Shown here piece by piece: positions 1 through 64,000 of a stretch of 64,000 bases of DNA; within the stretch, counting starts at the first letter, position 1, and each line of letters starts with the position of its first letter. Origin of the DNA: Spiroplasma chinense. GTDB taxonomy: Bacteria > Bacillota_I > Bacilli_A > Mycoplasmatales > Mycoplasmataceae. The stretch is taken from assembly GCF_008086545.1 (NCBI RefSeq), contig NZ_CP043026.1, forward strand, positions 558,001-622,000, read 5' to 3'. The notes beneath the pieces are model-generated. The model saw only the letters and a program-made list of their open reading frames with translations. It ran no database searches and was not told the origin of the DNA. Both the position numbers and the translations under genes were made by a program.

Positions 1-150
1 GGTGTTAAAAAGACATATAAAGCATTTAAAAAACACAAATTGAATGTTGAAATGAAATTATATCCAGAATTAAGACATGAAATTTTATTTGAAAATACAG
101 AAGGATTAGTTTTAAATGATCTATTAACTTTTGTACAAAATAACATTTAA
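1..150 (+). CDS. Alpha/beta hydrolase (lysophospholipase-like), C-terminal fragment
   Basis: Frame 1 is open from the first base to TAA at 148-150 (49 residues). The fragment contains KLYPELRHEIL, which matches the C-terminal catalytic His region (LYPGxRHEIL) of monoacylglycerol lipase/lysophospholipase-type serine hydrolases; the His of RHE would be the triad His. The nucleophile Ser and acid lie upstream of the window and cannot be checked. A hairpin terminator follows directly, so this is the last gene of its unit. Confidence 0.75.
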   Translation, partial: GVKKTYKAFKKHKLNVEMKLYPELRHEILFENTEGLVLNDLLTFVQNNI

Positions 151-174
151 ATACACGTAGGTGTATTTTTTTTC
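150..174 (+). terminator. Rho-independent terminator after the hydrolase
   Basis: Stem AATACAC / GTGTATT with GTAG loop, followed by a T run. Confidence 0.75.
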
Positions 175-262
175 TATTTATTTAGGTTATTTTTTTGCAC
201 TCTTAAATGTTAAAATCAAAATAACGATATAGAGTAACAAATAATGTAAAGGTGGAAAAAAA

Positions 263-955
263 GTGACACAGGTTTATGCAAACAAAGTCATAGAAGAATA
301 TTTATTAAATATTATTTTTGATGAAAAAGTTGATAAAAGCAAAGCTCTTCCAAGTGAAAATTTCTTGGCAACTAAATTTAAAGTATCTCGCTTAACTGCT
401 AGAACTGAATTGACAAAACTTTTAAACAAAGGCTTTCTTAAAGTTAAAAAAGGCAGTGGTTATTATGTAAATCCTCATATTAATGCTATGAAGGGTAGAG
501 CAATTGGAGAAGAATATAAATTTTCAAAGAAAGTTATTGAAACAATTGATAATTCTTATTTAGGAAAGATTTTAGAATCAACAGCTTTTCAAATTGATAA
601 AAATCTTGATGACTATATAGGTTATAGAAAGATATTTTTTGATGAAAAAGGTGAAGCTTCTTTATACATAAATTCATTTATTTTAAAATCAGAATTTGAA
701 GAAATAGATCTAGATTTCATAAAACAATCATTAATATCTTTTATGCATGCAAATGATGTTGAAGTGGACAATCAAGTTAATTTAGTAGAAGTATTAAACG
801 CAAATGAATTTGATATTCATTTGTTTGGAAGTGAACAAAAATTAACTCCAGTGGTTTTTGGAATATTGGTTTCAAAAAAAGAAAATATAGTAGAAATTTT
901 TGAGAGAAGATATAGACTAGAACACTTTAAATTACAGTTTATGAAAACTTGATAA
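263..955 (+). CDS. treR: GntR-family transcriptional regulator (TreR-like)
   Basis: A 230-aa protein starting at GTG 263, with an AGGTGG ribosome site 6-9 nt upstream. TGA 950-952 is read as Trp and TAA 953-955 ends it. Residues about 1-75 form a GntR winged helix (PSENFLATKFKVSRLTART, then KGSGYYV). Residues about 85-225 look like a UTRA ligand-binding domain with the usual YRxxFF and closing FERRYR patterns. It precedes a PTS permease, a GH65 phosphorylase and beta-phosphoglucomutase. TreR-type regulators bind trehalose-6-phosphate, and a TreR-like operator starts 2 nt past its stop. The family call is firm; the trehalose ligand is inferred from context and from the operator sequence. Confidence 0.82.
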
Positions 956-956
956 G

Positions 957-968
957 TTGTATATACAA
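957..968. promoter_or_regulatory. Candidate TreR/GntR operator, copy 1
   Basis: Perfect 12-bp palindrome TTGTATATACAA, just after the regulator and ahead of the lipoprotein-PTS unit. The identical palindrome recurs at 3663-3674 ahead of the phosphorylase gene. From memory it is the same core as the Bacillus subtilis tre operators. Confidence 0.75.
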
Positions 969-1028
969 CATTTTAAAACTGATTTTTTAGGGTTTTTTGA
1001 CTAAAATACTAAAAAATTCAATATTTAT

Positions 1029-1058
1029 GGGATTATTTTTAAAAATAATCCTTTTTTT
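1029..1058 (+). terminator. Hairpin terminator between regulator and PTS unit
   Basis: Stem GGATTATTTTT / AAAAATAATCC followed by T7. It lies between operator copy 1 and the lipoprotein start, so it could end the regulator transcript or act in the PTS leader. Confidence 0.65.
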
Positions 1059-1126
1059 GGAAAAAAATTGCATTTGTAATAGATTTAATAAAGGTTTTAA
1101 ATTAAGATATAAGAAAGGATGATGAA

Positions 1127-1591
1127 ATGAAAAAACTAATAACAATGATGGCATCCATCTCAGTAGTTTCTTTCACCTCTAGTGTTGTGGTGGCATGTGC
1201 CAACGGACCTATAGTTGAATTAAATTATCAAAATGGAAATGATAGCCATTTAAGTAAATTATTAAGCATCACAAAAGAGAGTCTAAATGACATAAAAACA
1301 GCAAAAGCTCTTTATGATGCAATTGAAGTAAAAGTTAAAGATTTAGATGAAACCAAACAAATTGGTGAATCAGATCTATATGAAAAAACTCAATATTCAA
1401 TCACTTTAAAAGATAAAACGGGCGCAACAATTAGTACTAGAAAAGATGAGGATTTTGGTAAAACAGGAGAAAGAATGTTTATTGTAGTAAACTACTCTAA
1501 AACTCTAAATAGAAAAGAATCAGATAAATTTTCAGTTATTGAAACTGTAGAAAGTGATATTGCAAGTTTTGCAATTATCAATAGAGATTAA
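1127..1591 (+). CDS. Lipoprotein of the trehalose PTS unit
   Basis: A 154-aa protein. Start ATG 1127 follows AAGGATG. Basic MKK, a hydrophobic stretch and a lipobox ending in VVAC (Cys24) give a clear lipoprotein signal. The mature part (about 130 residues) is acidic and hydrophilic, with no TM segment or known domain that I recognise. Its stop at 1591 is 3 nt before the EIIBC start, so the two are translationally coupled. Its place inside a PTS unit suggests a surface accessory to sugar uptake, but that is only an inference from position. Confidence 0.8.
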   Translation: MKKLITMMASISVVSFTSSVVVACANGPIVELNYQNGNDSHLSKLLSITKESLNDIKTAKALYDAIEVKVKDLDETKQIGESDLYEKTQYSITLKDKTGATISTRKDEDFGKTGERMFIVVNYSKTLNRKESDKFSVIETVESDIASFAIINRD

Positions 1592-1594
1592 TTT

Positions 1595-3274
1595 ATGGCA
1601 AAACAAAAATTACTTGATATAGTAGATGATTCTTATTTAGATAAGTTAATGGCGGCATTGGGTGGAAAAGAAAATATTCAATATTCTACTCACTGTTTGA
1701 CAAGACTTAGAATAGTTTTAGCAGATCCTGAAAAACTAAATGAGGCTGAAATTAAAAAAATGGATGGTGTAAAAGGTACTTTTACAGCATCTGGTCAATT
1801 TCAAATAGTTTATGGAACTGATGTTGCAAAAATTTACACTAAATTTGCTAAAAAATTTGGTTTATCGCAGCTTTCAAAACAAGATATTAAAAGAGAAGTA
1901 TTAAAAAAAGAAAATTGATTTAAAAAATTCTTGAACTACATGTCAGATATATTTATTCCAATTGTTCCAGTGTTGGTATCTGGGGGGATTATTTTAGGGA
2001 TTAGAAATATATTTGAAGCTAATTTCAATGAAAATTATTTTATGGGATTTGACGCAAATGGAGACCCAATATTGGGTTGAAGTATGGTTGGAGCCTCACA
2101 ATTTATTAATGGATTAAATGCATTCTTGTGGATACCTGCACAAGCATGTTTCTGGTGGTTACCAGTACATATTTGTTGAAGTATATTCAAAAAAATGGGT
2201 GCAAACGAAATATTGGGAATTATTGTAGGACTTACATTATTAATTTCTCCAATGTTAAACGTTTATGAAGTATTTAACTCAGATGGACTTGGAAGTCTAT
2301 GAATTTGAGATATTGTAGATCAACTAGAAAAACAAGGAAAAGATGTTGCATTTGACTGAGGATTTATGCAATATCCATGAAAAATAGCATATACATCTCA
2401 AGTTATTCCAGCAATTGGAGTAGGAATAACTGGTTCATATATTTGTCTATGAATTACAAGAGTTTGTCCAAATGTTATTAATCAAATTTTAATACCAACA
2501 GTTACAGTTCTTGCAAGTTATACTTTAGCGTTATTCATTATTGGTCCAGTTGGATATATTATGGGTAGTGCAATTGGACTTGCATTCCAATGAGCATTAA
2601 CAAATGATGTGGCAAAATATATATTTGCACCATTAATTGGTTTATTCCATGCAGGCCTTGTAATTACGGGAATGCATCACTTATTAAATGCGGTTATGAT
2701 TCAAAACGTAGCTCAATACGGTGGGGACTTTGTATTTATGTCTGTTTGTGCACAAGCAATCGGACAAGGAAGTGCAGTTCTTGGATGAATGATTTTAAAT
2801 AGAAAAGATCCAAAAGCAAAAGAAGTAGGTTCATCAGCAGTTGTTGCAGCCTATCTTGGAGTTACAGAACCTGCACTATATGGGGTAAATATAAAATACT
2901 TATTCCCATTCATAGCAGGTTCAATAGGTTCTTCAATATCACTATTTATTTGTGTTATGGCAGGGGTTTCTGCACAAGCAATTGGTAATGGTAGTTGATT
3001 GGGAATCTTAAGTGTTCAAGTAAATTCAAAAATGGAAGGAGTTACTACATGAGGGGGAACAGGTTACTTGTGATTTGCAATAGCCAACGTTCTAAATGCT
3101 TCATTATCGGTTACTCTGGCAATGATATTTGGTAAGATGTCTGTATTTAAGAAATTTGATCCAGACTACATACCAACAGCTGAAGATGTTAAAAAATTGG
3201 AAGCTAAAAAATTAGCAAAAGAAAATAAAAAAGCTGCTAAAACTAAAGTTGAAAAAAGTGCAGCAAGTATTTAA
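1595..3274 (+). CDS. treB: PTS EIIBC, trehalose/beta-glucoside/sucrose type
   Basis: A 559-aa protein (ATG 1595; several TGA read as Trp). EIIB covers residues about 1-100, with the phospho-acceptor Cys34 in STHCLTRLR. EIIC is a multi-TM domain from about 115 to 520 with the family motif GVTEPALYGV at about 422-431. The C-terminal tail is Lys/Ala-rich. No EIIA domain is fused, so phosphate must come from a separate EIIA, as in other trehalose systems. It would import and phosphorylate a disaccharide at the membrane, feeding the GH65 enzyme at 3739. Specificity within the Glc family cannot be fixed from sequence alone; the GH65/beta-PGM pair and TreR-type sites favour trehalose. Three of its 16 Trp codons are TGG (residues in FLWIP and CFWW). 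Confidence 0.88.
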
Positions 3275-3292
3275 TAAAATAGGAGAGTAAAT

Positions 3293-3631
3293 ATGGCAAG
3301 AGCAGTTGATAAATCAGATCAAGTAACAAAAGGTGGATGAGCACTAGGCGGGATTTGGTCGGGGTGTATTATAATTGGTACAGTTTTGGCTGGAACTACT
3401 CAGCAATTTCCATACTGGTGGTTGTTGATAATTTTATCAATTGTTAGTACAGCTTTATTTGTAATGTATGTAATTATTACAAAGAAAATTTTAGATAACA
3501 TAGATACTGAACAAAATATAAAGTTGTTGCAAATTCTGTCTATATTCCAAATATTATTTCTAAACATACCAGTATTTTGTTATAGCTTAATAGGGGTTAT
3601 GTTTTATAAGAGGGCATTTTACACTCTCTAG
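3293..3631 (+). CDS. Small integral membrane protein downstream of PTS
   Basis: A 112-aa protein, ATG 3293 after AGGAG at 3281. It has about three hydrophobic segments (roughly residues 15-30, 38-60 and 80-105) with a QFPYWWLL motif. No family recognised. It is co-transcribed with EIIBC (18-nt gap) and followed by a strong terminator. Three of its four Trp codons are TGG, unlike most of the window. Confidence 0.7.
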
Positions 3632-3633
3632 TA

Positions 3634-3664
3634 AAAAAACTAATCTCATAGAGATTAGTTTTTT
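3634..3664 (+). terminator. Strong terminator of the PTS unit
   Basis: 14-bp stem (ACTAATCTC core) with a 3-nt ATA loop and T6. Its last bases overlap operator copy 2. Confidence 0.85.
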
Positions 3665-3674
3665 GTATATACAA
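3663..3674. promoter_or_regulatory. Candidate TreR/GntR operator, copy 2
   Basis: TTGTATATACAA, identical to 957-968, located 64 nt ahead of the GH65 start. This pairing links the phosphorylase/beta-PGM unit to the same regulator as the PTS unit. Confidence 0.75.
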
Positions 3675-3738
3675 CTTATATTTACAAAAATTTTTATAAA
3701 AAAAATTACGTTTAAAATTATATTAAGGAGAAATAAAA

Positions 3739-6003
3739 ATGAGCTTAAAAATAAATTATGATAAATACTCATCAACGGATAGAAAAGTTGAGGAGTCAAA
3801 CCTTTCAATTGCAAATGGTTATTTAGGTATGAGAGGTTCTTTTGAAGAAGGAATGTTAGACCAAAATCTTTCAATTGAGGGAACTTATATAAATGCATTT
3901 TATGATTATTTTGACATTCAATATGCTGCAAAGTACACAGGATATCCAGATATTTACCAAAGAATGGTTCCTGTTGTTAATGCTCAAAATATAGAAATCT
4001 ATATTGATGGTGAAAGAATTTTGTTTGATGAACAAAAAATATCTAATTATAATTTAGAGTTGGATATGACAAGTGGTTTGTTAAAAAGAAACTATGTTTT
4101 TAACTTTAATAGTGAAGAATATTTAGAATTAGAATTTAACAAGTTATTAGACCAACAAAATTATGAATTATTTTTACAAGATATAGTTTTAAAAACAAAT
4201 TTTAAAACCGAAAGAGAAGTTTCTTTAAAATTTCCTTTAATATTTAAAGAGAATTCCGTAGATAAAGGTGTTCCAAATGATCCCAGAGCTTTAATTGAAA
4301 ATTATGAGCCCTTTGAATTAATTGAACAATCAAAAGAAGAAAATAAACAATTAATTGTTTACAAAACTCTTCGTTCAGAACAAAGTTTTGTTTACGGTAC
4401 ATTTATAAAAGGGTTAGAAAGTTTTGATCTTTCAAATTACAAAGAAGGAATTGAATTTACTAAGAAACTTTTAAAAGAAGAGATAAAAATAGATAAAGTA
4501 AATGTTATCTATGAAAATAATTTTGGACAAGTAAATATAAAAACTGCTAATGAAAAATTAGTTGAATATTCAAAAAAAGATTTTGAATTCTATTTAGAAA
4601 GAAACAGTGAGTTCTTTAAAGATTTTTGAAGAAAAGCAGACTCTAACTTTGGAGATAAAAACTCAAATCTTTTAGCACCAAATAACTTCAACATGTTTCA
4701 ATTGTATACACATGTAGGAAAACTTCCTTGAACAAACGTTGCTGCAAAAGGATTGAGTGGAGAAGGATATGCAGGTCATTATTTTTGAGACTCTGAAATT
4801 TATATAGTAAATGCTTTAACTTTATTTGACCCAGAGTTAGCAAGATTAATGTTAATGTTTAGATACAACACTTTAGAACAAGCCAAAGAAAGAGCAAAAA
4901 TAATGACTCATTCTAAAGGTGCTCTTTATCCTTGAAGAACAATTAATGGTGAAGAGACTAGTACTTACTATCCTGCAGGAACAGCACAATACCATATAAA
5001 TGGAGATATTGCTTTTGCAATTGTGAATTACTTTAAAGCTACAAAAGATTTTGAATTTTTATTTAACTATGGTTTAGATATTTTAGTCGAAACTTCAAGA
5101 CTTTGAGAAGATAAAATTGTAGTTTCAAATGGGGTAGGACATATAAATTCTGTAACAGGTCCAGATGAATATCAAATTATTGTAAATGATGATTATTGAA
5201 CTAATAGTGTTGCAGAATTTAATTTACAATGAGTTGGAGAAACTCTTAAATTATTAAAAGAGAAAGATAGTTCATTGTATGATAAAAAAATTAAACAATT
5301 AAATATTTCTGATCTTGAAATTTCAGAATGAGAAAAATTATCAAAAATTATTTATCATAATTTTGATAAAGATTTAAAATTAAATCCTCAACATGATAAT
5401 TTCTTAAAAAGAAAACCAGTTACTAAAGAATTTATAGAAGAACATAAACCATTTTTGAGAAAACTTCACCCATTAGCAATAAATACATTAAGAGTTACAA
5501 AACAAGCAGATGTTGTGTTATCAAACTTATTTTTCTATAACAAAAATGATAGTGAAACTATGAAAAATAATTGACATTTTTATGATGCGACAGACACAGC
5601 TGACAGTAGTTTATCAAAATGTATTTATGCAATAATGGCTGCAAGATTAAAAATAGGTGATTATGGTTTTGAATACTTTAAAGATTCTATAAATTTAGAT
5701 CTATATGATACACACAAAAATACAGATAGAGGTCTACACATGGCAAACATGGGTGGAGCTAGAATGTTTGTTATTTATGGATTATTAGGAATCAATATTG
5801 AATTAGAACATCTTGAATTATCTCCAAGATATAATGAAATTATTGAAGAATATAAAGTAAATGTTATTTATCAAAATAGTGAAATTTGTTTTGAAGTTAA
5901 AAACAAAGTTCTATATATTTCAAAACAAGATGATTCAAATATTAAGATAGTTTTTGAAGGTCAAGAATTTAATCTGCAAGATAGATTGGAAATTAAATTA
6001 TAA
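3739..6003 (+). CDS. trePP: Glycoside hydrolase family 65 phosphorylase (trehalose-6-P phosphorylase likely)
   Basis: A 754-aa protein, ATG 3739 with AAGGAG at 3724. The N-terminal beta-sandwich begins with SIANGYLGMRGSFEEG, diagnostic of GH65. The (alpha/alpha)6 catalytic domain holds KGLSGEGYAGHYFWD and TGPDEY, with the general acid Glu477; KQADVVL follows. GH65 enzymes phosphorolyse alpha-glucobioses (maltose, trehalose, kojibiose) or their 6-phosphates to beta-glucose-1-P. Here a PTS would deliver the phosphorylated sugar, so the products would be glucose-6-P and beta-G1P. Its stop overlaps the beta-PGM start (TAATG). Family certain; the substrate is an inference. Confidence 0.9.
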
Positions 6004-6680
6004 TGCAATATCCTAAATTAGTGATATTTGATTGTGACGGAATTATAACAGAAACTGCAGAACTTCATTATGAGGCTTGAAAACAAGTTTCAAAAGACTA
6101 TTTTGATTTAATTTTAGATGAAAAATTCCTAAATAGATTTAGAGGATTATCTAGAGATAAAAGTTTAGATTTGATTTTAAAGGTTGGAGAAATTAATTAT
6201 TTAGAAGATGACAAAAGAGAAGAAATCATCTTGAAAAAAAATGCTATCTATAAAAATTTAATAACTGATAAAAATAAAGTAAAAGCTTTTGAAACAACTA
6301 TTGAAATGATTCATCAATTAAAAGAAAAAGGGATTTTAATAGCTTTAGCTTCAATTAGTAAAAATGCAAGACAATTATTAGAGGTTAATGAAATAGTTGA
6401 TTTATTCGATTATATTGCAGACCCTCATAATATCAAAAATTCAAAACCTGCACCTGATATTTTCTTGGATGCAAGAGATCACTTTAATTTAACCAGTCAA
6501 GAATGTTGAGGGGTTGAAGATGCAAAAGTTGGTGTTCAAGCAATTAATTCAGCAGGTATGCTTTCAATAGGAGTTGGGGATTTACAAGAAATTAGCCAAG
6601 CAGATATTCAATTTGACAATATTTCTAAATTGTCATTGGAAAATATTGAAAGAATTATGAAAGAAAAAAATATAACTTAA
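6003..6680 (+). CDS. pgmB: Beta-phosphoglucomutase
   Basis: A 225-aa HAD-superfamily protein beginning in the TAATG overlap with the GH65 stop. HAD motif I is FDCDG (nucleophile Asp10, acid/base Asp12), followed by ITETAELHYEAW, the beta-PGM cap entry; motif III Lys is in NSKPAPDIFL and motif IV in WGVEDAKVG. It converts beta-glucose-1-phosphate into glucose-6-phosphate and completes phosphorolytic disaccharide breakdown. A terminator overlaps the stop. Confidence 0.92.
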
Positions 6681-6696
6681 AGTTATATTTTTTTTA
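6669..6696 (+). terminator. Terminator after pgmB
   Basis: AATATAAC / GTTATATT stem with TTAAA loop and T8, overlapping the gene end. Confidence 0.8.
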
Positions 6697-6881
6697 TCTG
6701 TTAAATTTGGGTCTTTATTTTTATAGCAAAAAAAGATATAATAGTAATAATCAAACTAAATTTTACGGCAATAACAATTTAGTTAAGTGTTTTCACCCTA
6801 TGTGCTTTTAGACTACAAAAATGGGGAAAAATAGTGTATAATATTATTATCTTATAGGTGAATTATTGGAGGAATATAAAT
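6681..6881 (+). promoter_or_regulatory. Long structured leader ahead of the 606-aa coiled-coil gene
   Basis: The 200-nt gap has TATAAT boxes at 6737-6742 and 6837-6842. Between them is an inverted repeat AACTAAATT / AATTTAGTT (6754-6762 and 6776-6784). No convincing -35 box is visible at 17 nt for either. TTGGAGG at 6867-6873 is the ribosome site. I do not recognise an RNA family. Confidence 0.45.
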
Positions 6882-8702
6882 ATGGCTGCAACAAAACAAA
6901 ACACATCATCAAAAGCAAAAGGAGAAATGGGAAAACCAGGTACAGAATATATATGACAACCTTTTAGTCCTAAATCTTTAGCGTTAATTAATAAATACAA
7001 TTTGCAAACTGATGAAAGTTACAAAAAACTAATCTCTTCATTCGAAAGAATTGAATCATTACCAAAAGAAGATCCAAGAAAACCAAACCTAGTTGAATTA
7101 TGAGAAGCAGAATTCAATAGATTATTCAAACACTTCTGAGAAAATTACTCATCAAGTGCAAGAAAAAAAGATCAAGGTGTTGGTGGATGAAAAGACAGAT
7201 TAGATGTTAAACCAGCTGCAACATCACCAGATGAAAAAAGAAAAGACTTAATGTCAAGATTATCACCTGGTTCAAATGCTGCAGGAAGAAATTCAAAAGA
7301 AGAAATTTTAAACAGAGCTGGATACCAAAACCAAGTAAAAGTTGAACAATTTAACTTTACTGCAACTCCAAAAACTGGTCAAAATTTACACGAAATTGAA
7401 AACTTGTTAAATATTGCTGAAGAAAAAGGGATGACAACTCCTGAAAGTATTTTACAAAATGGATTTGGAACTGCTGTTGGAAACTCAGTAGTAAACATGG
7501 ATTTAATCGATGAAGAAACTGAAATAATGACTAAAGAAGTTAAACCAGATCCAAACTTATTGGATTTTGTAAATGATACAAAAGTTGCAGCACCAGCTGC
7601 ATCAACTGCAACACCATCTGCATCAGCAACTATTAACAATAATTCACAAAATTTATCAAATACTGGATATGTTGCAAATGAAAATATGTCAAGAGATGAA
7701 TTTAACCAATTAAATAACATTCAAGGAGAATTACCTCCAGCGCAAGATGCTGATGCATTATCGGTTCTTGAACTAGGAACTGAATTCTTCCAATCACAAT
7801 TAGGTGCTCATGAAGCACCAAGTTCTAATAATACAATTACTGGTTCAGCACCAATTGTTTATTCAGAAAAAGATAATTTAATTAATCCAGAAAAAAGAAA
7901 TATTATTTCTAAAGATGGATTTGAAATGCATTCAAATGCAGATGGTTCATTGGTAAGTGGTAAACCAAACTATGACAGTAAAACTGGAGAAGTTATTAAA
8001 CCTTACCACGAAATCAAACCTGTTGGTAATTATGGAATGTCTTATGACTTTGCTAAGAGACCTTCAATGCAAGATTTATTAGAAGCTCACGAAAGAGAAG
8101 GAAGAGCACTTGATGAGATGACTCAAAAAGTTGAATTCCTTAGAGATTTACGTAATGAGCGTCGTCATAGAATTAATATGATGAAAATTGAACGTGCAAA
8201 CAGTTACATTGTTGCTCGTGCAAGAAGAATGGCAGAAGCTCGTGAATTAAAACGACTAAAAAAACGTGAAGAACTTAACCTAAAAAACATTGAAAAAGCA
8301 GATAGATTAAGAAGATTACAAGAACGCCAAAAATTAATTGAATTGATGAAAGAACGTCAAATGAAGAGAGCCGAAGAAAAACGTGTGGCTACTGTTCTAA
8401 GACTGGAAAGAGAAAGACGTTTAGAAAGAGATGCAAAATACAGAGCTGAAATTGCATCTATAGATGCTCAAATTCGTCACGAACAAGAATTGATCAAAAG
8501 AACTGAATTGAAAATGAAAGCTTACTTTACAAGAGTTCATGACGATAAGTTGTTTGATGAATCTTTAAGAGTGGCTAAAAAATCAAGTCAGTTCGCTGCA
8601 CTTGAGAAAAAAGCTGTACAAATGCAAGAATTTGAAGAACAAAAAAGACGTGATAGAATTGAAAAAATTAGTAGAAAATTCAATAAAAATATCAAACAAT
8701 AA
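6882..8702 (+). CDS. Large coiled-coil protein, lineage-specific, function unknown
   Basis: A 606-aa protein, ATG 6882 after TTGGAGG. Residues about 1-115 are a Trp-containing globular-looking segment, about 200-260 an Ala/Thr/Ser-rich low-complexity linker, and about 400-600 a very long, highly charged helix (runs of RR/ER/KR) predicted as coiled coil. No signal peptide or TM, so it is cytoplasmic. Arg codons switch from AGA to many CGT within the coiled coil (about 8149-8580). It heads a set of lineage-specific genes up to 14.2 kb. I do not recognise the family; cytoskeletal or scaffolding use is only a guess from architecture. Confidence 0.85.
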
Positions 8703-8705
8703 AAT

Positions 8706-8745
8706 AATGGGCGGGGTAAGTACTTTAAACTCACCCATTTTTTTT
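8706..8745 (+). terminator. Terminator/attenuator between 606-aa and 360-aa genes
   Basis: AATGGG / CCCATT outer stem with a long loop and T8. Confidence 0.6.
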
Positions 8746-8767
8746 AAATTATAAGGAGTGTGTTAAT

Positions 8768-9850
8768 ATGTCATTTGAAAAAAAAGGTATAAAAACAAAA
8801 TTACCCAAAGAAAAAGTATTAGTTGATGCTAAACTTGGTATTAACACAATTAATGCTCTTACAGGAAATATTGGAAAAATAAATAAAACCGAAATTAGTG
8901 AAGTTACAGTACATGATGCTGTAGCAAAAATGCACAAATCTCAAAAAGCAGAAGATAAATTATCTGACAAAGAATTAAAAAGAGTCAGAGAAATAAATAG
9001 AATAAAAAATAAATCTGCAGGAATAAATACAAAAATAAGTAAATTAGAAGAAAGAAAAAAAACATTCCAAAATACAAAAAAACTTTCTTATGAACTTGAA
9101 ATTGAAGAAAAAAGAAGACAATCAAAATTGAAATCTGGTAAAACATTGGCACAAGTAACAGATCTACAAAAGTTGAATGCTGAAGCTGCTATGATGTTTA
9201 CAAGTTCAGGGCAATCAACAAAGTATAAAATAAAAGACAACAGTAAAATGACAAAAACAAGAAACCTTATGAAGTCAGAAGTGTTTGATATATTTGATAC
9301 AAAAGATTCTAAAAAATATTCATTTAAAAAAGATGGTTTTCAACAAAAACAAAGTGTTAGGGGAGCTAATTTACTTGCTAAATTAGGACCTGTATCTGAA
9401 TCATCCAAATTCTTTGCAAAAGAATTTGGATGAGTTGAAGATGATAGACCTAAACGAGTATTTTATTCTCCTTTACAAGATTATAAAGTTGAGAAAAACG
9501 ATTCAAACCAAAATAACGAATTAGAAGAAGTTGAGGTTGTTGAAGAAATTCAAACAACTTCTACACAAGATAATTTAGATTTTGAAAGACAAAATAGTCA
9601 AGAAGAAATGGATTTGAAAACTATAAATGAACTTGCAAAGAAATTTGCCAAAGAAGCTGAAGAAGCTAAAAAAATAATTGAGAATAGTCAAAAAGATAAT
9701 TCTCACAGTGTTTCAGAAATTTATAACAAAATCTTAAACCAAAGTCCAATTCTTAAGTTGTCAAGACAACAAAAAAACAAAAATGATGATATATCTGCGG
9801 ATATTGATATAAGTAAAATACCATCGATAGTTTTAGAAGGAAAGAAGTAA
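8768..9850 (+). CDS. Lys/Glu-rich cytoplasmic protein, unknown
   Basis: A 360-aa protein, ATG 8768 after AAGGAG at 8752-8757. One TGA (9431-9433) is Trp. It is highly charged, with helical Lys/Glu segments at about 55-130, an acidic stretch at about 245-285 (NNELEEVEVVEE) and an Ala/Lys/Glu helix near 290-310. No TM, signal or recognisable domain. The 14-nt gap to the next gene indicates an operon with the 392-aa and 322-aa proteins. Confidence 0.8.
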
Positions 9851-9864
9851 CAGAGGTGATTGAT

Positions 9865-11043
9865 ATGAATAATTCTAAAAATAAAACAAGCGGTAAAGAT
9901 TTTACACTTATTAGTGAAAAAACAAAAGCAAGAATTAGAGGTTTAATCGAAAAAAGATTAACTGCTCAGACAATTGCCTTATTTGCTCAAGAATACGAAG
10001 CTTATGAACCAGAAATTAGAAAAGAAATTATCGAGTATATCTTATTCTTATTATCAGTTGAAGAAGAAGCGTTAAAAGCAATTGAAGGTGGAGTTGCCGA
10101 TCATAGAGCAAGAATGTTGATGGAAAGACGTAAATTAGAGTTTGCAGAAAAACAATCTAATATACGTAAGATTCAAGACATGCTTAACAAAAAACCAGCA
10201 GGTAATCAAAAACCTAAAGTAGCTGTTAAGTTGGAAGAAAAACCAGTTAAAAAAGAAGAACCAAAAAAGGAAACTAAAAAACAACTTTCAAAATTAGAAC
10301 AAATGCTAAAAGAAGCTCAAATGAGAGAAGCTAAAAATCTAAAAAACGAAAAAGAACAAGAGAAACTTGAAGCAGAACGTAAAGCAAAAGAAGCTGCTAA
10401 AAAAAGAAAAGAAGAAAAAGCTAAACTGGAAAAAGCAAAAAAAGAAGAGCAAAAGAAAATTAGCAGAACTCCTGCTAAAAAACCGCTAAGTTACGACGAA
10501 AAACTTTTAGCTGCACAAGCTGAACAACCTTCTATGATTGAAAGAGATTATGAAAAAGAACAACGTGAAAAGGAAAGACTTTGAAAAGAACTTTATGGTA
10601 AAACAAGAGCAGATTCATTAAAAGAACGCGCTAAGGTGGCCATGAGAGAGTCTGATAGAAGCGAAGCTGATAAAACTCCAACAATTGAAGAAATCTTGTT
10701 GGTAAGCTATGAATTGTATGGAAATGTTTATGATATTGAAGAATTAACAGATCCAAAAAATAAATATTACTTATTCTGAAGTACTATGAAACAAAAATAC
10801 AAAGTTTCAAACATTTCTATTTGAATTAAAGAAAAACCAATTGGTTTTCAAAAGAAAATTTATAAAAAACGTTTAAAAATTGAAAAACAAATTAGCAAAA
10901 AACTTGAACTAATAAACAAAGAAAAAGAAATGCAAGAAATGAAGGCTAAACAAGAAAAAGAAAGATTAGCCAAAGAAGCTGCAAAATTAGCTCAAGAAAA
11001 AGCAGAAGCAAAAAAACAAGAAGAAAATAAAGAAAATAAATAA
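9865..11043 (+). CDS. Charged coiled-coil protein, unknown
   Basis: A 392-aa protein. I chose ATG 9865 because AGAGGTG at 9852-9858 lies 6 nt upstream; an in-frame GTG at 9856 would overlap that site. An N-terminal alpha-helical domain (about 10-95, SEKTKARIRGLIEKRL...) is followed by a long Lys/Glu/Ala coiled coil (about 125-230), a globular middle (about 250-340, EEILLVSYELYGNVYDIEEL) and a C-terminal coiled coil (about 345-392). No membrane segment. Part of the 8768-12073 unit; function unknown. Confidence 0.8.
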
Positions 11044-11104
11044 TTAAGTTAACAAGGTAAAAATTAAAAAACTTATATTATTGGAATAAAGGTGGTTTTT
11101 TAAA

Positions 11105-12073
11105 ATGACAGACATGCAATGAATTTTAATAGGTTTAGGCGCTTTTGCGTTAACACTCGTTCTAACATTTACAATACTTTTCTATCTTGTTTTAAAAGGT
11201 AAGAAAAAAGAGAAAAATATTGAACAAATAACAAGAGAGCCTTACTTCGTTAACGAAAAACATACAAAAGAAAATTGATGAGTCTCAAAAGATGGGGTTT
11301 TAGAAAAAAACTGAATGAAAGGTCAAGATTATGACTTTAAAGTAGCAGTTTTTGATTATTATGAAAACTTTTCTGAAGGATTTTTTAACTCAAAATTTGT
11401 AAGAACAAAATCTTTCTTATTAAAAATTATGGATGTTAAATCTGTAAATAGAACAATTGAAAGATTAAAAATTCATGCTGGTTGTTTGGAGAACATTTGA
11501 TGAAGAAAATACAAGATTTTAATGACAACTTCATTTAAGGAAATGCCGTTGGTTACAAAATCACCAGAATACTTCTTCTACAAATACTACTTTCAATTTA
11601 TATATGAATTAAGAAATGTACTTGCAGATTATCTTGTAAATCATATTATCCCAAATACTATATTTTTAGAATTAAAACCTATTTATTACAAACAATATGG
11701 TATTCAAAAAGTGGATGATCCACAAAAAAATATAGTATTTGCGTTTAATCAAGTTAGCCAAGAAGCTGAAGTATTGGTTGAAAGAATGCAATCTGAATTT
11801 AATGAAGAATTAAATGAAAAAGGTAAAGATTGAATTATTGATTACAAAACTAAATCTGACCTATTAGTTATGCTTCAACCAGACCAATATATTCAAAAAC
11901 TTTTCTTAAAAGAAAAAATTTGAAAAATGACAAAGAAATTCAAGTTACCTCTAACTGATGATTTAGATGAGGCAATAAGAAATCTTGAAGAACATATTAA
12001 AAAAATTGAAGAAGACAAAATCAATCAAGTACGTGAGTACATTGATAGATATCAAGAATTAAAAGGCGCTTAA
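11105..12073 (+). CDS. Membrane-anchored protein of the coiled-coil operon
   Basis: A 322-aa protein, ATG 11105 after AAAGGTGG. One TM helix at about residues 5-31 (WILIGLGAFALTLVLTFTIL) is followed by a KGKKKEKN stop-transfer patch, giving a large cytoplasmic domain rich in aromatic and charged residues (EYFFYKYYFQFIYELR) and a C-terminal helix with coiled-coil character (about 290-322). It is the only membrane anchor among its operon partners, so it could tether them to the membrane; that is inference. No family recognised. Confidence 0.8.
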
Positions 12074-12102
12074 AGTTTTATAAACTATTAAGTGTTTTTT
12101 TT
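12067..12102 (+). terminator. Terminator of the coiled-coil operon
   Basis: Two stacked stems: CGCTTAA/TTAAGTG enclosing AGTTT/AAACT, then T8. Confidence 0.85.
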
Positions 12103-12197
12103 ACTTTTAATTTTTAAAATATCTAACCAAAATAAAGTTTTGACTATTATTAGAGCAAAATTAAAGGTATAATATTTTTAATATTGGAGGATTTAAT

Positions 12198-13571
12198 ATG
12201 CTGTATACTGCAAGTGACGCAATTGATTTGGTATATCGAATTATAGGTAAAACTTCTTCGCTGTCTATTTCTAAAGGTAAATTAAGTAATGATAAATGTA
12301 GATTAATCGCACAAGATATCAAGGAATTTTATAGAGAGCTATTTAAAAGAAGAATTAAACATGAAAATGAAATAGAAGCTTATTTTAATGAGTATCAATG
12401 AAGCTTTGTGAGTTCTGATGATGATCAAAATATCTTATTAGAAGTAAAGGAATTTATTAAAAATAACTTCCTTATTAGTGAAAAATCAGATTACTTCTTA
12501 TCAGAAGAACACGTTCACGAAGAATTGAACAAAATCTATGATAAAGCTTTAGATAACAGTTTTGTTGTTGATAAGGAATCAATAAATTGAAATAAAACTG
12601 TAAAACTTATTGAATCAAGATTCCTTACATGAGTTCAAAATAAAAGTTTAAAACAAAATAGTGAATTAAAAGCAAGATTATTAACTATTTTAGATAGTAT
12701 GAATGAAAAAGAGGAAGTAAATTATCATCAAAAATCAGAATTACTTGTCCAAACTATGGATAAATTACAAAAATTTGTAAGTGAATATGAACTTGGAAGA
12801 GTTGAAAAAGTAAATGAAAATAGTGAAAAATATGAAAGATATCTTTACACATTAAAAACTTTTGAAAGTGTTCCTTCTGGATTTAATTTAGAAACTTACA
12901 TAAGTTTTGAAAAAATCTATACTCAGGTAAGAATCTTACCAGATGATGCAAGTATGTGAGAAATTGATTTTACAATGGACTTGTTAATTAGAGTGTTTTT
13001 TGCAACACTTGTAAACAGTTTAGTAACTTCAGGGACTTTTAGTATTTGAAATGCAAAAATTGAAATGATCAGATCAAATGGTGGTTGAAAAATAGATAAA
13101 AATAAAGAAATTGTAAGAAATATGTATATTGCTTTAACTCAAGATGATGACAAAAAACGTGAATTAATTAAATTTAGTGGTAAAAAACTAAATAGAGACT
13201 TAATTGATATTGCAAAAAAACTTGTTAAATTAGTTCTTGAATTAGAAACAGTTGAAAAATTCTCTTCAATTGAAAAGAAAGAAACATTTGATGTTCCTAA
13301 TGTTGATGTTATTTCTGTGTATTTTGTTCAATTAGCAAATTTAATTAAGTATCATGAAGCTGGAATTTCAGATAGTTTCTTAGCTCACCCAGGTGAGGTT
13401 GTAGGAAACTTTGATATTGCTATTGCTGATGCTTTATTGGATTTTAATAATGTAAATAATGTTTTAACTGCTGTTAAAAAAGCAGATAACAAAATTGCAG
13501 ACTTCCCTGATGAAGTTTGTTTACGAACAATTCACTATATTGAAAAACTTGGTGAAATTACAGACTTTTAA
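12198..13571 (+). CDS. Cytoplasmic helical protein, unknown
   Basis: A 457-aa protein, ATG 12198 after TTGGAGG. Five TGA codons are read as Trp. It is all-helical looking, with no signal or TM segment. A TATAAT box at 12168-12173 is probably its -10. It ends in its own terminator but is followed 45 nt later by a Cys-rich protein. I do not recognise a family; it is read as part of the lineage-specific cluster. Confidence 0.8.
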
Positions 13572-13594
13572 AAATCGTAAATTACGATTTTTTT
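13571..13594 (+). terminator. Terminator after the 457-aa gene
   Basis: AAATCGTAA / TTACGATTT stem with T run. Confidence 0.8.
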
Positions 13595-13616
13595 ATTGAA
13601 ATGGAGGCAAAATAAT

Positions 13617-14246
13617 ATGTGTTGTGGATGTGATGCATCATTATTAGAAAATTGTAATTGTTCACTTTACGAAGAAAAGTGCGAGAAACCGGTTTGTTGT
13701 TGATGTTGTGTTTATCAAAGATGAATAAAATTTGAAAGTGAAGGCAAAATTTACAGTACTTTAATTGCAGATATTGAACTTGTATCATCTAAAGAAAAGC
13801 ATTTAAAAGTTGCTAAAAAATTTGTAAAAGATCAACTTAAAGATATTGAACATATCAATGCAGAGTTTTCAAAGTATAAATCTAAGAGATATATTCAAAT
13901 GGTTGATGGTGACAACGACCTTGACACTCTTGTAAATGAGATTGAAAACGATTTAGGTCAAAAAATTCGTTGTCAATTAAATGAATGAGAAGTTTATATT
14001 GAGATGTGTAATGTTTTTCTTGATTTTCAAGATGCTTTTGTCTCAAAATTATCTTATTTAAATATGTTTGAAATGTCAGAAGGTATTTTTACAACATTAT
14101 TTGAGATGGCTCAATTATTTTCAAAAGTTCTTAAAACTGAGCAAAATATGAGCTTTATAGCAACTACAAAAGAAAAATTTGTAGATCTTGAAGGGGTTTT
14201 AACCAAATTTCAAGAGAACTTAAACCATAAAATTAGTACATTATAA
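13617..14246 (+). CDS. Protein with extremely Cys-rich N-terminus, unknown
   Basis: A 209-aa protein, ATG 13617 after ATGGAGG. Ten cysteines fall in the first 31 residues (2, 3, 5, 13, 15, 22, 27, 28, 30, 31) in CC, CxC and CCWCC clusters, followed by an ordinary charged helical domain with three more Cys. No hydrophobic signal. The N-terminus could bind metal or a cluster, or be acylated; nothing in the sequence decides. The reading frame is supported by the strong ribosome site and the TAA stop just before the tig promoter region. Confidence 0.78.
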
Positions 14247-14303
14247 TATTAATTTGTTATAATTATTTTTGTTAAACGACTTAATGTCGAGGAGGTAAAT
14301 AAT

Positions 14304-15593
14304 ATGAAATTTAGTGCTAAAAAACTAGCAGAAAAAGGGCAAGGAGCTTGAATTGTTACTATCGAAGGTGAAGAATGAGCAGAAGCTGTTAAAAAAGGTA
14401 AAGCTAAAGCTGCTGCAAACTTAGAAATTCCAGGTTTTAGAAAAGGAAAAGCACCACAAGAAAAAGTGGCTCAATACTTAACACCAGTTAAATACTTGAA
14501 CTCAGCAGTTCAAAGTATTTTAGAAAAAGCTTGAGATTTTGCAAAAGAACAAAATAGTGATGTTCAACCATTTAACTCACCAGTTCCAACTCCAACCAAA
14601 ATCTCTGAAAAATCATGTGAATTAGAATTTGTATTTGACCTAAAACCAGAAATTAATATTGGTGAATACAAAGGATTAAAATCAAAAGAGTTAGTTAAAG
14701 AAGAATTTGAAGCAACTAAAGAAGAAATTGAAAAAGCAATTGATCAATACAGAGAAAGATTTGCTTTAGAAAAAGATAAAGAAGCTGATGCAGTTATTGC
14801 AAAAGGTGATGTTGTTAAATTTGACTTTGAAGGATTTATAGACGGAGAAGCATTTAAAGGTGGAAAAGGATTAGACTTTAGACTTGTAATTGGTTCAGGA
14901 AACATGATTCCAGGATTTGAAGATGCAATGATCGGTAAAAAACTTGGAGAATCTACAATTAAAGTAACTTTCCCAAATGATTACACTCCAGAATTATCAG
15001 GAAAAGAAGCTGAATTTAAATTAAATGTAAAAGAAATCAAAGAAAGAGTTTTACCAAAAAAAGATGATGAGTTGGCAAAAGATTTAAACTTACCAAACAT
15101 CAAAACTTACAAAGAACTTGAAGAAAATGTAAAAGTTCAAATAGTTGAACAAAAAACAACTACTTTAAAAAACGTATTTGTAAATAAAGTAATTGATATG
15201 ATTATTGCAAATTCAAAAATTGAATTACCAAAAGCTGTAATCAACAAAGAAATTGACTCATTATACAAAGAATTTGAAGCTAGAGTAGCTGGTCAAAAAC
15301 TTTCAATGAAAGAATACAAAAAACAAACAGGTATGACTGATGAAGACATTCGTGCAGAATTATTTGATGATGCAAAAAGAAGAATTAGTTCTCATTTAGT
15401 TACTGATAAAGTTAGAAACAATGAAAACTTCGAAGTTTCAGCTGAAGAAATTAATGAAAAATACACAAAACTTGCTAGTCAATTTGGTCTAGAAGTAGAT
15501 TACATTAAAGGATCAATTTTACCTGAAGCACACGTAAAAGAAGAAATTTTAAAAGAAAAATTAATTGATTTCTTATACGTAAACAACGGTTAA
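14304..15593 (+). CDS. tig: Trigger factor
   Basis: A 429-aa ribosome-associated peptidyl-prolyl isomerase/chaperone, ATG 14304 after GAGGAGG. The N-terminal ribosome-binding domain carries GFRKGKAP at 44-51, an FKBP-type PPIase domain lies at about 160-245 (KGDVVKFDFEGFIDG, PGFEDAMIGKKLGE), and a helical C-terminal chaperone domain runs to the end. Normal length. It meets nascent chains at the ribosome exit. It stands alone between a TATAAT box (about 14262) and a terminator. Confidence 0.96.
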
Positions 15594-15600
15594 TAATACA

Positions 15601-15628
15601 AAATATGAAAAAATTTCATATTTTTTTT
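15601..15628 (+). terminator. Terminator after tig
   Basis: AAATATGAAA / TTTCATATTT stem, then T5. Confidence 0.85.
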
Positions 15629-15634
15629 ATTTTT

Positions 15635-15661
15635 TTAGCACTTACCACTTGCAAGTGCTAA
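15635..15661. promoter_or_regulatory. CIRCE element (HrcA operator) upstream of lon
   Basis: TTAGCACTT, 9-nt spacer, AAGTGCTAA: a perfect inverted repeat matching the CIRCE consensus TTAGCACTC-N9-GAGTGCTAA except at the innermost pair. TATAAT at 15674-15679 lies 12 nt downstream and a possible -35 (TTGCAA, 15649-15654) overlaps it. HrcA would repress lon until heat shock. Confidence 0.9.
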
Positions 15662-15704
15662 AAATTATGTTATTATAATTTTGTACCAAACAGGAGGAAT
15701 TACA

Positions 15705-18086
15705 ATGAACAGTACAAACAAATTACCGTTACTTGTTACAAGAGGAAGTTATGTTTACCCTACATTTGAACAAGTATTAGAAATAGGTAGAGATAAAACA
15801 ACATTAGCAGTAAAAGAAGCTGTTAAAAACCATGACGGTCACATTTTAATCGTTTCTCAAAAAAAACCTTTAGAAGATGATCCAGAAATTTCTGAATTAT
15901 TTAACTTCGGGGTTTTAGCTAAAGTAAATATTAAAAAAGAGTGAAAAGATGGTACTTTAACTGTAAATATAAAATCTCTTTCAAGAGCTGAAATCAGCAA
16001 TATTGAATTAAGTGATTTCTATTCTGCAGAATATAAAGAAAAAACTTCAGTAGTTGAAGATGATAAAAAATCATTAGAAAAAATTATAACTCATATTAAA
16101 GCTATGATTTCAAGTCAAGAAGAGTTTCCAGCAGAAATGGAAGACATTTTAAAAGATGCAGGTTCAAATGTTGATCCTAACTATCTTGTAGATAGCGCAG
16201 CTCACTTAATGCCTTTTATGTCAATCGAAAAGAAACAAGCAATCTTGGAAGAAATTGACCCAATCAAAAGAATAGCAATTATTAATGATTTCTTAGATGA
16301 AAAACGTCAATCAGCAGACATTGAAACATCAATTAGTAAAAAAATTAAATCAAGAGTTGATGAACAACAAAGAGAATTTTACTTAAGAGAAAAATTAAAA
16401 GCTATTAAAGATGAATTAGGGGATATGGATGGTGAAGGAGACGACATTAAAAAATACAAAACTCGTCTTGAAAATGAACCATTCCCAGAAAACATTAAAA
16501 AAAGAATAATGCAAGAAATCGACAGATATGAAGCATTACCTTCATCATCAAGTGAAGCAAACATTATCAGAACATACATTGATTGAATGATGCAAACACC
16601 ATGATGACAAAAATCAGAAGAAAAAACTGATCTTAAATATGCAAAAGATGTTTTAGATAAACACCACTATGGTTTAGAAAAAGTTAAAGAAAGAATTATC
16701 GAGTACTTAGCTGTTAAACAAAATACCAACAAAGTAAAAGGACAAATCATTACATTGGTAGGTCCTCCAGGAGTTGGGAAAACTAGTTTAGCAAAATCTA
16801 TCTCAGAAGCTATGGGAAGAGATTTTGTAAAAGTAGCACTTGGTGGAATTAAAGATGAATCTGAAATTAGAGGTCACAGAAAAACTTATATCGGAGCTAT
16901 GCCAGGACGTATTATTCAAGGTATGAAAAAAGCTGGAGTTAAAAACCCAGTATTCTTACTAGACGAAATTGATAAAATGGCAAGTGATTATAGAGGAGAT
17001 CCAGCTTCAGCAATGCTTGAAGTTCTTGACCCAGAACAAAACTCAAAATTCTCAGATCACTACTTAGAAGAAGAATATGACTTAAGTGATGTTGTGTTTA
17101 TTGCAACAGCAAACTACCCAGACAATATTCCAGAAGCGTTATACGACAGAATGGAAATTATTGAACTATCAAGTTATACAGAAATTGAAAAACAAAAAAT
17201 TGCAACTGAATACTTAGTACCAAAAGTACTTGAAGATCACGCAGTTTCAAAAGAAGCTCTAATCTTTACATCAGAAGGAATTAGTGAAATTATTAAACAC
17301 TATACTCGTGAAGCTGGAGTACGTCAATTAGAACGTTGAATTGCATCAATCACAAGAAAATTTGTTGTTAAAATGTTAAACAAAGAGTTAGAAACACTTA
17401 CAGTTACACCAGAAGTTGTAAATGAATTGTTGAAAAAACGTATCTTTGAACATACAGAAAAAGAAAAACAACCTCAAGTTGGAGTTGTTACGGGTCTTGC
17501 ATATACACAATTTGGTGGAGATATCTTACCAATTGAGGTAAACCATTTCCCTGGAAAAGGTGGACTTGTATTAACTGGTAAACTTGGAGATGTTATGAAA
17601 GAATCTGCAACAATTGCATATGACTTTGTAAAATCAAACTACAAATCATTTAATATACCAAAAGAAGTATTTAGTGAAAATGATATCCATATTCACGTAC
17701 CAGAAGGAGCTGTACCAAAAGATGGTCCTTCAGCTGGTATTGCATTAACAACAGCGATTGTTTCTGCATTAACTAACAAACCTGTACCAAAAGATATCGG
17801 TATGACAGGAGAAGTTACTTTAAGAGGATTGGTATTCCCAATTGGTGGTTTAAGAGAAAAATCAATTTCAGCTCACAGAAGTGGATTGAAAAAAATCTTA
17901 ATTCCATTTAAAAATACTAAAGATATTGATGACATTCCAGAAGAAGTTAGAAATGAATTAGAAATTGTACCTGTTGAAAAATATGAACAAGTATTTGAAC
18001 AAGTATTTAGTGAAAAAGTAAAAGAATTTACTACAGAACTTCCAATTTCAACTTCAGAATCTAAAACTGAAGAAGCAAGTCATTAA
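15705..18086 (+). CDS. lon: ATP-dependent protease Lon
   Basis: A 793-aa protein. Start ATG 15705 is chosen for AGGAGG at 15692-15697. The N-domain ([21 protein letters not shown]) is followed by a central helical region, the AAA+ module with Walker A GPPGVGKT at 353-360 and Walker B LLDEID around Asp420, and the P-domain with catalytic Ser676 (PKDGPSAG) and Lys719 (LREKS), spaced 43 residues as in E. coli Lon. It degrades misfolded and regulatory proteins in the cytosol. A CIRCE element puts it under HrcA heat-shock control. Confidence 0.97.
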
Positions 18087-18090
18087 TTCA

Positions 18091-18117
18091 AAACGCATCC
18101 TATGATGCGTTTTTTTG
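18091..18117 (+). terminator. Terminator after lon
   Basis: AAACGCATC / GATGCGTTT stem with CTAT loop and T7. Confidence 0.85.
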
Positions 18118-18152
18118 ATGTAAAATTAAATTATTGTTTGGAGGAATGAAAA

Positions 18153-19388
18153 ATGAAACAGTCATTAAGCTATTTGCTAAGACCAAAAACTATTAAAGAT
18201 GTTATCGGTCAAAAACATTTATTAAATGAAAAGGGAATAATAACTAAAATGGTTGAGAAGAAATTTCCTGTTAATTTAATATTCTATGGCCCTCCAGGAA
18301 TAGGTAAAACAAGTACTGCAATAGCTATTGCAAACGATTTAGAACTAACTTACGAACAATTTAATGCTTCAAAAGATAAGAAAGAAAAACTTCAAAAAAT
18401 AATTGATAATAATAAGACTGAAAAGATAATATTAATTATTGATGAAATTCATAGAATGAATAGAAATATCCAAGATTTATTACTTGAATACATAGAATCA
18501 AGAGATCTTATAATTTTTGTAACAACAACTGAAAATCCTTATTTTTCAATAAATCCAGCTATTAGAAGTAGATGCACTATTGTTAAAATGAATGATATTT
18601 CTGTTGAAGAAATGAAAGATGGTCTAGAAAGAATTATAAAAGAAAATAACTTTGACATTAAGTTTGATAAAAATTCATTACAAACAATTTGTACTTTAGC
18701 AAATGGTGATTTAAGAGTAGCTTTAAATTCTTTAGAAATTCTTATAAATTTATATGAAGGTGTCATTGTTGATGATGAAATAGTACATAGTGTTTTTGAT
18801 AAGGCATATGTTAAAGGTTCGGTTGACGGTGATGAAATTCATGATTTAAAGTCAGCTTTTCAAAAATCAATAAGGGGAAGTGATGTGGATGCAGCACTTC
18901 ATTATTGAGCTAGATTGATGGAAATTGGTGACTATGAAATAATTATGAGAAGAATGGTTATAATGGCATATGAAGACATTGGACTTGCAAATCCAGCAAT
19001 CCCTCCAAGAGTTTTTAATGCTTGTCAAGCATTTAGACAAGTTGGAGTTCCAGAAGGGGTTTTAATTTTAGGATTGGCTGTAATTGAAATGGCTTTAAGT
19101 GAAAAGTCAGATTCATCTTCAAAAGCAATTTATTATGCTTTATCAGATGTAAGTTCAGGTTCAATTTTTCAAGTACCAGCTCATTTAAGAGATGCACATT
19201 ACAAAAGTGCTAAGAAATTAGGGTCTGGTGTTGGTTATAAATATCCTCATGATTATGAAAATGATTATGTTCAACAACAATATTTACCAGAAGAGATTAA
19301 AAATAAGAAATATTTTAATCCAAAACATCATTCTGCATACGAAGCAAAATTAATGACAATTTATAATAAATTTACCAAGAAAAAATAA
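18153..19388 (+). CDS. rarA: Replication-associated recombination protein RarA (MgsA)
   Basis: A 411-aa AAA+ ATPase, ATG 18153 after TTTGGAGG. Opens with LRPKTIKDVIGQKHLL, typical of RarA and clamp-loader relatives. Walker A is GPPGIGKT at 46-53, Walker B IIDEIH, sensor 1 TTTENP, arginine finger SRC. The C-terminal tetramerisation region has YEDIGLANP and the SEKSDSSSKAIYYAL segment specific to RarA/WRNIP1. It acts at stalled replication forks. TGA 18906-18908 is Trp. Confidence 0.94.
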
Positions 19389-19415
19389 TAAAATAATAGA
19401 AGGAGGCATTTAAAT

Positions 19416-20195
19416 ATGAGAACAAGTTTACAAATTAGAGAAGATCTTGCAAGAACAGGTTATATTTGAATGCCAAATTATAAAGACATTTTGGTTAAAG
19501 TATGAGCTAATATGGAAACATACTTTGATGATGATGAATCTGTTGAATCTGCACTTTGAGCAAGTTTCAAAAGATATGATGAAGAAATGATAGGGATAGT
19601 TTTTATCACTACAAAAAGAACATTTACTATTGAAGTGATTGATGGAAATGATAATGCTCAAATAAGATATTTACCATTTGACTCTTATAGTTTACAAAAA
19701 ATCCAGCTACAGCTTTCTAAAAGTGGGACAGGACTTAATTATGTGTCGCTTTTAAACGATAGTTTTGGTAATGGTATTACTTTTGCCACACCAAATAAAG
19801 ATGTTGCCCAACACTTTGTAGACACTTTAAGAGGGAAAACAAATGGTGAAATTGAAAAATTACCAGATTCAGATGATCCATTGTTGGCTGAAAATGAAAA
19901 AGAACAGGTAATTGATGAAAATCTTGAAAAGGCTGAAGAAATAGTTCCTCATAAGTTTGAAAAAAAACATGAAGAAATTAAGCCTATGAAAGAACATGAT
20001 GGTTGAAGAAAAGCACCACCAGATAATAGGGATAAAGAAATTGAAATTAAAATTGTTCCTGCAAAACCTGAAAAACCAAAGAAAGTTAAAAAGGATGGAT
20101 ATGCATCTAAATGACAATCTAAAACATGAATGTTTTGGTTTGCAATACCAATTTCAATAGTTGCAATTATTGCTTGTTTATTGATATTCCTATAA
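19416..20195 (+). CDS. Tail-anchored protein with possible PH-like domain
   Basis: A 259-aa protein, ATG 19416 after GAAGGAGG. The N-terminal beta-rich domain of about 130 residues has a PH/YokE-like pattern (FITTKRTFTIEVI, RYLPFDSYSLQKI, GITFATPNKDVAQHFVDTL). A highly charged Glu/Lys/Pro linker follows (about 135-235), then one C-terminal TM helix (about 238-259). No signal peptide, so the domain should face the cytosol. The PH-like reading is inference from pattern. Probably co-transcribed with rarA (27-nt gap). Confidence 0.75.
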
Positions 20196-20198
20196 AAA

Positions 20199-20225
20199 TA
20201 AAAAAAACGCATTTGCGTTTTTTTA
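20199..20225. terminator. Bidirectional terminator between convergent genes
   Basis: AAAACGC / GCGTTTT stem with ATTT loop; A-tract on the left and T-tract on the right serve both strands. Confidence 0.8.
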
Positions 20226-22568
20226 AACTCTATTTAATTCGAAAATATTTCATTTACCATCTTGTTCTTCTTGTAATCCAACTTTATACATATATTTATT
20301 TCCAGTTTCAACATCATTATAAACCAAGTTATAAGTGATTGTTCCCCCAAAACTATTCATACTTAAACCATTGTTTTTGATATTTTTAGTTTTATATCTA
20401 GTTTTATCAAGAGGTTTAGCTATTTGTTCTGTTATATAGTTTTGTTTTTTAACACTGTTAACTTTAAATCCATTCATAATACTTGCTAAACAATTTATAA
20501 CATCTTTATCTCTAAAGATTAATTGTAAACCTTTTAATAAACTGTTATCTCTAAAAGTTTTGGTTTTTTCATCGTATCCAAGAATAGACATTGCACCATC
20601 ACTTCCATATGAAACATCACTTCCATATTTAAATCCTAAACCAGGGTTTTCAGAAGTAAGTTTTAAAGCTTCAATTAAATTTTTACCTTCAGCATAAATT
20701 GAATTTGAGTTTCCTGGAGGCGCTTTTTTGTAGTAAATTGTGATATTATTTGCATTTTTTAATGCATTTGTTAAATTATCTATCCCTTGTTCAAGAGAAG
20801 TTTGTTCTGCTCTCTCTTGGGTAGTGTTTTTAAAACCTGTATTTAATTTTGAATAAAGGTTAGTTAAAGCGTCATATAATGTTAGACCATCATCATTTGT
20901 TATTGTTAATAAATTATAAAGATTTATATTTTTCCCATTTATTTTAACTTGTAATAGGTCAGACAAGAATGAAGAATCTGGTGATCAAATTGCATCATAA
21001 GAATTTCTCAATATTTCAGGATCAGGGAAAGGAAGGTCAACATTAAATGATTTTAATAATTCTACCAGGCCAACCAACGATTCATTGTTTGTTAATTTAT
21101 CTACTAAATATGGAATAAAGTTTCCTAACAACATTGCTCCTGTATCTTTTAAACTTCCCAAGTCTAGGTTTAATAATGTTGGTAAATTAAAACCTATAGC
21201 ATGAATCAACATACTTAAAATGTTGTCAGGTGTATCTACACTAGAAAAATTATTAGCCAATCAACTTGTTCACAAGTAGTGATCATCAGGCATTTCAACT
21301 TTTTGAGCAGAACTATTGCTGTTCAATAAAATTAGTGCTAATTTTCTAAAGCCAAGACCATTTTTATCATTGCCTATATTAGTTGCTATTTTTAAGTTAC
21401 TTATTGCTTTTTTAAATGAAAAATTCTTTTCAAAATTAGATGCAGAAAAATCGTCTAAAAACTCTTTGTTTGTTTTTGAGGAACTTAATAAATGATTCTC
21501 ATCACTTAATGAAGAGTCTAATTCGATGATACCTGGTCTAATTAACACAGCTCCAATTATAAAAAATATATCTTTTAATGATGAGATTAAACCTATTATA
21601 TCTAGGTTATCAAGGCCACCACTAAAAATTTCTCCAATTGTTGTTGCTAATTTTTCATCTAAGAAAGTTGAGTTAAAATTTTTTATAACATCTGAATTAA
21701 TCTCAACAACTTTATCGCTTTTACCAAAAATTCTAGCAACAGCATTATTCAATCTTACTGCAGCTTCTCTTTGAATATCTTCTTGAGTAATTGTCTCATC
21801 TTTATAATCAGATAACATAATTTCATTTACATAATTATCTATAATTGAAACAGCTTTAGAATTCATTCTTGAAAATAGATTAATTATAAATTTAAATATA
21901 CTATTTACAATTGACCCTACATCAGAAGAACTAAAGTCAACTGATAAGAAGCTTGAAACAATAAGTTCAAACAAATCTGAATTAGAAGCAAATTGAAATA
22001 ATGTGCTTAAAACAGGTTTAATATCTGCTAAAACATCTCCCAAACTATCTAATATCGATAAATCAAAGTTATTTCCAATTAATCCAAGTAATGTTGGTAA
22101 CAATCCTTTAATTGAACCAACTAAACTTGGTTCAATACCTCCAGCTGTTTGAATTAAACTTAACACCATACTGATTGTTCCGCCAATTTCGTCAAATGAA
22201 GTTGTTGCAGTTTTTGTACCTTCTAAATTTAAATTTGTGTTTTCAATTGAAACAAAATAATTTTTGTCCAATGTTTTTCCAAATGTTCCTTCAACAAGTT
22301 GATCAACTTTTGTTAATGTTGAAGTTCCAAAGTTATCCATAACATCCTTTGCATAATTTCCATTTAAGTATTGTCCTGCATAATTTACATTAACATTATT
22401 TGTATCACTTGCAATAGCTGCACGAATTGCTACACTTGCATTTTCAACAACTTGTTTTACTTTGTTTTTAATGTACTCTTTTTCATGATTTACTAGCGAA
22501 CAAGCAGAAACACTTGCAGCAGAAACCAAAATTGAAGCACTTGATAATAAAGCTAATAATTTTTTCAT
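20223..22568 (-). CDS. Large surface lipoprotein
   Basis: A 781-aa protein. ATG 22568 is chosen because it starts the MKK signal and follows AGAGAAG; a signal peptide with lipobox SVSAC gives lipidated Cys23. The body is Asn/Ser/Leu-rich, with hydrophobic helical segments (SLGDVLADIKPVL, FKFIINLFSRM). Its general layout is that of the big paralogous lipoproteins of Spiroplasma/Mesoplasma and resembles the two at 57440 and 59616. Four TGA codons (seen as TCA on the plus strand) are Trp. Divergent from the giant FtsX-type permease, with which it may cooperate; no function can be assigned. Confidence 0.85.
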
Positions 22569-22666
22569 TTTCTTCTCTCTTTTCCCGAATATCATTTTTA
22601 TTTTACTATAATTTATTATAATTTTAAAAATTTTAAAAGAGTATAGAAATTATAAAAAGTATTTTA

Positions 22667-22690
22667 AATTATAAAAATTTTTTTATAATT
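22667..22690. repeat. Inverted repeat in the lipoprotein/permease divergent promoter region
   Basis: AATTATAAAAA / TTTTTATAATT, 11-bp perfect arms with a 2-nt gap, midway in the 195-nt divergent spacer. A promoter-like TTGAAA-N16-TAAGAT for the permease lies just right at 22712-22739. Role unknown: operator or AT-rich cruciform. Confidence 0.5.
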
Positions 22691-22763
22691 GTCATATAAT
22701 AAAAAATGTACTTGAAATATAAAAAAATAGTTATAAGATATTAAAGATAAGTGGGAATAAAAG

Positions 22764-25700
22764 ATGAAAATAAGTAGTATTTTTTTATACCTTAAACAAG
22801 GTATTAGAGGAGTTATGAAATTTAAGGTGCAATTCTATGTGATTGTTATTTTGACATCAATTGCAACAATGATTTTAAGTATTTCATTATCTGCCTCAAG
22901 TAGAATTAAACAAAACTATGATTCAATAACTTCAAAAATGGATAAATTTGATTACATAACTTCAAGAGAAGTTGGTTCTCAATCAACTAAAGATCCAAAA
23001 ATGGTGCCATTAGTTGATTTTATTGATTCACAAGCTTTAACTGTTAATTATTTAAATAAAGGTCTTGAAGATCCGCTAAACGAGGGATTATCATACAACT
23101 TTAATTTAATTGATTCTTCTAAATTTTCTAATTTAGATAGTTTTAAAGATTTGAAAGACCTGACCAGAAATGACTATCTAAATAGTTACCAAAAAACATT
23201 TATATCAACTGCATTTGATTCTCAAGAAGTTCAAAATGCAATGTTTGATTTGTTTGCGAATGATAATTATTTAGAACCTTTCTTTCATTATGAATACAAT
23301 TATGAAAAAGATAGTGTTACATATAAAACTAACTATGATAAATATAATCAAGGTGTAATGAATGGTTCATTAATGTTTAGAGATGTTAGAAGCACAGGGT
23401 CTTCACGTTTCAATAACTTTGCAACTGTTGCTATGAACAACATGGTAACTTCATTCTTAGAAGATCTATTTAATTACAATGGAGTAGAAGGGCAAAGCGC
23501 ACCGTACTTAAAAACTTCTGCGTTTTATAAATTAAAAAATCTTGGTTTAATTAAAAAAGATGATTTTTCTTTAGATTTTGACAATAATCAAAACAAATAT
23601 CAAATTTATATGATTACAGCATTTAACACTGTATTGACAAGTGTAATAAATAATGCAAATGAGTATCTATCTAACTTTATTGATCAAGCTGTTGTAAAAA
23701 TTGCAGATAAAAGTAACGATAGTCCAAAAGAACAATTAGCAAAAGAATTTAATGCTAACTTTGCTGATTTAGCAGGTTTTGAATTCTATGAAAACAATAA
23801 AAATAATAAAGAAATTGCAGAAGTGTTATATGAATTTATTATGGGTTCAAAACACAATAGTCAAACAGCTTCAAAAAAAGCAAGTGATTTTGTAGTACAA
23901 GGAAATAACTTAGCATGAGTTGAAAAAGTTAACTATGGAACTGGTGATAAAGAATATTTTGATAAAAATCTATTATTAAATAATAGGGATAATAAATATG
24001 CCTATGGAAATAGAGGAAGTTTAATTCAAATAGTGGCTCCATTCGATGCTGATGGTAATTTACCATCAAGAATTGGTAGAACTAATGGTCAAAAACTTCT
24101 TCAATTAGAAGATGCAAAACTATCAATAAGTCAGGTTTTAGCTCACTTTGTTGGATTCGAAGATTATGCAGATAGAGATAATGTAACTTTCCAAAACGTA
24201 AATAACATTAGAACTTTTTATTTAAGAAATCAAATTTTAGGAAACGCAACTCAATTTAGAGTTGAACAAAGAGCTGAAATTTCTCTAACAGATAGTACAA
24301 AAGAAATGAAGTACAGAATGGTTGTGCTTGATGATTTATGAAGAGAAAGATTATCAATCGTTGATGGTAGAGCACCATTGTCAAATGATGAAATGGTTAT
24401 AAATCCTCAATATGCAAACAAAAACAAAATCAAAATTGGACAAAGACTTTCAGTAGGGGGAGCAGAATTTACTATTACAGGTTTTGCTTCAGATCCTCTA
24501 ACATATTATCCAGTTTCTGATGAAAACACATTCCTACCAAACAGTCGTAAAAGTTTAATTCTTTACGCTGATATGGAAGTAATTAATAAAATATTTACAG
24601 ATGACTTTAGAAAATTTGCTTCAAGAAGTGTTTATACAATTCTTACAGCAAAAGATGGTGTAAATGCTGAAGTTGCAAAAAAAGATTATGAATCATTGCA
24701 AATGCAAAGCGTTAAAGATATACCACAATTTCTTAATGTGAAAAACAAAATTTCAAATGGTGAAGATGCTCCAAATGTAGCGATTAGATCTGGTGAAGAG
24801 TTATCAAGTTTTGAAGACTCAAATTTAAAATACAACTGAGTTGTAGCACCAAAAATCATCTTTATCTTTAATCTATTTTCTGGAATTGCAAGTTCAGTGA
24901 TTGCAGCAATAGCACTTTATGCAATGATATTGGCTGTTAAAAAAACAATCGAACTAAACTCTGGGGAAATTGCTATTTTAAAAGCTATGGGAGTTAAAAC
25001 AAGTTTAATTTCTTTATCATATATTTCATATGGTTTAATCACAACATTTGTTGTTGTTCCAGTTTCTTGATTAGCTGCAATGTTTTTACAAGAAATAATA
25101 GTTCAAATATTTTTATCATATATGACAGGATCGTATTTAAATATATTCTTTGACTATTTGCCATTCTTGTTGGCGGTCATGTTATTTGGGGTTCTTTCAA
25201 TAATAATTTCATATATTGTTGCCATATCATTAAACAAAAAACCAGTGATTGAAATACTTAATAAAAAAGAAAAAGTTAAACGTTATGAATTGATTGATAA
25301 AATCAAAAATTCTATGACAAGTAGAATGAGTTTTTCAAAAAGATTTAGTACAGAACTTGCTTTCTCTGGTTTCTCAAAAACATTATTAACAGGGGTTACA
25401 ATATTTATTTCAACCTTCTTTGTTACTTTATGTCTTGCAATACCTGGAGTAATTCAACAAACGGTAGGTTCATATTATAAAAATGTTAAGTATGCAAACT
25501 CTGTTGAGAATATTGAATTACTAGGAAATGCACCACTCTCAAAAACAGCTTTATCACCATGACAAGGTGTTGAATATTATGAAGATAAATATACAGATTC
25601 AAATGGTATATTTGGAACTAGTTTCTCAAAAATAGCTAATTCTATTTCTTCTAATATGTCTATTCAAGACAATTCAGTATTACCTACATTGGTAATGGGT

Positions 25701-28073
25701 GAAAAAGATGGAAGCATAAACTACAATTGATACTACAATGCTGTCTTGAATCATACCGATGAAGGAAATGTAGTATCAAGCGAAGAGGACAATAACTTAA
25801 TTTCTGTAATTTCAAGTACTTTTGGTAATAATATTTCTGAATTACTTGGTAAAGGAATTTCAATTGGAGAAATCCAGAAAATTATTGAAATGATAATTCA
25901 CTCAACTGATGAACGATTTGATAATTTTGAAGATAGAAAATTAAAAATAACTCAAATTTCTGACTTCTTAACAAATGGATTACCAGATATCTTAAAAAAT
26001 GTTATAGGAAATGAAGCTCAACTTTCAGGTAACTGAAAAGATCAAATTATTGAAATTATTAGTTCAGATGTTCCTTCATACATTAAAAATTATTTAAATA
26101 TTTCTGAAAACAGATATAACCAATATAAATTTGGTTGAACATTTAATACATATATTCCAGGGGTAGATACACTTTATACTTCAATTAAAGGTAATGCAAA
26201 TGGAGAACACATTCAAATAACAGGTCTACCTTCAGACCAAACAGCATTTAATATTTCAAATAATGAGAAAAAAATATTTGGAAGTGAATACCAATATCGT
26301 CAAATTGAAAATATTTTACATGGAACTGGTGAAGCTAAAGACATTGTTATAAATGGTGAAAAAGTATATGATGCTTCAAAACGTGAATTAAATATTCCAA
26401 TGATCGTTAACGGTGAAGCTATTCGAAATTATAATATTACTGATAATTTAATCAATAACTTAGATGTTAATGCTAAAAGAATTTTAATTTCAGAAAATGG
26501 AATGAATATTCCAAATTCAGCTTGAATGTATGACGATAGTGATTATGTAAACTATGCAACTGGAAATGAAAAATTAAAATCAAGTATTATAAAAAGTAAT
26601 TATGTTGACAAACATTGATTAAATCCAGCGGATTTACAAACAAGTAAATTTACTTTCCAACCAATTTTCAATTACAAAGATGGTGGATATACACAAGGAT
26701 TTAACAGAGGTAAAAATGTAAGCAAAATAATGAACGATTCATTTGCTTTCTATGATATTCAATCAAGTTACGATTCTAATGGTGAAGAAAAATTAGAAGC
26801 TCAAATAAGACCTTACTATCAATATGATAATGTTATGTTATTTATTCCAAAAGAACTTGGAGCAAAATTTGATAACATAGCAAATGTAGGTTCAGTTAAA
26901 AACAGAGATACTTTCTACGGTCAAGTTAAAGCAAGTGAAGTACCTGAAACAACTAGAAATGATTGAAATGCAACATTAGGAAAAAATGTTAGTGATTACA
27001 TTTGAATTAGACCTTATTCAAAATACTTTGACCCAAGTGATACTTACTATAAAACTGAAGAAAACCTTCAAGGAGATGAAGCTGGAGAACTTGTAAATGC
27101 TAAATTAGGTTATTTACAAGCTGCATTTACTTCATCAGACAATCCATTTAAACTTGAAGATGTTTCAATGGATTGAAAAACTTTATCAAATGGTAATGTA
27201 CAAAAAATTAATTTAGTTAAAAAAGGTGAACTTAAAATTTATGGATCAGATTTACTAATCGTGGACCAAGATCTTGCAAACTTAATTAATGGATATTCAA
27301 TTCAAAAATATATTCCTTTTGATTCAACACCAGAAGATTGAAATAACCCTAATAATGGAAGTTATACACAAAATGGAGTTAAAATTAATACTTATAATTT
27401 AAAAACTCCAGAAAGATTAATTACTGAACGTAGTGGTACAGATTATGTATATGGACTAAATGATGAACAAAAATCATATAGACCAAATGCTTGATATAAT
27501 GGAGTTTATTCAACAGCAAGTGAACCATACTACATTACAACTCAAATTTCAACAACTAAAAACCCAAGAATTGGTGAAGATAAGTTGAATGGTTCAAGTG
27601 CCTTTACTTCTCTTGTAGAAATGAAAGATCAAGTGTTCTTGAGTGAACAGAGAAACTTAATTAACCAAATTGAAAATCTGGTTATGACAATTGGTGTATT
27701 CTTTATAGCCTTTGTTATTATAGTTTCAACTTTATCTATTATTTTGATTACAGATCTTTATGTAAATCAATACAAAAAATTCATGTTAGTTCTTAAATCT
27801 CTTGGTTATTCAAATCTAGAGATTATCAAGTACACGTTTGGATTTACAAGTGTATTTTCAACAATGACGTTCTTGATTGGTAGTGCTCTGAGTTATCTAA
27901 CAATATTTGGACTTGTTTCGATTATAAACAAAAAAGTCATGTCTATTCCTTATGGAATAACATGGTGAAGTCCATTTATGGCTGCAATGATTATTATTTC
28001 TTGTTTTGTAGTAGCGATAGTTATTACTACTAGAAAAATAAGAAAAGAATCTCCAACAGTTATCACAAGTTAA
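22764..28073 (+). CDS. Giant FtsX-family (ABC3) permease
   Basis: A 1769-aa membrane protein, ATG 22764; more than 15 TGA codons are read as Trp and no TAA/TAG interrupts the frame. One TM helix at about 20-42 precedes a large external domain. The first FtsX block (about 693-830) includes GEIAILKAMGV, the hallmark of FtsX/MacB/LolE permeases. Another TM at about 870-900 starts a second external domain of about 700 residues. The final FtsX block (about 1635-1765) includes KKFMLVLKSLGYSN. The layout is a duplicated permease. Such proteins work with an ABC ATPase in lipoprotein or substrate extrusion; no ATPase gene is adjacent here. Divergent from a large lipoprotein gene. Confidence 0.9.
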
Positions 28074-28081
28074 ATTTAAAA

Positions 28082-28113
28082 AAATAAAGTTAAATTATAA
28101 CTTTATTTTTTTA
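28082..28113 (+). terminator. Terminator after the permease
   Basis: AAATAAAGTTA / TAACTTTATTT stem with AATTA loop and T7. Confidence 0.85.
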
Positions 28114-28161
28114 TTAGTGATATAATAGTAGCCACAATATATGAAATATTAAGAAAAAATG

Positions 28162-28170
28162 TGTTATAAT
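28162..28170 (+). promoter_or_regulatory. Extended -10 promoter
   Basis: TGTTATAAT (TGn + TATAAT), about 30 nt before the start of the 175-aa gene. No good -35, as expected for an extended -10. A second TATAAT lies about 40 nt upstream. Confidence 0.6.
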
Positions 28171-28198
28171 AGTTATGTATTTAAGGAGAGAAAAAAAT

Positions 28199-28726
28199 AT
28201 GAGCGAAAAAGTATATCAATTGAATTCAGATCAGCTAGGAGTGGTAAGTTTCGATGAACCATGATTTTTATGTCATATTGGGACATTTGAAAAAGATGAA
28301 CCAACTCAAGTTTTCTTCCCATCATTAGCAGCTGGGATCAAAGGTTTTCCTCAATTCTTTCAAGAAGAGGTTGTTAAAGTTTGACAAGAACTAGGTCCAG
28401 AAGGAGAAGCAAAACTTCAAAGACTTAGAGAATATTTATTATCAGAATGATGAAATCCTGGAATTGAAACAATGAGAGAAACACTATACAAACAATATGG
28501 TTACCCTGAATTTAAAGATAAGTCTGGAAAAGATTTAATTATGGATGGTTATGATTTCTTAAGTACTACTATTGGACACATTACACTGCGTTACAGTAAT
28601 ATGCACTTTAACTTTGAAGGACTACACATTTCAGCAAGAGTTGTAGATAAATTCTTAGCGGTAAATTTCTGAGATAAAGTTAAAACTGAAGCTATGTCTA
28701 TGTTGGGAACAACACAATTAAAATAG
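28199..28726 (+). CDS. Conserved-looking cytosolic protein, unknown
   Basis: A 175-aa protein, ATG 28199 after AAGGAGAG; ends TAG 28724-28726. Soluble mixed alpha/beta, with no signal peptide, TM or recognised domain. Rich in aromatic residues (PWFLCHIG, GFPQFFQEEV, SEWWNPG). Monocistronic, with its own promoter and terminator. Confidence 0.75.
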
Positions 28727-28733
28727 ATAAAAT

Positions 28734-28766
28734 AAAATCTACACTTTTAAAAGTGTAGATTTTTTA
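28734..28766. terminator. Bidirectional terminator
   Basis: Long stem AAAATCTACACTTTT with its exact complement, flanked by an A-tract and T-tract between convergent genes. Confidence 0.85.
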
Positions 28767-29198
28767 TTTTGAAATTTTAATAATGTCTTTTATTTTAATG
28801 TCTAAATATTTGTTCATGTTTTTAGCTAAAACATAAACTACAGCTCCATTTTTAAAATACTCAGTAACTTTATTAGGTTTAAAGTTTGAATAAGTTTCAA
28901 TTACTTGGTATTTTTTGTCACAAAAAATTAGATCTACATCGTCTTTAAACCCAAAAGAATTAAAACCCTTTAAATTAATAAAACGATAACCCAAATAATA
29001 ATTCAACTTATCTTTAAAGACAAGAGCATTGAATTTTTGGTTCATTGTTGTAATGTTTCTTATATTTATATTTTGAATTTCATTATTTAAGACTAACTGA
29101 TAAACTTTGTCAATATTTCTTTGTCTTTCCAAAGCTCTATTATCATTTGTATCTCTTAAAATTCTAAATATTTGTTTTGTGCTTCTAAATAATCCCAA
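28764..29198 (-). CDS. DUF192-like small protein
   Basis: A 144-aa protein. I prefer TTG at 29198 (product begins with GLFRSTKQIF) because AGGTG lies just upstream; an in-frame GTG at 29207 overlaps that site and would add three residues. The C-terminal half has the DUF192 pattern: DVDLIFCDKKYQVIETYSN, then a Pro and a hydrophobic VYVLAKNM followed by IKIKDII. The N-terminal half is charged and helical. Function of DUF192 proteins is unclear. Family call is by pattern only. Confidence 0.65.
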   Translation of the reverse strand: MGLFRSTKQIFRILRDTNDNRALERQRNIDKVYQLVLNNEIQNINIRNITTMNQKFNALVFKDKLNYYLGYRFINLKGFNSFGFKDDVDLIFCDKKYQVIETYSNFKPNKVTEYFKNGAVVYVLAKNMNKYLDIKIKDIIKISK

Positions 29199-29261
29199 AG
29201 TAATCACCTAACTTAATTATAACTATTTTTTTATATATAATATATTATAAGGAGGAAAATT

Positions 29262-29837
29262 ATGGCAAAAGTTGCAATATTTTTAGCAACAGGGTTTGAA
29301 GAAACAGAAATGATAGCAACAGCTGATGTTTTAAGAAGAGCTGAAGCGTTATTTAAAGGTTCATTCCCAGTTGTAGATTTAGTATCTATTAATGATAAAA
29401 AAACAGTTGAGGGAGCTCACAAATTATCAATAAATGCTGACAAAACTATTCAAGAAATTAATTTTGATGAATATGATTGTTTAGTGTTGCCGGGGGGACA
29501 ACCTGGAGTTGATAATTTAATGCTTTCAGAAACATTAATGAGTGCAGTTGAAAAACATGCAAAAGCAAACAAAGTTGTTGCTGCAATTTGTGCAGCACCT
29601 CAAATTTTAGGTAAATTAGGACTTGTAGATAAAGTTGAAGTAACTCATTACCCTGGATGTGATAAATATCTTGATAATGCAGTAAAAAAACCGCATATGA
29701 GTGCAATTGCTGATGGAAATATAATCACAGGAAGTTCAATTGGGGGAGCTTTACAATTTGGATTACAAATTGTAGATCAATTTACTACAACTGAACAAAT
29801 GTTAGCTTTACACGAAACTCTAGTTTTCAACTATTAA
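29262..29837 (+). CDS. DJ-1/PfpI (YajL-type) family protein
   Basis: A 191-aa protein, ATG 29262 after AAGGAGG. Full-length class-I glutamine-amidotransferase-like fold: GFEETE with conserved Glu16, CLVLPGGQPG, and the nucleophile elbow AAICAAP with Cys110. This subgroup covers YajL/DJ-1 proteins linked to oxidative and carbonyl stress. Monocistronic with a terminator. Confidence 0.9.
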   Translation: MAKVAIFLATGFEETEMIATADVLRRAEALFKGSFPVVDLVSINDKKTVEGAHKLSINADKTIQEINFDEYDCLVLPGGQPGVDNLMLSETLMSAVEKHAKANKVVAAICAAPQILGKLGLVDKVEVTHYPGCDKYLDNAVKKPHMSAIADGNIITGSSIGGALQFGLQIVDQFTTTEQMLALHETLVFNY

Positions 29838-29840
29838 TTT

Positions 29841-29873
29841 AAAAATCATTCTAGAATTAGAATGATTTTTTTT
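29841..29873 (+). terminator. Terminator after the DJ-1 gene
   Basis: AAAAATCATTCTA / TAGAATGATTTTT stem, GAAT loop. Confidence 0.85.
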
Positions 29874-29950
29874 GTGAAAATAATTACCGCCCATAAATGA
29901 TAAAATTAAACTACAAATAAAATTAATTTGTTTGTTGAAGGAGAATTTTA

Positions 29951-30616
29951 ATGATTGAAGTAAAAAACTTAAGTCTCTCTTATAAAAAAAGAGAAGTTCT
30001 TAATGTTAAAGAGTTAATTATAAATGACAAAGATAAAATTGCATTAGCTGGTTTAAATGGGGCTGGAAAAACAACTCTTGCAGAAATTTTAATTGGAGTT
30101 AAAGGATATTATAAAGGTGAATTGAACTACAAGAAAGATTACATTTATAATGCAGTTTTTCAAGATTGTAATTTTGTAGCAGATTGTAAAATTAAAGACA
30201 TATTTTATCTATATTGTGATTTGTACAATATAAAAATGGATCATAAAAAAATATTTGAAGAATATGACTTACTTAAAGTTGAAAACAACTTATATAAAAG
30301 ATTAAGTGGTGGTCAACAACAAAAATTCAAATTTTTAATAGCTTTATTAAATGAACCTAATTTTTTGTTGTTAGATGAAATAACAACAGCTTTAGATTAC
30401 GATTGAAGGGTAAGAATAATAGAAATAATAAAACAAAAAATTCAAAATAATGATATGAATTTATTGTTAATATCACATAATCCAGAAGAAATAGCACATT
30501 TATGTAATAGAATAGTTCTTTTACAAGATGGAAGCGTTTTTAAGGATGAAAAGATAACAGGAACTTATGAAGAAAAAATAAAACAAATTAAGGAGGTTTT
30601 TGGTCACAATGTTTAG
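29951..30616 (+). CDS. ABC transporter ATP-binding protein
   Basis: A 221-aa ATPase, ATG 29951 after GAAGGAG. Walker A GLNGAGKT at 34-41, signature LSGGQ at 118-122, Walker B FLLLDE at 138-143 and the switch His in SHNPEE. Somewhat short but complete. Its last 8 nt overlap the start of the permease gene, so the two are coupled. With the ABC-2 permease it forms an exporter; substrate unknown. Confidence 0.9.
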
Positions 30617-31325
30617 AGTTGAATTATTTAGAATATTAAAAAATCCTATAAATGTTTTCTTTCTTATTGTTTGACCTGTAGTCTTATTAATATTGTTTGG
30701 TGAGTTATCTGGAAGTCGTTTAGTAGGACAACAATTTTTAGCACTTCTGTTATTGCCTGCTTTAACTATTACTATTATGACTTTTGGTCTTAATTTTGCA
30801 TCTGATAAAGTTGAAAAAAGAATCAAACATTATTTGGTTGTTAAAGGTGCTATAAAAAAATATGTTATAACCTCACTTTTAGTTAATACATTAATTTTTG
30901 AGTTTTTAATTTGTCTATTAATAATAATTGGTGTTTCTGCTTATGGAGTAGAATTTACAACAGCAAATTTTGCAATATATATTTTTATGCCTCAATTTGC
31001 TTTTATTATAGGTTTCTTTATTTCGTTAATAATTGGAGAATATGTGACTTCGTTTACATATGCTGCACCATTAGCGTCGCTAGTTTTCTTCTTTATTCTA
31101 ATTTCTTCTGGAATGACTTTTCCTTTTGCATTAGCTTGAAGAAATACAGATTTTATGTTGGAATATCTAACACCTTATGGATGTATGGTGATACTTCACC
31201 ATCATATTTCAGGAGATAGAATATTGACAGATTTTCAACTAGGTTTGACAATAGCTTTATTATTGATTTATACTTCTTTAATTATTAGTTTTGCAATCTT
31301 TTCTCTAAAAAGATTAAAAAAATAA
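30609..31325 (+). CDS. ABC-2-type permease
   Basis: A 238-aa protein, ATG 30609 with AAGGAGG at 30590-30596. Six hydrophobic segments (about 16-30, 40-60, 90-115, 120-145, 150-175 and 210-232) in an ABC-2 membrane arrangement, with charged SDKVEKRIKHYLVVKGA between TM2 and TM3, the usual ABC-2 amphipathic loop. Partner of the ATPase just upstream. Substrate unknown. Confidence 0.82.
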
Positions 31326-31371
31326 TAATAAAAATAAAAAATATCATTTAAAATAATAGGGTAATTAAGGA

Positions 31372-31440
31372 GTAATTTGTATAAGTTAACATAATGGGTT
31401 AACGTCTCTACGCCAGACCGATCTGGATGCTATGAATTGC
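31372..31440 (+). ncRNA. Purine riboswitch (guanine-type) upstream of NCS2 permease
   Basis: P1 pairs 31372-31381 with 31431-31440 (10 bp, three G-U). P2 GTTAAC/GTTAAC encloses L2 ATAATGG. J2/3 is GTCTCTAC, carrying the conserved UCUAC. P3 CCAGA/TCTGG has loop CCGA, whose CC can pair with GG of L2. The base just before the P1 3' strand is C (31430), equivalent to C74 that pairs with guanine; U51 is kept (31409). The next gene is a purine permease, the usual target. P3 loop and J3/1 are atypical (see findings). Confidence 0.85.
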
Positions 31441-31500
31441 CTTATTGAAAAAATTCTATAAACAAGTTATTTTTTAATTACATTTTTAAAATAGAAAGTC

Positions 31501-31549
31501 TTTTCTTTTTTGAAAATGTTTTTTTATTTTCATTTTACAAAAAAGAAAA
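31501..31549 (+). promoter_or_regulatory. Hairpin abutting the permease ribosome site
   Basis: TTTTCTTTTTTG (31501-31512) is an exact complement of CAAAAAAGAAAA (31538-31549), extended inward by AAAATG/CATTTT with a single bulge. The stem ends 2 nt before GGAGG at 31552-31556, so it could control translation as part of the riboswitch expression platform. Confidence 0.6.
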
Positions 31550-31561
31550 ATGGAGGAAAAA

Positions 31562-33028
31562 ATGGAAAAAGATAACAACGTTATTGGTGAAGCTAGTAAA
31601 TCAAAAATTAAAAATGATGCCGATAATAGTATGATTGCCAAGTTTTTTGGTTTTTCAAGACTAAATACTTCTTTAAAAAAAGAAATAATTGGAGGGGTAA
31701 GTACATTTTTAGCTATGGTCTATATTTTGTCAGTAGAACCTTCAATTTTATCATCAGCTGTAAGTGTAAGTGAAGGCAAAGCAAATATGTCTATATCTGG
31801 ATTATTTTTAGCAACTGCTTTCATTTCTTTTTTATCAACATTTATTATGGGGATTAGTGCAAATGTGCCAATAGCAGTTGCTCCAAGTATGGGTTTAAAT
31901 GCTATGTTTACATATAGTGTTGCTGCTAATGGAATTGGATATGAAGGAGCTTTATTTGCCACTTTAATATCTGGAGTTTTATTTTGTATTATTACTATAA
32001 CAAAAGTTAGAACAATGTTAATTAAAGCATTACCTAAATCACTGCATTTAGCTATTGGAATTGGTATTGGGTTTTTTATAGCATATGTAGGAATTACAAA
32101 CATGGGATGAGTTAAAACACTTGGTGGTTTACCTGTTGCTGACTTAAATAACTTTAAAATGTTTTATCCAGCCATTATTTTAGGAACACTTGTATTGTTT
32201 GGAGCAATTTTATTACATTACAAAAAATTTGTAGCACCAATTGCATTAATGATGGTAATTGGTTTTGTAATTGCAGTTATACTTGCAAATACAATTAAAA
32301 ATAGTGAAGCAATTACAAATTCATTTGGAAATTCAGTATTTGATAAGAAAGATTGAAATTACAAAGACCTATGAAGTGGTTTTACATTTAATATCAAATC
32401 TACTTTTGATGAAATAGGAAATGTTAAGATTTGAAAAAATCCTACAATGTATATTTCAACTTTTGTATTTACTATATTAACATTTTTTGATGCAACAGGA
32501 ACTTTAACTCTTGTTAGCAATGAAATTAACAGAAACATCAAAGATCCAAAAGAAATTCCAGATTCTGCAATGTTAATTGATGGTAGTTCATCAATTATTG
32601 GTTCATTAATTGGAGTTTCGCATACTGCAGCTTATTCTGAAAGTTGTGTTGGAATTTCACAAGGAGCTAGAACTGGTTTTGCAAGTATTATTACTTCTAT
32701 TGGATTTTTAATAAGTATTTTATTATTCCCAATCTTTAAAATGATGCCCGACACAATAAGTGGAGCTGCCACTGTATTTATTGGAATCATTATGATTGGA
32801 AATATTACAGAGATAGAATGAAAGAAACCTGAAATTTCACTTTCAGCTTTCTTTACAATACTATTTATGATAATTACATATAATATTGCTGTTGGAGTAG
32901 GAATGGGACTTATCACATATACTCTTGGATGTATTGGGAATAAAAAAGCCAAAGAAGTTCATCCAGTAATTTGAGTGTTAAGTATTTTGTTTATTGGTTA
33001 CTTTGTAGCGTTTGCTTTCATCCAATAA
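31562..33028 (+). CDS. NCS2-family purine permease (AzgA/PbuG-like)
   Basis: A 488-aa protein. ATG 31562 is 5 nt after GGAGG; an in-frame ATG at 31550 precedes that site and is rejected. AzgA-branch features: EIIGGVSTFLAMVYILSVEP, ANVPIAVAPSMGLNAMFTY, FDATGTLTLVSNE and GVSHTAAYSESCVGISQGARTG, over 12 or more TM segments. It imports guanine/hypoxanthine or adenine. A guanine-type riboswitch upstream suggests repression when guanine is plentiful. TGA codons at conserved Trp positions. Confidence 0.93.
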
Positions 33029-33042
33029 TGTATAATTATTTT

Positions 33043-33510
33043 ATGAAAGCATTAATAGTAGTAGATTATCAATATGATTTTGCAGATCCAAAAGGATCAT
33101 TATATTGACCCGAAGGGGAAACTTTAAAAGATGGTATTGAAAAGAAAGTAAAAGAATATAGAGAAAATAACTTACCAGTAGTTTATACAATGGACTGACA
33201 CCCTGAAAATCACTGTTCATTTGATATTTGACCTCCACATTGTGTCCAAAATACTCGTGGAGCTGAAATATTGCTAGATTTGAATCAAGCAGATTATATA
33301 GTTAAAAAAGGTGTTGAAGTTGATTGAGACAGCTATTCTGGTTTCAATAGACAATCAGACGCACAACCATTGGAAGACTGATTAAAAGAACACAATGTGG
33401 ACGAAGTTGAAGTTTGCGGTCTTGTTAAACAATACTGTGTTGATGCAACTTACCAAGATGCATTAAAACATGGGTTCAAAGCAACTATCATTGAAGAACT
33501 GGTAAAATAA
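33043..33510 (+). CDS. pncA: Nicotinamidase / isochorismatase-family hydrolase
   Basis: A 155-aa protein hidden by six in-frame TGA (Trp) codons. ATG 33043 is 14 nt after the permease stop with no visible ribosome site, so translation probably depends on coupling. Catalytic Asp8 (VVDYQYDF), Lys89 and Cys132 (VCGLVKQYCVDAT) are present; metal ligands sit in MDWHPENHC (Asp51, His53) and PPHC. Slightly shorter than bacterial PncA (about 180-210 aa). It deamidates nicotinamide to nicotinate for NAD salvage. Confidence 0.9.
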
Positions 33511-33550
33511 TCTATTTTTATATAGACAAAATAAATAAATAGATTATAAT
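33507..33550 (+). promoter_or_regulatory. Promoter of the nusA-infB operon within an inverted repeat
   Basis: TAGACA (33523-33528), 16-nt spacer, TATAAT (33545-33550). An 11-bp perfect inverted repeat ATAATCTATTT (33507-33517) / AAATAGATTAT (33537-33547) flanks the -35 and overlaps the -10. A leader hairpin GAAAAGAAG/CTTCTTTTC follows at 33572-33597. Confidence 0.7.
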
Positions 33551-33652
33551 TAAATTGTCAAGTTTCATATCGAAAAGAAGGCGTAAGTCTTCTTTTCAAT
33601 TTATTTGATGAAATACTTAATTAGAAACAATTTATAGGAGGAAATGGGTATC

Positions 33653-34972
33653 ATGATCGATGGTGCTAAATTATTAGAAGCAATTTACAGTATTGCTGAT
33701 GAGAAAAAAATAGAAAAAGAAATAGTATTTGAAGGAATTAGAGAAGGTTTTCAAAAAGCTTATGAAAAATTCTTTGACCCTGAAGCTATTGTAAGAGTTG
33801 ACATTGATGAACAATCAGGTCAAATCAGAGTATTTAAAGAACTTACAGTTGTTCAAAAAATTGAAGATGAATGATTAGAATTAGGTTTAAATGATGCAAA
33901 AGAAAAATATGGTGATGATGTAACTGTTGGAGATACAGTTTATGAACCAGTACCATTTAATGAAAACTTTTCAAAACTTGCTGTAATGCAAGTTGGACAA
34001 ATTATCAAACAAAAAATTCGCGAAGGTGAAAAAAATAAAATATATGAAGAATTCTTAGGAAGAGAACACGATATGGTTGGTGGTATTGTTAAATATGTAA
34101 CAGATACTAACTATTTAATTGATGTCGAAGGTTCAATTATTCCAATTTGAAATAAAAAAATGATTCCTGGTGAAGAATTTTTTGAAGGAGATAGAATTAG
34201 TTTCTATATTGAAGAAGTTTCAAAAGAAAATAAACATTCTCAAATTCAAGCTTCAAGAATTCACCCTGATTTTTTAGCAAGATTGATGGAAACTCAAGTA
34301 CCTGAAATTGCTGAAGGAATTGTAGAAATTAAATCAGTTTCAAGAGAACCTGGTAAACGTTCTAAAATAGCTGTTTACTCACACGAAGAAGGAATCGATC
34401 CAATCGGTTCTTGTGTAGGTACTGCTGGAGCAAGAATTAAAGAAATTTCTAAAGAATTAAATGGTGAAAAAATTGATATTGTTTTATGAAATGAAGATCA
34501 AAGTACATTTATCATGAACTCTTTAGCACCAGTTAAAGTAATAAGTATTGAATTTGATGAAGAAAACAATGAATGTTTTGTAGTTGTTCCAAACGAACAA
34601 TTATCATTAGCAATTGGTAAAAGAGGGATGGCAGCAAGACTTGTTGCAAACCTTGTAAATACTAAAATTAATATTCTTTCATTAGAAGGTGCAGAAGAAA
34701 AAGAAAGAGAAATCTTATGAAATGGTAACATTACAAAAGAAGAACTTGAAACACCTGAATTCTTAAATAACATTTTAAAAAGAAAACAAAAATCAGCTAG
34801 TGAAAATTTTGCAAAGAAAAATAAAAATTCATTTAATGAAGAATCAACTTTTGTAAGTGAAACTTCAATCGATGAAATTCAAAATTACTCAAGTGCTTTT
34901 GAAGAAATTGCAAAAGATAGTGAAGATGACACTGTTGACTTTGAAGAATTTGAAACATATTACGAAAATTAG
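33653..34972 (+). CDS. nusA: Transcription termination/antitermination factor NusA
   Basis: A 439-aa protein. ATG 33653 gives the usual NusA start (MIDGAKLLEAI); an in-frame ATG at 33644 is only 2 nt from AGGAGG (33636-33641), so 33653 is preferred. N-terminal RNAP-binding domain (about 1-125), S1 domain (about 135-205, DMVGGIVKYVT), and KH1/KH2 with GSCVGTAGARIKEI and LAIGKRGMAARLV. The C-terminal 70 residues are acidic. First gene of nusA-ylxR-ylxQ-infB-rbfA; rimP, which usually precedes nusA, is absent. Confidence 0.95.
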
Positions 34973-34985
34973 TGAGGTTTAAATT

Positions 34986-35258
34986 ATGGAAAATAAACAT
35001 GTTGTTCTAAGAAAAGATGTTTCATCTAACAAAATGTTTCCAAAATTGGAATTGATTAGAATAGTTAAAGATAAAGAGGGACACATTTTTATTGATCAAA
35101 CTAGAAAAGCAAATGGTAGAGGTGTTTATATCCGCCCAACTCTAGAAGCACTTGAAAAGGTGAAAAAAACTAGAGCATTGGATAGAGGATTAAAAACTAA
35201 AGTTGATGAAGGGATTTTTGATTTGTTATTAGAAGAAATCAAAAATAATTGAGATTAA
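34986..35258 (+). CDS. ylxR: YlxR (DUF448) RNA-binding protein
   Basis: A 90-aa protein, ATG 34986 after GTGAGG. KLELIRIVKDKEG and DQTRKANGRGVYI are DUF448 signatures. In Bacillus this family (RnpM) binds RNase P RNA. TAA 35256-35258 overlaps the ylxQ ATG by one base. Confidence 0.92.
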
Positions 35259-35587
35259 TGCAAGAATTATTAAATGCATTAGGAATGGCTGCATCTGCCA
35301 ATAAGTTAGTTTCAGGAGAGACATTATTTAAAAAAATCACTAAAAGCAAAATATGTCTTGTGTTAACTGTAAGTGACATGGGACAATCACAATTAAAAAA
35401 AATAAATGACAAATGTAAATTTTATGAAGTTGAAATTTTTAATGGTTTATTTGATACTGATGAATTAAATAAAGCAATTGGGAAAGATAATGTAAAAGCA
35501 ATTGGAATTGAAGATAGAAATTTCAAAAAGTTAATATTGTCAAAAATAAGCAAAGGAGATGTAGATTATGGCAAAACAAACAAATAA
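35258..35587 (+). CDS. ylxQ: YlxQ, L7Ae/L30e-type RNA-binding protein
   Basis: A 109-aa protein, ATG 35258 in a TAATG overlap. L7Ae-like fold: LLNALGMAASANKLVSGE, ICLVLTVSDMGQSQLKKINDKC and GKDNVKAIGIED. Binds kink-turn-like RNA in related systems. It overlaps the infB start by 20 nt. Confidence 0.9.
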   Translation: MQELLNALGMAASANKLVSGETLFKKITKSKICLVLTVSDMGQSQLKKINDKCKFYEVEIFNGLFDTDELNKAIGKDNVKAIGIEDRNFKKLILSKISKGDVDYGKTNK

Positions 35588-37439
35588 GAGTCCAGCTAAT
35601 AATGCAAAGCAACAAGCCAAAAACAAATCCAAGGCTCATACCGCTAACCTTAAAAGTAAATTAAAAGAAACAAAGCAAACTGGTTTAATCGATGGTGTTT
35701 TTGTATATACAGAACCACTTTCTATTGCAGATTTTGCAAAAAAAGTTAATAAAGGTCCTGCAGAAATAGTAAAATGATTTTTTACAAATGGAAGTATGGT
35801 TACACAAAATCAAGTGTTAACCGAAGAGCAAATGGGAGAGTTATGTCTAGAATTTGGATATGACTTTAAAAAGGAAACAGCTGTTACAAAAGAAAATATT
35901 TTCGAAACTTTTGATGAAGCAGATGATCCAAAAGATTTAAAAACAAAACCACCAGTAGTTACAATTATGGGGCACGTAGATCATGGTAAAACAACTTTAC
36001 TTGATTCTATAAGAAATGCAAATGTAACTGAAGGTGAATTTGGTGGAATTACTCAACATATTGGTGCTTACCAAGTAACACTTAACGGTAATAAAATTAC
36101 CTTTATTGATACACCAGGTCACGAAGCTTTCACAGAAATGAGAGCTAGAGGAAGTGAAGTTACAGATATTGTAATTTTAGTAGTAGCTGCAGATGATGGG
36201 GTTATGCCTCAAACTGAAGAAGCTATTGACCATGCTAAAGCTGCAAATGTACCAATAGTTGTATTTGTAAACAAATGTGATAAACCAGATGCAGATCCAA
36301 ACAAAGTTAAAATGGAATTAATGAAGTTTGGAATAGTTGCAGAAGAGTATGGCGGAGATATTCCATTTATCGAAGGTAGTGCGAAAGCAAAAATGGGATT
36401 AGATTCTTTACTTGAAACTTTACTATTTATAGCAGAGTTTAAAGACTTAAAATCAAATCCAAATAAATATGCTCGTGGAACTGTAATTGAAGCTCACTTG
36501 GATAAAGCAAGAGGAGCTATTGCAACAATTTTAGTACAACATGGAACCTTAAATTTAAGAGACATAGTTGTTGCTGGAGGTACTTTTGGTGCAATTAAAG
36601 ATATAGAAAACGAAAATAAAGCAAAAATTAAAACTGTTGTTCCAGGACAACCTGCAGTTATTATTGGTTTAAATGAAGTGCCAAGAGCTGGAGATAAATT
36701 TATGGTTATTTCTGATGAGAAAATGGCTAGAACTATTTCTGAAGCTCAAGCTGAAAAACAAGCTAATGAAGCAAGACAAAAAAACCAAAGTTTTACTTTA
36801 GATTCTATTAAAAATCAAATTGAAGCTGGAGAATTAAAATCAATCAACATCATTCTAAAAGCAGATACCCAAGGTACTGTTGAAGCTGTTAGAAACTCAA
36901 TGTTAAAAATTAACATTGAAGGGGTAAAAATTAACGTAATTCGTGCAACAGTTGGAGCAATTTCAGTAAGTGATGTTACTTTAGCAATGGCATCTAATGC
37001 CTTAATTTACGGATTTAATGTTAGACCAAACGCTCAAGTTAGACAAAAAGCTGAAGAAGATGGTGTAGATATTAGATTACACAATATTATCTATAAATTA
37101 ATTGAAGAAATAGCAGAAGCTGCAACAGGTATGTTAGATCCAGTAATGGAAGAAAAATCACTTGGAGAAGCAGAAGTTAGGGAACTATTTAAACACTCAC
37201 AAGTGGGTACAATTGCTGGATGTAGAATTATGTCCGGAACTGTTCCAAGAGGTTCAAAAGTTCATATTCTAAGAAACGGAATTGTTATTTATTCTGGTGA
37301 AATGTCTTCTTTAAAAAACAAAAAAGATGACATTAAAGAGGCTAGAGAAGGACAAGAATGTGGTATTACAATTAAGAACTTCAATGATTTAAAAGAAAAT
37401 GATATAATAGAAGCATACAAAGTAGAAGAGGTGAAGTAA
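35568..37439 (+). CDS. infB: Translation initiation factor IF-2
   Basis: A 623-aa GTPase; ATG 35568 lies inside the ylxQ end after AAAGGAG. A short basic N-terminal region replaces the long one of many bacteria. IF2_N is followed by the G domain: G1 GHVDHGKT at 135-142, G3 DTPGH, G4 NKCD; then domains II-IV (LKADTQGTVEAV, GTIAGCRI). It brings initiator tRNA to the 30S subunit. TGA 35775-35777 is Trp. Confidence 0.97.
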
Positions 37440-37440
37440 T

Positions 37441-37785
37441 ATGGCAAATGATATTAAATTGGAAAGAGCACAGTCTACAATACTTAGAGAATTAAACTTA
37501 ATTCTTCAAAGAGAATTTCCAGATACTGAATATGTAAACAGTTTATCAGTTCATGAAGTTAGATTAACTAATGACATGAGTCAAGCAAAAGTATTTTATT
37601 CAACAATGGATAGTGAAGCTGACTTAGAAGATGTCAAAGAAGAACTAGGTGAATGCGCAAAAGAAATCAGAATGTTATTGGCAGGAAAAGTTGAAATGAG
37701 AAGTGTACCTGAATTAAAATTTGAGTACGATAACGCACTTGAAAATGCTAACAAGATTGAAGAAATTCTTAAAGAAATCAAATAA
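37441..37785 (+). CDS. rbfA: Ribosome-binding factor A
   Basis: A 114-aa protein starting 1 nt after the infB stop. KH-type fold with ERAQSTILRELNLIL, SVHEVRLTNDMSQAKVFYS and RSVPELKFEYD, the classic RbfA signatures. 30S maturation. A terminator closes the operon. Confidence 0.94.
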   Translation: MANDIKLERAQSTILRELNLILQREFPDTEYVNSLSVHEVRLTNDMSQAKVFYSTMDSEADLEDVKEELGECAKEIRMLLAGKVEMRSVPELKFEYDNALENANKIEEILKEIK

Positions 37786-37792
37786 AACAACA

Positions 37793-37818
37793 AAAACTCT
37801 TGTTTATAAGAGTTTTTT
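37793..37818 (+). terminator. Terminator of the nusA-rbfA operon
   Basis: AAAACTCTT / AAGAGTTTT stem, GTTTAT loop, T tail. Confidence 0.85.
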
Positions 37819-37835
37819 ATTTGTCAAATTAAGGA

Positions 37836-37862
37836 TAAAAAAACCTTTCGATTGAAAGGTTT
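37836..37862 (-). terminator. Terminator of the ECF-S-like gene
   Basis: AAACCTTTC / GAAAGGTTT stem; the A7 tract on the plus strand is the U-tract of the minus transcript. Confidence 0.8.
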
Positions 37863-37865
37863 GTT

Positions 37866-38609
37866 TTAACTTTTGTATTTAGCTGCGATTAATTGAATCC
37901 TATATGTTGTTAACACAAATAAAATTACTGCAAAAAGGTCAAATACACCTAATGCAATTCATGTGTTAAAAAATGTAAAAGCACTATATCCAGCACTTCC
38001 ACTGACTACCAAGCTTCTAAAGTAAGCTAAAATAGCACTAATTAACGGTTGTAGCAATAATACTACAAATCCACCAGCAACCGCTGCCATCATTCTACTT
38101 AATGATTCATCTTTTGAGTAAATTCTAAATACTTTATCAAAAAATAATCAGAATAAGAACACTCAAGCCATCAATCCTAATGATGAGGTTACTCTAAATA
38201 AAGGGTCGCCCCCAAATATAATAAATTGTAAAAATCCATCTAACAAACCTATAATCATACCCCAGTATACACCGACTACTTGAAAGCTTATGGCTATTAC
38301 ATAATACTTGAATACAAACCCAACATTAATTGAGGTGATTCCTAAAGGTATTATGACTGTTAATAGACCAACAGCTGTAGACATACTTAGTAACAAACTA
38401 ACCATAGTTATATTAAGAGTTTCTGTTCTTAATTTTAGTCGTCTGCTTGTTTTAGAAAGTTTGCTGATTTCATAATCTAAGTCTATGTTGTTAAGTTCGC
38501 AAGGTTTTATACTTGCATAGTTTTCTACGTTAGAAAATTCATCAGTCTTTTTCATTTTTGTAAGTTTCTCCAATCAAAATAAATATTTTTTTGGATTTCA
38601 ATTAATCAT
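37866..38609 (-). CDS. ECF transporter S-component-like membrane protein
   Basis: A 247-aa protein if ATG 38609 is used (MINWNPKKYLF...); ATG 38555 (MKKTDEF...) is an alternative giving 229 aa. A hydrophilic N-terminus of about 75 residues is followed by six hydrophobic segments with RLKLRTETLNITMVSLLLSMSTAVGLL, PLGITSINVGFVFKYYVIAISF and GMIIGLLDGFLQFIIFGG, the layout of vitamin-binding S components. Three TGA codons are Trp. Substrate (folate, riboflavin or other) cannot be told. The ATG at 38609 is only 14 nt from a TATAAT box, suggesting a near-leaderless message. Confidence 0.75.
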
Positions 38610-38623
38610 AACTTAACAATATT

Positions 38624-38633
38624 ATTATATAAT
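38624..38633. promoter_or_regulatory. Palindromic shared -10 of divergent promoters
   Basis: ATTATATAAT is a perfect palindrome holding TATAAT for the minus strand (38624-38629) and for the plus strand (38628-38633), between the ECF-S-like gene and rsmE. Confidence 0.5.
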
Positions 38634-38660
38634 AAAAAAAATTAGTAAGAGGAAAAAAAT

Positions 38661-39371
38661 ATGCATAGTTTTTTTGTTAGTAGAAAAAATGATAATACTT
38701 TTTTAATTGAAGAAAGTGACTTTCATCACATAAAAAATGTTATAAAACTAAATGTTGGAGAACAAATTTATTGTATTTTTGATCAGGAAAAATACTTATG
38801 TGAAATTAAAGATTTTTTTGATAATGAATGTTTAGCTGAAATAATTGAAATAGTAAAAGAAGATATTAAAAATATAACAATAGATCTTTATGTGGGAATT
38901 ATCAGAGAACAAAAATGAGATTTTGTTTTACAAAAGGCTACAGAACTTGGGGTTACAAATATTTATCCAGTTCAATTTTCTAGAAATGTTGTTAAAATTG
39001 AAGAAAAAAAAGAAAGTAATAAAATTGAAAGATGAACTTCAATTTGTAAAGATGCTGCAAAGCAATCAAAAAGAAATAGCATCCCAAACATAAAACCTAT
39101 AATAAGAAATGTAAGCAAAATTGATTCAAACTCACAAATAAATCTAGTTGCTTGAGAAGAGGTTAAAGAAGAACCTTTAAAAGCACTTTTAGAAGCCGAA
39201 TTTAACTCGATAAGCATAGTAATTGGACCAGAAGGGGGTATTGACTCAAAAGAGGTGGATATTCTTCTTAAAAAAGGTTTTAAAAAGGTTGGACTAGGAA
39301 ATAATATTTTAAGAGCAGAAACTGCAAGTTTATATTTGATAAGTGCAATTAAATATCAAAAAGATATTTAA
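38661..39371 (+). CDS. rsmE: 16S rRNA (uracil-1498-N3)-methyltransferase
   Basis: A 236-aa SPOUT methyltransferase, ATG 38661 after AAGAGG. PUA-like N-domain (HSFFVSRKND, HHIKNVIKLNVGE); catalytic knot with QKATELGVTNIYPV, VIGPEGG at about 187-193 and GLGNNILRAETAS. Modifies the 30S subunit. TGA codons at KWDFV and RWTSI are Trp. Confidence 0.95.
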
Positions 39372-39450
39372 TTGTTTTTTTATCCGTATTGTGCAAGAAA
39401 AACCACTATTTAATATATGTTATAATAATATAAGTTTTGAGGTGAAAAAT

Positions 39451-40647
39451 ATGTTTCAAAAGAATGATTCAAAGTTAATTACATCAGATGTAAAATTGAT
39501 AAATGAACAATTAAAAACTGTTGAACTTGATAAATCATTTAAAAGATTTATTGATAGAAACATATTTTTTATTAAAAAAGAACTTAAAAATTTAGCTGTT
39601 ATTAAAAAAACAGGAAGTTATGCAATAGATTGTGTTTATAATTTTGACAAAGAACCAAAAATAGATCTATTGGCTATAAAATATGTAAATAAAGGTATGT
39701 ATTCAGTTTATGAAGAAGAAATTGAAACAAAAGATCACTTTACAGATTGTTGAATTTGTGAAATAAATGAAGAAATTTATAAAAAACTTAAATCAAAGTA
39801 TGAAGTTGTAGAAGAAATTAAAGTTAATTGAAATTCAAAGAAATATAAAATTTATCCTGATTCAAAAGAGACGGTTGAACACAGAGATTCAATTAAAATA
39901 GACTTTTATAAAGATGATAAAATTGGTTTTTCTATCGTTATTAGAACTGGATTAACTCACGCAGATTATCCACCAATTTTATGTTTTAAAAATACTTACG
40001 AAACAACAAATGCAGTAGAATTTGTAAAAACTTACTGAACTTTAAATAAATTAACAATAAGAAAACTTGAAATACTATTTTTCTATATCAGACTTAATTT
40101 TAGAAGAGGTTTTAGTAATGAACAACGCTTAATGATGAAAATAATGGTAATGAGTGATTTACAATATCAATTAACAAAGAATAATATATTTCAAGAATGA
40201 TTAACTCACTCTTTCAAATATTTATTTCCCAATCTTAAGGTAATTGATAGTTTATTTGAATCTAAAAATATTTATTATAAAAAACAAAAATTGTTTGAAA
40301 AATTATATAAATCATTTAGATTGAAAAATCTAAATTGGGTATTTCACAATACTTATTTAAGTACAAAAGATTTTCTGGATAAATACTTGCCTTTATGTAA
40401 AGAATGAGTAGCTGAAAAGAAATATTTAAATGAACCTATGTATTTTTGATATGATACAAATCCATATTTAAAAAATACATCTGGAAGCTCAAATTACACT
40501 ATGAAAAAACAGGCAAAAAAATATGATGATTTAGAAATGTCTATTCATTCAAAAAATGTTTATCCAAGTGATAATGATATTGGTGTATTTTTGGTATTTT
40601 TAAGTTTTTATCAATTTAAAATTCAAAATAACAAAGAGGAGGAATAG
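39451..40647 (+). CDS. Unknown protein A with degenerate nucleotidyltransferase-like motif
   Basis: A 398-aa protein, ATG 39451 after GAGGTG. No signal or TM. After an N-terminal helix comes KKTGSYAIDCVYN...KIDLLAIKYV, with Gly55-Ser56 and Asp72: the spacing of a pol-beta/CD-NTase GS...D motif but without the second Asp of DxD. The rest is helical and aromatic-rich. Its stop codon (TAG 40645-40647) follows the GAGGAGG that serves the next gene, so A and B are made together. Protein B has the same Gly-to-Asp spacing. Function unknown; the NTase link is inference. Confidence 0.75.
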
Positions 40648-40648
40648 T

Positions 40649-41983
40649 ATGTCAAAGATTAACATGATTAATAATTTTGTAATAGCTGTGAATAAAAATA
40701 TTCCTCTAGATAGCAAAATTAATGAATCTATTAAAGAAACTTATGAAAAGTTTAAACAAATATTAAAAGATTCTGAATATTCAATCAAAAAACTTGGAGA
40801 TTTTAAATATAAAAGTTTTTACAGTAAATCTAAAGTGATTAATCTTGATTTAGCAATTGTTAAGTATTTTCCAATAGCTGGTTTTAAACACCAAAAATTT
40901 AGTGAAGATATTTTAGAACTTTTTAAACAAATGCCTATAAAATATAAAATCAAAAAATATCCTAATTACATTTCTGTTTATTGAAGTGAAAAAGGAATTG
41001 AGTATAATTTTAGATTTATTTTAATGGTAAGAAAATTAGAGCAAGGTTTTGAAATAGATTATGTTAATAGAAATGGAATAGTGCAAGATGATTGAGCACT
41101 TCAAGTAACAGAAGCTTTTTGTACTGCCAATAAAATAAGTGGGGGTACTTTGTTTAAAGTAAAAAGAGTTTTAAATTATATTTTAAAAGATGAATTTTCA
41201 TATACTTATAATTTAGACTACAGTTTACTTTCATGATTCTATGAATATTTTTCAAGAAGTTTAAACAGTTTTATAGATCAAAAATATAATATTGAGAAAA
41301 AAGAGTTACAAGTTGAGAATTTTTCTAAAATAAAAAACTTGAAGTTATGATTCTCAAAACATGTAAATATTAATAATTTATATTTCTTTATTTTTTCAAA
41401 ACTTCAAAGTATAAATACATATTATTACTCAGAAATAAGTTTTGAAAATTATGAGATTTTTGCAGATATTTCAAGATATTCTTTAAATACTAATTCAAAT
41501 TTTGCATTACCTTCAAGTTTTTTTAAAGATATAAGAATATTTGATTTACAAAATTTTGATGACTTAACTTTTATTCAGACTAATTGCGGAAATGAATTTG
41601 GTTATTCTAAAATAGCTTGAGATAAAGCAAGAAACGAAGATAAAAGATACTTTGTAAGTCCTTGTATAGTTACAGGAATTTCAAATTTTGCAATGTTTAG
41701 AAAATGATTTACAAAATTAAGCGAAGAACTTTATTCAAAATTATCAACCGGTTTAAAAGAAGAGATTAAGTCTACAAAACAAAGAGAAGCTATGGAAGAG
41801 TTAAATATGTTAGCTCATAATTGACTATCAAGTTACATATCAAAAACAAGATATTTAAAACCTTATTTTGATGCTAAATATCCATTTGCAGGAAATAGTG
41901 ATTTTGAAACTATTTTAAAAATGATAACAACAACCTTGGACAAAATTGATGAACAAAGTTGAATAATGGAAAATGATAATTAA
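40649..41983 (+). CDS. Unknown protein B, probable distant relative of protein A
   Basis: A 444-aa protein, ATG 40649, one base after the stop of protein A. N-terminal helices are followed by KKLGDFKYKSFYS...INLDLAIVKYF: Gly50 and Asp67 show the same 17-residue spacing and the same hydrophobic strand (LDLAIVKYF versus IDLLAIKYV) as protein A. The Ser and second Asp of an active nucleotidyltransferase are missing. The C-terminal two thirds are helical and Tyr/Phe/Asn-rich. Eight or more TGA codons are Trp. Terminator follows. Function unknown. Confidence 0.75.
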
Positions 41984-41984
41984 A

Positions 41985-42010
41985 AAAACAGTTCAATTTG
42001 AACTGTTTTT
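41985..42010. terminator. Bidirectional terminator between convergent genes
   Basis: AAAACAGTTCA / TGAACTGTTTT stem, ATT loop; overlaps the stop of the minus gene. Confidence 0.85.
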
Positions 42011-42539
42011 ATCATTTTTCTTCATCCACAACTTTGTTTTTCAAGATTTCAGTACGTTTTTTAACATAATCTTTTTCAACTTTACCAATGTGGTGGTAAA
42101 GGTCACGACTGGCTTTAATACGTAATTTTTTTAACTCTTCATCACAGAAAACTCATGTTAACCAAACTATGTGAAAGTGTCTTAAATATTTTAATTCTCT
42201 TTCATCATACATTTCATAACTTAATGATTGTGCTTCTTTTTGAGCAAAATCTACTCATTTTTGTGGATCAATATTTTGGTCGTAGGCTTCTTTTGCAAGT
42301 TCTTGGTAACTCAAAGCTTTTTTAACAATTATATCCTCTAATGATTGAAGTGTATTTGCAATTTCAGTAACGATTGCTTGGTCAAATTCATCATAAGAGT
42401 TAAATTGGTGTTTTGAAAGATAAAACATTTTAACACTCAAGTTACTTACTTGGTTTCCACCACTACCTAGATGTTCTCTCTCTGAGATAATTTTAAATTC
42501 GTTTTCAATTTCCTTATAAAAATCTGATTTAATACGCAT
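42009..42539 (-). CDS. Helical cytosolic protein, unknown
   Basis: A 176-aa protein, ATG 42539 after AGAGGTG. Two or three TGA codons are Trp. All-helical and charged, with no signal or TM and a Lys-rich C-terminus. Directly upstream of its ribosome site, its leader has a 16-A run (T16 on the plus strand). No family recognised. Confidence 0.72.
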
Positions 42540-42552
42540 ATCTTAACACCTC

Positions 42553-42568
42553 TTTTTTTTTTTTTTTT
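42553..42568. repeat. Homopolymer T16 (A16 in the minus-strand leader)
   Basis: Sixteen consecutive T, the longest homopolymer I noticed in the window, lying directly 5' of the GAGGTG ribosome site of the minus-strand 176-aa gene. Confidence 0.9.
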
Positions 42569-42669
42569 GCTTTTCAGTTTAATCTAAATAGATTATAGCA
42601 CAAAAACTAGCATTTTTCCCTTTAACCTGTGTGTCAATTATGTTAATCTATTTAGAGGGGGAATTATAA

Positions 42670-43581
42670 ATGGAAAATAAATCAGGAATTTTTTTAGTTA
42701 ATAAGCCCCAAGGGATAACATCAAATGATTTAATTCAAAAAATTAAACGTAAGTTTAATGTTAAGAAAATTGGTCATGCAGGAACCCTTGATCCTTTAGC
42801 AACAGGTTTAATGGTAGTTTTAGTTAATCAAGCAACTAAAGTATCAAATTACTTGTTAAGTAGTGATAAAACATATGTTGTAGAAATGCAACTTTTCAAA
42901 GAAACAGACAGTGGTGACATTACTGGAGAAGTTACAAACGAACAAGAATTTGAAAAAATTAACAAAAAGGATGTTACAGAATTGGTAGAAAAATATAATG
43001 GATATATGTATGAACAATATCCACCAATTTATTCTGCTGTAAAAGTAAAGGGTAAAAAACTTTATGAATATGCAAGAAAAAATGAAGAGGTAGAAATTAA
43101 ATCAAGAACAGTAACTATTAAAAGTTGTGAACTTGTTGATTTCAACCAAAAAAAAGGTACAGTAAAATTAAAAGTTCTTTGTAGTAAAGGAACTTACATT
43201 AGAAGTCTTGTAAAAGACTTTGCAAAAGACTTAAATACAATTGCAACAGTTGCTACTTTAGACAGAGTGTCATCAGGCAATTTTGATGTTAGTCAAGCTA
43301 AAAACATAGAAGAAATAGAATGAGATGATCTAATCTCTATGTATGATGGTTTAATGCAAAATGAACATACCTTAGTTGAATACCACAATGTAAAAGATAT
43401 TATGCAAGGAAAAGCAATTAACTTAAATACCAAAAATGTGCCAGTTGTATTTGTGATTGATGACAAAAAAACAGTTTTAGCTATTTACAAGTGAGTAGCA
43501 CACGATCTTTATACATGTCAAAGAGGACTTTGAGATGAAAAGAATATGGAAAATTTAACAGAAGCCGAAAGGGAAATTTAA
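42670..43581 (+). CDS. truB: tRNA pseudouridine(55) synthase
   Basis: A 303-aa protein, ATG 42670 after GAGGGGG. TruB motifs: GIFLVNKPQGITSND, catalytic Asp41 in GHAGTLDP, KTYVVEM, QYPPIYSAVKVKGKKLYEYAR, and SKGTYIRSLVKD. Modifies U55 in the T loop of tRNAs. Start of truB-ribF-rpsO, a common gene order. ribF starts 1 nt after its stop. Confidence 0.96.
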
Positions 43582-43582
43582 T

Positions 43583-44332
43583 ATGCTTAAAAAAAATCTA
43601 TATATTGTTGAAAATGAATTTAAACAAGACAAGAAACCATACGTTGTTTGTATAGGTTTTTTTGACGGATTACATAAAATTCACAATGAAATTATTGAAA
43701 AAACAAAAGAAATTGCAGAAGAACAAAACGAAGCGTGATCGGTTATAACTTTTTCAGAAAAAGTAACCGATTATTTAAATAATGTAAACAATAACATTCA
43801 ATCAAAAGTTATAAAATATAAATTAATCGAATCAAGATTTAATCCAAATTATCTATTTGAAATTCAAGTTAATGAATCAACAACTAAAAAAACAAAAGAA
43901 GAGTTTATAAATTATTTAAAAAATACTCTTTGCGTTCAAAAAATAGTAGTTGGAAGTGATTTTAAATTTGGATTTAAAGGTTTAGGAACTGTTGAAGATT
44001 TAAAAGAAGCTTTTGGTGAAGAAAATGTAATCATTTTTGAAAGAGATTTACATTATTCAACTACAGAATTAAAAGAACTTTTAGAAAATGGACAAGTTGA
44101 AGTTTTAAACCAAAGAATTGGCACAAATTTCAAATTATTTGCTAAAAAAAATCCATTTGATGGAGACGAATCATTTGGGGTTATTGATATGTATTCAAAA
44201 ATTCAAAATGGTAACTATGAAGTTTTGGTAGATGGAACAAAAAGAATAGCTCAATTTGAAAATAATAAAATATTTTTTAAAGAATTTGTAGTTAAACCAA
44301 ATATCGAGATTGAAATGATTAAAAAACTTTAA
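43583..44332 (+). CDS. ribF: RibF-type FAD synthetase, C-terminal kinase domain degenerate
   Basis: A 249-aa protein. The N-terminal adenylyltransferase domain has CIGFFDGLHKIH at 23-34 (usual GxFDGxHxGH with one Gly replaced) and VVGSDFKFG at 122-130. The C-terminal part is only about 80 residues, compared with about 130 in bifunctional RibF, and the riboflavin-kinase signature GRxLGFPTAN is not there. It may be FAD synthetase only, or inactive. Sits between truB and rpsO as in many Firmicutes. Confidence 0.85.
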
Positions 44333-44350
44333 TAATTTATTAATTTTAAA

Positions 44351-44379
44351 TTGTATTTGATATTTGAATACTATATACT
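44351..44379 (+). promoter_or_regulatory. rpsO promoter
   Basis: TTGTAT (44351-44356), 17-nt spacer, TATACT (44374-44379), giving a leader of about 95 nt before rpsO. Confidence 0.7.
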
Positions 44380-44404
44380 CTTTTTGTATTGATGTTTATA
44401 CGTT

Positions 44405-44432
44405 GCATAAATTTTTCCCTTAAAATTTATGC
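44405..44432 (+). promoter_or_regulatory. rpsO leader hairpin
   Basis: Perfect 11-bp stem GCATAAATTTT / AAAATTTATGC with a 6-nt loop (TCCCTT), in the 5' leader of the S15 gene and not followed by a U-tract. Candidate S15 autoregulatory structure. Confidence 0.55.
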
Positions 44433-44481
44433 TTTGTTTAGACAAATGCAATCAAAAGAAAATTATAAAGGGAGAAAACAC

Positions 44482-44748
44482 ATGGTTTCAAAAAGACAAA
44501 AAACTGAAATTATTGGTACATTTGGATCAAATGCAAATGATACTGGTAAAGCAGAAGTGCAAATTGCATTATTAACAACTAACATTGCTAACTTAACAGA
44601 ACACTTAGCAATTCACAAAAAAGACATTACTTCAAGAAGAAGTTTATTAAAAAAAGTTGCTCAAAGAAGACACTTACTAAACTTTTTACTTAAAAAAGAT
44701 GTTGAAAGATATAAAGCAATTATTGAAAAATTAGGAATTAGAAAATAA
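44482..44748 (+). CDS. rpsO: 30S ribosomal protein S15
   Basis: An 88-aa protein. ATG 44482 after GGGAG; upstream in-frame codons are ignored because S15 starts with MVSKRQK. Signature [22 protein letters not shown]...[25 protein letters not shown]. Binds 16S rRNA early in 30S assembly. Normal length. Confidence 0.97.
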
Positions 44749-44749
44749 T

Positions 44750-44780
44750 AAAACCCCATTAAATGGGGTTTTATTTTTTT
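44750..44780 (+). terminator. Terminator after rpsO
   Basis: AAAACCCCATT / AATGGGGTTTT stem, then T-rich tail. Confidence 0.85.
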
Positions 44781-44911
44781 TATAAACCATAAAGTGATTG
44801 ATTGGGTGAAAAAAAAGTGATTTTTAGTGTATAATAAATTTATGTTTAGATACTTATCTATGTAGTTTCTAATCAAAAAAAATGTTTTACATTAGAAAGA
44901 TGGTGCGAAAT

Positions 44912-45466
44912 ATGGCAACAAAAAAAGGACCTGAAAAAGCAGCTGTTAAAAGAGCTGCTTCGAATGCAAAGAGATCACAACATATTCAAACTAGAAAAAA
45001 AAGTTCTGATCCAAAACCAAATAAAATCGTAAATAAAGCTGTTAAATTAACAGAGGGACAAGAAAAATTTATTTGAGAAAAAGCAGAACCAGTTTCAGCT
45101 ACTAACTCAGCAATTTATAGAAAAGATGTTGCAGGAGCAATCCTAAAACATTCAGAATACGGGTTAGAGTCTGAATTTGGTTGAGTTTACGCTTTAGCTG
45201 ATCCAGAAGGTGAACAAGATGATGTAAACAACGTAGTTGCACTTCACTGAATGAACTCAAAAGTTAAACGTAAATCAAAAGAAGCTTGAACTGCAGTTGT
45301 TACTGGAGCTAGAGAAACTAGAGAAATGTATAACTATATGAAAGATACTAAAATTGCAGGGGACGCATTAGAAAAAGCAAGAAAAACTGTTTTATTCCAA
45401 CCATCAGTTGTTGAACCTAAAAAAATCAACATTGAAATTAGAAGAGCGCCTTCAAGCAAAAAATAA
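44912..45466 (+). CDS. Basic protein with degenerate HNH-nuclease-like domain
   Basis: A 184-aa protein; ATG 44912 preferred (MATKKGPEK), with in-frame ATGs at 44900 and 44882. The first 45 residues are strongly basic. Residues about 68-120 follow the scaffold of a known HNH group: YRKDVAGAILKHSEYG, FGW (WEIDH in active enzymes), then NNVVALHWMNSKVKRK. The catalytic DHI is replaced by ALAD, so nuclease activity is unlikely. A nucleic-acid-binding role is possible but inferred. Several TGA codons are Trp. Confidence 0.75.
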
Positions 45467-45470
45467 TAAA

Positions 45471-45497
45471 AAAATATCTCTTAGGAGATATTTTTTT
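45471..45497 (+). terminator. Terminator after the HNH-like gene
   Basis: AAAATATCTC / GAGATATTTT stem, TTAG loop, T7. Confidence 0.85.
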
Positions 45498-45525
45498 ATT
45501 GTTCTTATTAAGATATAATAATATT

Positions 45526-45650
45526 GTCCTTCGGGACACCAAGAATATTTGTTATTCTTTACGTTTGCGTGAGTGTTTAAAACCGCTCTATAAATTAGTA
45601 TTTCCTATCTCATGCATTTGATAGCGGGTGGAAATATTTTTATTTTTAAG
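45526..45650 (+). ncRNA. Candidate structured RNA or miaA leader
   Basis: A TATAAT at 45514-45519 precedes GTCC-TTCG-GGAC (a UUCG-capped hairpin, 45526-45537), AAGAATA/TATTCTT (45541-45559), then ACCGCT (45582-45587) able to pair with AGCGGGT, which competes with a terminator-like stem TATTTCC-TATC / GATA...GGAAATA (45599-45636) followed by a U-rich tail. Locally richer in G+C than its surroundings. No family recognised: it is not tmRNA, SRP RNA, a T-box or a purine aptamer. Confidence 0.5.
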
Positions 45651-45704
45651 ATTTTTAATAATTCTAAATATTTTAAAAATGAAAATATGAGGTGTGATAA
45701 CAAA

Positions 45705-46625
45705 ATGAAAAAACTGGTTGTAATTGTGGGTCCAACAGCATCTGGAAAGACAGATCTTTCAATTAAAATAGCCAAAGAATTTGATGGAGAATGCATTAAT
45801 GCAGATTCTACACAAATTTTTCAAGGTACAGATATTGCTACAAATAAAGTTACCAAGGAAGAAATGAAAGGGGTAAAACATCATTTACTTTCAACTATGA
45901 AAGTAAATGAAAGTTACTCTGTAGCTCAGTTTCAAAAAGAAGCTAGAGAAATAATTGAAACAATCAAAGAACAAAATAAATTACCAATAGTTGTTGGAGG
46001 AACTGGTTTATATATTAACGCCTTAGTTATGAATTATAATTTCCCAACAAACACTCATACAGAAGGATATATTACACAATTTGATGATCTTTCAAATGAA
46101 CAACTTTGAGAAAAACTTAACCAAATTGACAGAAGAGCTGCTAAGATTATTCACCCAAATAATCGTTATAGAGTAATTCGTGCTTTGGAAATTATTGAAT
46201 TAAATGGTTTAAATAAAAGTGATATAATAAAAGACAACAAGACTTACTTTTATGATGATTTAATCATCATAGGTATAAATCCCCAAAGAGAACTACTTCA
46301 TAACAGAATAAATCAAAGAGTTTTGAAGTTAACTGACAAAGGATTATTTTCTGAAATTGAAAAAGCTTGATTAGATAACAAAAAAAATGAAAAGGCCCAG
46401 GCTTTAAGATGCATTGGGGGGCCTGAAATTATTTCTTACTTAAAGGGAGAAGTTGATTACGAAACAACTATTAGTTTAATGCAAAGAAATAATCGAAGAT
46501 ATGCTAGAAGACAAATAACTTGGTTTAAAAATCAATTTGAAGATGTAAAATGATTTACACATGATTATGACAATTTTGACAAAATGTGTGAAGATGTATT
46601 ATTATATTTAAAACAAGTTTTATAA
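45705..46625 (+). CDS. miaA: tRNA dimethylallyltransferase
   Basis: A 306-aa protein, ATG 45705 after GAGGTG; an in-frame upstream extension lies in the RNA-like leader and is rejected. P-loop GPTASGKT at 9-16, ADSTQIFQGTDIATNK, VVGGTGLYINAL, and a C-terminal LMQRNNRRYARRQITWF. Adds isopentenyl to A37 of tRNAs reading UNN codons. Normal length. Followed 17 nt later by an RpiR-type regulator. Confidence 0.96.
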
Positions 46626-46642
46626 AGATAGGCGGTAATTTT

Positions 46643-47413
46643 ATGATTTCAATTTATGAAAGAATAGAAAATTTAGTAAAAGATAACAGAAATACAACAT
46701 TTAAACAAATAGCAAAACAAATATTAGATGACTTTAATGTGGGAGTGTTTAAAAGTCAAAATGAATTAGCAGACGTGTGTTACGTTTCTATGTCAACAAT
46801 AACACAATTTGCAAAAGCAGCTCTTTGTGAAGGATACAAAGAATTGGCAATTAGATTAAAAATAGAATATGAAAATGCTTTAATTTCTTCTCCAACACAA
46901 AAAAATATTAACTATGATAAAGTTGATACTAATTCTATGGAAGTGTTGACAGGTTGAGCAAAAGATCAAAGTGATTTTATTTTACAATTAGCATCTGAAA
47001 TCAATAAGGTTAGAGAAATTTGAATAGCTTCATCATTCCAAAGTATGAATGTAGCAAAACACTTAAGAGATATTTTAACAAACCAAGGTATTGATGTAAA
47101 AGTTATGGACAGTTCAATCAATTTAGAAGTTGCAAGACATGTTGACTTCACAGATAAGTTGGTTTTAGTGTTATTAACAGGGAGAGATACATTAACACTT
47201 TCAAGAATTTTAGAATTCTTAGCAACATTAAGTAAAAATGTTTTTATCGTAACAACTTTAAATCATTTAACAGAACTTCCAGAAGTTAAAGAATGAAAAA
47301 AAAGTATTATCAATTACAACTTAAGTAGTGATTACAAGTATAGAACTTTTGCATTATTTAGTTTATTCTTGCTATTGGCTGAGAAAATTGACAATACACC
47401 AAAAATAAAATAA
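46643..47413 (+). CDS. RpiR/MurR-family transcriptional regulator
   Basis: A 256-aa protein, ATG 46643 after AGGCGG. N-terminal HTH_6 (about 1-80, FKSQNELADVCYVSMSTITQFAKAALCEGYKEL), where the classical Ser-x-ATV becomes SMSTITQ. C-terminal SIS-like sugar-phosphate-binding domain (about 105-245, IWIASSFQSMNVAKHLRDIL, LVLLTGRDT). Likely senses a phosphorylated sugar; target genes not visible nearby. Confidence 0.88.
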
Positions 47414-47441
47414 AAAAAATTAAATTTTTTTAAAAAAACTA

Positions 47442-47470
47442 TTGCAATACAATTTAATATAATATATTAT
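47442..47470 (+). promoter_or_regulatory. tRNA-Gly promoter
   Basis: TTGCAA (47442-47447), 17-nt spacer, TATTAT (47465-47470), 16 nt before the tRNA. Confidence 0.65.
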
Positions 47471-47486
47471 TTCATTGTATTCATTT

Positions 47487-47560
47487 GCGGGTGTAGTTTA
47501 ATGGTAGAACTTCAGCCTTCCAAGCTGACTGTGAGGGTTCGATTCCCTTCACCCGCTCCA
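47487..47560 (+). tRNA. tRNA-Gly (anticodon UCC)
   Basis: Acceptor GCGGGTG pairs with CACCCGC; D arm TAGTTTAATGGTAGA; anticodon stem TCAGC/GCTGA with loop CTTCCAA, anticodon TCC; T arm GAGGGTTCGATTCCCTTC; CCA is encoded. Reads GGN/GGR Gly codons. Single tRNA with its own promoter and terminator. Confidence 0.97.
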
Positions 47561-47571
47561 ATAAAGAATTC

Positions 47572-47596
47572 AAAACCTCTAACGAGGTTTTTTTTA
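47572..47596 (+). terminator. Terminator after tRNA-Gly
   Basis: AAACCTC / GAGGTTT stem, TAAC loop, T8. Confidence 0.85.
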
Positions 47597-47629
47597 TTTT
47601 AGTTTATTATATATATTAGAGGTGAAATT

Positions 47630-48346
47630 ATGGAAAAAGAAAATATGTGATTAGAGTTTAATAAACAAAGAACAGATTTTTGAATTAGCTCACTTTTTAT
47701 TTTGATAGAATCTTTAGCTCCAGGAATTGCAATATGAATTCTTGTGGGAAATGATGTTTCAATTAGTCTTAAAAATAATTTACCAACACCGATTGTTGGA
47801 TATGTTGCATTAATATTATTTGGATATTTTATTTTTACTTTCTTAACAACAACAATATTTTATTTTTTAAAATTTCACAAATCAGATAACTTTACTTACT
47901 CTTTAACATTTACCATGATAATTTCTTTTTTAATATTAATAGGGTTTGCTTTTCCCAATACCACTATATATGTTTTAATTAAATTTGTTCTGGCATTAGT
48001 TGTTGGAATTGTGAGTCTAACATTTTCTGTATTTATAACTTTTTTAGTTAGAAATCAAGAATTAAAAAGAAAAGAAAATTTCGAAATTGAATATGAAGCT
48101 TGAAAAAAGGGAGAACCTATTCCTTTAAAAAAAGAGATCAAGATGAAACGTCATCAAGATTATTTAGAGAAACAAAAAGTTATTGCAGAAGAGTTAGAAA
48201 AATTTAAAATTGAATTAGAGAAAAATATTGAAGAAAAATATATTATAGAAAAACAAAAAGATTTAGAAAAAGTTAAAGCGATAAACGAAAAACTAGACAA
48301 AAAAGAACAAAAGAAAAGAGAAAAGAAAAATAGGATTAAATTTTAA
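47630..48346 (+). CDS. Membrane protein with C-terminal coiled coil, unknown
   Basis: A 238-aa protein, ATG 47630 after AGAGGTG. Four TM helices (about 18-40, 55-82, 92-110, 115-140) are followed by a charged cytoplasmic tail of about 95 residues, largely Lys/Glu coiled coil (EKQKVIAEELEKFKIELEKN). No family recognised. The stop overlaps a bidirectional terminator. Confidence 0.78.
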
Positions 48347-48355
48347 TCCTATTTT
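48325..48355. terminator. Bidirectional terminator
   Basis: 15-nt arms AAAAATAGGATTAAA and its complement, overlapping the 3' ends of both convergent genes. Confidence 0.8.
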
Positions 48356-49133
48356 TAATTCTTAAATATTTTTCATCACAAATATCTTTATAAATTTGTT
48401 CTCCTGTATTTTCAAACATATAGTTAGCTCATAAAGTTCAAACAATATCTTGGTATTTTATTGAAATGTTTAGATATTTTAATTCATCTTCTTTTAACAT
48501 TTCTTTTTCTTTTAATATTTCTATAAACTCATCAATAAACTCTTGGTTATCATTGCAAGTTTCTGTTATAAAACTTGCATAATCAAAAAACTTATCATTG
48601 AACTTCACATAGTCATAATCTATAAATTTTAATTCATCGCCTTTAAATAATATATTTCCAGGAACTAAATCATTATGACTTATAACTTTTTCTAAATTCT
48701 TTAATAATTTAATTTCTTCTTTAATTTCTTTTATTTCAAAACTTAATTCATATATAAGTTTATTTATATTGTTTTCAAAGAATTCTAAAAAAGCTAAATA
48801 ATCAAAACTTTTAATAGTTACTGTTGAAACTGTCAATGAATGAAATTTTTTAATTCCATCTGCAATTATTGGTAGATGTTTCTTTTCTAATTTGTTTTGC
48901 TCTAAAGATTCATAACCTAGTAAAACTTTAAAACTTGAAACCAATCTTTGGTCTTCAAATTTGAATTCTCTTGGTTTTACCATGACATCTTGATCTAAAA
49001 ATAAAAAGTCTAGCAAAACGTTTACTTCGTTTGTTTTATCTAGATATTTTTCAGTTAATGGTTTTGATGTTTTAATAACGTAAAAATCTTCAACTAAAAT
49101 ATCGTTTGTAAGTCCTTTAAAATTAAAATTCAT
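48354..49133 (-). CDS. Choline-kinase/aminoglycoside-phosphotransferase-like protein
   Basis: A 259-aa protein, ATG 49133 after AAGGAG. The kinase C-lobe has SHNDLVPGNIL (catalytic Asp155, Asn160) and FIDYDYV (metal-binding Asp172/Asp174), the LicA/choline kinase pattern, and a DYASFITE follow-on. The N-lobe is short and lacks a clear glycine-rich loop. Probably phosphorylates choline or a similar small alcohol for membrane lipid supply; the substrate is inferred. Two or three TGA codons are Trp. Confidence 0.8.
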
Positions 49134-49200
49134 TTTTTTCTCCTTGTAAGTTATAATCTATTTAAATTTTAAAGGAATAGATTATAAAAAGGAGAAAATA

Positions 49201-49800
49201 ATGAAAAAAGTATGAATTGCTACAAGCAATATTAAAAAAGTAGAAGAATTAAAATATGCATTAAAAGATTTTGAAGTTAAAACATTGTTAGATTTAGAAG
49301 AAGAAATGGAAATTGAAGAGTCAGGTAAAACATTTGAAGAAAACGCTCTTATAAAAGCTAGATATCTTGCGCAAAGTGTAGAGGGAATAGTTTTAGCAGA
49401 TGATTCAGGAATTTGTGTTGAAGGATTAAATGGTTTTCCTGGTGTTTACAGTGCACGTTGAGCAAAACCTTTAACTGATTGAACTCAAATAGTAGAATTG
49501 TTATTAGATAAAATGAGAGAAAATAATTTAAGTGAAATGAAAGATAGAAAAGCTTATTTTCAGTCTTCAATTGCTTTAATTGATAAAGAAAAAGGATTTG
49601 AAGAAGTTTTTAATGGAGTTGTACAAGGAGAAGTTTCAAAAGAACAAAGAGGAACACTTGGTTTTGCCTATGACTCTGTTTTTATCCCAGAAGGATACAA
49701 TGAAACCTTTTCACAAATTGGTTTTGAAGAAAAACAAAAAATTTCTCATAGATCTAGAGCTATAGAAAAATTAAAAGAATTTCTAAAAACACATTATTAA
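49201..49800 (+). CDS. rdgB: Non-canonical purine NTP pyrophosphatase (RdgB/HAM1)
   Basis: A 199-aa protein, ATG 49201 after AAGGAG. IATSNIKKVEELK (nucleotide-binding SNxxKxxE), [41 protein letters not shown], and LGFAYDSVFIPEGYNETF with SHRSRA near the end. Hydrolyses dITP/XTP to keep them out of nucleic acids. Trp codons are TGA. Confidence 0.95.
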
Positions 49801-49810
49801 TGGTGTTTTA
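49785..49810 (+). terminator. Weak terminator at rdgB end
   Basis: AAAACAC / GTGTTTT stem with inner ATTA/TAAT, overlapping the last codons; short U-tract. Confidence 0.5.
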
Positions 49811-49895
49811 ATATATAAATTAAATTAGGCTCTATTTACTATAATGCTGTTTTAAAGTATAATATTATTAACATTTATTTTACGGGGGAATGGCT

Positions 49896-50183
49896 ATGAA
49901 AAAAACTAAATTTGAACAAAGTCCTTTATACTTAGAAATACAATCAAATGGTCAAATTGTATATGAAGCATATTATAATTTTTTAAAAGATGTATTTGAA
50001 AAAGAACCAGAATCAAGACACTATTTTTATGAAGAAAAAATAGCAGACAAGGCTACAGAAATATTGTTACCCAGGGAAAAAGTTTCAGTAGAAGCTGCTC
50101 ACAATATTTTTAATAAACTAAATGCTGAAGGTTTTGAAGAGAGCATGATCGAAATCGGAGTTTTTAGTAACGAACAAGATTAA
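49896..50183 (+). CDS. Small conserved-looking protein, unknown
   Basis: A 95-aa protein. ATG 49896 is preferred because GGGGG ends 2 nt before the ATG at 49890 and 8 nt before 49896. Acidic, soluble, helical; no motif recognised. A terminator overlaps the stop. Confidence 0.65.
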   Translation: MKKTKFEQSPLYLEIQSNGQIVYEAYYNFLKDVFEKEPESRHYFYEEKIADKATEILLPREKVSVEAAHNIFNKLNAEGFEESMIEIGVFSNEQD

Positions 50184-50203
50184 GAGAGTAAATACTCTCT
50201 TTT
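50181..50203 (+). terminator. Terminator after the 95-aa gene
   Basis: AAGAGAGTA / TACTCTCTT stem with short T tail. Confidence 0.65.
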
Positions 50204-50224
50204 GTTTTGGAAGGAGTAAGAGTT

Positions 50225-50743
50225 ATGAGAAAAGTAAATATAATTTTATTTGAACCTGAAATTGCAGATAATGTTGGTGCTATTATGAGAACTTGTGCAC
50301 TAACTGATGCAAAGTTACATTTAATTGAACCTTTTGGTTTTATTTTTGATAAGAGAAATTTTGCAAGAAGTAGTGCAAACAACTTTGAAGGTTGTGAATA
50401 TGTTAGATATGATGATTGAGAAGATTTTGAACTAAAAAATCCAAATGCAAATATATTCTTTATGACAAGATATGGAAAAAAACCAATAAGTGATTTTAAA
50501 TTTACAGAAATTAACGATGAAATATATATTATGTTTGGAAAAGAATCAACAGGTATCCCAAAAGAATTATTAAAAGATAATTTAGATAAATGTTTTAGAA
50601 TACCAATGGTTGCCACTGGTAGAAGTTTGAACATAGCAAATAGTGTTGGTATTTCAACTTATGAAGTATTAAGACAATGAGATTACTTAGAATTAAGTAA
50701 AGTAGAAGTAGAAAAAGGAAGCGATTATTTAGAAAAGGAATAA
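50225..50743 (+). CDS. trmL: tRNA (cytidine(34)-2'-O)-methyltransferase
   Basis: A 172-aa SPOUT protein, ATG 50225 after GGAAGGAG. INIILFEPEIADNVGAIMRTCALT, HLIEPFGF, MFGKESTGIP and MVATGRSLNIANSVGI are the three SpoU/TrmL motifs. Methylates the wobble base of tRNA-Leu in characterised relatives. Length normal. Confidence 0.94.
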
Positions 50744-50777
50744 TTACTATATAATAGTTTTTGAGAGGTAAAAGAAA

Positions 50778-52139
50778 ATGAAATTTAGCGACTTTGGATT
50801 TAAAAAATTTATAAATGATGCACTTAATGATATTGGTTTTGAAAAACCAACAAGTATCCAGGAAAAGGTTATTCCTTTATTAAAAAAACATAGAACAGTG
50901 ATTGCACAATCACATACAGGAACTGGAAAAACTCACGCGTTTCTTTTACCAATACTTAATAACTTAGATTATTCATCTAATAAAGTGCAATGTTTAATAA
51001 TTACTCCAACTAGAGAATTAGCAAGACAAATTTTTGCAAATATTAAAGAACTTATAAAATACAATGAGCAAGCAACTTGTGCATTGTATGTCGGTGGAGA
51101 TGATATTGAAAAACATCAAGATGGTTTAAAAAATAAACAACCAATGATAGTTGTGGGAACTCCAACTAGACTTAGAGGTTTATATGAACAAAATTACTTG
51201 CAATTAACAACAGCAAATCATGTTGTTATTGATGAATGTGATATGATTTTTGAACTAGGATTTATCGATGATATTGATCTTATGCTTTCAAAAATGTCTA
51301 AAACAACCAACATTAGTTTATTTTCGGCAACTATTAATAATGGTTTAAAACCATTTTTAACTAAGTACTTATCTAACTCTATTTTTATCGAGAATTTAGA
51401 CAAAAAACCAAGTAGTAAAAATATTGAACATATTCTTGTATGAACAAAAAATAGAGAAAACAAAGATATTTTAAAATTAATAGTAGATTCAATTAATCCT
51501 TATGTTGCTATGATTTTTGTTAATAGAAAAAATCAAATAAAAGAAGTAATTGGGTGATTAAATGAATTTGGTGTTAGAAATATTGGAGAACTACATGGTG
51601 ATTTAGACCCAAGACAAAGAACAAATATGCAAAAAAGAATTCAAAATATGGAATTCAAATGAATTGTTGCATCAGATGTTGCTTCTAGAGGGATTGATAT
51701 TGATGGAGTAAGTCATGTTATTTCAATCGATTTACCACAAGAATTAGATTACTACATCCATAGAAGTGGACGTACTGGTAGAAATCAATATTCTGGACAA
51801 AGTTATGTTTTATTTAATTCAAACAATCAACATCAAATTGATACATTAAAATCTCAAGGTGTTGAGTTTTCAAATAAGAAATTGGTAGGTAACCAATTAG
51901 TTGATGTTGTTCAAAAAGAAAAAATCAAAAAAGTTAACCCAAATAATCCGGCAGCCGTTGAAGAGGCTAAAATCTTAAATAGATATAAGAAAAAACCAAT
52001 TAAACCAGGTTATAAAAAGAAAAGAAAAGCTGAAATTGATAAAGTTAAAAAAGATATTAGAAGAAAACATATTAAAGAATCAATTGCAAAAATTAAAAAA
52101 GAAAAATACAAAAAAAGAAGAGAAGAACTATTTGATTAG
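50778..52139 (+). CDS. DEAD-box-type RNA helicase (DECD variant)
   Basis: A 453-aa protein, ATG 50778 after GAGAGG. Q motif FEKPTSIQ, motif I SHTGTGKT at 45-52, Ia PTREL, Ib TPTR, motif II DECD at 152-155 (Ala replaced by Cys), [24 protein letters not shown] basic C-terminal tail of about 70 residues ([19 protein letters not shown]) should bind RNA. Likely ribosome assembly or mRNA turnover. Confidence 0.93.
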
Positions 52140-52178
52140 ACAAGAAATTTTTAAAATTATAGGAATGAGATAGTAAAA

Positions 52179-52556
52179 ATGAAGTTTTTAGAAATTATTA
52201 CAATATATAGCGAGTTTAAATGATGATTGGAGTTCATTGTTTCATTGGTAATTGGGGGTGCCACAATTGCTGTTGCGATTATTTTGGGCAAAAAGACTTT
52301 AAAATTACAAAAAGAAGCAAACGATATTCAAAAAGCAGCTAGTTTTAAAAGTTCTAAAGATCTAGCAGAAAACTATAATGTAGTGTCTCACGATATTAGC
52401 AACTCAGTTGCTAATAGTGAAGAAAAAATAAAAAAAGATTTCAATTTTATAAAGGATAACATTTCTCAAATAACTACAAAAATTGCAATTAGTAATAATA
52501 GAATTAAAAGTAAAAATTTAAATAAAAGTTTTGTCTATAAAAAGAATAAAAAGTAA
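52179..52556 (+). CDS. Small membrane-anchored protein, unknown
   Basis: A 125-aa protein, ATG 52179; the AGGA upstream is distant, so translation may be weak or coupled to the helicase gene (39-nt gap). One TM segment (about 16-40, EFIVSLVIGGATIAVAIILG) then a charged helical cytoplasmic domain and basic end. Both Trp codons at 15-16 are TGA. No family recognised. Confidence 0.65.
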
Positions 52557-52592
52557 AATTGAGTTATAATAAAGAAAAGGTAAGGTGTTAAT

Positions 52593-53240
52593 ATGAAACT
52601 ACCTATTAATGAAAAAGAAGATAAAAAAATCTATTCTAGAGCTAAAAAAACAGCTAAAATACTTTCTAAAAATGAACGTTTTATTTTTAATTTCTTAAAA
52701 CCTCTTTTACTGTCTTATATGGAAAATACACAATTATTTTTTAATAAAAACTTAAGTAAGATAGAAGAAATAAAAAATAAATTATCAATGAATTTAAATG
52801 ATAATAAGATGTTTGAAAAACTAAAGGATGAATTATCTATTATTCAAAAATTGGATTTTTTAATTAGAATTGTTGATGGTTTTGATTTTGAGAATAAAGA
52901 AATAAGAGTAGAATTCCTAAGCAATGAATTTTCAATTGTAAAAAATGACGAAGAAAAAGAGTTTAATGAACAATTGAACGAAACAACAAAATATTTTGAA
53001 GATTTACATATAGAAGAAGAAAAGAAAATCATTTCTTTTAGTGACCTTTATGAAATAGGTAATTTTATTTTGAGTTTTGTTTTAACAGAGGCATGAAGGA
53101 TCAATTTTTTAGAAAATTTCATAATCAAAGATATTAAAGAAGACGTAATGAATAAAGTTATGAAAAATGAAGAGGAAGCTTTTTTAAATATAGCTATGAA
53201 TTCTAAAAATAATCAAAATTTTGAGAAAAACAACTATTAA
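52593..53240 (+). CDS. Helical cytosolic protein, unknown
   Basis: A 215-aa protein, ATG 52593 with AAGGTG upstream. Highly charged, predicted helical (KNKLSMNLNDNKMFEKLKDEL), with no TM, signal or recognised motif. Probably in one unit with the helicase and the 125-aa protein; terminator follows. Confidence 0.7.
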
Positions 53241-53270
53241 AATCAGAGACATCTAGACTCTGATTTTTTT
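53240..53270 (+). terminator. Terminator after the 215-aa gene
   Basis: AATCAGAG / CTCTGATT stem and T7. A second weaker hairpin (AACTCTA...TAGAGTT) lies at about 53291-53318 before the ravA promoter region. Confidence 0.8.
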
Positions 53271-53410
53271 AATTATTATGATAAAAAATTAACTCTATTT
53301 TTATAATAAAAGTAGAGTTTTGATTTATTAGAATTGATAATTAATGTAAAATATTATAGATATTTTATTTTTTATAAATAAAACAAACATAGTCATAAGG
53401 GGAAATAAAA

Positions 53411-54934
53411 ATGGATATTACAGAAAGAATTAAGAAATTAATAGAAGCTATTTCATACCAAGTTTATGAAAAAGAAACAATCTTTAAACTAGCAATGCTA
53501 GCTTTATTAGGGGAAGAGTCAATATTTTTACTTGGAAAACCAGGGATTGCCAAATCACTTATCTCACGTAGGTTAAAATTTGCAATTAAAAATGGATCAA
53601 ATTTTGAATATTTGATGTCAAAATTCTCAACACCTGAAGAAATTTATGGACCAATTGATTTACGTCTTTTAAAAGAAGGGAAATACGTTAGGGTTGTTGA
53701 TGGTTATTTACCATCAGCTAACGTTGGTTTCTTGGATGAGATTTGAAAAGCTGGACCAAGTATTCAAAATACACTTCTAACAATTATTAACGAAAAAATC
53801 TTTAGAAATGGTGGAAAAGATATTAAAGTTCCATTGAAACTTTTAATTTCAGCTTCCAATGAGTTACCTGCAGAAGGTGAAGGACTAGAAGCTTTATTTG
53901 ACCGTTTCATTATTAGATATATTGCTAAAGGTTTAGTAAAAGAAGATAACTTTGAACAATTACTTGATGGAGAATCAAGTTTAGATGTTGAAGTTGATCC
54001 AAGACTTCAAATAAGTGTTGAAGAACTTGAAGCTTGAAAGAAACAATCAAAACAAGTTAGAATGAGTAGAAAAACATTAGACTTTATTCATTACTTTAGA
54101 AAAAAAATGACTCTTGATACAAATGGAGAAGCATATATTTCTGACCGTAGATGAAAGAAAATTGCAGGTCTTATGAAAACTAGTGCATTTTACAATGGAA
54201 GAGCAACAACAGATATCCCTGATCTTTTTGTAATTCCTTTCTGTATTTGAGATAACGAAGATGAAGAAGAAGCATATACACAAATTTTCTATAAAGCATT
54301 TTTAGAACAATTTGGTTTAGAGTGAAGAAATGAGAAAAACAACTTACTTTCTCAACTAGATTCTATGAATGCTCAAATCGGTCAAGTTGAAGCTCAATAC
54401 TTAAGATTAACTCCTTATGATTCACCATTTAGAGGTGCTCTAAAAGGAACACATTACTTAATAAACTTTACTGATGGTGGAGATGATTACAAAGTTTGTT
54501 TCATTGCTGCATCAGATTGAAACAAAATTAGTGCATTACCAAGTGAAAGTTTTGAAATAGATTTACACTTTGGTCCAAACTTAAACAAGTATGTTGGAAC
54601 TCAAAAAATGGAGGTTAAAGGTTACAAATCAGATCAAATCTTATTTGTAAAAGAAAACAAAAAATACCAAGTACAAAATGATAATCCAGCAGAATTTAAT
54701 AATCAAATGGTTAACTTGAGTCAACAAGTAACTGAAATTGAAAAACAAGTAAAAGAAGTTAGTGCAAAAATGTTTAAAGAATACAAAAAATATACAAACA
54801 TGAATTGTGTATTCTTTGACGAAGTTTATGATGAAAAAATAGCTGAAGCTTTTGATACAGTTTCTAAAAAGAAAAAAGAACGTCAAGAAGCTTTAGAACA
54901 AGAAAATAGCGAATTTGAAATGGAATTAGACTAA
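53411..54934 (+). CDS. ravA: MoxR-family AAA+ ATPase RavA
   Basis: A 507-aa protein, ATG 53411 after AAGGGG. Walker A GKPGIAKS at 42-49, Walker B VGFLDEIWK, sensor 1 SASNELP, arginine finger region LFDRF, all MoxR/RavA-type. The C-terminal RavA-specific region (about 300-500) includes coiled coil (NQMVNLSQQVTEIEKQVKEV). Paired with ViaA downstream (26-nt gap). RavA-ViaA pairs remodel membrane or respiratory complexes in enterobacteria; the client here is unknown. Confidence 0.92.
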
Positions 54935-54960
54935 TTTAAAATAAAGAGAAGGTGATTATT

Positions 54961-56634
54961 ATGGAATTTGATCTAGAACAACCAATGAATGAGATCAAAA
55001 AAGAAATTGAACGTCTTAGACAAAGAGATCTGCATAATAATGATTTTCTTGTTTTTAAAAAAGACCATGAATATGCAGCAGAACAATTAGATGACAAAAT
55101 CAATAATTTTTATAGTGCATCTCACATGTCAACAATTAGTCAAGTAAAATTACCAGAACCAATCAGAAAAGAAATTATTTATTATAACTATATTTCTGAT
55201 AATTTTGATGAAGTAGACTTTGCACAAAAGTTAAATCTAATACAAGGTAAATTAATTGAATTTGACTCTCCATTCTCTACATATATCGATACAATGAAGT
55301 GAAAACTTGAAAATGGATATATAGAATTGAAGGGAAGAGATTGATTGACTGAATTCTTTAGAACATGAACTTTTATGTTAACTAAAAGAATCATTGACTA
55401 TAGAATGAAAACTGTTGAAGATTTAAGATATAACTATTTAGTTGAAATTTATTCAATTATAAAAAATTATGGTAAGTATGCAAAAATCTATAAAACTATG
55501 TATGATGTTTTTGGGAAAATTGCAAACATAGAAGATGAATTAAAAAATCAAAACATCGAGTCAATTGCTAGATTTGCAGACTTCCTATATAAAGATCCAA
55601 GTATTTTAAGAATTGCAGAAATGCTTGGAAGACTTAATGGAGAAGATGATTTGATGGAAGTAAATATTACTGAACAAATCACAACTTATCCTACACAAGT
55701 TAAGTTACCTTACAACCCTGAAGAGTTGGTTGGGGTAACAATGTCAAAAGATATTGAAAGATTACTTCCAATGGAACTTGCAAATCTTTTTGACCCGGAA
55801 CTTGAAATCATATTTTATAAAAAATATGTTGAATCTCAATTACAAGCATTTCTTTTTGAATCAAATGAAACAATAATTGAACACGAAATTGAAGAAGTTG
55901 AATATGAAGCTCCAATTCCTTTAGAACAAGGTAAATTTATTATTTGTATTGATACATCTAGTTCTATGGAAGGGGCAGGAGAGTATATTGCAAAAACTTT
56001 AGCAATTGCTGTTGCTAAAGTTGCTCTAAAAGAAGGAAGAGATTTAGTAATTTATAACTTTGCCAATCAACATGTTGATGAATTTAACATTTTAGGTAGA
56101 ACTGTAAACATCCAAAAAATGTTAGACTTCTTGGCAAAGTCATTCTATGGAAGAACTAATTCAAAACCAGCTTTCCAAAAAGTTATTGATAAAATGAATT
56201 CAGAAGATTACAAAAGAGCAGACTTGTTAATGATTTCTGACTTTATGATGGATTCACTTCCAAATTCAACTCGTGTAAAAATTGCTGACTTAAAAGATAA
56301 CTATAACCGTTTTCACTCTTTAGTTGTTGGAACTATGCCAAACGTTGAAACACAAGATGTGTTTGATAATGTTATGTATTATGATCCAAATGATCCTTAT
56401 TCAACAACTCAAATTGTAAAATCTTTAAATGAAACTTTAAGAGATTTAAGAGAATTGAAAGATGAAGAAGCAGCTTACAGGGATGAACAAATTGCAGAAC
56501 TTAACTCAATTAGAAGTAGAAAACAAATGAGAGAAGTTCATAAAGATAGTCCTAAGTTCAAGAAACTTGAAAAAGCAAAACAAAAAGCAAAAGAACTTGA
56601 AGAGAAAAAACAAAAACTATATGGTTCAAATTAG
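54961..56634 (+). CDS. viaA: VWA-domain protein ViaA, RavA partner
   Basis: A 557-aa protein, ATG 54961 after AAGGTGATT. Helical N-terminal half, then a VWA domain from about 325 to 480 with MIDAS DTSSSM (Asp331), the T of YGRTNSKPAF and SDFMMD as the distal metal Asp. Lys/Glu-rich C-terminus. ViaA stimulates RavA ATPase in known systems. Four TGA codons are Trp. Confidence 0.92.
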
Positions 56635-56652
56635 AGAAGAGAGAATACTTGT

Positions 56653-57015
56653 ATGGAAATAAGAGAAAAAGCAAATTTACTTATGATATATTTTGCTAAA
56701 GATGAAGAAATAATGACTTCAATTCAAAATGTAATTCGTGAGTATATGATAATTGATGCCAGAGTTTTTGGTCATGGTTACTTTAAAAGAATGGAGTATG
56801 GTATCTTGAGCAAATCAGATCCAATATTCTTTTCAAAATACTTGGTTGAAAAGTTAGTGACTGTTACAAACATTCAAGGGATAATTGAAAATAGAGAACT
56901 ATCAGTTATGATAAACTCTGTTGATGAACAAAAAGAAATGCATTCAGGAAAATTATTTACAGCTGTTGCAGAAAATGAAATGATAATTACATTAGACATA
57001 TTAAAGACCGATTAA
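56653..57015 (+). CDS. PCC/DUF296-like small protein in the rav operon
   Basis: A 120-aa protein, ATG 56653, 18 nt after the viaA stop with AGAGAAG-type ribosome site. The fold pattern fits the PCC (DUF296) domain: an N-terminal strand and helix (EEIMTSIQNVIREYMI), GHGYFKRMEYG where Gly-Ser-Phe usually lies, and a closing HSGKLFTAVAENEMIITLDI in place of GGHL...aEivi. No catalytic residues known for the family. Third gene of the unit; link to RavA-ViaA not described to my knowledge. Confidence 0.72.
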   Translation: MEIREKANLLMIYFAKDEEIMTSIQNVIREYMIIDARVFGHGYFKRMEYGILSKSDPIFFSKYLVEKLVTVTNIQGIIENRELSVMINSVDEQKEMHSGKLFTAVAENEMIITLDILKTD

Positions 57016-57016
57016 T

Positions 57017-57046
57017 AAATTTTACTTAGGTAAAATTTTTTTTTTA
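57017..57046 (+). terminator. Terminator of the rav operon
   Basis: AAATTTTAC / GTAAAATTT stem, TTAG loop, T9. Confidence 0.85.
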
Positions 57047-57439
57047 TTCTGAAATTAATTTTATTAACCCCTATTTTTTACTATTATTTTTAAAATGAAA
57101 TATAATATTTTTGAGGTTATAAAAGTTCTATGGAAATATCAATTAGAACCTTGTTAACAATTTGTTATTTTTTGAATCTACTTTTATAGAAAAAAGATAA
57201 TTCAAAAAATATTTACCAAACATAAAATAATAATTTTATAAATTATCAATATAGTTTAGTGTTAAAAACTGTTTATATGATAATTTTTTTAATATACAAA
57301 AACTAATTATTAAATGTATTAATAAAAATTGAAATTTTAAAATACTCACCATTATTTCCAGGAACTTAAAAAACATAATAACCTTAAATAATTTTATAAT
57401 TTCATTTTTTTAAATTATTAAAAAAGAAGGATGGTAAAA
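57047..57439 (+). promoter_or_regulatory. Long AT-rich intergenic region ahead of the lipoprotein array
   Basis: 393 nt without a gene. It holds a TATAAT at 57101-57106, an inverted repeat GTTCTA / TAGAAC (57125-57130 and 57144-57149) and the palindrome TTGTTAACAA (57151-57160), then more than 250 nt of very AT-rich DNA up to AAGAAGG. No known RNA family seen; may be a leader or operator region for the lipoprotein genes. Confidence 0.4.
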
Positions 57440-59509
57440 ATGAAAAAATTAATTAGTTTGCTAGGGTCTCTAACATTAACTGTCTCTAGTACATCTGCTG
57501 TAATGGCATGTAGAAGTGGTGCTAAAAGAACCACAGATGATGATGCAAAAATCGTAATGGACGGGGTAACTCAAGTAATGCATGATTATTCCAAAGCTTT
57601 ATTTTTAAACCAAAACGAAGTAAAAGGAGTTCATGTTAGCCCAAGTTCATTCTTAAATACTAACTTGATGAATAAAAGTTTGGAAAGTTTGGATTTAAAA
57701 GACTTGATTAGCAGTGAAAATTTGTCCAATGATACAACTTATAAAACACTTGTAGAAAAACATTTTGATGTTGATAAACTTACAAGTGATATAGATGTTT
57801 CAAACAATATTTATAAAGGAGGGGTTGAGAGTGTAACTTCACAAATTGATTTAACAATTTCTCTTTTTGTGAACCAATTGGAAGGAATAACAGATCCAAC
57901 AGGATTATTTTCTTTAATAACCTTGATGGATATAAATAATTTGTTAAGTCCTGGAGGAATGTTGGCTGGACTTAAAGAAGTATTGACTAAAGAAGGTTTA
58001 AAAATTATTGAAGATGCCTTTAATAATGATATTTATTTAGGAATGACCATGCAACAAGCTATTGATTCAAGTTCGATTGGACTATCAAACGCATTAAATT
58101 TATTAGTCAACAAAGATAGCGCTATTTGATTGGAATCAGGTAGTGTTGATAATGTTAAAGATAATTTAGAAGAAGCTATGAGTTTGATTAAGATAAATTT
58201 AAATGAAATTGTAAATAACGGTGCATCAATTTCTTTTGATATTTCAAAAGATTTAAAAGTTTTGGCTGAGATAATAAGGTTTGTAAAAACAATGGTTATT
58301 TATATTGATAGTTATAGTTTTGAACAAATGACAGATAATTTTCTAAATAGAAATGATGTATTAAAAAATAGAAACACTTTAAAATTTACAATTGATAACA
58401 GTTATAACACTATCAATATAAAAAAACTGACAGGTATTTTAAATATTATGGTAAATGATGTTGATGGTAAAGGAGAAATAGTTTTTAAAAATTTATTAGC
58501 AGTGTTGATGGGTGGAACAGATACAGGATTATTTGCTCCTAATGTTGCTATTGCCATTGGACCTAAAATGTCGCACGATGCTTATGGTTTCTTAATAGGA
58601 AATGTAGCTGTAGGTCTAATGGGGGGTGAAGCTGAAATGGAACTTCCAGAAGGGTCACCTCTTGCGAAAATATATTTAGATAGTGCTGTTAGATCTTTCA
58701 TAACTTATGGGTTGGCATCTTCATTTGAAAAACCACAAGCCAATTGAGATACAGGTGCTGGTGTTACTGCAATTGCATTAAGCGCACTATTAGACGATCC
58801 AACAGCAGCTGATGTTTTAGCTCCATATTTACAAGCAGTTGTAGATAACGGAGATAGAACAAAATTTGAATCAGATTGATTAGCATATATATGATCAAAT
58901 AATAATCAACTTTTAAATTTTTCAATTAAAAATCTATTATCATTACCTTTAAGTGAATTACTTTCTCTTTTTGGAGGGGAAACTGAAGGTAAATTTGATA
59001 ATGTTGTATCATCAATTTTTGATTTCTTTACTAGAAAAAGTCTTAAAGAAATAATTAACAATTTAAATTTAGAAATGAATTCTTTAACAAATGAACAATC
59101 AACCATTGATTTTAATGAAATAGCTAAAATTTTTGAAACTATTGGTGAAAAAATAGAGGAAGCTATAGCTAATCCAAAAGATTTTTGAAAAATATTAGGA
59201 TATAAAGGAACTGGAGATTATGAAGAAAATTCTGCATTTGATTTATTGTATAAGTTTTTATCTAAATCAAAATGAATAGAATCAATCGCAAAGGTTGTAA
59301 ATGTTTATATGCGTGAATATAATATGCAAGTTACTCAATTAAATTCTGCAGCCAAAACACTTTTTGATAGTTTGAATGTTACTAAAGAAAGTTCAAGTAA
59401 TGATAAATTTGTTTATTCTGTTACTGATGGAAAAATTACAAATAAATTCGAAATTACTTTAACTGGTCAAACTGGTAACAAAGTAATAAAATCAATTACA
59501 TTATTATAA
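57440..59509 (+). CDS. Large paralogous lipoprotein 1
   Basis: A 689-aa protein. ATG 57440 preferred: AAGAAGG abuts an in-frame ATG at 57431 but is well spaced from 57440. Signal peptide MKKLISLLG... with lipobox AVMAC, Cys24. Mature motifs MHDYSKALFLNQNEVKGVH, NIYKGGVES, MTMQQAIDSS and NPKDFWKILGY are shared with the next gene, so they are tandem paralogues. From memory this resembles the MOLPALP lipoprotein family of Entomoplasmatales. Surface-exposed; function unknown. Seven or so TGA codons are Trp. Confidence 0.88.
59367..59509 (+). repeat. Near-identical 3' end shared with lipoprotein 2, copy A
   Basis: The last 143 nt match 61534-61676 with five mismatches by eye (about 96%), far above identity in the rest of the genes. 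Confidence 0.85.
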
Positions 59510-59516
59510 TTATTGT

Positions 59517-59548
59517 AAAAAATCTTTTAATAATTAAAAGATTTTTTA
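59517..59548 (+). terminator. Terminator after lipoprotein 1
   Basis: AATCTTTTAA / TTAAAAGATT stem and T tail. Confidence 0.85.
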
Positions 59549-59615
59549 TTTATTTTTTATTTATTGAAATTAATCTTATAATATTTAAGTATCAATAATA
59601 AAGGGAGAGAAAAAA

Positions 59616-61676
59616 ATGAAAAAATTATTAAGTTTTTTAGGAGCTATAACTATTACAGCTTCTGCTTCGGCTACTGTTGTAGCTTGTGGTAAACCCGCGG
59701 GTCAAAAACAAAACGAAATTGCAACTGACGGATTAAGTCAAGTTATGCAAGATTATTCAAAATTATTATTTTTAAATCAAAACGAAATAAATGGAGTTCA
59801 TGTAAGTTCTAGTTCTTATTTAAAAGTGAATTTGATGAACCAAAAACTATCAAGTCTTGGAATGGACAAATTAGCTATAAATGAAGGTTTAGATTCAAAT
59901 GCAACTTACAATGATGTTGCAAACAAATACTTTGATGTAAATAATTTGACATCAGGTGTGACAGTTTCAGATAACATTTACCAAGGTGGGGTTGAAAGTT
60001 TAGAAAATCAAATGGATTCTACAATAGCCACTTTATTAGGGCAATTAACTAATATTACTAATCCTTCTGGTTTGTTGTCTTTATTAACTTCATTTGATAT
60101 GGAACAAATGTTAGCACCAGGAGGACTTTTAGAAAGTTTTAAAGATGTTTTATCTAAGGATAACCTACAGTTATTAGAAAATGCATTTTCAACAGATGTA
60201 TATGTTGGAATGACAATGCAACAAACAATGGATTCAAGTGTTATTGGACTTGCAAATGCATTAGACCAATTAATGGGCGAAGGAAAATTAAACTTAGAAT
60301 ATTCTAAAGAAAAATTAGAAGCAAATTATAAAACAGCTATTTCATCAATTGGAGAAAATGTTGGTGGATTATTAAGTGGTGAAAAATCAATAAGTTTTGA
60401 TATTGCTACAAATATTCCTGCACTTGCAGAAATTATTAGATTTGTTAGAACTATTTTAATAAATCTTAACCAATTCGGTGATCTTACAACTGAAACTATA
60501 AAAACAAAAAAAGAAATTAAAGAAATTAGAAGTAAAACTTTTGATTCAAGTGACAATAAACTAAATCTAAAAAATTTAGTAAGTTCATTAAAATTCTTAG
60601 TTAATGATGATAACGGATATTACGTTATAAAAAATGTTTTAGCTTCATTATTTGTGTCAGTTGAAGATACAGGCGTTCTGGGAGGAGTATCTCCGTTTGA
60701 AGAATATAACGAGGGAAATGATGGTTATGCTGATTTATTAGCATCTATTTTAGAAAAAGTAGCTGGAATGGAAACTGTAGATACAGGGATGGACGAACCT
60801 TTTATGGAAATAGACTTAAGTACCGTTTATATAAAAGCATTTATTAGGGCGTTTATAAATATTGGAGCTTATGGAGCAGATGATAGTATAGGAGCTGGAT
60901 TTGTATTATCCGCATTAGCATATGAAGATACTCTTGAAGAGGGGATTATTAAAGATTTAGTTTCAAAAATAAACGGAGGTTTATATGAAGGAGCTTATAC
61001 GGTAGGAGCAGAAGTTAGTGAAGAATATCAAAGCTTTATAGTGGACTGAGTTTCATATCTTTGAACAAACGATAATAAAGAATTAAACTTTAATCTTAAA
61101 TCTTTATTAGATCAACCTTTAAGTGGTTTGATGAATTTATTTGGTGGAACAACAAATAAATTTGATAATATTACATCATCAGGTTTTGATTTCTTAACAA
61201 GTAAAAGTTTAAAAGAAATAGTTAATGACTTAGATGCACAAATGGTTGAACTAACAGATGAGCAAGCTACAGTAGATTTTGGTGAATTAGCAAATATAAT
61301 TGGAGAAATTAAAAATAAAATTGATGATGCTCTTGCAAATCCAAAAGATTTTTGAAAAATTTTGGGTTATGAAGGTAAAGATAAATATACACCAGGTTCT
61401 GCCTTTGATTTATTAGATAAGTTCTTAAAAAAAGCTGGTTGATTAGAATCTGTTGGTAAAGTTATTGATAGTTATTTGAGTGTTTATGCAGGTAAAATCA
61501 GAAAATTAAATACTGATGCAAAAACATTATTTAATAGTTTGAATGTTACTAAAGAAAGTTCAAATAATGATAAATTTGTTTATTCTGTTACTGATGGAAA
61601 AATTACAAATAAATTCGAAATTACTTTAACTGGTGAAACTGGAAACAAAGTAATTAAATCAATTGCATTATTATAA
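59616..61676 (+). CDS. Large paralogous lipoprotein 2
   Basis: A 686-aa protein, ATG 59616 after AAGGGAGAG. Lipobox TVVAC, Cys24. Colinear with lipoprotein 1 (MQDYSKLLFLNQNEINGVH, NIYQGGVES, MTMQQTMDSS, NPKDFWKILGYEG) with moderate identity through the body and near identity over the last 47 residues. Own ribosome site and terminators on both sides, so it is transcribed separately or by read-through. Function unknown, presumably a host-facing surface protein. Confidence 0.9.
61534..61676 (+). repeat. Near-identical 3' end shared with lipoprotein 1, copy B
   Basis: Partner of 59367-59509; direct repeat with about 2.2 kb period. Confidence 0.85.
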
Positions 61677-61683
61677 AAAAACT

Positions 61684-61713
61684 AAAAAATCTAACCTAAT
61701 GGTTAGATTTTTT
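61684..61713 (+). terminator. Terminator after lipoprotein 2
   Basis: AAAATCTAACC / GGTTAGATTTT stem, TAAT loop. Confidence 0.85.
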
Positions 61714-61821
61714 CTTTTTTATCAGTATGCAAAAGGTTTTTTAATATTTAAAACAACTTTTAGATTTTATTTTTTGATAACGCATACCTTTATAATGATA
61801 AATAAGAAGAGGAGAAAATAA

Positions 61822-62754
61822 ATGATTGCCAAATTTAAAGAGTATTTCACAAAGAAAGTGAAATTGAAGATAATAGTATTTTCGATTATTTCGGGATGCC
61901 TATTATTATTGAGTATTTTGATGATGGTTCCAGGAGTGGGACTTGAATCAAAAAGTTTCATTGACAGTATTGAAACACAAATAAAAAAAATTATGCCAAA
62001 AGGTACTTATATTATTAAAGGGGACAGTGCAACATATAATACTATGATGGAAAATGTTGTTAGAGGTGCATACCAAACTGATGCAACTTCAACATTAAAT
62101 TCAAACGAAATGTCACCAGAAGATTATGATGCAGCATTAAAAGCTTATTCAGAATTTGCAAACACTTGATATTTAAATAGATGAGAAAATGCAATAAAAG
62201 AACAAAAAGATCTAGACTTATATGATTTAGGGATGGATTTAGTTAAATTTGATAAAGCAGTATCAACAGAATTTCTAAGTTACGGTTATGTACATGCAGG
62301 AATTGCTTGATTTTTCCATCCTGGAGGAATTAAAGATATCTTTTCAAAAGAAAGATATAATGATGCTTTAAGAAATCAAACTATGATTGACCAAGAAGTA
62401 TATGATGAAGCACTTAATTATGTGGTTCCAGGTACAAATGTACCAAATATAAATAAATCATTGGGAACTTTATTATTGAATAATAAAACATGATTTTTAA
62501 ATTACCAAATTGAAAACATTAAATATGGTTTTAATGTAATGGGGGTAAATGTATTTGAAGATTCAAATCTTAGTGTGTCTACAATGCCTAAAAGTTCAAT
62601 GGATATATCTGAATTATATATGCCAAACTTTACATCTACTCTGCAAGTTTTAAGAGCAGGGATTGTTATGTTTTTTATTTACATTGGATTAATTTTACCT
62701 TTATATATTTATGCAATGGTAATGCTAATTAAAAATAGAAAAGAGAAAGGATAG
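61822..62754 (+). CDS. Two-TM protein with large external domain, unknown
   Basis: A 310-aa protein, ATG 61822 after AAGAGGAG. TM1 at about 17-36 (IIVFSIISGCLLLLSILMMV) and TM2 at about 276-302 (AGIVMFFIYIGLILPLYIYA) flank an external domain of about 240 residues; the short basic end KNRKEKG is cytosolic. No family recognised. Its TAG is 2 nt before the GDSL lipoprotein start, so they are co-translated. Confidence 0.8.
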
Positions 62755-62756
62755 TT

Positions 62757-63911
62757 ATGAGAAAATTACTTGGTTTTTTAGGTGCGTTAAGTTTAACTGC
62801 AACATCTACAATTACAGTTGTTGCTTGTACACCAACGCAAGGAAAAATTAATACTAATTTTGATTTGAGTATTGGGATTCATATAGATAAAAGCAAAGCG
62901 CAAGATACTAGTTCTGATAAAAATGAACATTTAGGTGTTTCAAACTTTTTTACATTGGGAGATAGTTTGAGCGACCAAAACGGAATAACAACACTTCTTA
63001 AAAATAAATTAGGGGTTAATTTACAAATGGCGGGAGAATATAAAAATGGTTTTAGTAATGGACCAACAACTGCTGCTATTATCAATGAGAAATTAAAATT
63101 CACAACTGAAGAATTTAGTGCTGCAAACATTGTTCAAGAGGATGCACCAATTAGTAAAGGTGACAAAAATGTTTGAGGTAAAAATTATTCAGTTGGAGGA
63201 GCTACTGCCATGACTCAAACTGGGGTTGCAGGTATGATTATCAATGATTCAAGAATTGATTTACAAGCAGAAGCTTTAGTTAAACAACAAGTCATTCATG
63301 ATGATGATATGGTTTTATTTGAAATTGGAGGAAATGACTTATTTGCATTAATTGATAATGCAATAAATGATCCTTCAATGCAAGTTAGCATATTGAATGA
63401 AGCAATGGCAAATATTAAAAATTCAATCTTTACACTTCTAAATAATGGTGTAAAGAAATTAGCAATTTTAACACCACCAAATCTTGAGTTTGTTCCAAAA
63501 TATAATGAAACAACAGATGAAGATAAAATGGAATTTATTCAAAGAATTGGTAAAGAATTTAATGAAAAAATGTTAAATGTAATTAATGAAGCTAAACAAT
63601 ATTATGAAAATAATATTTATGTTTATGGATTATATGAAAATTTTGAATCTATCTTAGATGGATTTAAAGAAGAAGTTGGAACTGGTGCAAACATTACGGA
63701 TAAAAGTACAACACCAGTTGGTAGTTGAGAAAGCGACTTAATTCAAGGTAAATCTGAAATTAAAATGGAAGTTCAAGCAATTAAAGGTGTTGATATGGAT
63801 AAGTACTTCTTCACAGATGAAGTACACCCTACAAAAGTAGGGCATGAATATTTTGCTAATTTATTTTTCGAAGAATTGAAAAGTAAATTTAATTTATTAG
63901 GAGATGAATAG
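62757..63911 (+). CDS. GDSL/SGNH-hydrolase lipoprotein
   Basis: A 384-aa lipoprotein, ATG 62757 after GAAAGGA. Signal with TVVAC, Cys24. SGNH catalytic blocks are present: block I FTLGDSLSD with Ser70, NYSVGGA (block II Gly), FEIGGNDL (block III Asn) and DEVHPTKVGH with Asp354/His357 (block V). A surface esterase/lipase, possibly acting on host lipids. TAG stop is 1 nt before the next lipoprotein start. Confidence 0.93.
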
Positions 63912-63912
63912 A

Positions 63913-64000
63913 ATGAAAAAATTATTAGGAATTTTAGGAGCAGTTTCATTATCTGCTTCTGCATCAGTGTCTGTTGTGGCGTGTTCTTCACAAAGACCAA
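63913..64000 (+). CDS. Lipoprotein, N-terminal fragment
   Basis: ATG 63913, 1 nt after the GDSL gene stop; AGGAG at 63898-63902. 29 residues visible: signal MKKLLGILGAVSLSASASVSVVAC with Cys24, then SSQRP. The rest lies past the window. Same signal-peptide type as its neighbours. Confidence 0.85.
   Translation, partial: MKKLLGILGAVSLSASASVSVVACSSQRP

Follow-up and report, generated by a model that had tools for sequence, protein, structure and literature searches.

The terminal organelle of Mycoplasma pneumoniae is an internal scaffold of a mollicute cell that includes a J-domain protein, TopJ. The J domain is the part of such proteins that recruits DnaK. Most work on the swimming of Spiroplasma has dealt with S. 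melliferum, S. citri, S. eriocheiris and S. poulsonii (Takahashi and Miyata, PMC10074174), and a gene set confined to another clade would therefore have been missed. A list of the components of the ribbon fraction exists for S. eriocheiris (PMC5289999), which probably belongs to the group without the cluster described here. A further protein of the Citri clade, the "7th protein" SPE_1229, is encoded at the mreB locus, is predicted to be an extracellular lipoprotein and is reported to be absent from the Apis clade; its relevance to swimming was proposed from its conserved gene position (PMC10074174). A description of the present cluster was not found in a literature search, from which subscription papers or unnamed locus tags could hide one. 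The ancestry of g4, the peptide common to g1 and g2, and a g1 helix that is conserved yet has no heptads are new here.

The locus lies in a window of 64,000 nucleotides, the whole stretch of DNA that was analysed, which corresponds to positions 558,001-622,000 of the 1.37-Mb single-contig genome of Spiroplasma chinense (code 4, TGA = tryptophan). A gene cluster composed of six genes (g1, g2, g3, g4, g5 and g6) is located upstream of tig (14304..15593), which encodes trigger factor and forms a fixed downstream border outside the cluster; all of these genes and the features within them are on the + strand. The six adjacent same-strand open reading frames noted by a first-pass annotation are real genes, as orthologs were found with E values down to 1e-200 and the gene order is kept in relatives. 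The gene g1 (6882..8702) encodes a protein of 606 aa with a conserved N-terminal region, a variable linker and a conserved C-terminal charged helix, and its ATG start at 6882 agrees with the N-termini of its orthologs. The genes g2 (8768..9850) and g3 (9865..11043) encode a basic protein of 360 aa and a protein of about 392 aa, respectively, the latter with a conserved helical N-domain, a Lys/Glu-rich linker and a conserved C-domain. The gene g4 (11105..12073) encodes a protein of 322 aa with an N-terminal transmembrane (TM) helix followed by a cytosolic domain, g5 (12198..13571) encodes a protein of 457 aa that is predicted to be almost all-helical, and g6 (about 13617..14246) encodes a protein of about 209 aa in which an N-terminal Cys cluster (13620..13709) is followed by a hydrophobic/charged remainder. 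A TTG start of g6 at 13596 is probably too early, since the orthologs start at M-x-CC. Promoter-like sites showed no excess (49 versus 47 in shuffles), and no terminator-like site was found on the + strand.

The description of the proteins as belonging to no recognisable family held for five of the six genes (Pfam and NCBIfam) and failed for g4, which is discussed below. All six proteins gave sub-threshold matches only in Pfam, NCBIfam, PHROGs and PADLOC scans. Searches of PDB sequence profiles gave no match for g1, g2 and g3, and weak matches only, to designed or unrelated proteins, for g5 and g6. Foldseek searches with the g4 and g5 models gave no match at E < 1. VIA-align matches of g4 to helical bundles (FAT, BAR and others; Z ≤7.3) were not used as homology, because according to the tool such Z values may mean merely a common arrangement. 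An M20 dipeptidase located beside the J-protein was considered as a relative of g5 and was ruled out by a Pfam scan. Of the two proteins described as Lys/Glu-rich, g3 strongly deserves the term (K+R 26%, D+E 19%) and g2 less so (20% and 16%, respectively). The all-helical character of g5 was borne out by a prediction of nearly all-helical structure (pLDDT 82), and the Cys-rich protein, g6, contains 12 Cys residues, including the invariant C9, C10, C20, C22, C29, C35, C37 and C38 (numbered in the 13596 frame), which may bind a metal.

Homologues were searched in 60 genomes of the family, whose genera carry the codes g1-g12 (always written below as genus codes, as distinct from the genes g1-g6). 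The gene g1 is present in 28 of the 60 genomes, comprising all 20 of the window's genus and members of five further genera; it is absent from the remaining family genomes even by profile search, and a 298-genome sample of the order yielded the same 28 genomes. The genes g3, g4, g5 and g6 are patchier than g1, with g5 in 10 genomes and g6 in 18 of the 20 genomes of the window's genus, and g2 is present in nine genomes and, in a shorter version of weak similarity, in genus g9. The order g1-(g2)-g3-(g4)-(g5)-(g6)-tig is kept in all fetched loci, and the members are adjacent wherever at least two are present in a locus. Single losses were also found: g3 is broken and g4-g6 are missing in G042, g4 is broken in G045, and g1 is the sole cluster member in the loci of G005, G050 and G051. 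In the fetched genomes of cluster-less genera, genus g8 excepted, the order is fmt-efp-MMB_0454-tig-lon, and the gap between MMB_0454 and tig is usually 8-35 bp (the two overlap in one genome, and the MMB_0454 call is missing in another). In most carriers the cluster occupies precisely this interval, with MMB_0454 on one side and tig on the other; the immediate upstream neighbour of g1 in the window's genome is a sugar operon. Thus, the genes are not scattered in relatives, and a known relative was found for g4 only. They are collinear among the Spiroplasma-type carriers, and this synteny did not extend to Entomoplasma/Mesoplasma-type genomes, from which the cluster is absent.

A tree of tig and lon, rooted with genus g8 as the chosen outgroup, united all carriers in a single group (SH-aLRT 93) next to the Entomoplasma/Mesoplasma-type clade. 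This fits one gain of the cluster on the stem of the carriers, or an older gain and one loss. On the basis of the tree and of MreB content, we infer that the carriers represent the Apis clade of Spiroplasma, that genus g8 is Citri-type Spiroplasma, and that genera g2, g3, g7, g11 and g12 are the Entomoplasma/Mesoplasma/mycoides part.

The protein g4 had been described as a single-TM anchor with a cytosolic domain, and it alone of the six has a clear TM helix. This N-terminal helix is present in 16 of 19 g4 orthologs and is absent from three g4 proteins of genus g9; as a rule basic residues come next, so the domain would lie on the cytosolic side. Residues about 64-240 of g4 (11294..11824) form a domain in common with the pre-J region of a family of membrane J-domain proteins that is present in most genera (hhalign 98.1%, E 7.6e-14, 171 columns). 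For this comparison the sequences were trimmed of the J domain and of most of the TM region, and nine control comparisons all gave ≤0.9%. The protein g4 has the N-terminal TM helix and the pre-J domain of the family and lacks its C-terminal J domain with the HPD motif: HPD is present in all 32 collected membrane J-proteins, and none of the 19 g4 orthologs matches the Pfam DnaJ model. The window's genome keeps an intact membrane J-protein away from the cluster (C1:448023-448856), and g4 is therefore a second copy of the membrane J-domain protein, one that has lost the J domain. Weak "g4" matches were also seen in the tig regions of cluster-less genomes; these are probably J-domain rows of the profile alignment that match DnaJ.

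Descent from a membrane J-protein is also what might be expected of a membrane-tethered protein quality control module, in which the cluster would provide a chaperone or substrate adaptor to trigger factor, Lon and DnaK and g4 would retain a client-binding role. The genes tig and lon directly adjoin the cluster, and the rates of g1 covary with those of trigger factor. However, tig and lon are side by side in genomes without the cluster as well, which makes their proximity by itself a poor argument; the J domain is missing from all 19 g4 sequences while an intact J paralog is present elsewhere in the window's genome, and chaperones do not typically have long linkers or a charged rod. This function is considered unlikely.

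The "~200-residue charged helix" reported for g1 was confirmed as a charged region at residues 400-606 (8079..8699), about half of which is charged (35 R, 25 K, 30 E and 9 D; net +21), with many i to i+4 ion pairs. The coiled-coil part of the description was not upheld: the heptad excess is 0.087 versus a shuffle mean of 0.118, a value of 0.087 is reached by 1662 of 2000 shuffles, and the "coiled-coil architecture" proposed for the cluster is therefore unsupported. Within the genus, the identity of this region to that of the window is 74-91%, compared with 67-81% for trigger factor and 82-88% for Lon; it is thus, in most of these genomes, more conserved than trigger factor and slightly less so than Lon. 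A canonical coiled coil is less likely for this region than a single, stiff helix or an extended surface for binding.

An Arg-rich and highly conserved helix of this charge could also bind RNA, ribosomes or the nucleoid, with g4 as the membrane tether, and in relatives the site is bordered by fmt, efp and tig, which are related to translation. But g1 has no relative in the PDB or in any known nucleic-acid-binding family, the flanking genes are likewise present without the cluster, and the helix contains 39 acidic residues in addition to its basic ones. An association with nucleic acids or ribosomes is thus improbable.

A conserved peptide, D-x-x-K-x-P-S-[I/M], is common to g1 and g2. It occurs as DFAKRPSM in g1 (residues 389-396; 8046..8069), where it immediately precedes the charged helix, and as DISKIPSI near the C-terminus of g2 (residues 347-354; 9806..9829), where D347, K350 and P352 are among the eight invariant columns of the family. 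It is retained in nearly all g1 and in 12 of 12 g2 sequences. The peptide was noticed before a window test was run, i.e., it was found after the fact. In this test, all 8-column windows of 14 protein families were compared with each other (91 pairs, 1000 column shuffles), and the score of the g1-g2 match, which ranked third, was reached in 0 of 1000 shuffles. The P-loop common to Lon and RarA ranked first and served as a built-in positive control. The window ranked second, GCLENIWW/CCVYQRWI of g4 and g6, was reached in 2 of 1000 shuffles and was set aside as driven by Cys and Trp. A looser form, DKTPTI, is present in g3 (10669..10686), where K269 is invariant in 21 orthologs and K-x-P is kept in most; in the window test this match was not conspicuous. 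The 1.37-Mb genome contains four matches to the DNA pattern of the peptide (in g1, in g2, in one short frame and in one RpiR-type regulator, a family read from its sequence), compared with two for a reversed control. Apart from the peptide, no paralogy was found among g1, g2 and g3. The peptide may be a docking motif, and its presence in g1 and g2, with the looser version in g3, suggests that these proteins belong to one complex or have a partner in common.

The peptide also bears on whether there is a system at all, as unrelated lineage-specific genes may have gathered at a permissive MMB_0454-tig site. The individual losses of g2, g4, g5 and g6 and the sugar operon directly upstream of g1 would suit such a history, which is nevertheless quite unlikely, since g1 and g3 have remained linked, usually along with g4, in four genera (genus codes g1, g4, g6 and g9), g1 and g2 have a peptide in common, and no relatives of g1 turned up among plasmids or viruses. 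The view that this lineage-specific cluster looks like a unit was strengthened by the kept order, the precise insertion site, the g1-g2 peptide and g4 as the sole clear TM protein. An envelope, secretion or host-association complex tied to the insect-associated life of the clade would account for the clade restriction and for the patchy, fast-evolving g2, g4, g5 and g6, but is very unlikely in view of the lack of secretion-system homology, the single clear TM segment in the whole set and a g1 core protein that, unlike most surface factors, is very conserved within the genus.

The preferred reading, to which we give a probability of about 0.4, is that the products of the cluster form a single membrane-linked scaffold complex specific to this lineage, Apis-clade-type Spiroplasma; we infer the physical complex, its membrane anchoring and its cellular role from the features described above. 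In this complex, g1 would be the core, with its conserved N-terminal part joined by a flexible linker to a charged helix that is long and stiff. The proteins g1, g2 and probably g3 would carry the same short docking peptide and would therefore interact with one another or with a single shared partner. The cytosolic domain of the J-less copy, g4, would now hold the scaffold at the membrane as its anchor, and g5 and g6, the latter with a possible metal site, would be later accessory parts. The most likely role of such a complex would be to organize an internal structure of the helical wall-less cell, at the site of ribbon attachment, the cell end or the division site.

A structural role would suit the single membrane anchor, the conserved charged rod, the variable linkers and the peptide that g1 and g2 have in common. 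Whether this role is cytoskeletal or at the cell pole, as suggested by the first-pass annotation, was assessed from the MreB content. Every cluster genome has 4-9 MreB-type matches, and the Entomoplasma/Mesoplasma-type sister clade has 1-3, which are much weaker. As the carriers are a single clade, this association amounts to roughly one independent observation. In genus g8, 14 genomes have 5-6 MreB matches and none has g1 by profile, and the cluster is therefore not required for helicity in general. A specific covariation of rates between g1 and MreB was apparent in a first run; with more controls, trigger factor proved equally linked (0.71-0.75 for g1 with two MreBs, 0.82 for g1 with trigger factor and 0.12 for g1 with g3). 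No direct link of the cluster proteins to MreB or fibril was found. Because of the single clade, the lack of the cluster in genus g8 and the nonspecific rate covariation, the scaffold complex is held at the probability given above, and a cytoskeletal or cell-pole organizer, e.g., a cell-end or ribbon-membrane linker of Apis-clade Spiroplasma, is a rather doubtful, tentative extension of it. Such an organizer, in the equally tentative form in which it can be drawn, would consist of a charged-rod protein, adaptors with one docking peptide and an anchor derived from a co-chaperone stripped of its J domain. If it were true, the same MreB core would be surrounded by different accessory proteins in two branches of helical wall-less bacteria. 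The cluster provides concrete targets for the question of what else ties the internal structure of Spiroplasma cells to the membrane.

Among known systems, the terminal organelle of M. pneumoniae resembles the proposed complex as an internal scaffold of a mollicute with a J-domain protein (TopJ) among its parts; none of the six proteins matched the NCBIfam terminal-organelle models, in single-protein HMM scans that could miss remote relatives. The swimming ribbon of Spiroplasma (fibril and MreB1-5) is similar in its internal position and in the membrane-linked role proposed here, and the cluster is found only in genomes with multiple MreBs, whereas no sequence relation to the ribbon was found and the MreB-bearing genus g8 lacks the cluster. 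The distribution of the cluster over the clades appears to be the reverse of that of SPE_1229 (Apis, not Citri). The membrane-anchored J-domain (DjlA-like) proteins of the same bacterial family share with g4 an N-terminal TM helix and a homologous cytosolic domain; they are encoded elsewhere in the genome, whereas g4 lies inside the cluster without a J domain, as an example of a co-chaperone paralog minus its J domain that is kept in a lineage-specific cluster.

The paralog of g4, the J-less fourth gene of the cluster, is an intact membrane J-domain protein bearing the HPD motif, which is encoded elsewhere in the same genome (L206:1491-2360; G000:C1:448023-448856). In the genus coded g9 (L106, L107 and L108), g4 has no TM helix; the g2-like protein there is shorter and carries DLSKRPxx as its extreme C-terminus. 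Decaying clusters were observed in G042 (L098), where g4 to g6 are missing and g3 is broken, and in G045 (L101), where g4 is broken by stops.

A sugar operon (window 263-6680) encoding a GntR-type regulator, a lipoprotein-like ORF, a PTS permease-like ORF, a GH65 phosphorylase and a beta-phosphoglucomutase is located directly upstream of g1; in many relatives, this place is held by fmt-efp-MMB_0454. A 259-aa protein with a hydrophobic stretch at its C-terminus (window 19416-20195) has a conserved position adjoining rarA and belongs to no family in Pfam. The gene pair at window 20223-28073 consists of a 790-aa lipoprotein-like ORF (minus strand) and an adjoining 1769-aa FtsX-domain permease (plus strand).

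The MreB encoded at L150:10058-11098 in this genome contains NKKPTF at its N-terminus, matching the loose form of the peptide shared by g1 and g2, which is probably a coincidence within the actin fold. Among the mreB genes of this genome lies a 131-aa ORF (L150:9518-9913) that just three of the examined relatives share; its place is similar to that of the seventh gene of the Citri clade (SPE_1229; PMC10074174).

Follow-up and report, generated by a model that had tools for sequence, protein, structure and literature searches.

We propose, with about an even chance of being right, that the adjoining genes A and B encode a non-catalytic and probably heteromeric pseudo-nucleotidyltransferase (pseudo-NTase) unit, which serves a vertically inherited core function and not defence. 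The analysis gives a new identity to a core gene pair that had no annotation, corrects the motif register and adds a candidate zinc site. All positions refer to the window, the whole stretch of 64,000 nucleotides that was analysed, which spans 558001-622000 of its contig; the survey covers 60 genomes of the family.

The A and B genes

Both reading frames are exact under genetic code 4 (TGA read as Trp), with TGA codons required six times in A and eight times in B, and only fragments of either gene appear under table 11. The two ORFs are one base apart, so that A (398 residues) and B (444 residues) indeed come from abutting genes, as the earlier note had it. The unit sits between rsmE and the convergent gene C (Table 1), on a genome that is a single contig of 1.37 Mb; its neighbours in the window, by ORF reading, are rsmE, C, truB, ribF and rpsO. 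The promoter assigned to the unit is absent from the consensus promoter scan, which demands a -35 hexamer.

Table 1. Features of the A-B locus, in window coordinates.
Feature	Position	Strand	Basis or remark
Extended -10 promoter TGtTATAAT of the A-B unit	39418-39426	+	by eye from the sequence
Ribosome-binding site GAGGTG of the A-B unit	39439-39444	+	by eye from the sequence
Protein A, 398 aa, putative pseudo-NTase paralogue with candidate zinc site	39451-40647	+	code 4 ORF, intact
A motif G55-S56 ... K70-I71-D72-L73-L74-A75	39613-39675	+	GS and second acid D72 kept; first acid lost (K70)
A H96-F-T-D-C100-W-I-C103, first part of candidate zinc site	39736-39759	+	22/22 outside g9
A C178, fourth residue of candidate zinc site	39982-39984	+	residue tally
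Ribosome-binding site of B, within the 3' end of A	40636-40642	+	read from the sequence
Protein B, 444 aa, putative pseudo-NTase	40649-41983	+	code 4 ORF, intact
B predicted NTase-fold core, residues 20-130	40706-41038	+	AlphaFold2 pLDDT mostly 60-79
B motif G50-D51 ... N65-L66-D67 at the G[GS]x13[DE]h[DE] position	40796-40849	+	profile register, residue tally
B R122, at or beside the place of the third catalytic acid	41012-41014	+	Arg in 32/36
Intrinsic terminator, bidirectional, between B and convergent gene C	41984-42010	.	-13.2 kcal/mol, z -5.0
Gene C, 176 aa, no family	42009-42539	-	adjoins B in many genomes; linked by association alone

A and B are paralogues

Profiles were built from 25 aligned A sequences and 36 aligned B sequences. 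Compared with each other, they align residues 12-209 of A with residues 5-171 of B (score 55.9, E 1.6e-6, probability 90), far above 60 column-shuffled controls (maximum 20.8), the reversed B profile (18.8) and profiles of unrelated genes (at most 23.2). The stretches KKTGSYAIDCVYNFDKEPKIDLLAIKYV of A and KKLGDFKYKSFYSKSKVINLDLAIVKYF of B lie ungapped within this alignment, and the A profile also matches the N-terminus of B from another genome (E 0.001); direct comparison of the A and B sequences gives only a weak match (E 0.09 for the best BLASTP piece). A and B are therefore not unrelated but paralogues, a homology that is well supported, and the common register that had been claimed for their Gly/Asp strand is real. 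The Gly followed by an Asp 17 residues on, which had also been pointed out, is present in both proteins (G55/D72 in A, G50/D67 in B). As evidence by itself, this Gly-x16-Asp spacing was rejected: each protein holds two such pairs, against 0.4 and 0.6 expected.

The N-terminus of B is predicted to have an NTase fold

B was modelled with AlphaFold2 from a four-row alignment (B and three relatives from S. phoeniceum and S. poulsonii). The model is alpha-beta in its N-terminal part and credible around residues 20-130 only (Table 1; overall mean pLDDT 42). Foldseek comparison of this model with the PDB gave nine matches at E <=0.001, and all 50 matches listed are NTases. The best is an archaeal class I CCA-adding enzyme (2dvi_A, E 6.7e-5), to which no sequence match was found, and further matches among those listed include CdnB, OAS1, NF90-NF45 (4atb), TUTases and poly(A) polymerases; a VIA-align comparison with CdnG reached Z 11.7 over residues 11-134. 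The archaeal CCA-adding enzyme is an active tRNA polymerase in which all catalytic acids are present.

PF18144 was used to fetch 15 CD-NTase candidates, and the B profile matches the profile of these over 152 columns (E 2e-6, probability 89.5, score 53.5), extending from the core into the helical domain as far as its first helix. By comparison, 50 shuffles scored at most 24.2 and profiles of unrelated Spiroplasma genes at most 19.2. The pol-beta NTase fold predicted for the N-terminus of B is thus well supported. For A, the single-sequence model is unusable (pLDDT 32) and its own match to the CD-NTase profile falls short of significance (score 23.2, where shuffles reach 22.9), so A is counted as NTase-like through B only. 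The pol-beta/CD-NTase-type ancestry put forward in the earlier note accordingly stands by fold and profile for B, and for A it would follow from homology to B.

Family searches gave no counterpart to these matches. Scanned against Pfam at E 5, A and B had zero matches, SMODS (PF18144) and DZF included, and neither of these two families was found in the Pfam scan of their relatives; A and B, and in part C, also had no significant match in NCBIfam, PADLOC or PHROGs, nor in sequence searches against the PDB. This absence, together with a B model that is confident in its N-terminus only, would suit lineage-specific proteins of other origin that merely have an alpha-beta arrangement in common with NTases. 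We give that reading hardly any weight, as the fold search and the independent profile comparison agree with each other and bring both GS and DxD into the expected register. Weak Pfam matches of single B members (HetR_C, HU and others) were taken as chance. Apart from A and B, a locus of the same genus (L179, G046:C1:694257-694538) has a short, weak SMODS (CD-NTase) match.

Catalytic positions are lost in both proteins

The match between the B and CD-NTase profiles fixes the register, G50-D51 of B falling on G-S and N65-L66-D67 on D-h-D. The Asp shared by A and B does belong to the motif of the GS...DxD-like pocket that had been proposed, as the second acid of DxD and not the first. Active-site states were tallied over 25 A and 36 B. 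GS is kept in A (G55 in 23/25, S56 in 21/25), as is the second acid (Asp or Glu at position 72 in 24/25); the first acid is absent in 24/25, position 70 being N, K, V, S, I, T or E and never Asp. Among the residues listed for A at 158-166, where the third acid is expected, each column holds an acid in one sequence at most. B retains the Gly (G50 in 32/36) and, as the earlier note had stated, not the GS that A keeps, since position 51 is Asp or Glu in 36/36. Position 67 is likewise acidic in all 36, and position 65 is Asn in 20 (this genome too), Glu in 11 and Asp in five, Glu-Leu-Glu being the state of the g8 members. At position 122 there are 32 Arg, three Tyr and one Asn; the register of the third acid is uncertain by one residue here, and both choices are non-acidic.

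The full active-enzyme motif, that is G[GS] with [DE]h[DE] and a third acid, was found in neither A nor B. Both proteins look catalytically dead to judge from these residues, and the pseudo-enzyme pair suggested from the start is the best reading because catalytic positions are gone in both. B might still be an enzyme, alone or activated by A as an allosteric subunit, if the acids at 51, 65 and 67 held the metal. The first and last of these are invariably acidic and the middle one is in 16/36, and since the DxD position still reads DLD or ELE in some B, B may bind metal. An active B is nevertheless unlikely in our estimation: position 65 is most often Asn, an acid replaces the Ser of the GS motif, the third-acid place carries Arg, Tyr or Asn, and alanine at any one of the three acids of cGAS gives an inactive protein (PMC4897736).

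Loss of Ser56 from A coincides, genome by genome, with loss of Arg122 from B (L022-L024 of genus g9, with Tyr, and L025 of g5, with Asn), a hint, from two lineages only, of a coupled change.

A candidate zinc site in A

His96, Cys100, Cys103 and Cys178 of A are all present in the 22 sequences from outside genus g9, and several A have no Cys besides those of this candidate site. The three g9 members are without all four residues, and GS is also lost there; confinement of the loss to one clade implies one or few events. From this pattern, a structural zinc probably stabilises A.

A and B are conserved, vertically inherited genes

A was found in 26 and B in 39 of the 60 family genomes, with identical counts from a profile search. 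Both occur in single copy in 20/20 genomes of the genus, and neither was found in genera g2, g3, g7, g10, g11 and g12. B stands without A in 14/14 genomes of g8 and hence does not depend on A everywhere; the sole g6 genome has A at a contig end. Wherever both are held (25/25 genomes) they are adjacent and codirectional, and among the intact loci measured the relatives' ORFs range from overlapping to 16 nt apart. Tight coupling is not universal, as about 290 nt separate A from B in one genome (G004). C, found in 35/60 genomes by single-sequence search, has nearly the distribution of B, and in most of the g8 loci that were examined a profile of C locates it beside B. The B of S. phoeniceum P40 and that of S. 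poulsonii come after fhs and not rsmE, still near rbfA and adjacent to C.

When 395 genomes of the class were searched by profile, B matches outside the family stayed at chance level (best E 0.002 per genome). Scans of viral contigs turned up no relative, and a scan of genome contigs returned three B only, from S. phoeniceum and S. poulsonii; a search of the Spiroplasma literature found no related work. Within the genus, identity is 36-65% for A and B and 76-91% for C. In close pairs, dN/dS of A and B is 0.08-0.24 (rsmE, 0.12-0.30), and the distances of A and of B track those of rsmE (r 0.88 and 0.89). Altogether, A and B are under purifying selection, and the pair is chromosomal and vertically inherited.

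These properties make defence unlikely. The earlier note had raised a possible defence role, and A-B as a divergent defence or signalling system, a CBASS-like sensor or a toxin-antitoxin of the HEPN/MNT kind, would be in keeping with the CD-NTase-like fold of B and the two-gene layout. The suggestion is unsupported, and we think such a system very improbable: the pair is single-copy throughout the genus, with low dN/dS and rsmE-like distances, PADLOC, Pfam and NCBIfam are without a match, no effector gene adjoins A-B in this window as it would in CBASS, and a CBASS synthase needs intact catalysis. A HEPN reading of C was dropped, its RDLYHH stretch being unconserved in relatives; C has no HEPN family match, and among 21 B there was one chance-level match to HEPN_Swt1.

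A role in the cytoskeleton of Spiroplasma or in the machinery of its helical cells was also weighed. B is confined to genera with 5-9 MreB-family matches per genome and absent from the MreB-poor genera g2, g3, g7, g11 and g12, counts that suggest a helical-cell link. The correlation is weak, since the absence from MreB-poor genera may be one event, and g10 holds 4-6 MreB-family matches yet no B. Such a role is improbable as the explanation of A and B, although it can be compatible with a pseudo-NTase unit.

Several loci depart from the common arrangement. G025 and G042 have broken, split copies of B (L017; G025:C1:944354-945671), and in the B of G030 (L033 1498-3018, minus strand) a charged insertion, about 60 residues long, follows the core. 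The gap between B and C elsewhere (L131-L134, L137) is an insertion hot spot for transposase-like, lipoprotein, PTS and ABC-transporter-like genes.

A proposed pseudo-NTase heteromer and its known relatives

As we picture the pseudo-NTase unit, A and B would each consist of a pol-beta/CD-NTase-OAS-like core followed by helical domains and be encoded as a two-gene unit, after the loss of metal-binding acids on which nucleotidyl transfer depends. They would act as non-catalytic partners in a heteromer, with A stabilised by its putative structural zinc, and this heteromer could use the former substrate cleft and its helical domains to bind nucleic acid, a nucleotide or another protein. A-B would then be a chromosomal core function of this Spiroplasma lineage. 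The dimer and the nature of its ligand are guesses. To our knowledge, scaffold or sensor pseudo-NTases are known mainly from animals. If the proposal is true, a CD-NTase/OAS-like fold can turn into a housekeeping, non-catalytic unit in bacteria, here in a wall-less bacterium of reduced genome with a conserved tandem pair, and two unannotated core Spiroplasma genes gain a testable biochemical identity.

CD-NTases (SMODS, PF18144: CdnB, CdnD, CdnG, DncV) have in common with B the NTase core, with G[GS]...[DE]h[DE] in register, and the beginning of the helical domain. Unlike them, A-B is without the catalytic acids and a Pfam match, is a core chromosomal gene and comes with a tandem paralogue. 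The DZF domains of NF45-NF90 form a heterodimer of homologous pseudo-NTases (PMC11952958) and would resemble A-B as two homologous NTase-fold proteins with catalytic residues lost. They differ in being eukaryotic (from animals), NF90 has dsRNA-binding domains, A has a candidate zinc site and the A-B dimer is putative. We tentatively consider it possible that A-B is in principle a bacterial, lineage-specific counterpart of NF45-NF90, an obligate heterodimer of pseudo-NTases of which one has a zinc site, with RNA or another ligand and a core function; the comparison concerns how A-B may work, not family membership.

The NTase core of B is also common to cGAS, MAB21L1, OAS1 and OASL, which are metazoan and not two-gene units. 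MAB21L1 showed no NTase activity (PMC4897736), OASL is devoid of such activity (PMC4446440), and cGAS has a zinc thumb (PMC4897736). The candidate ligands of A (HxxxCxxC plus C178) differ in order and place from those of the cGAS group.
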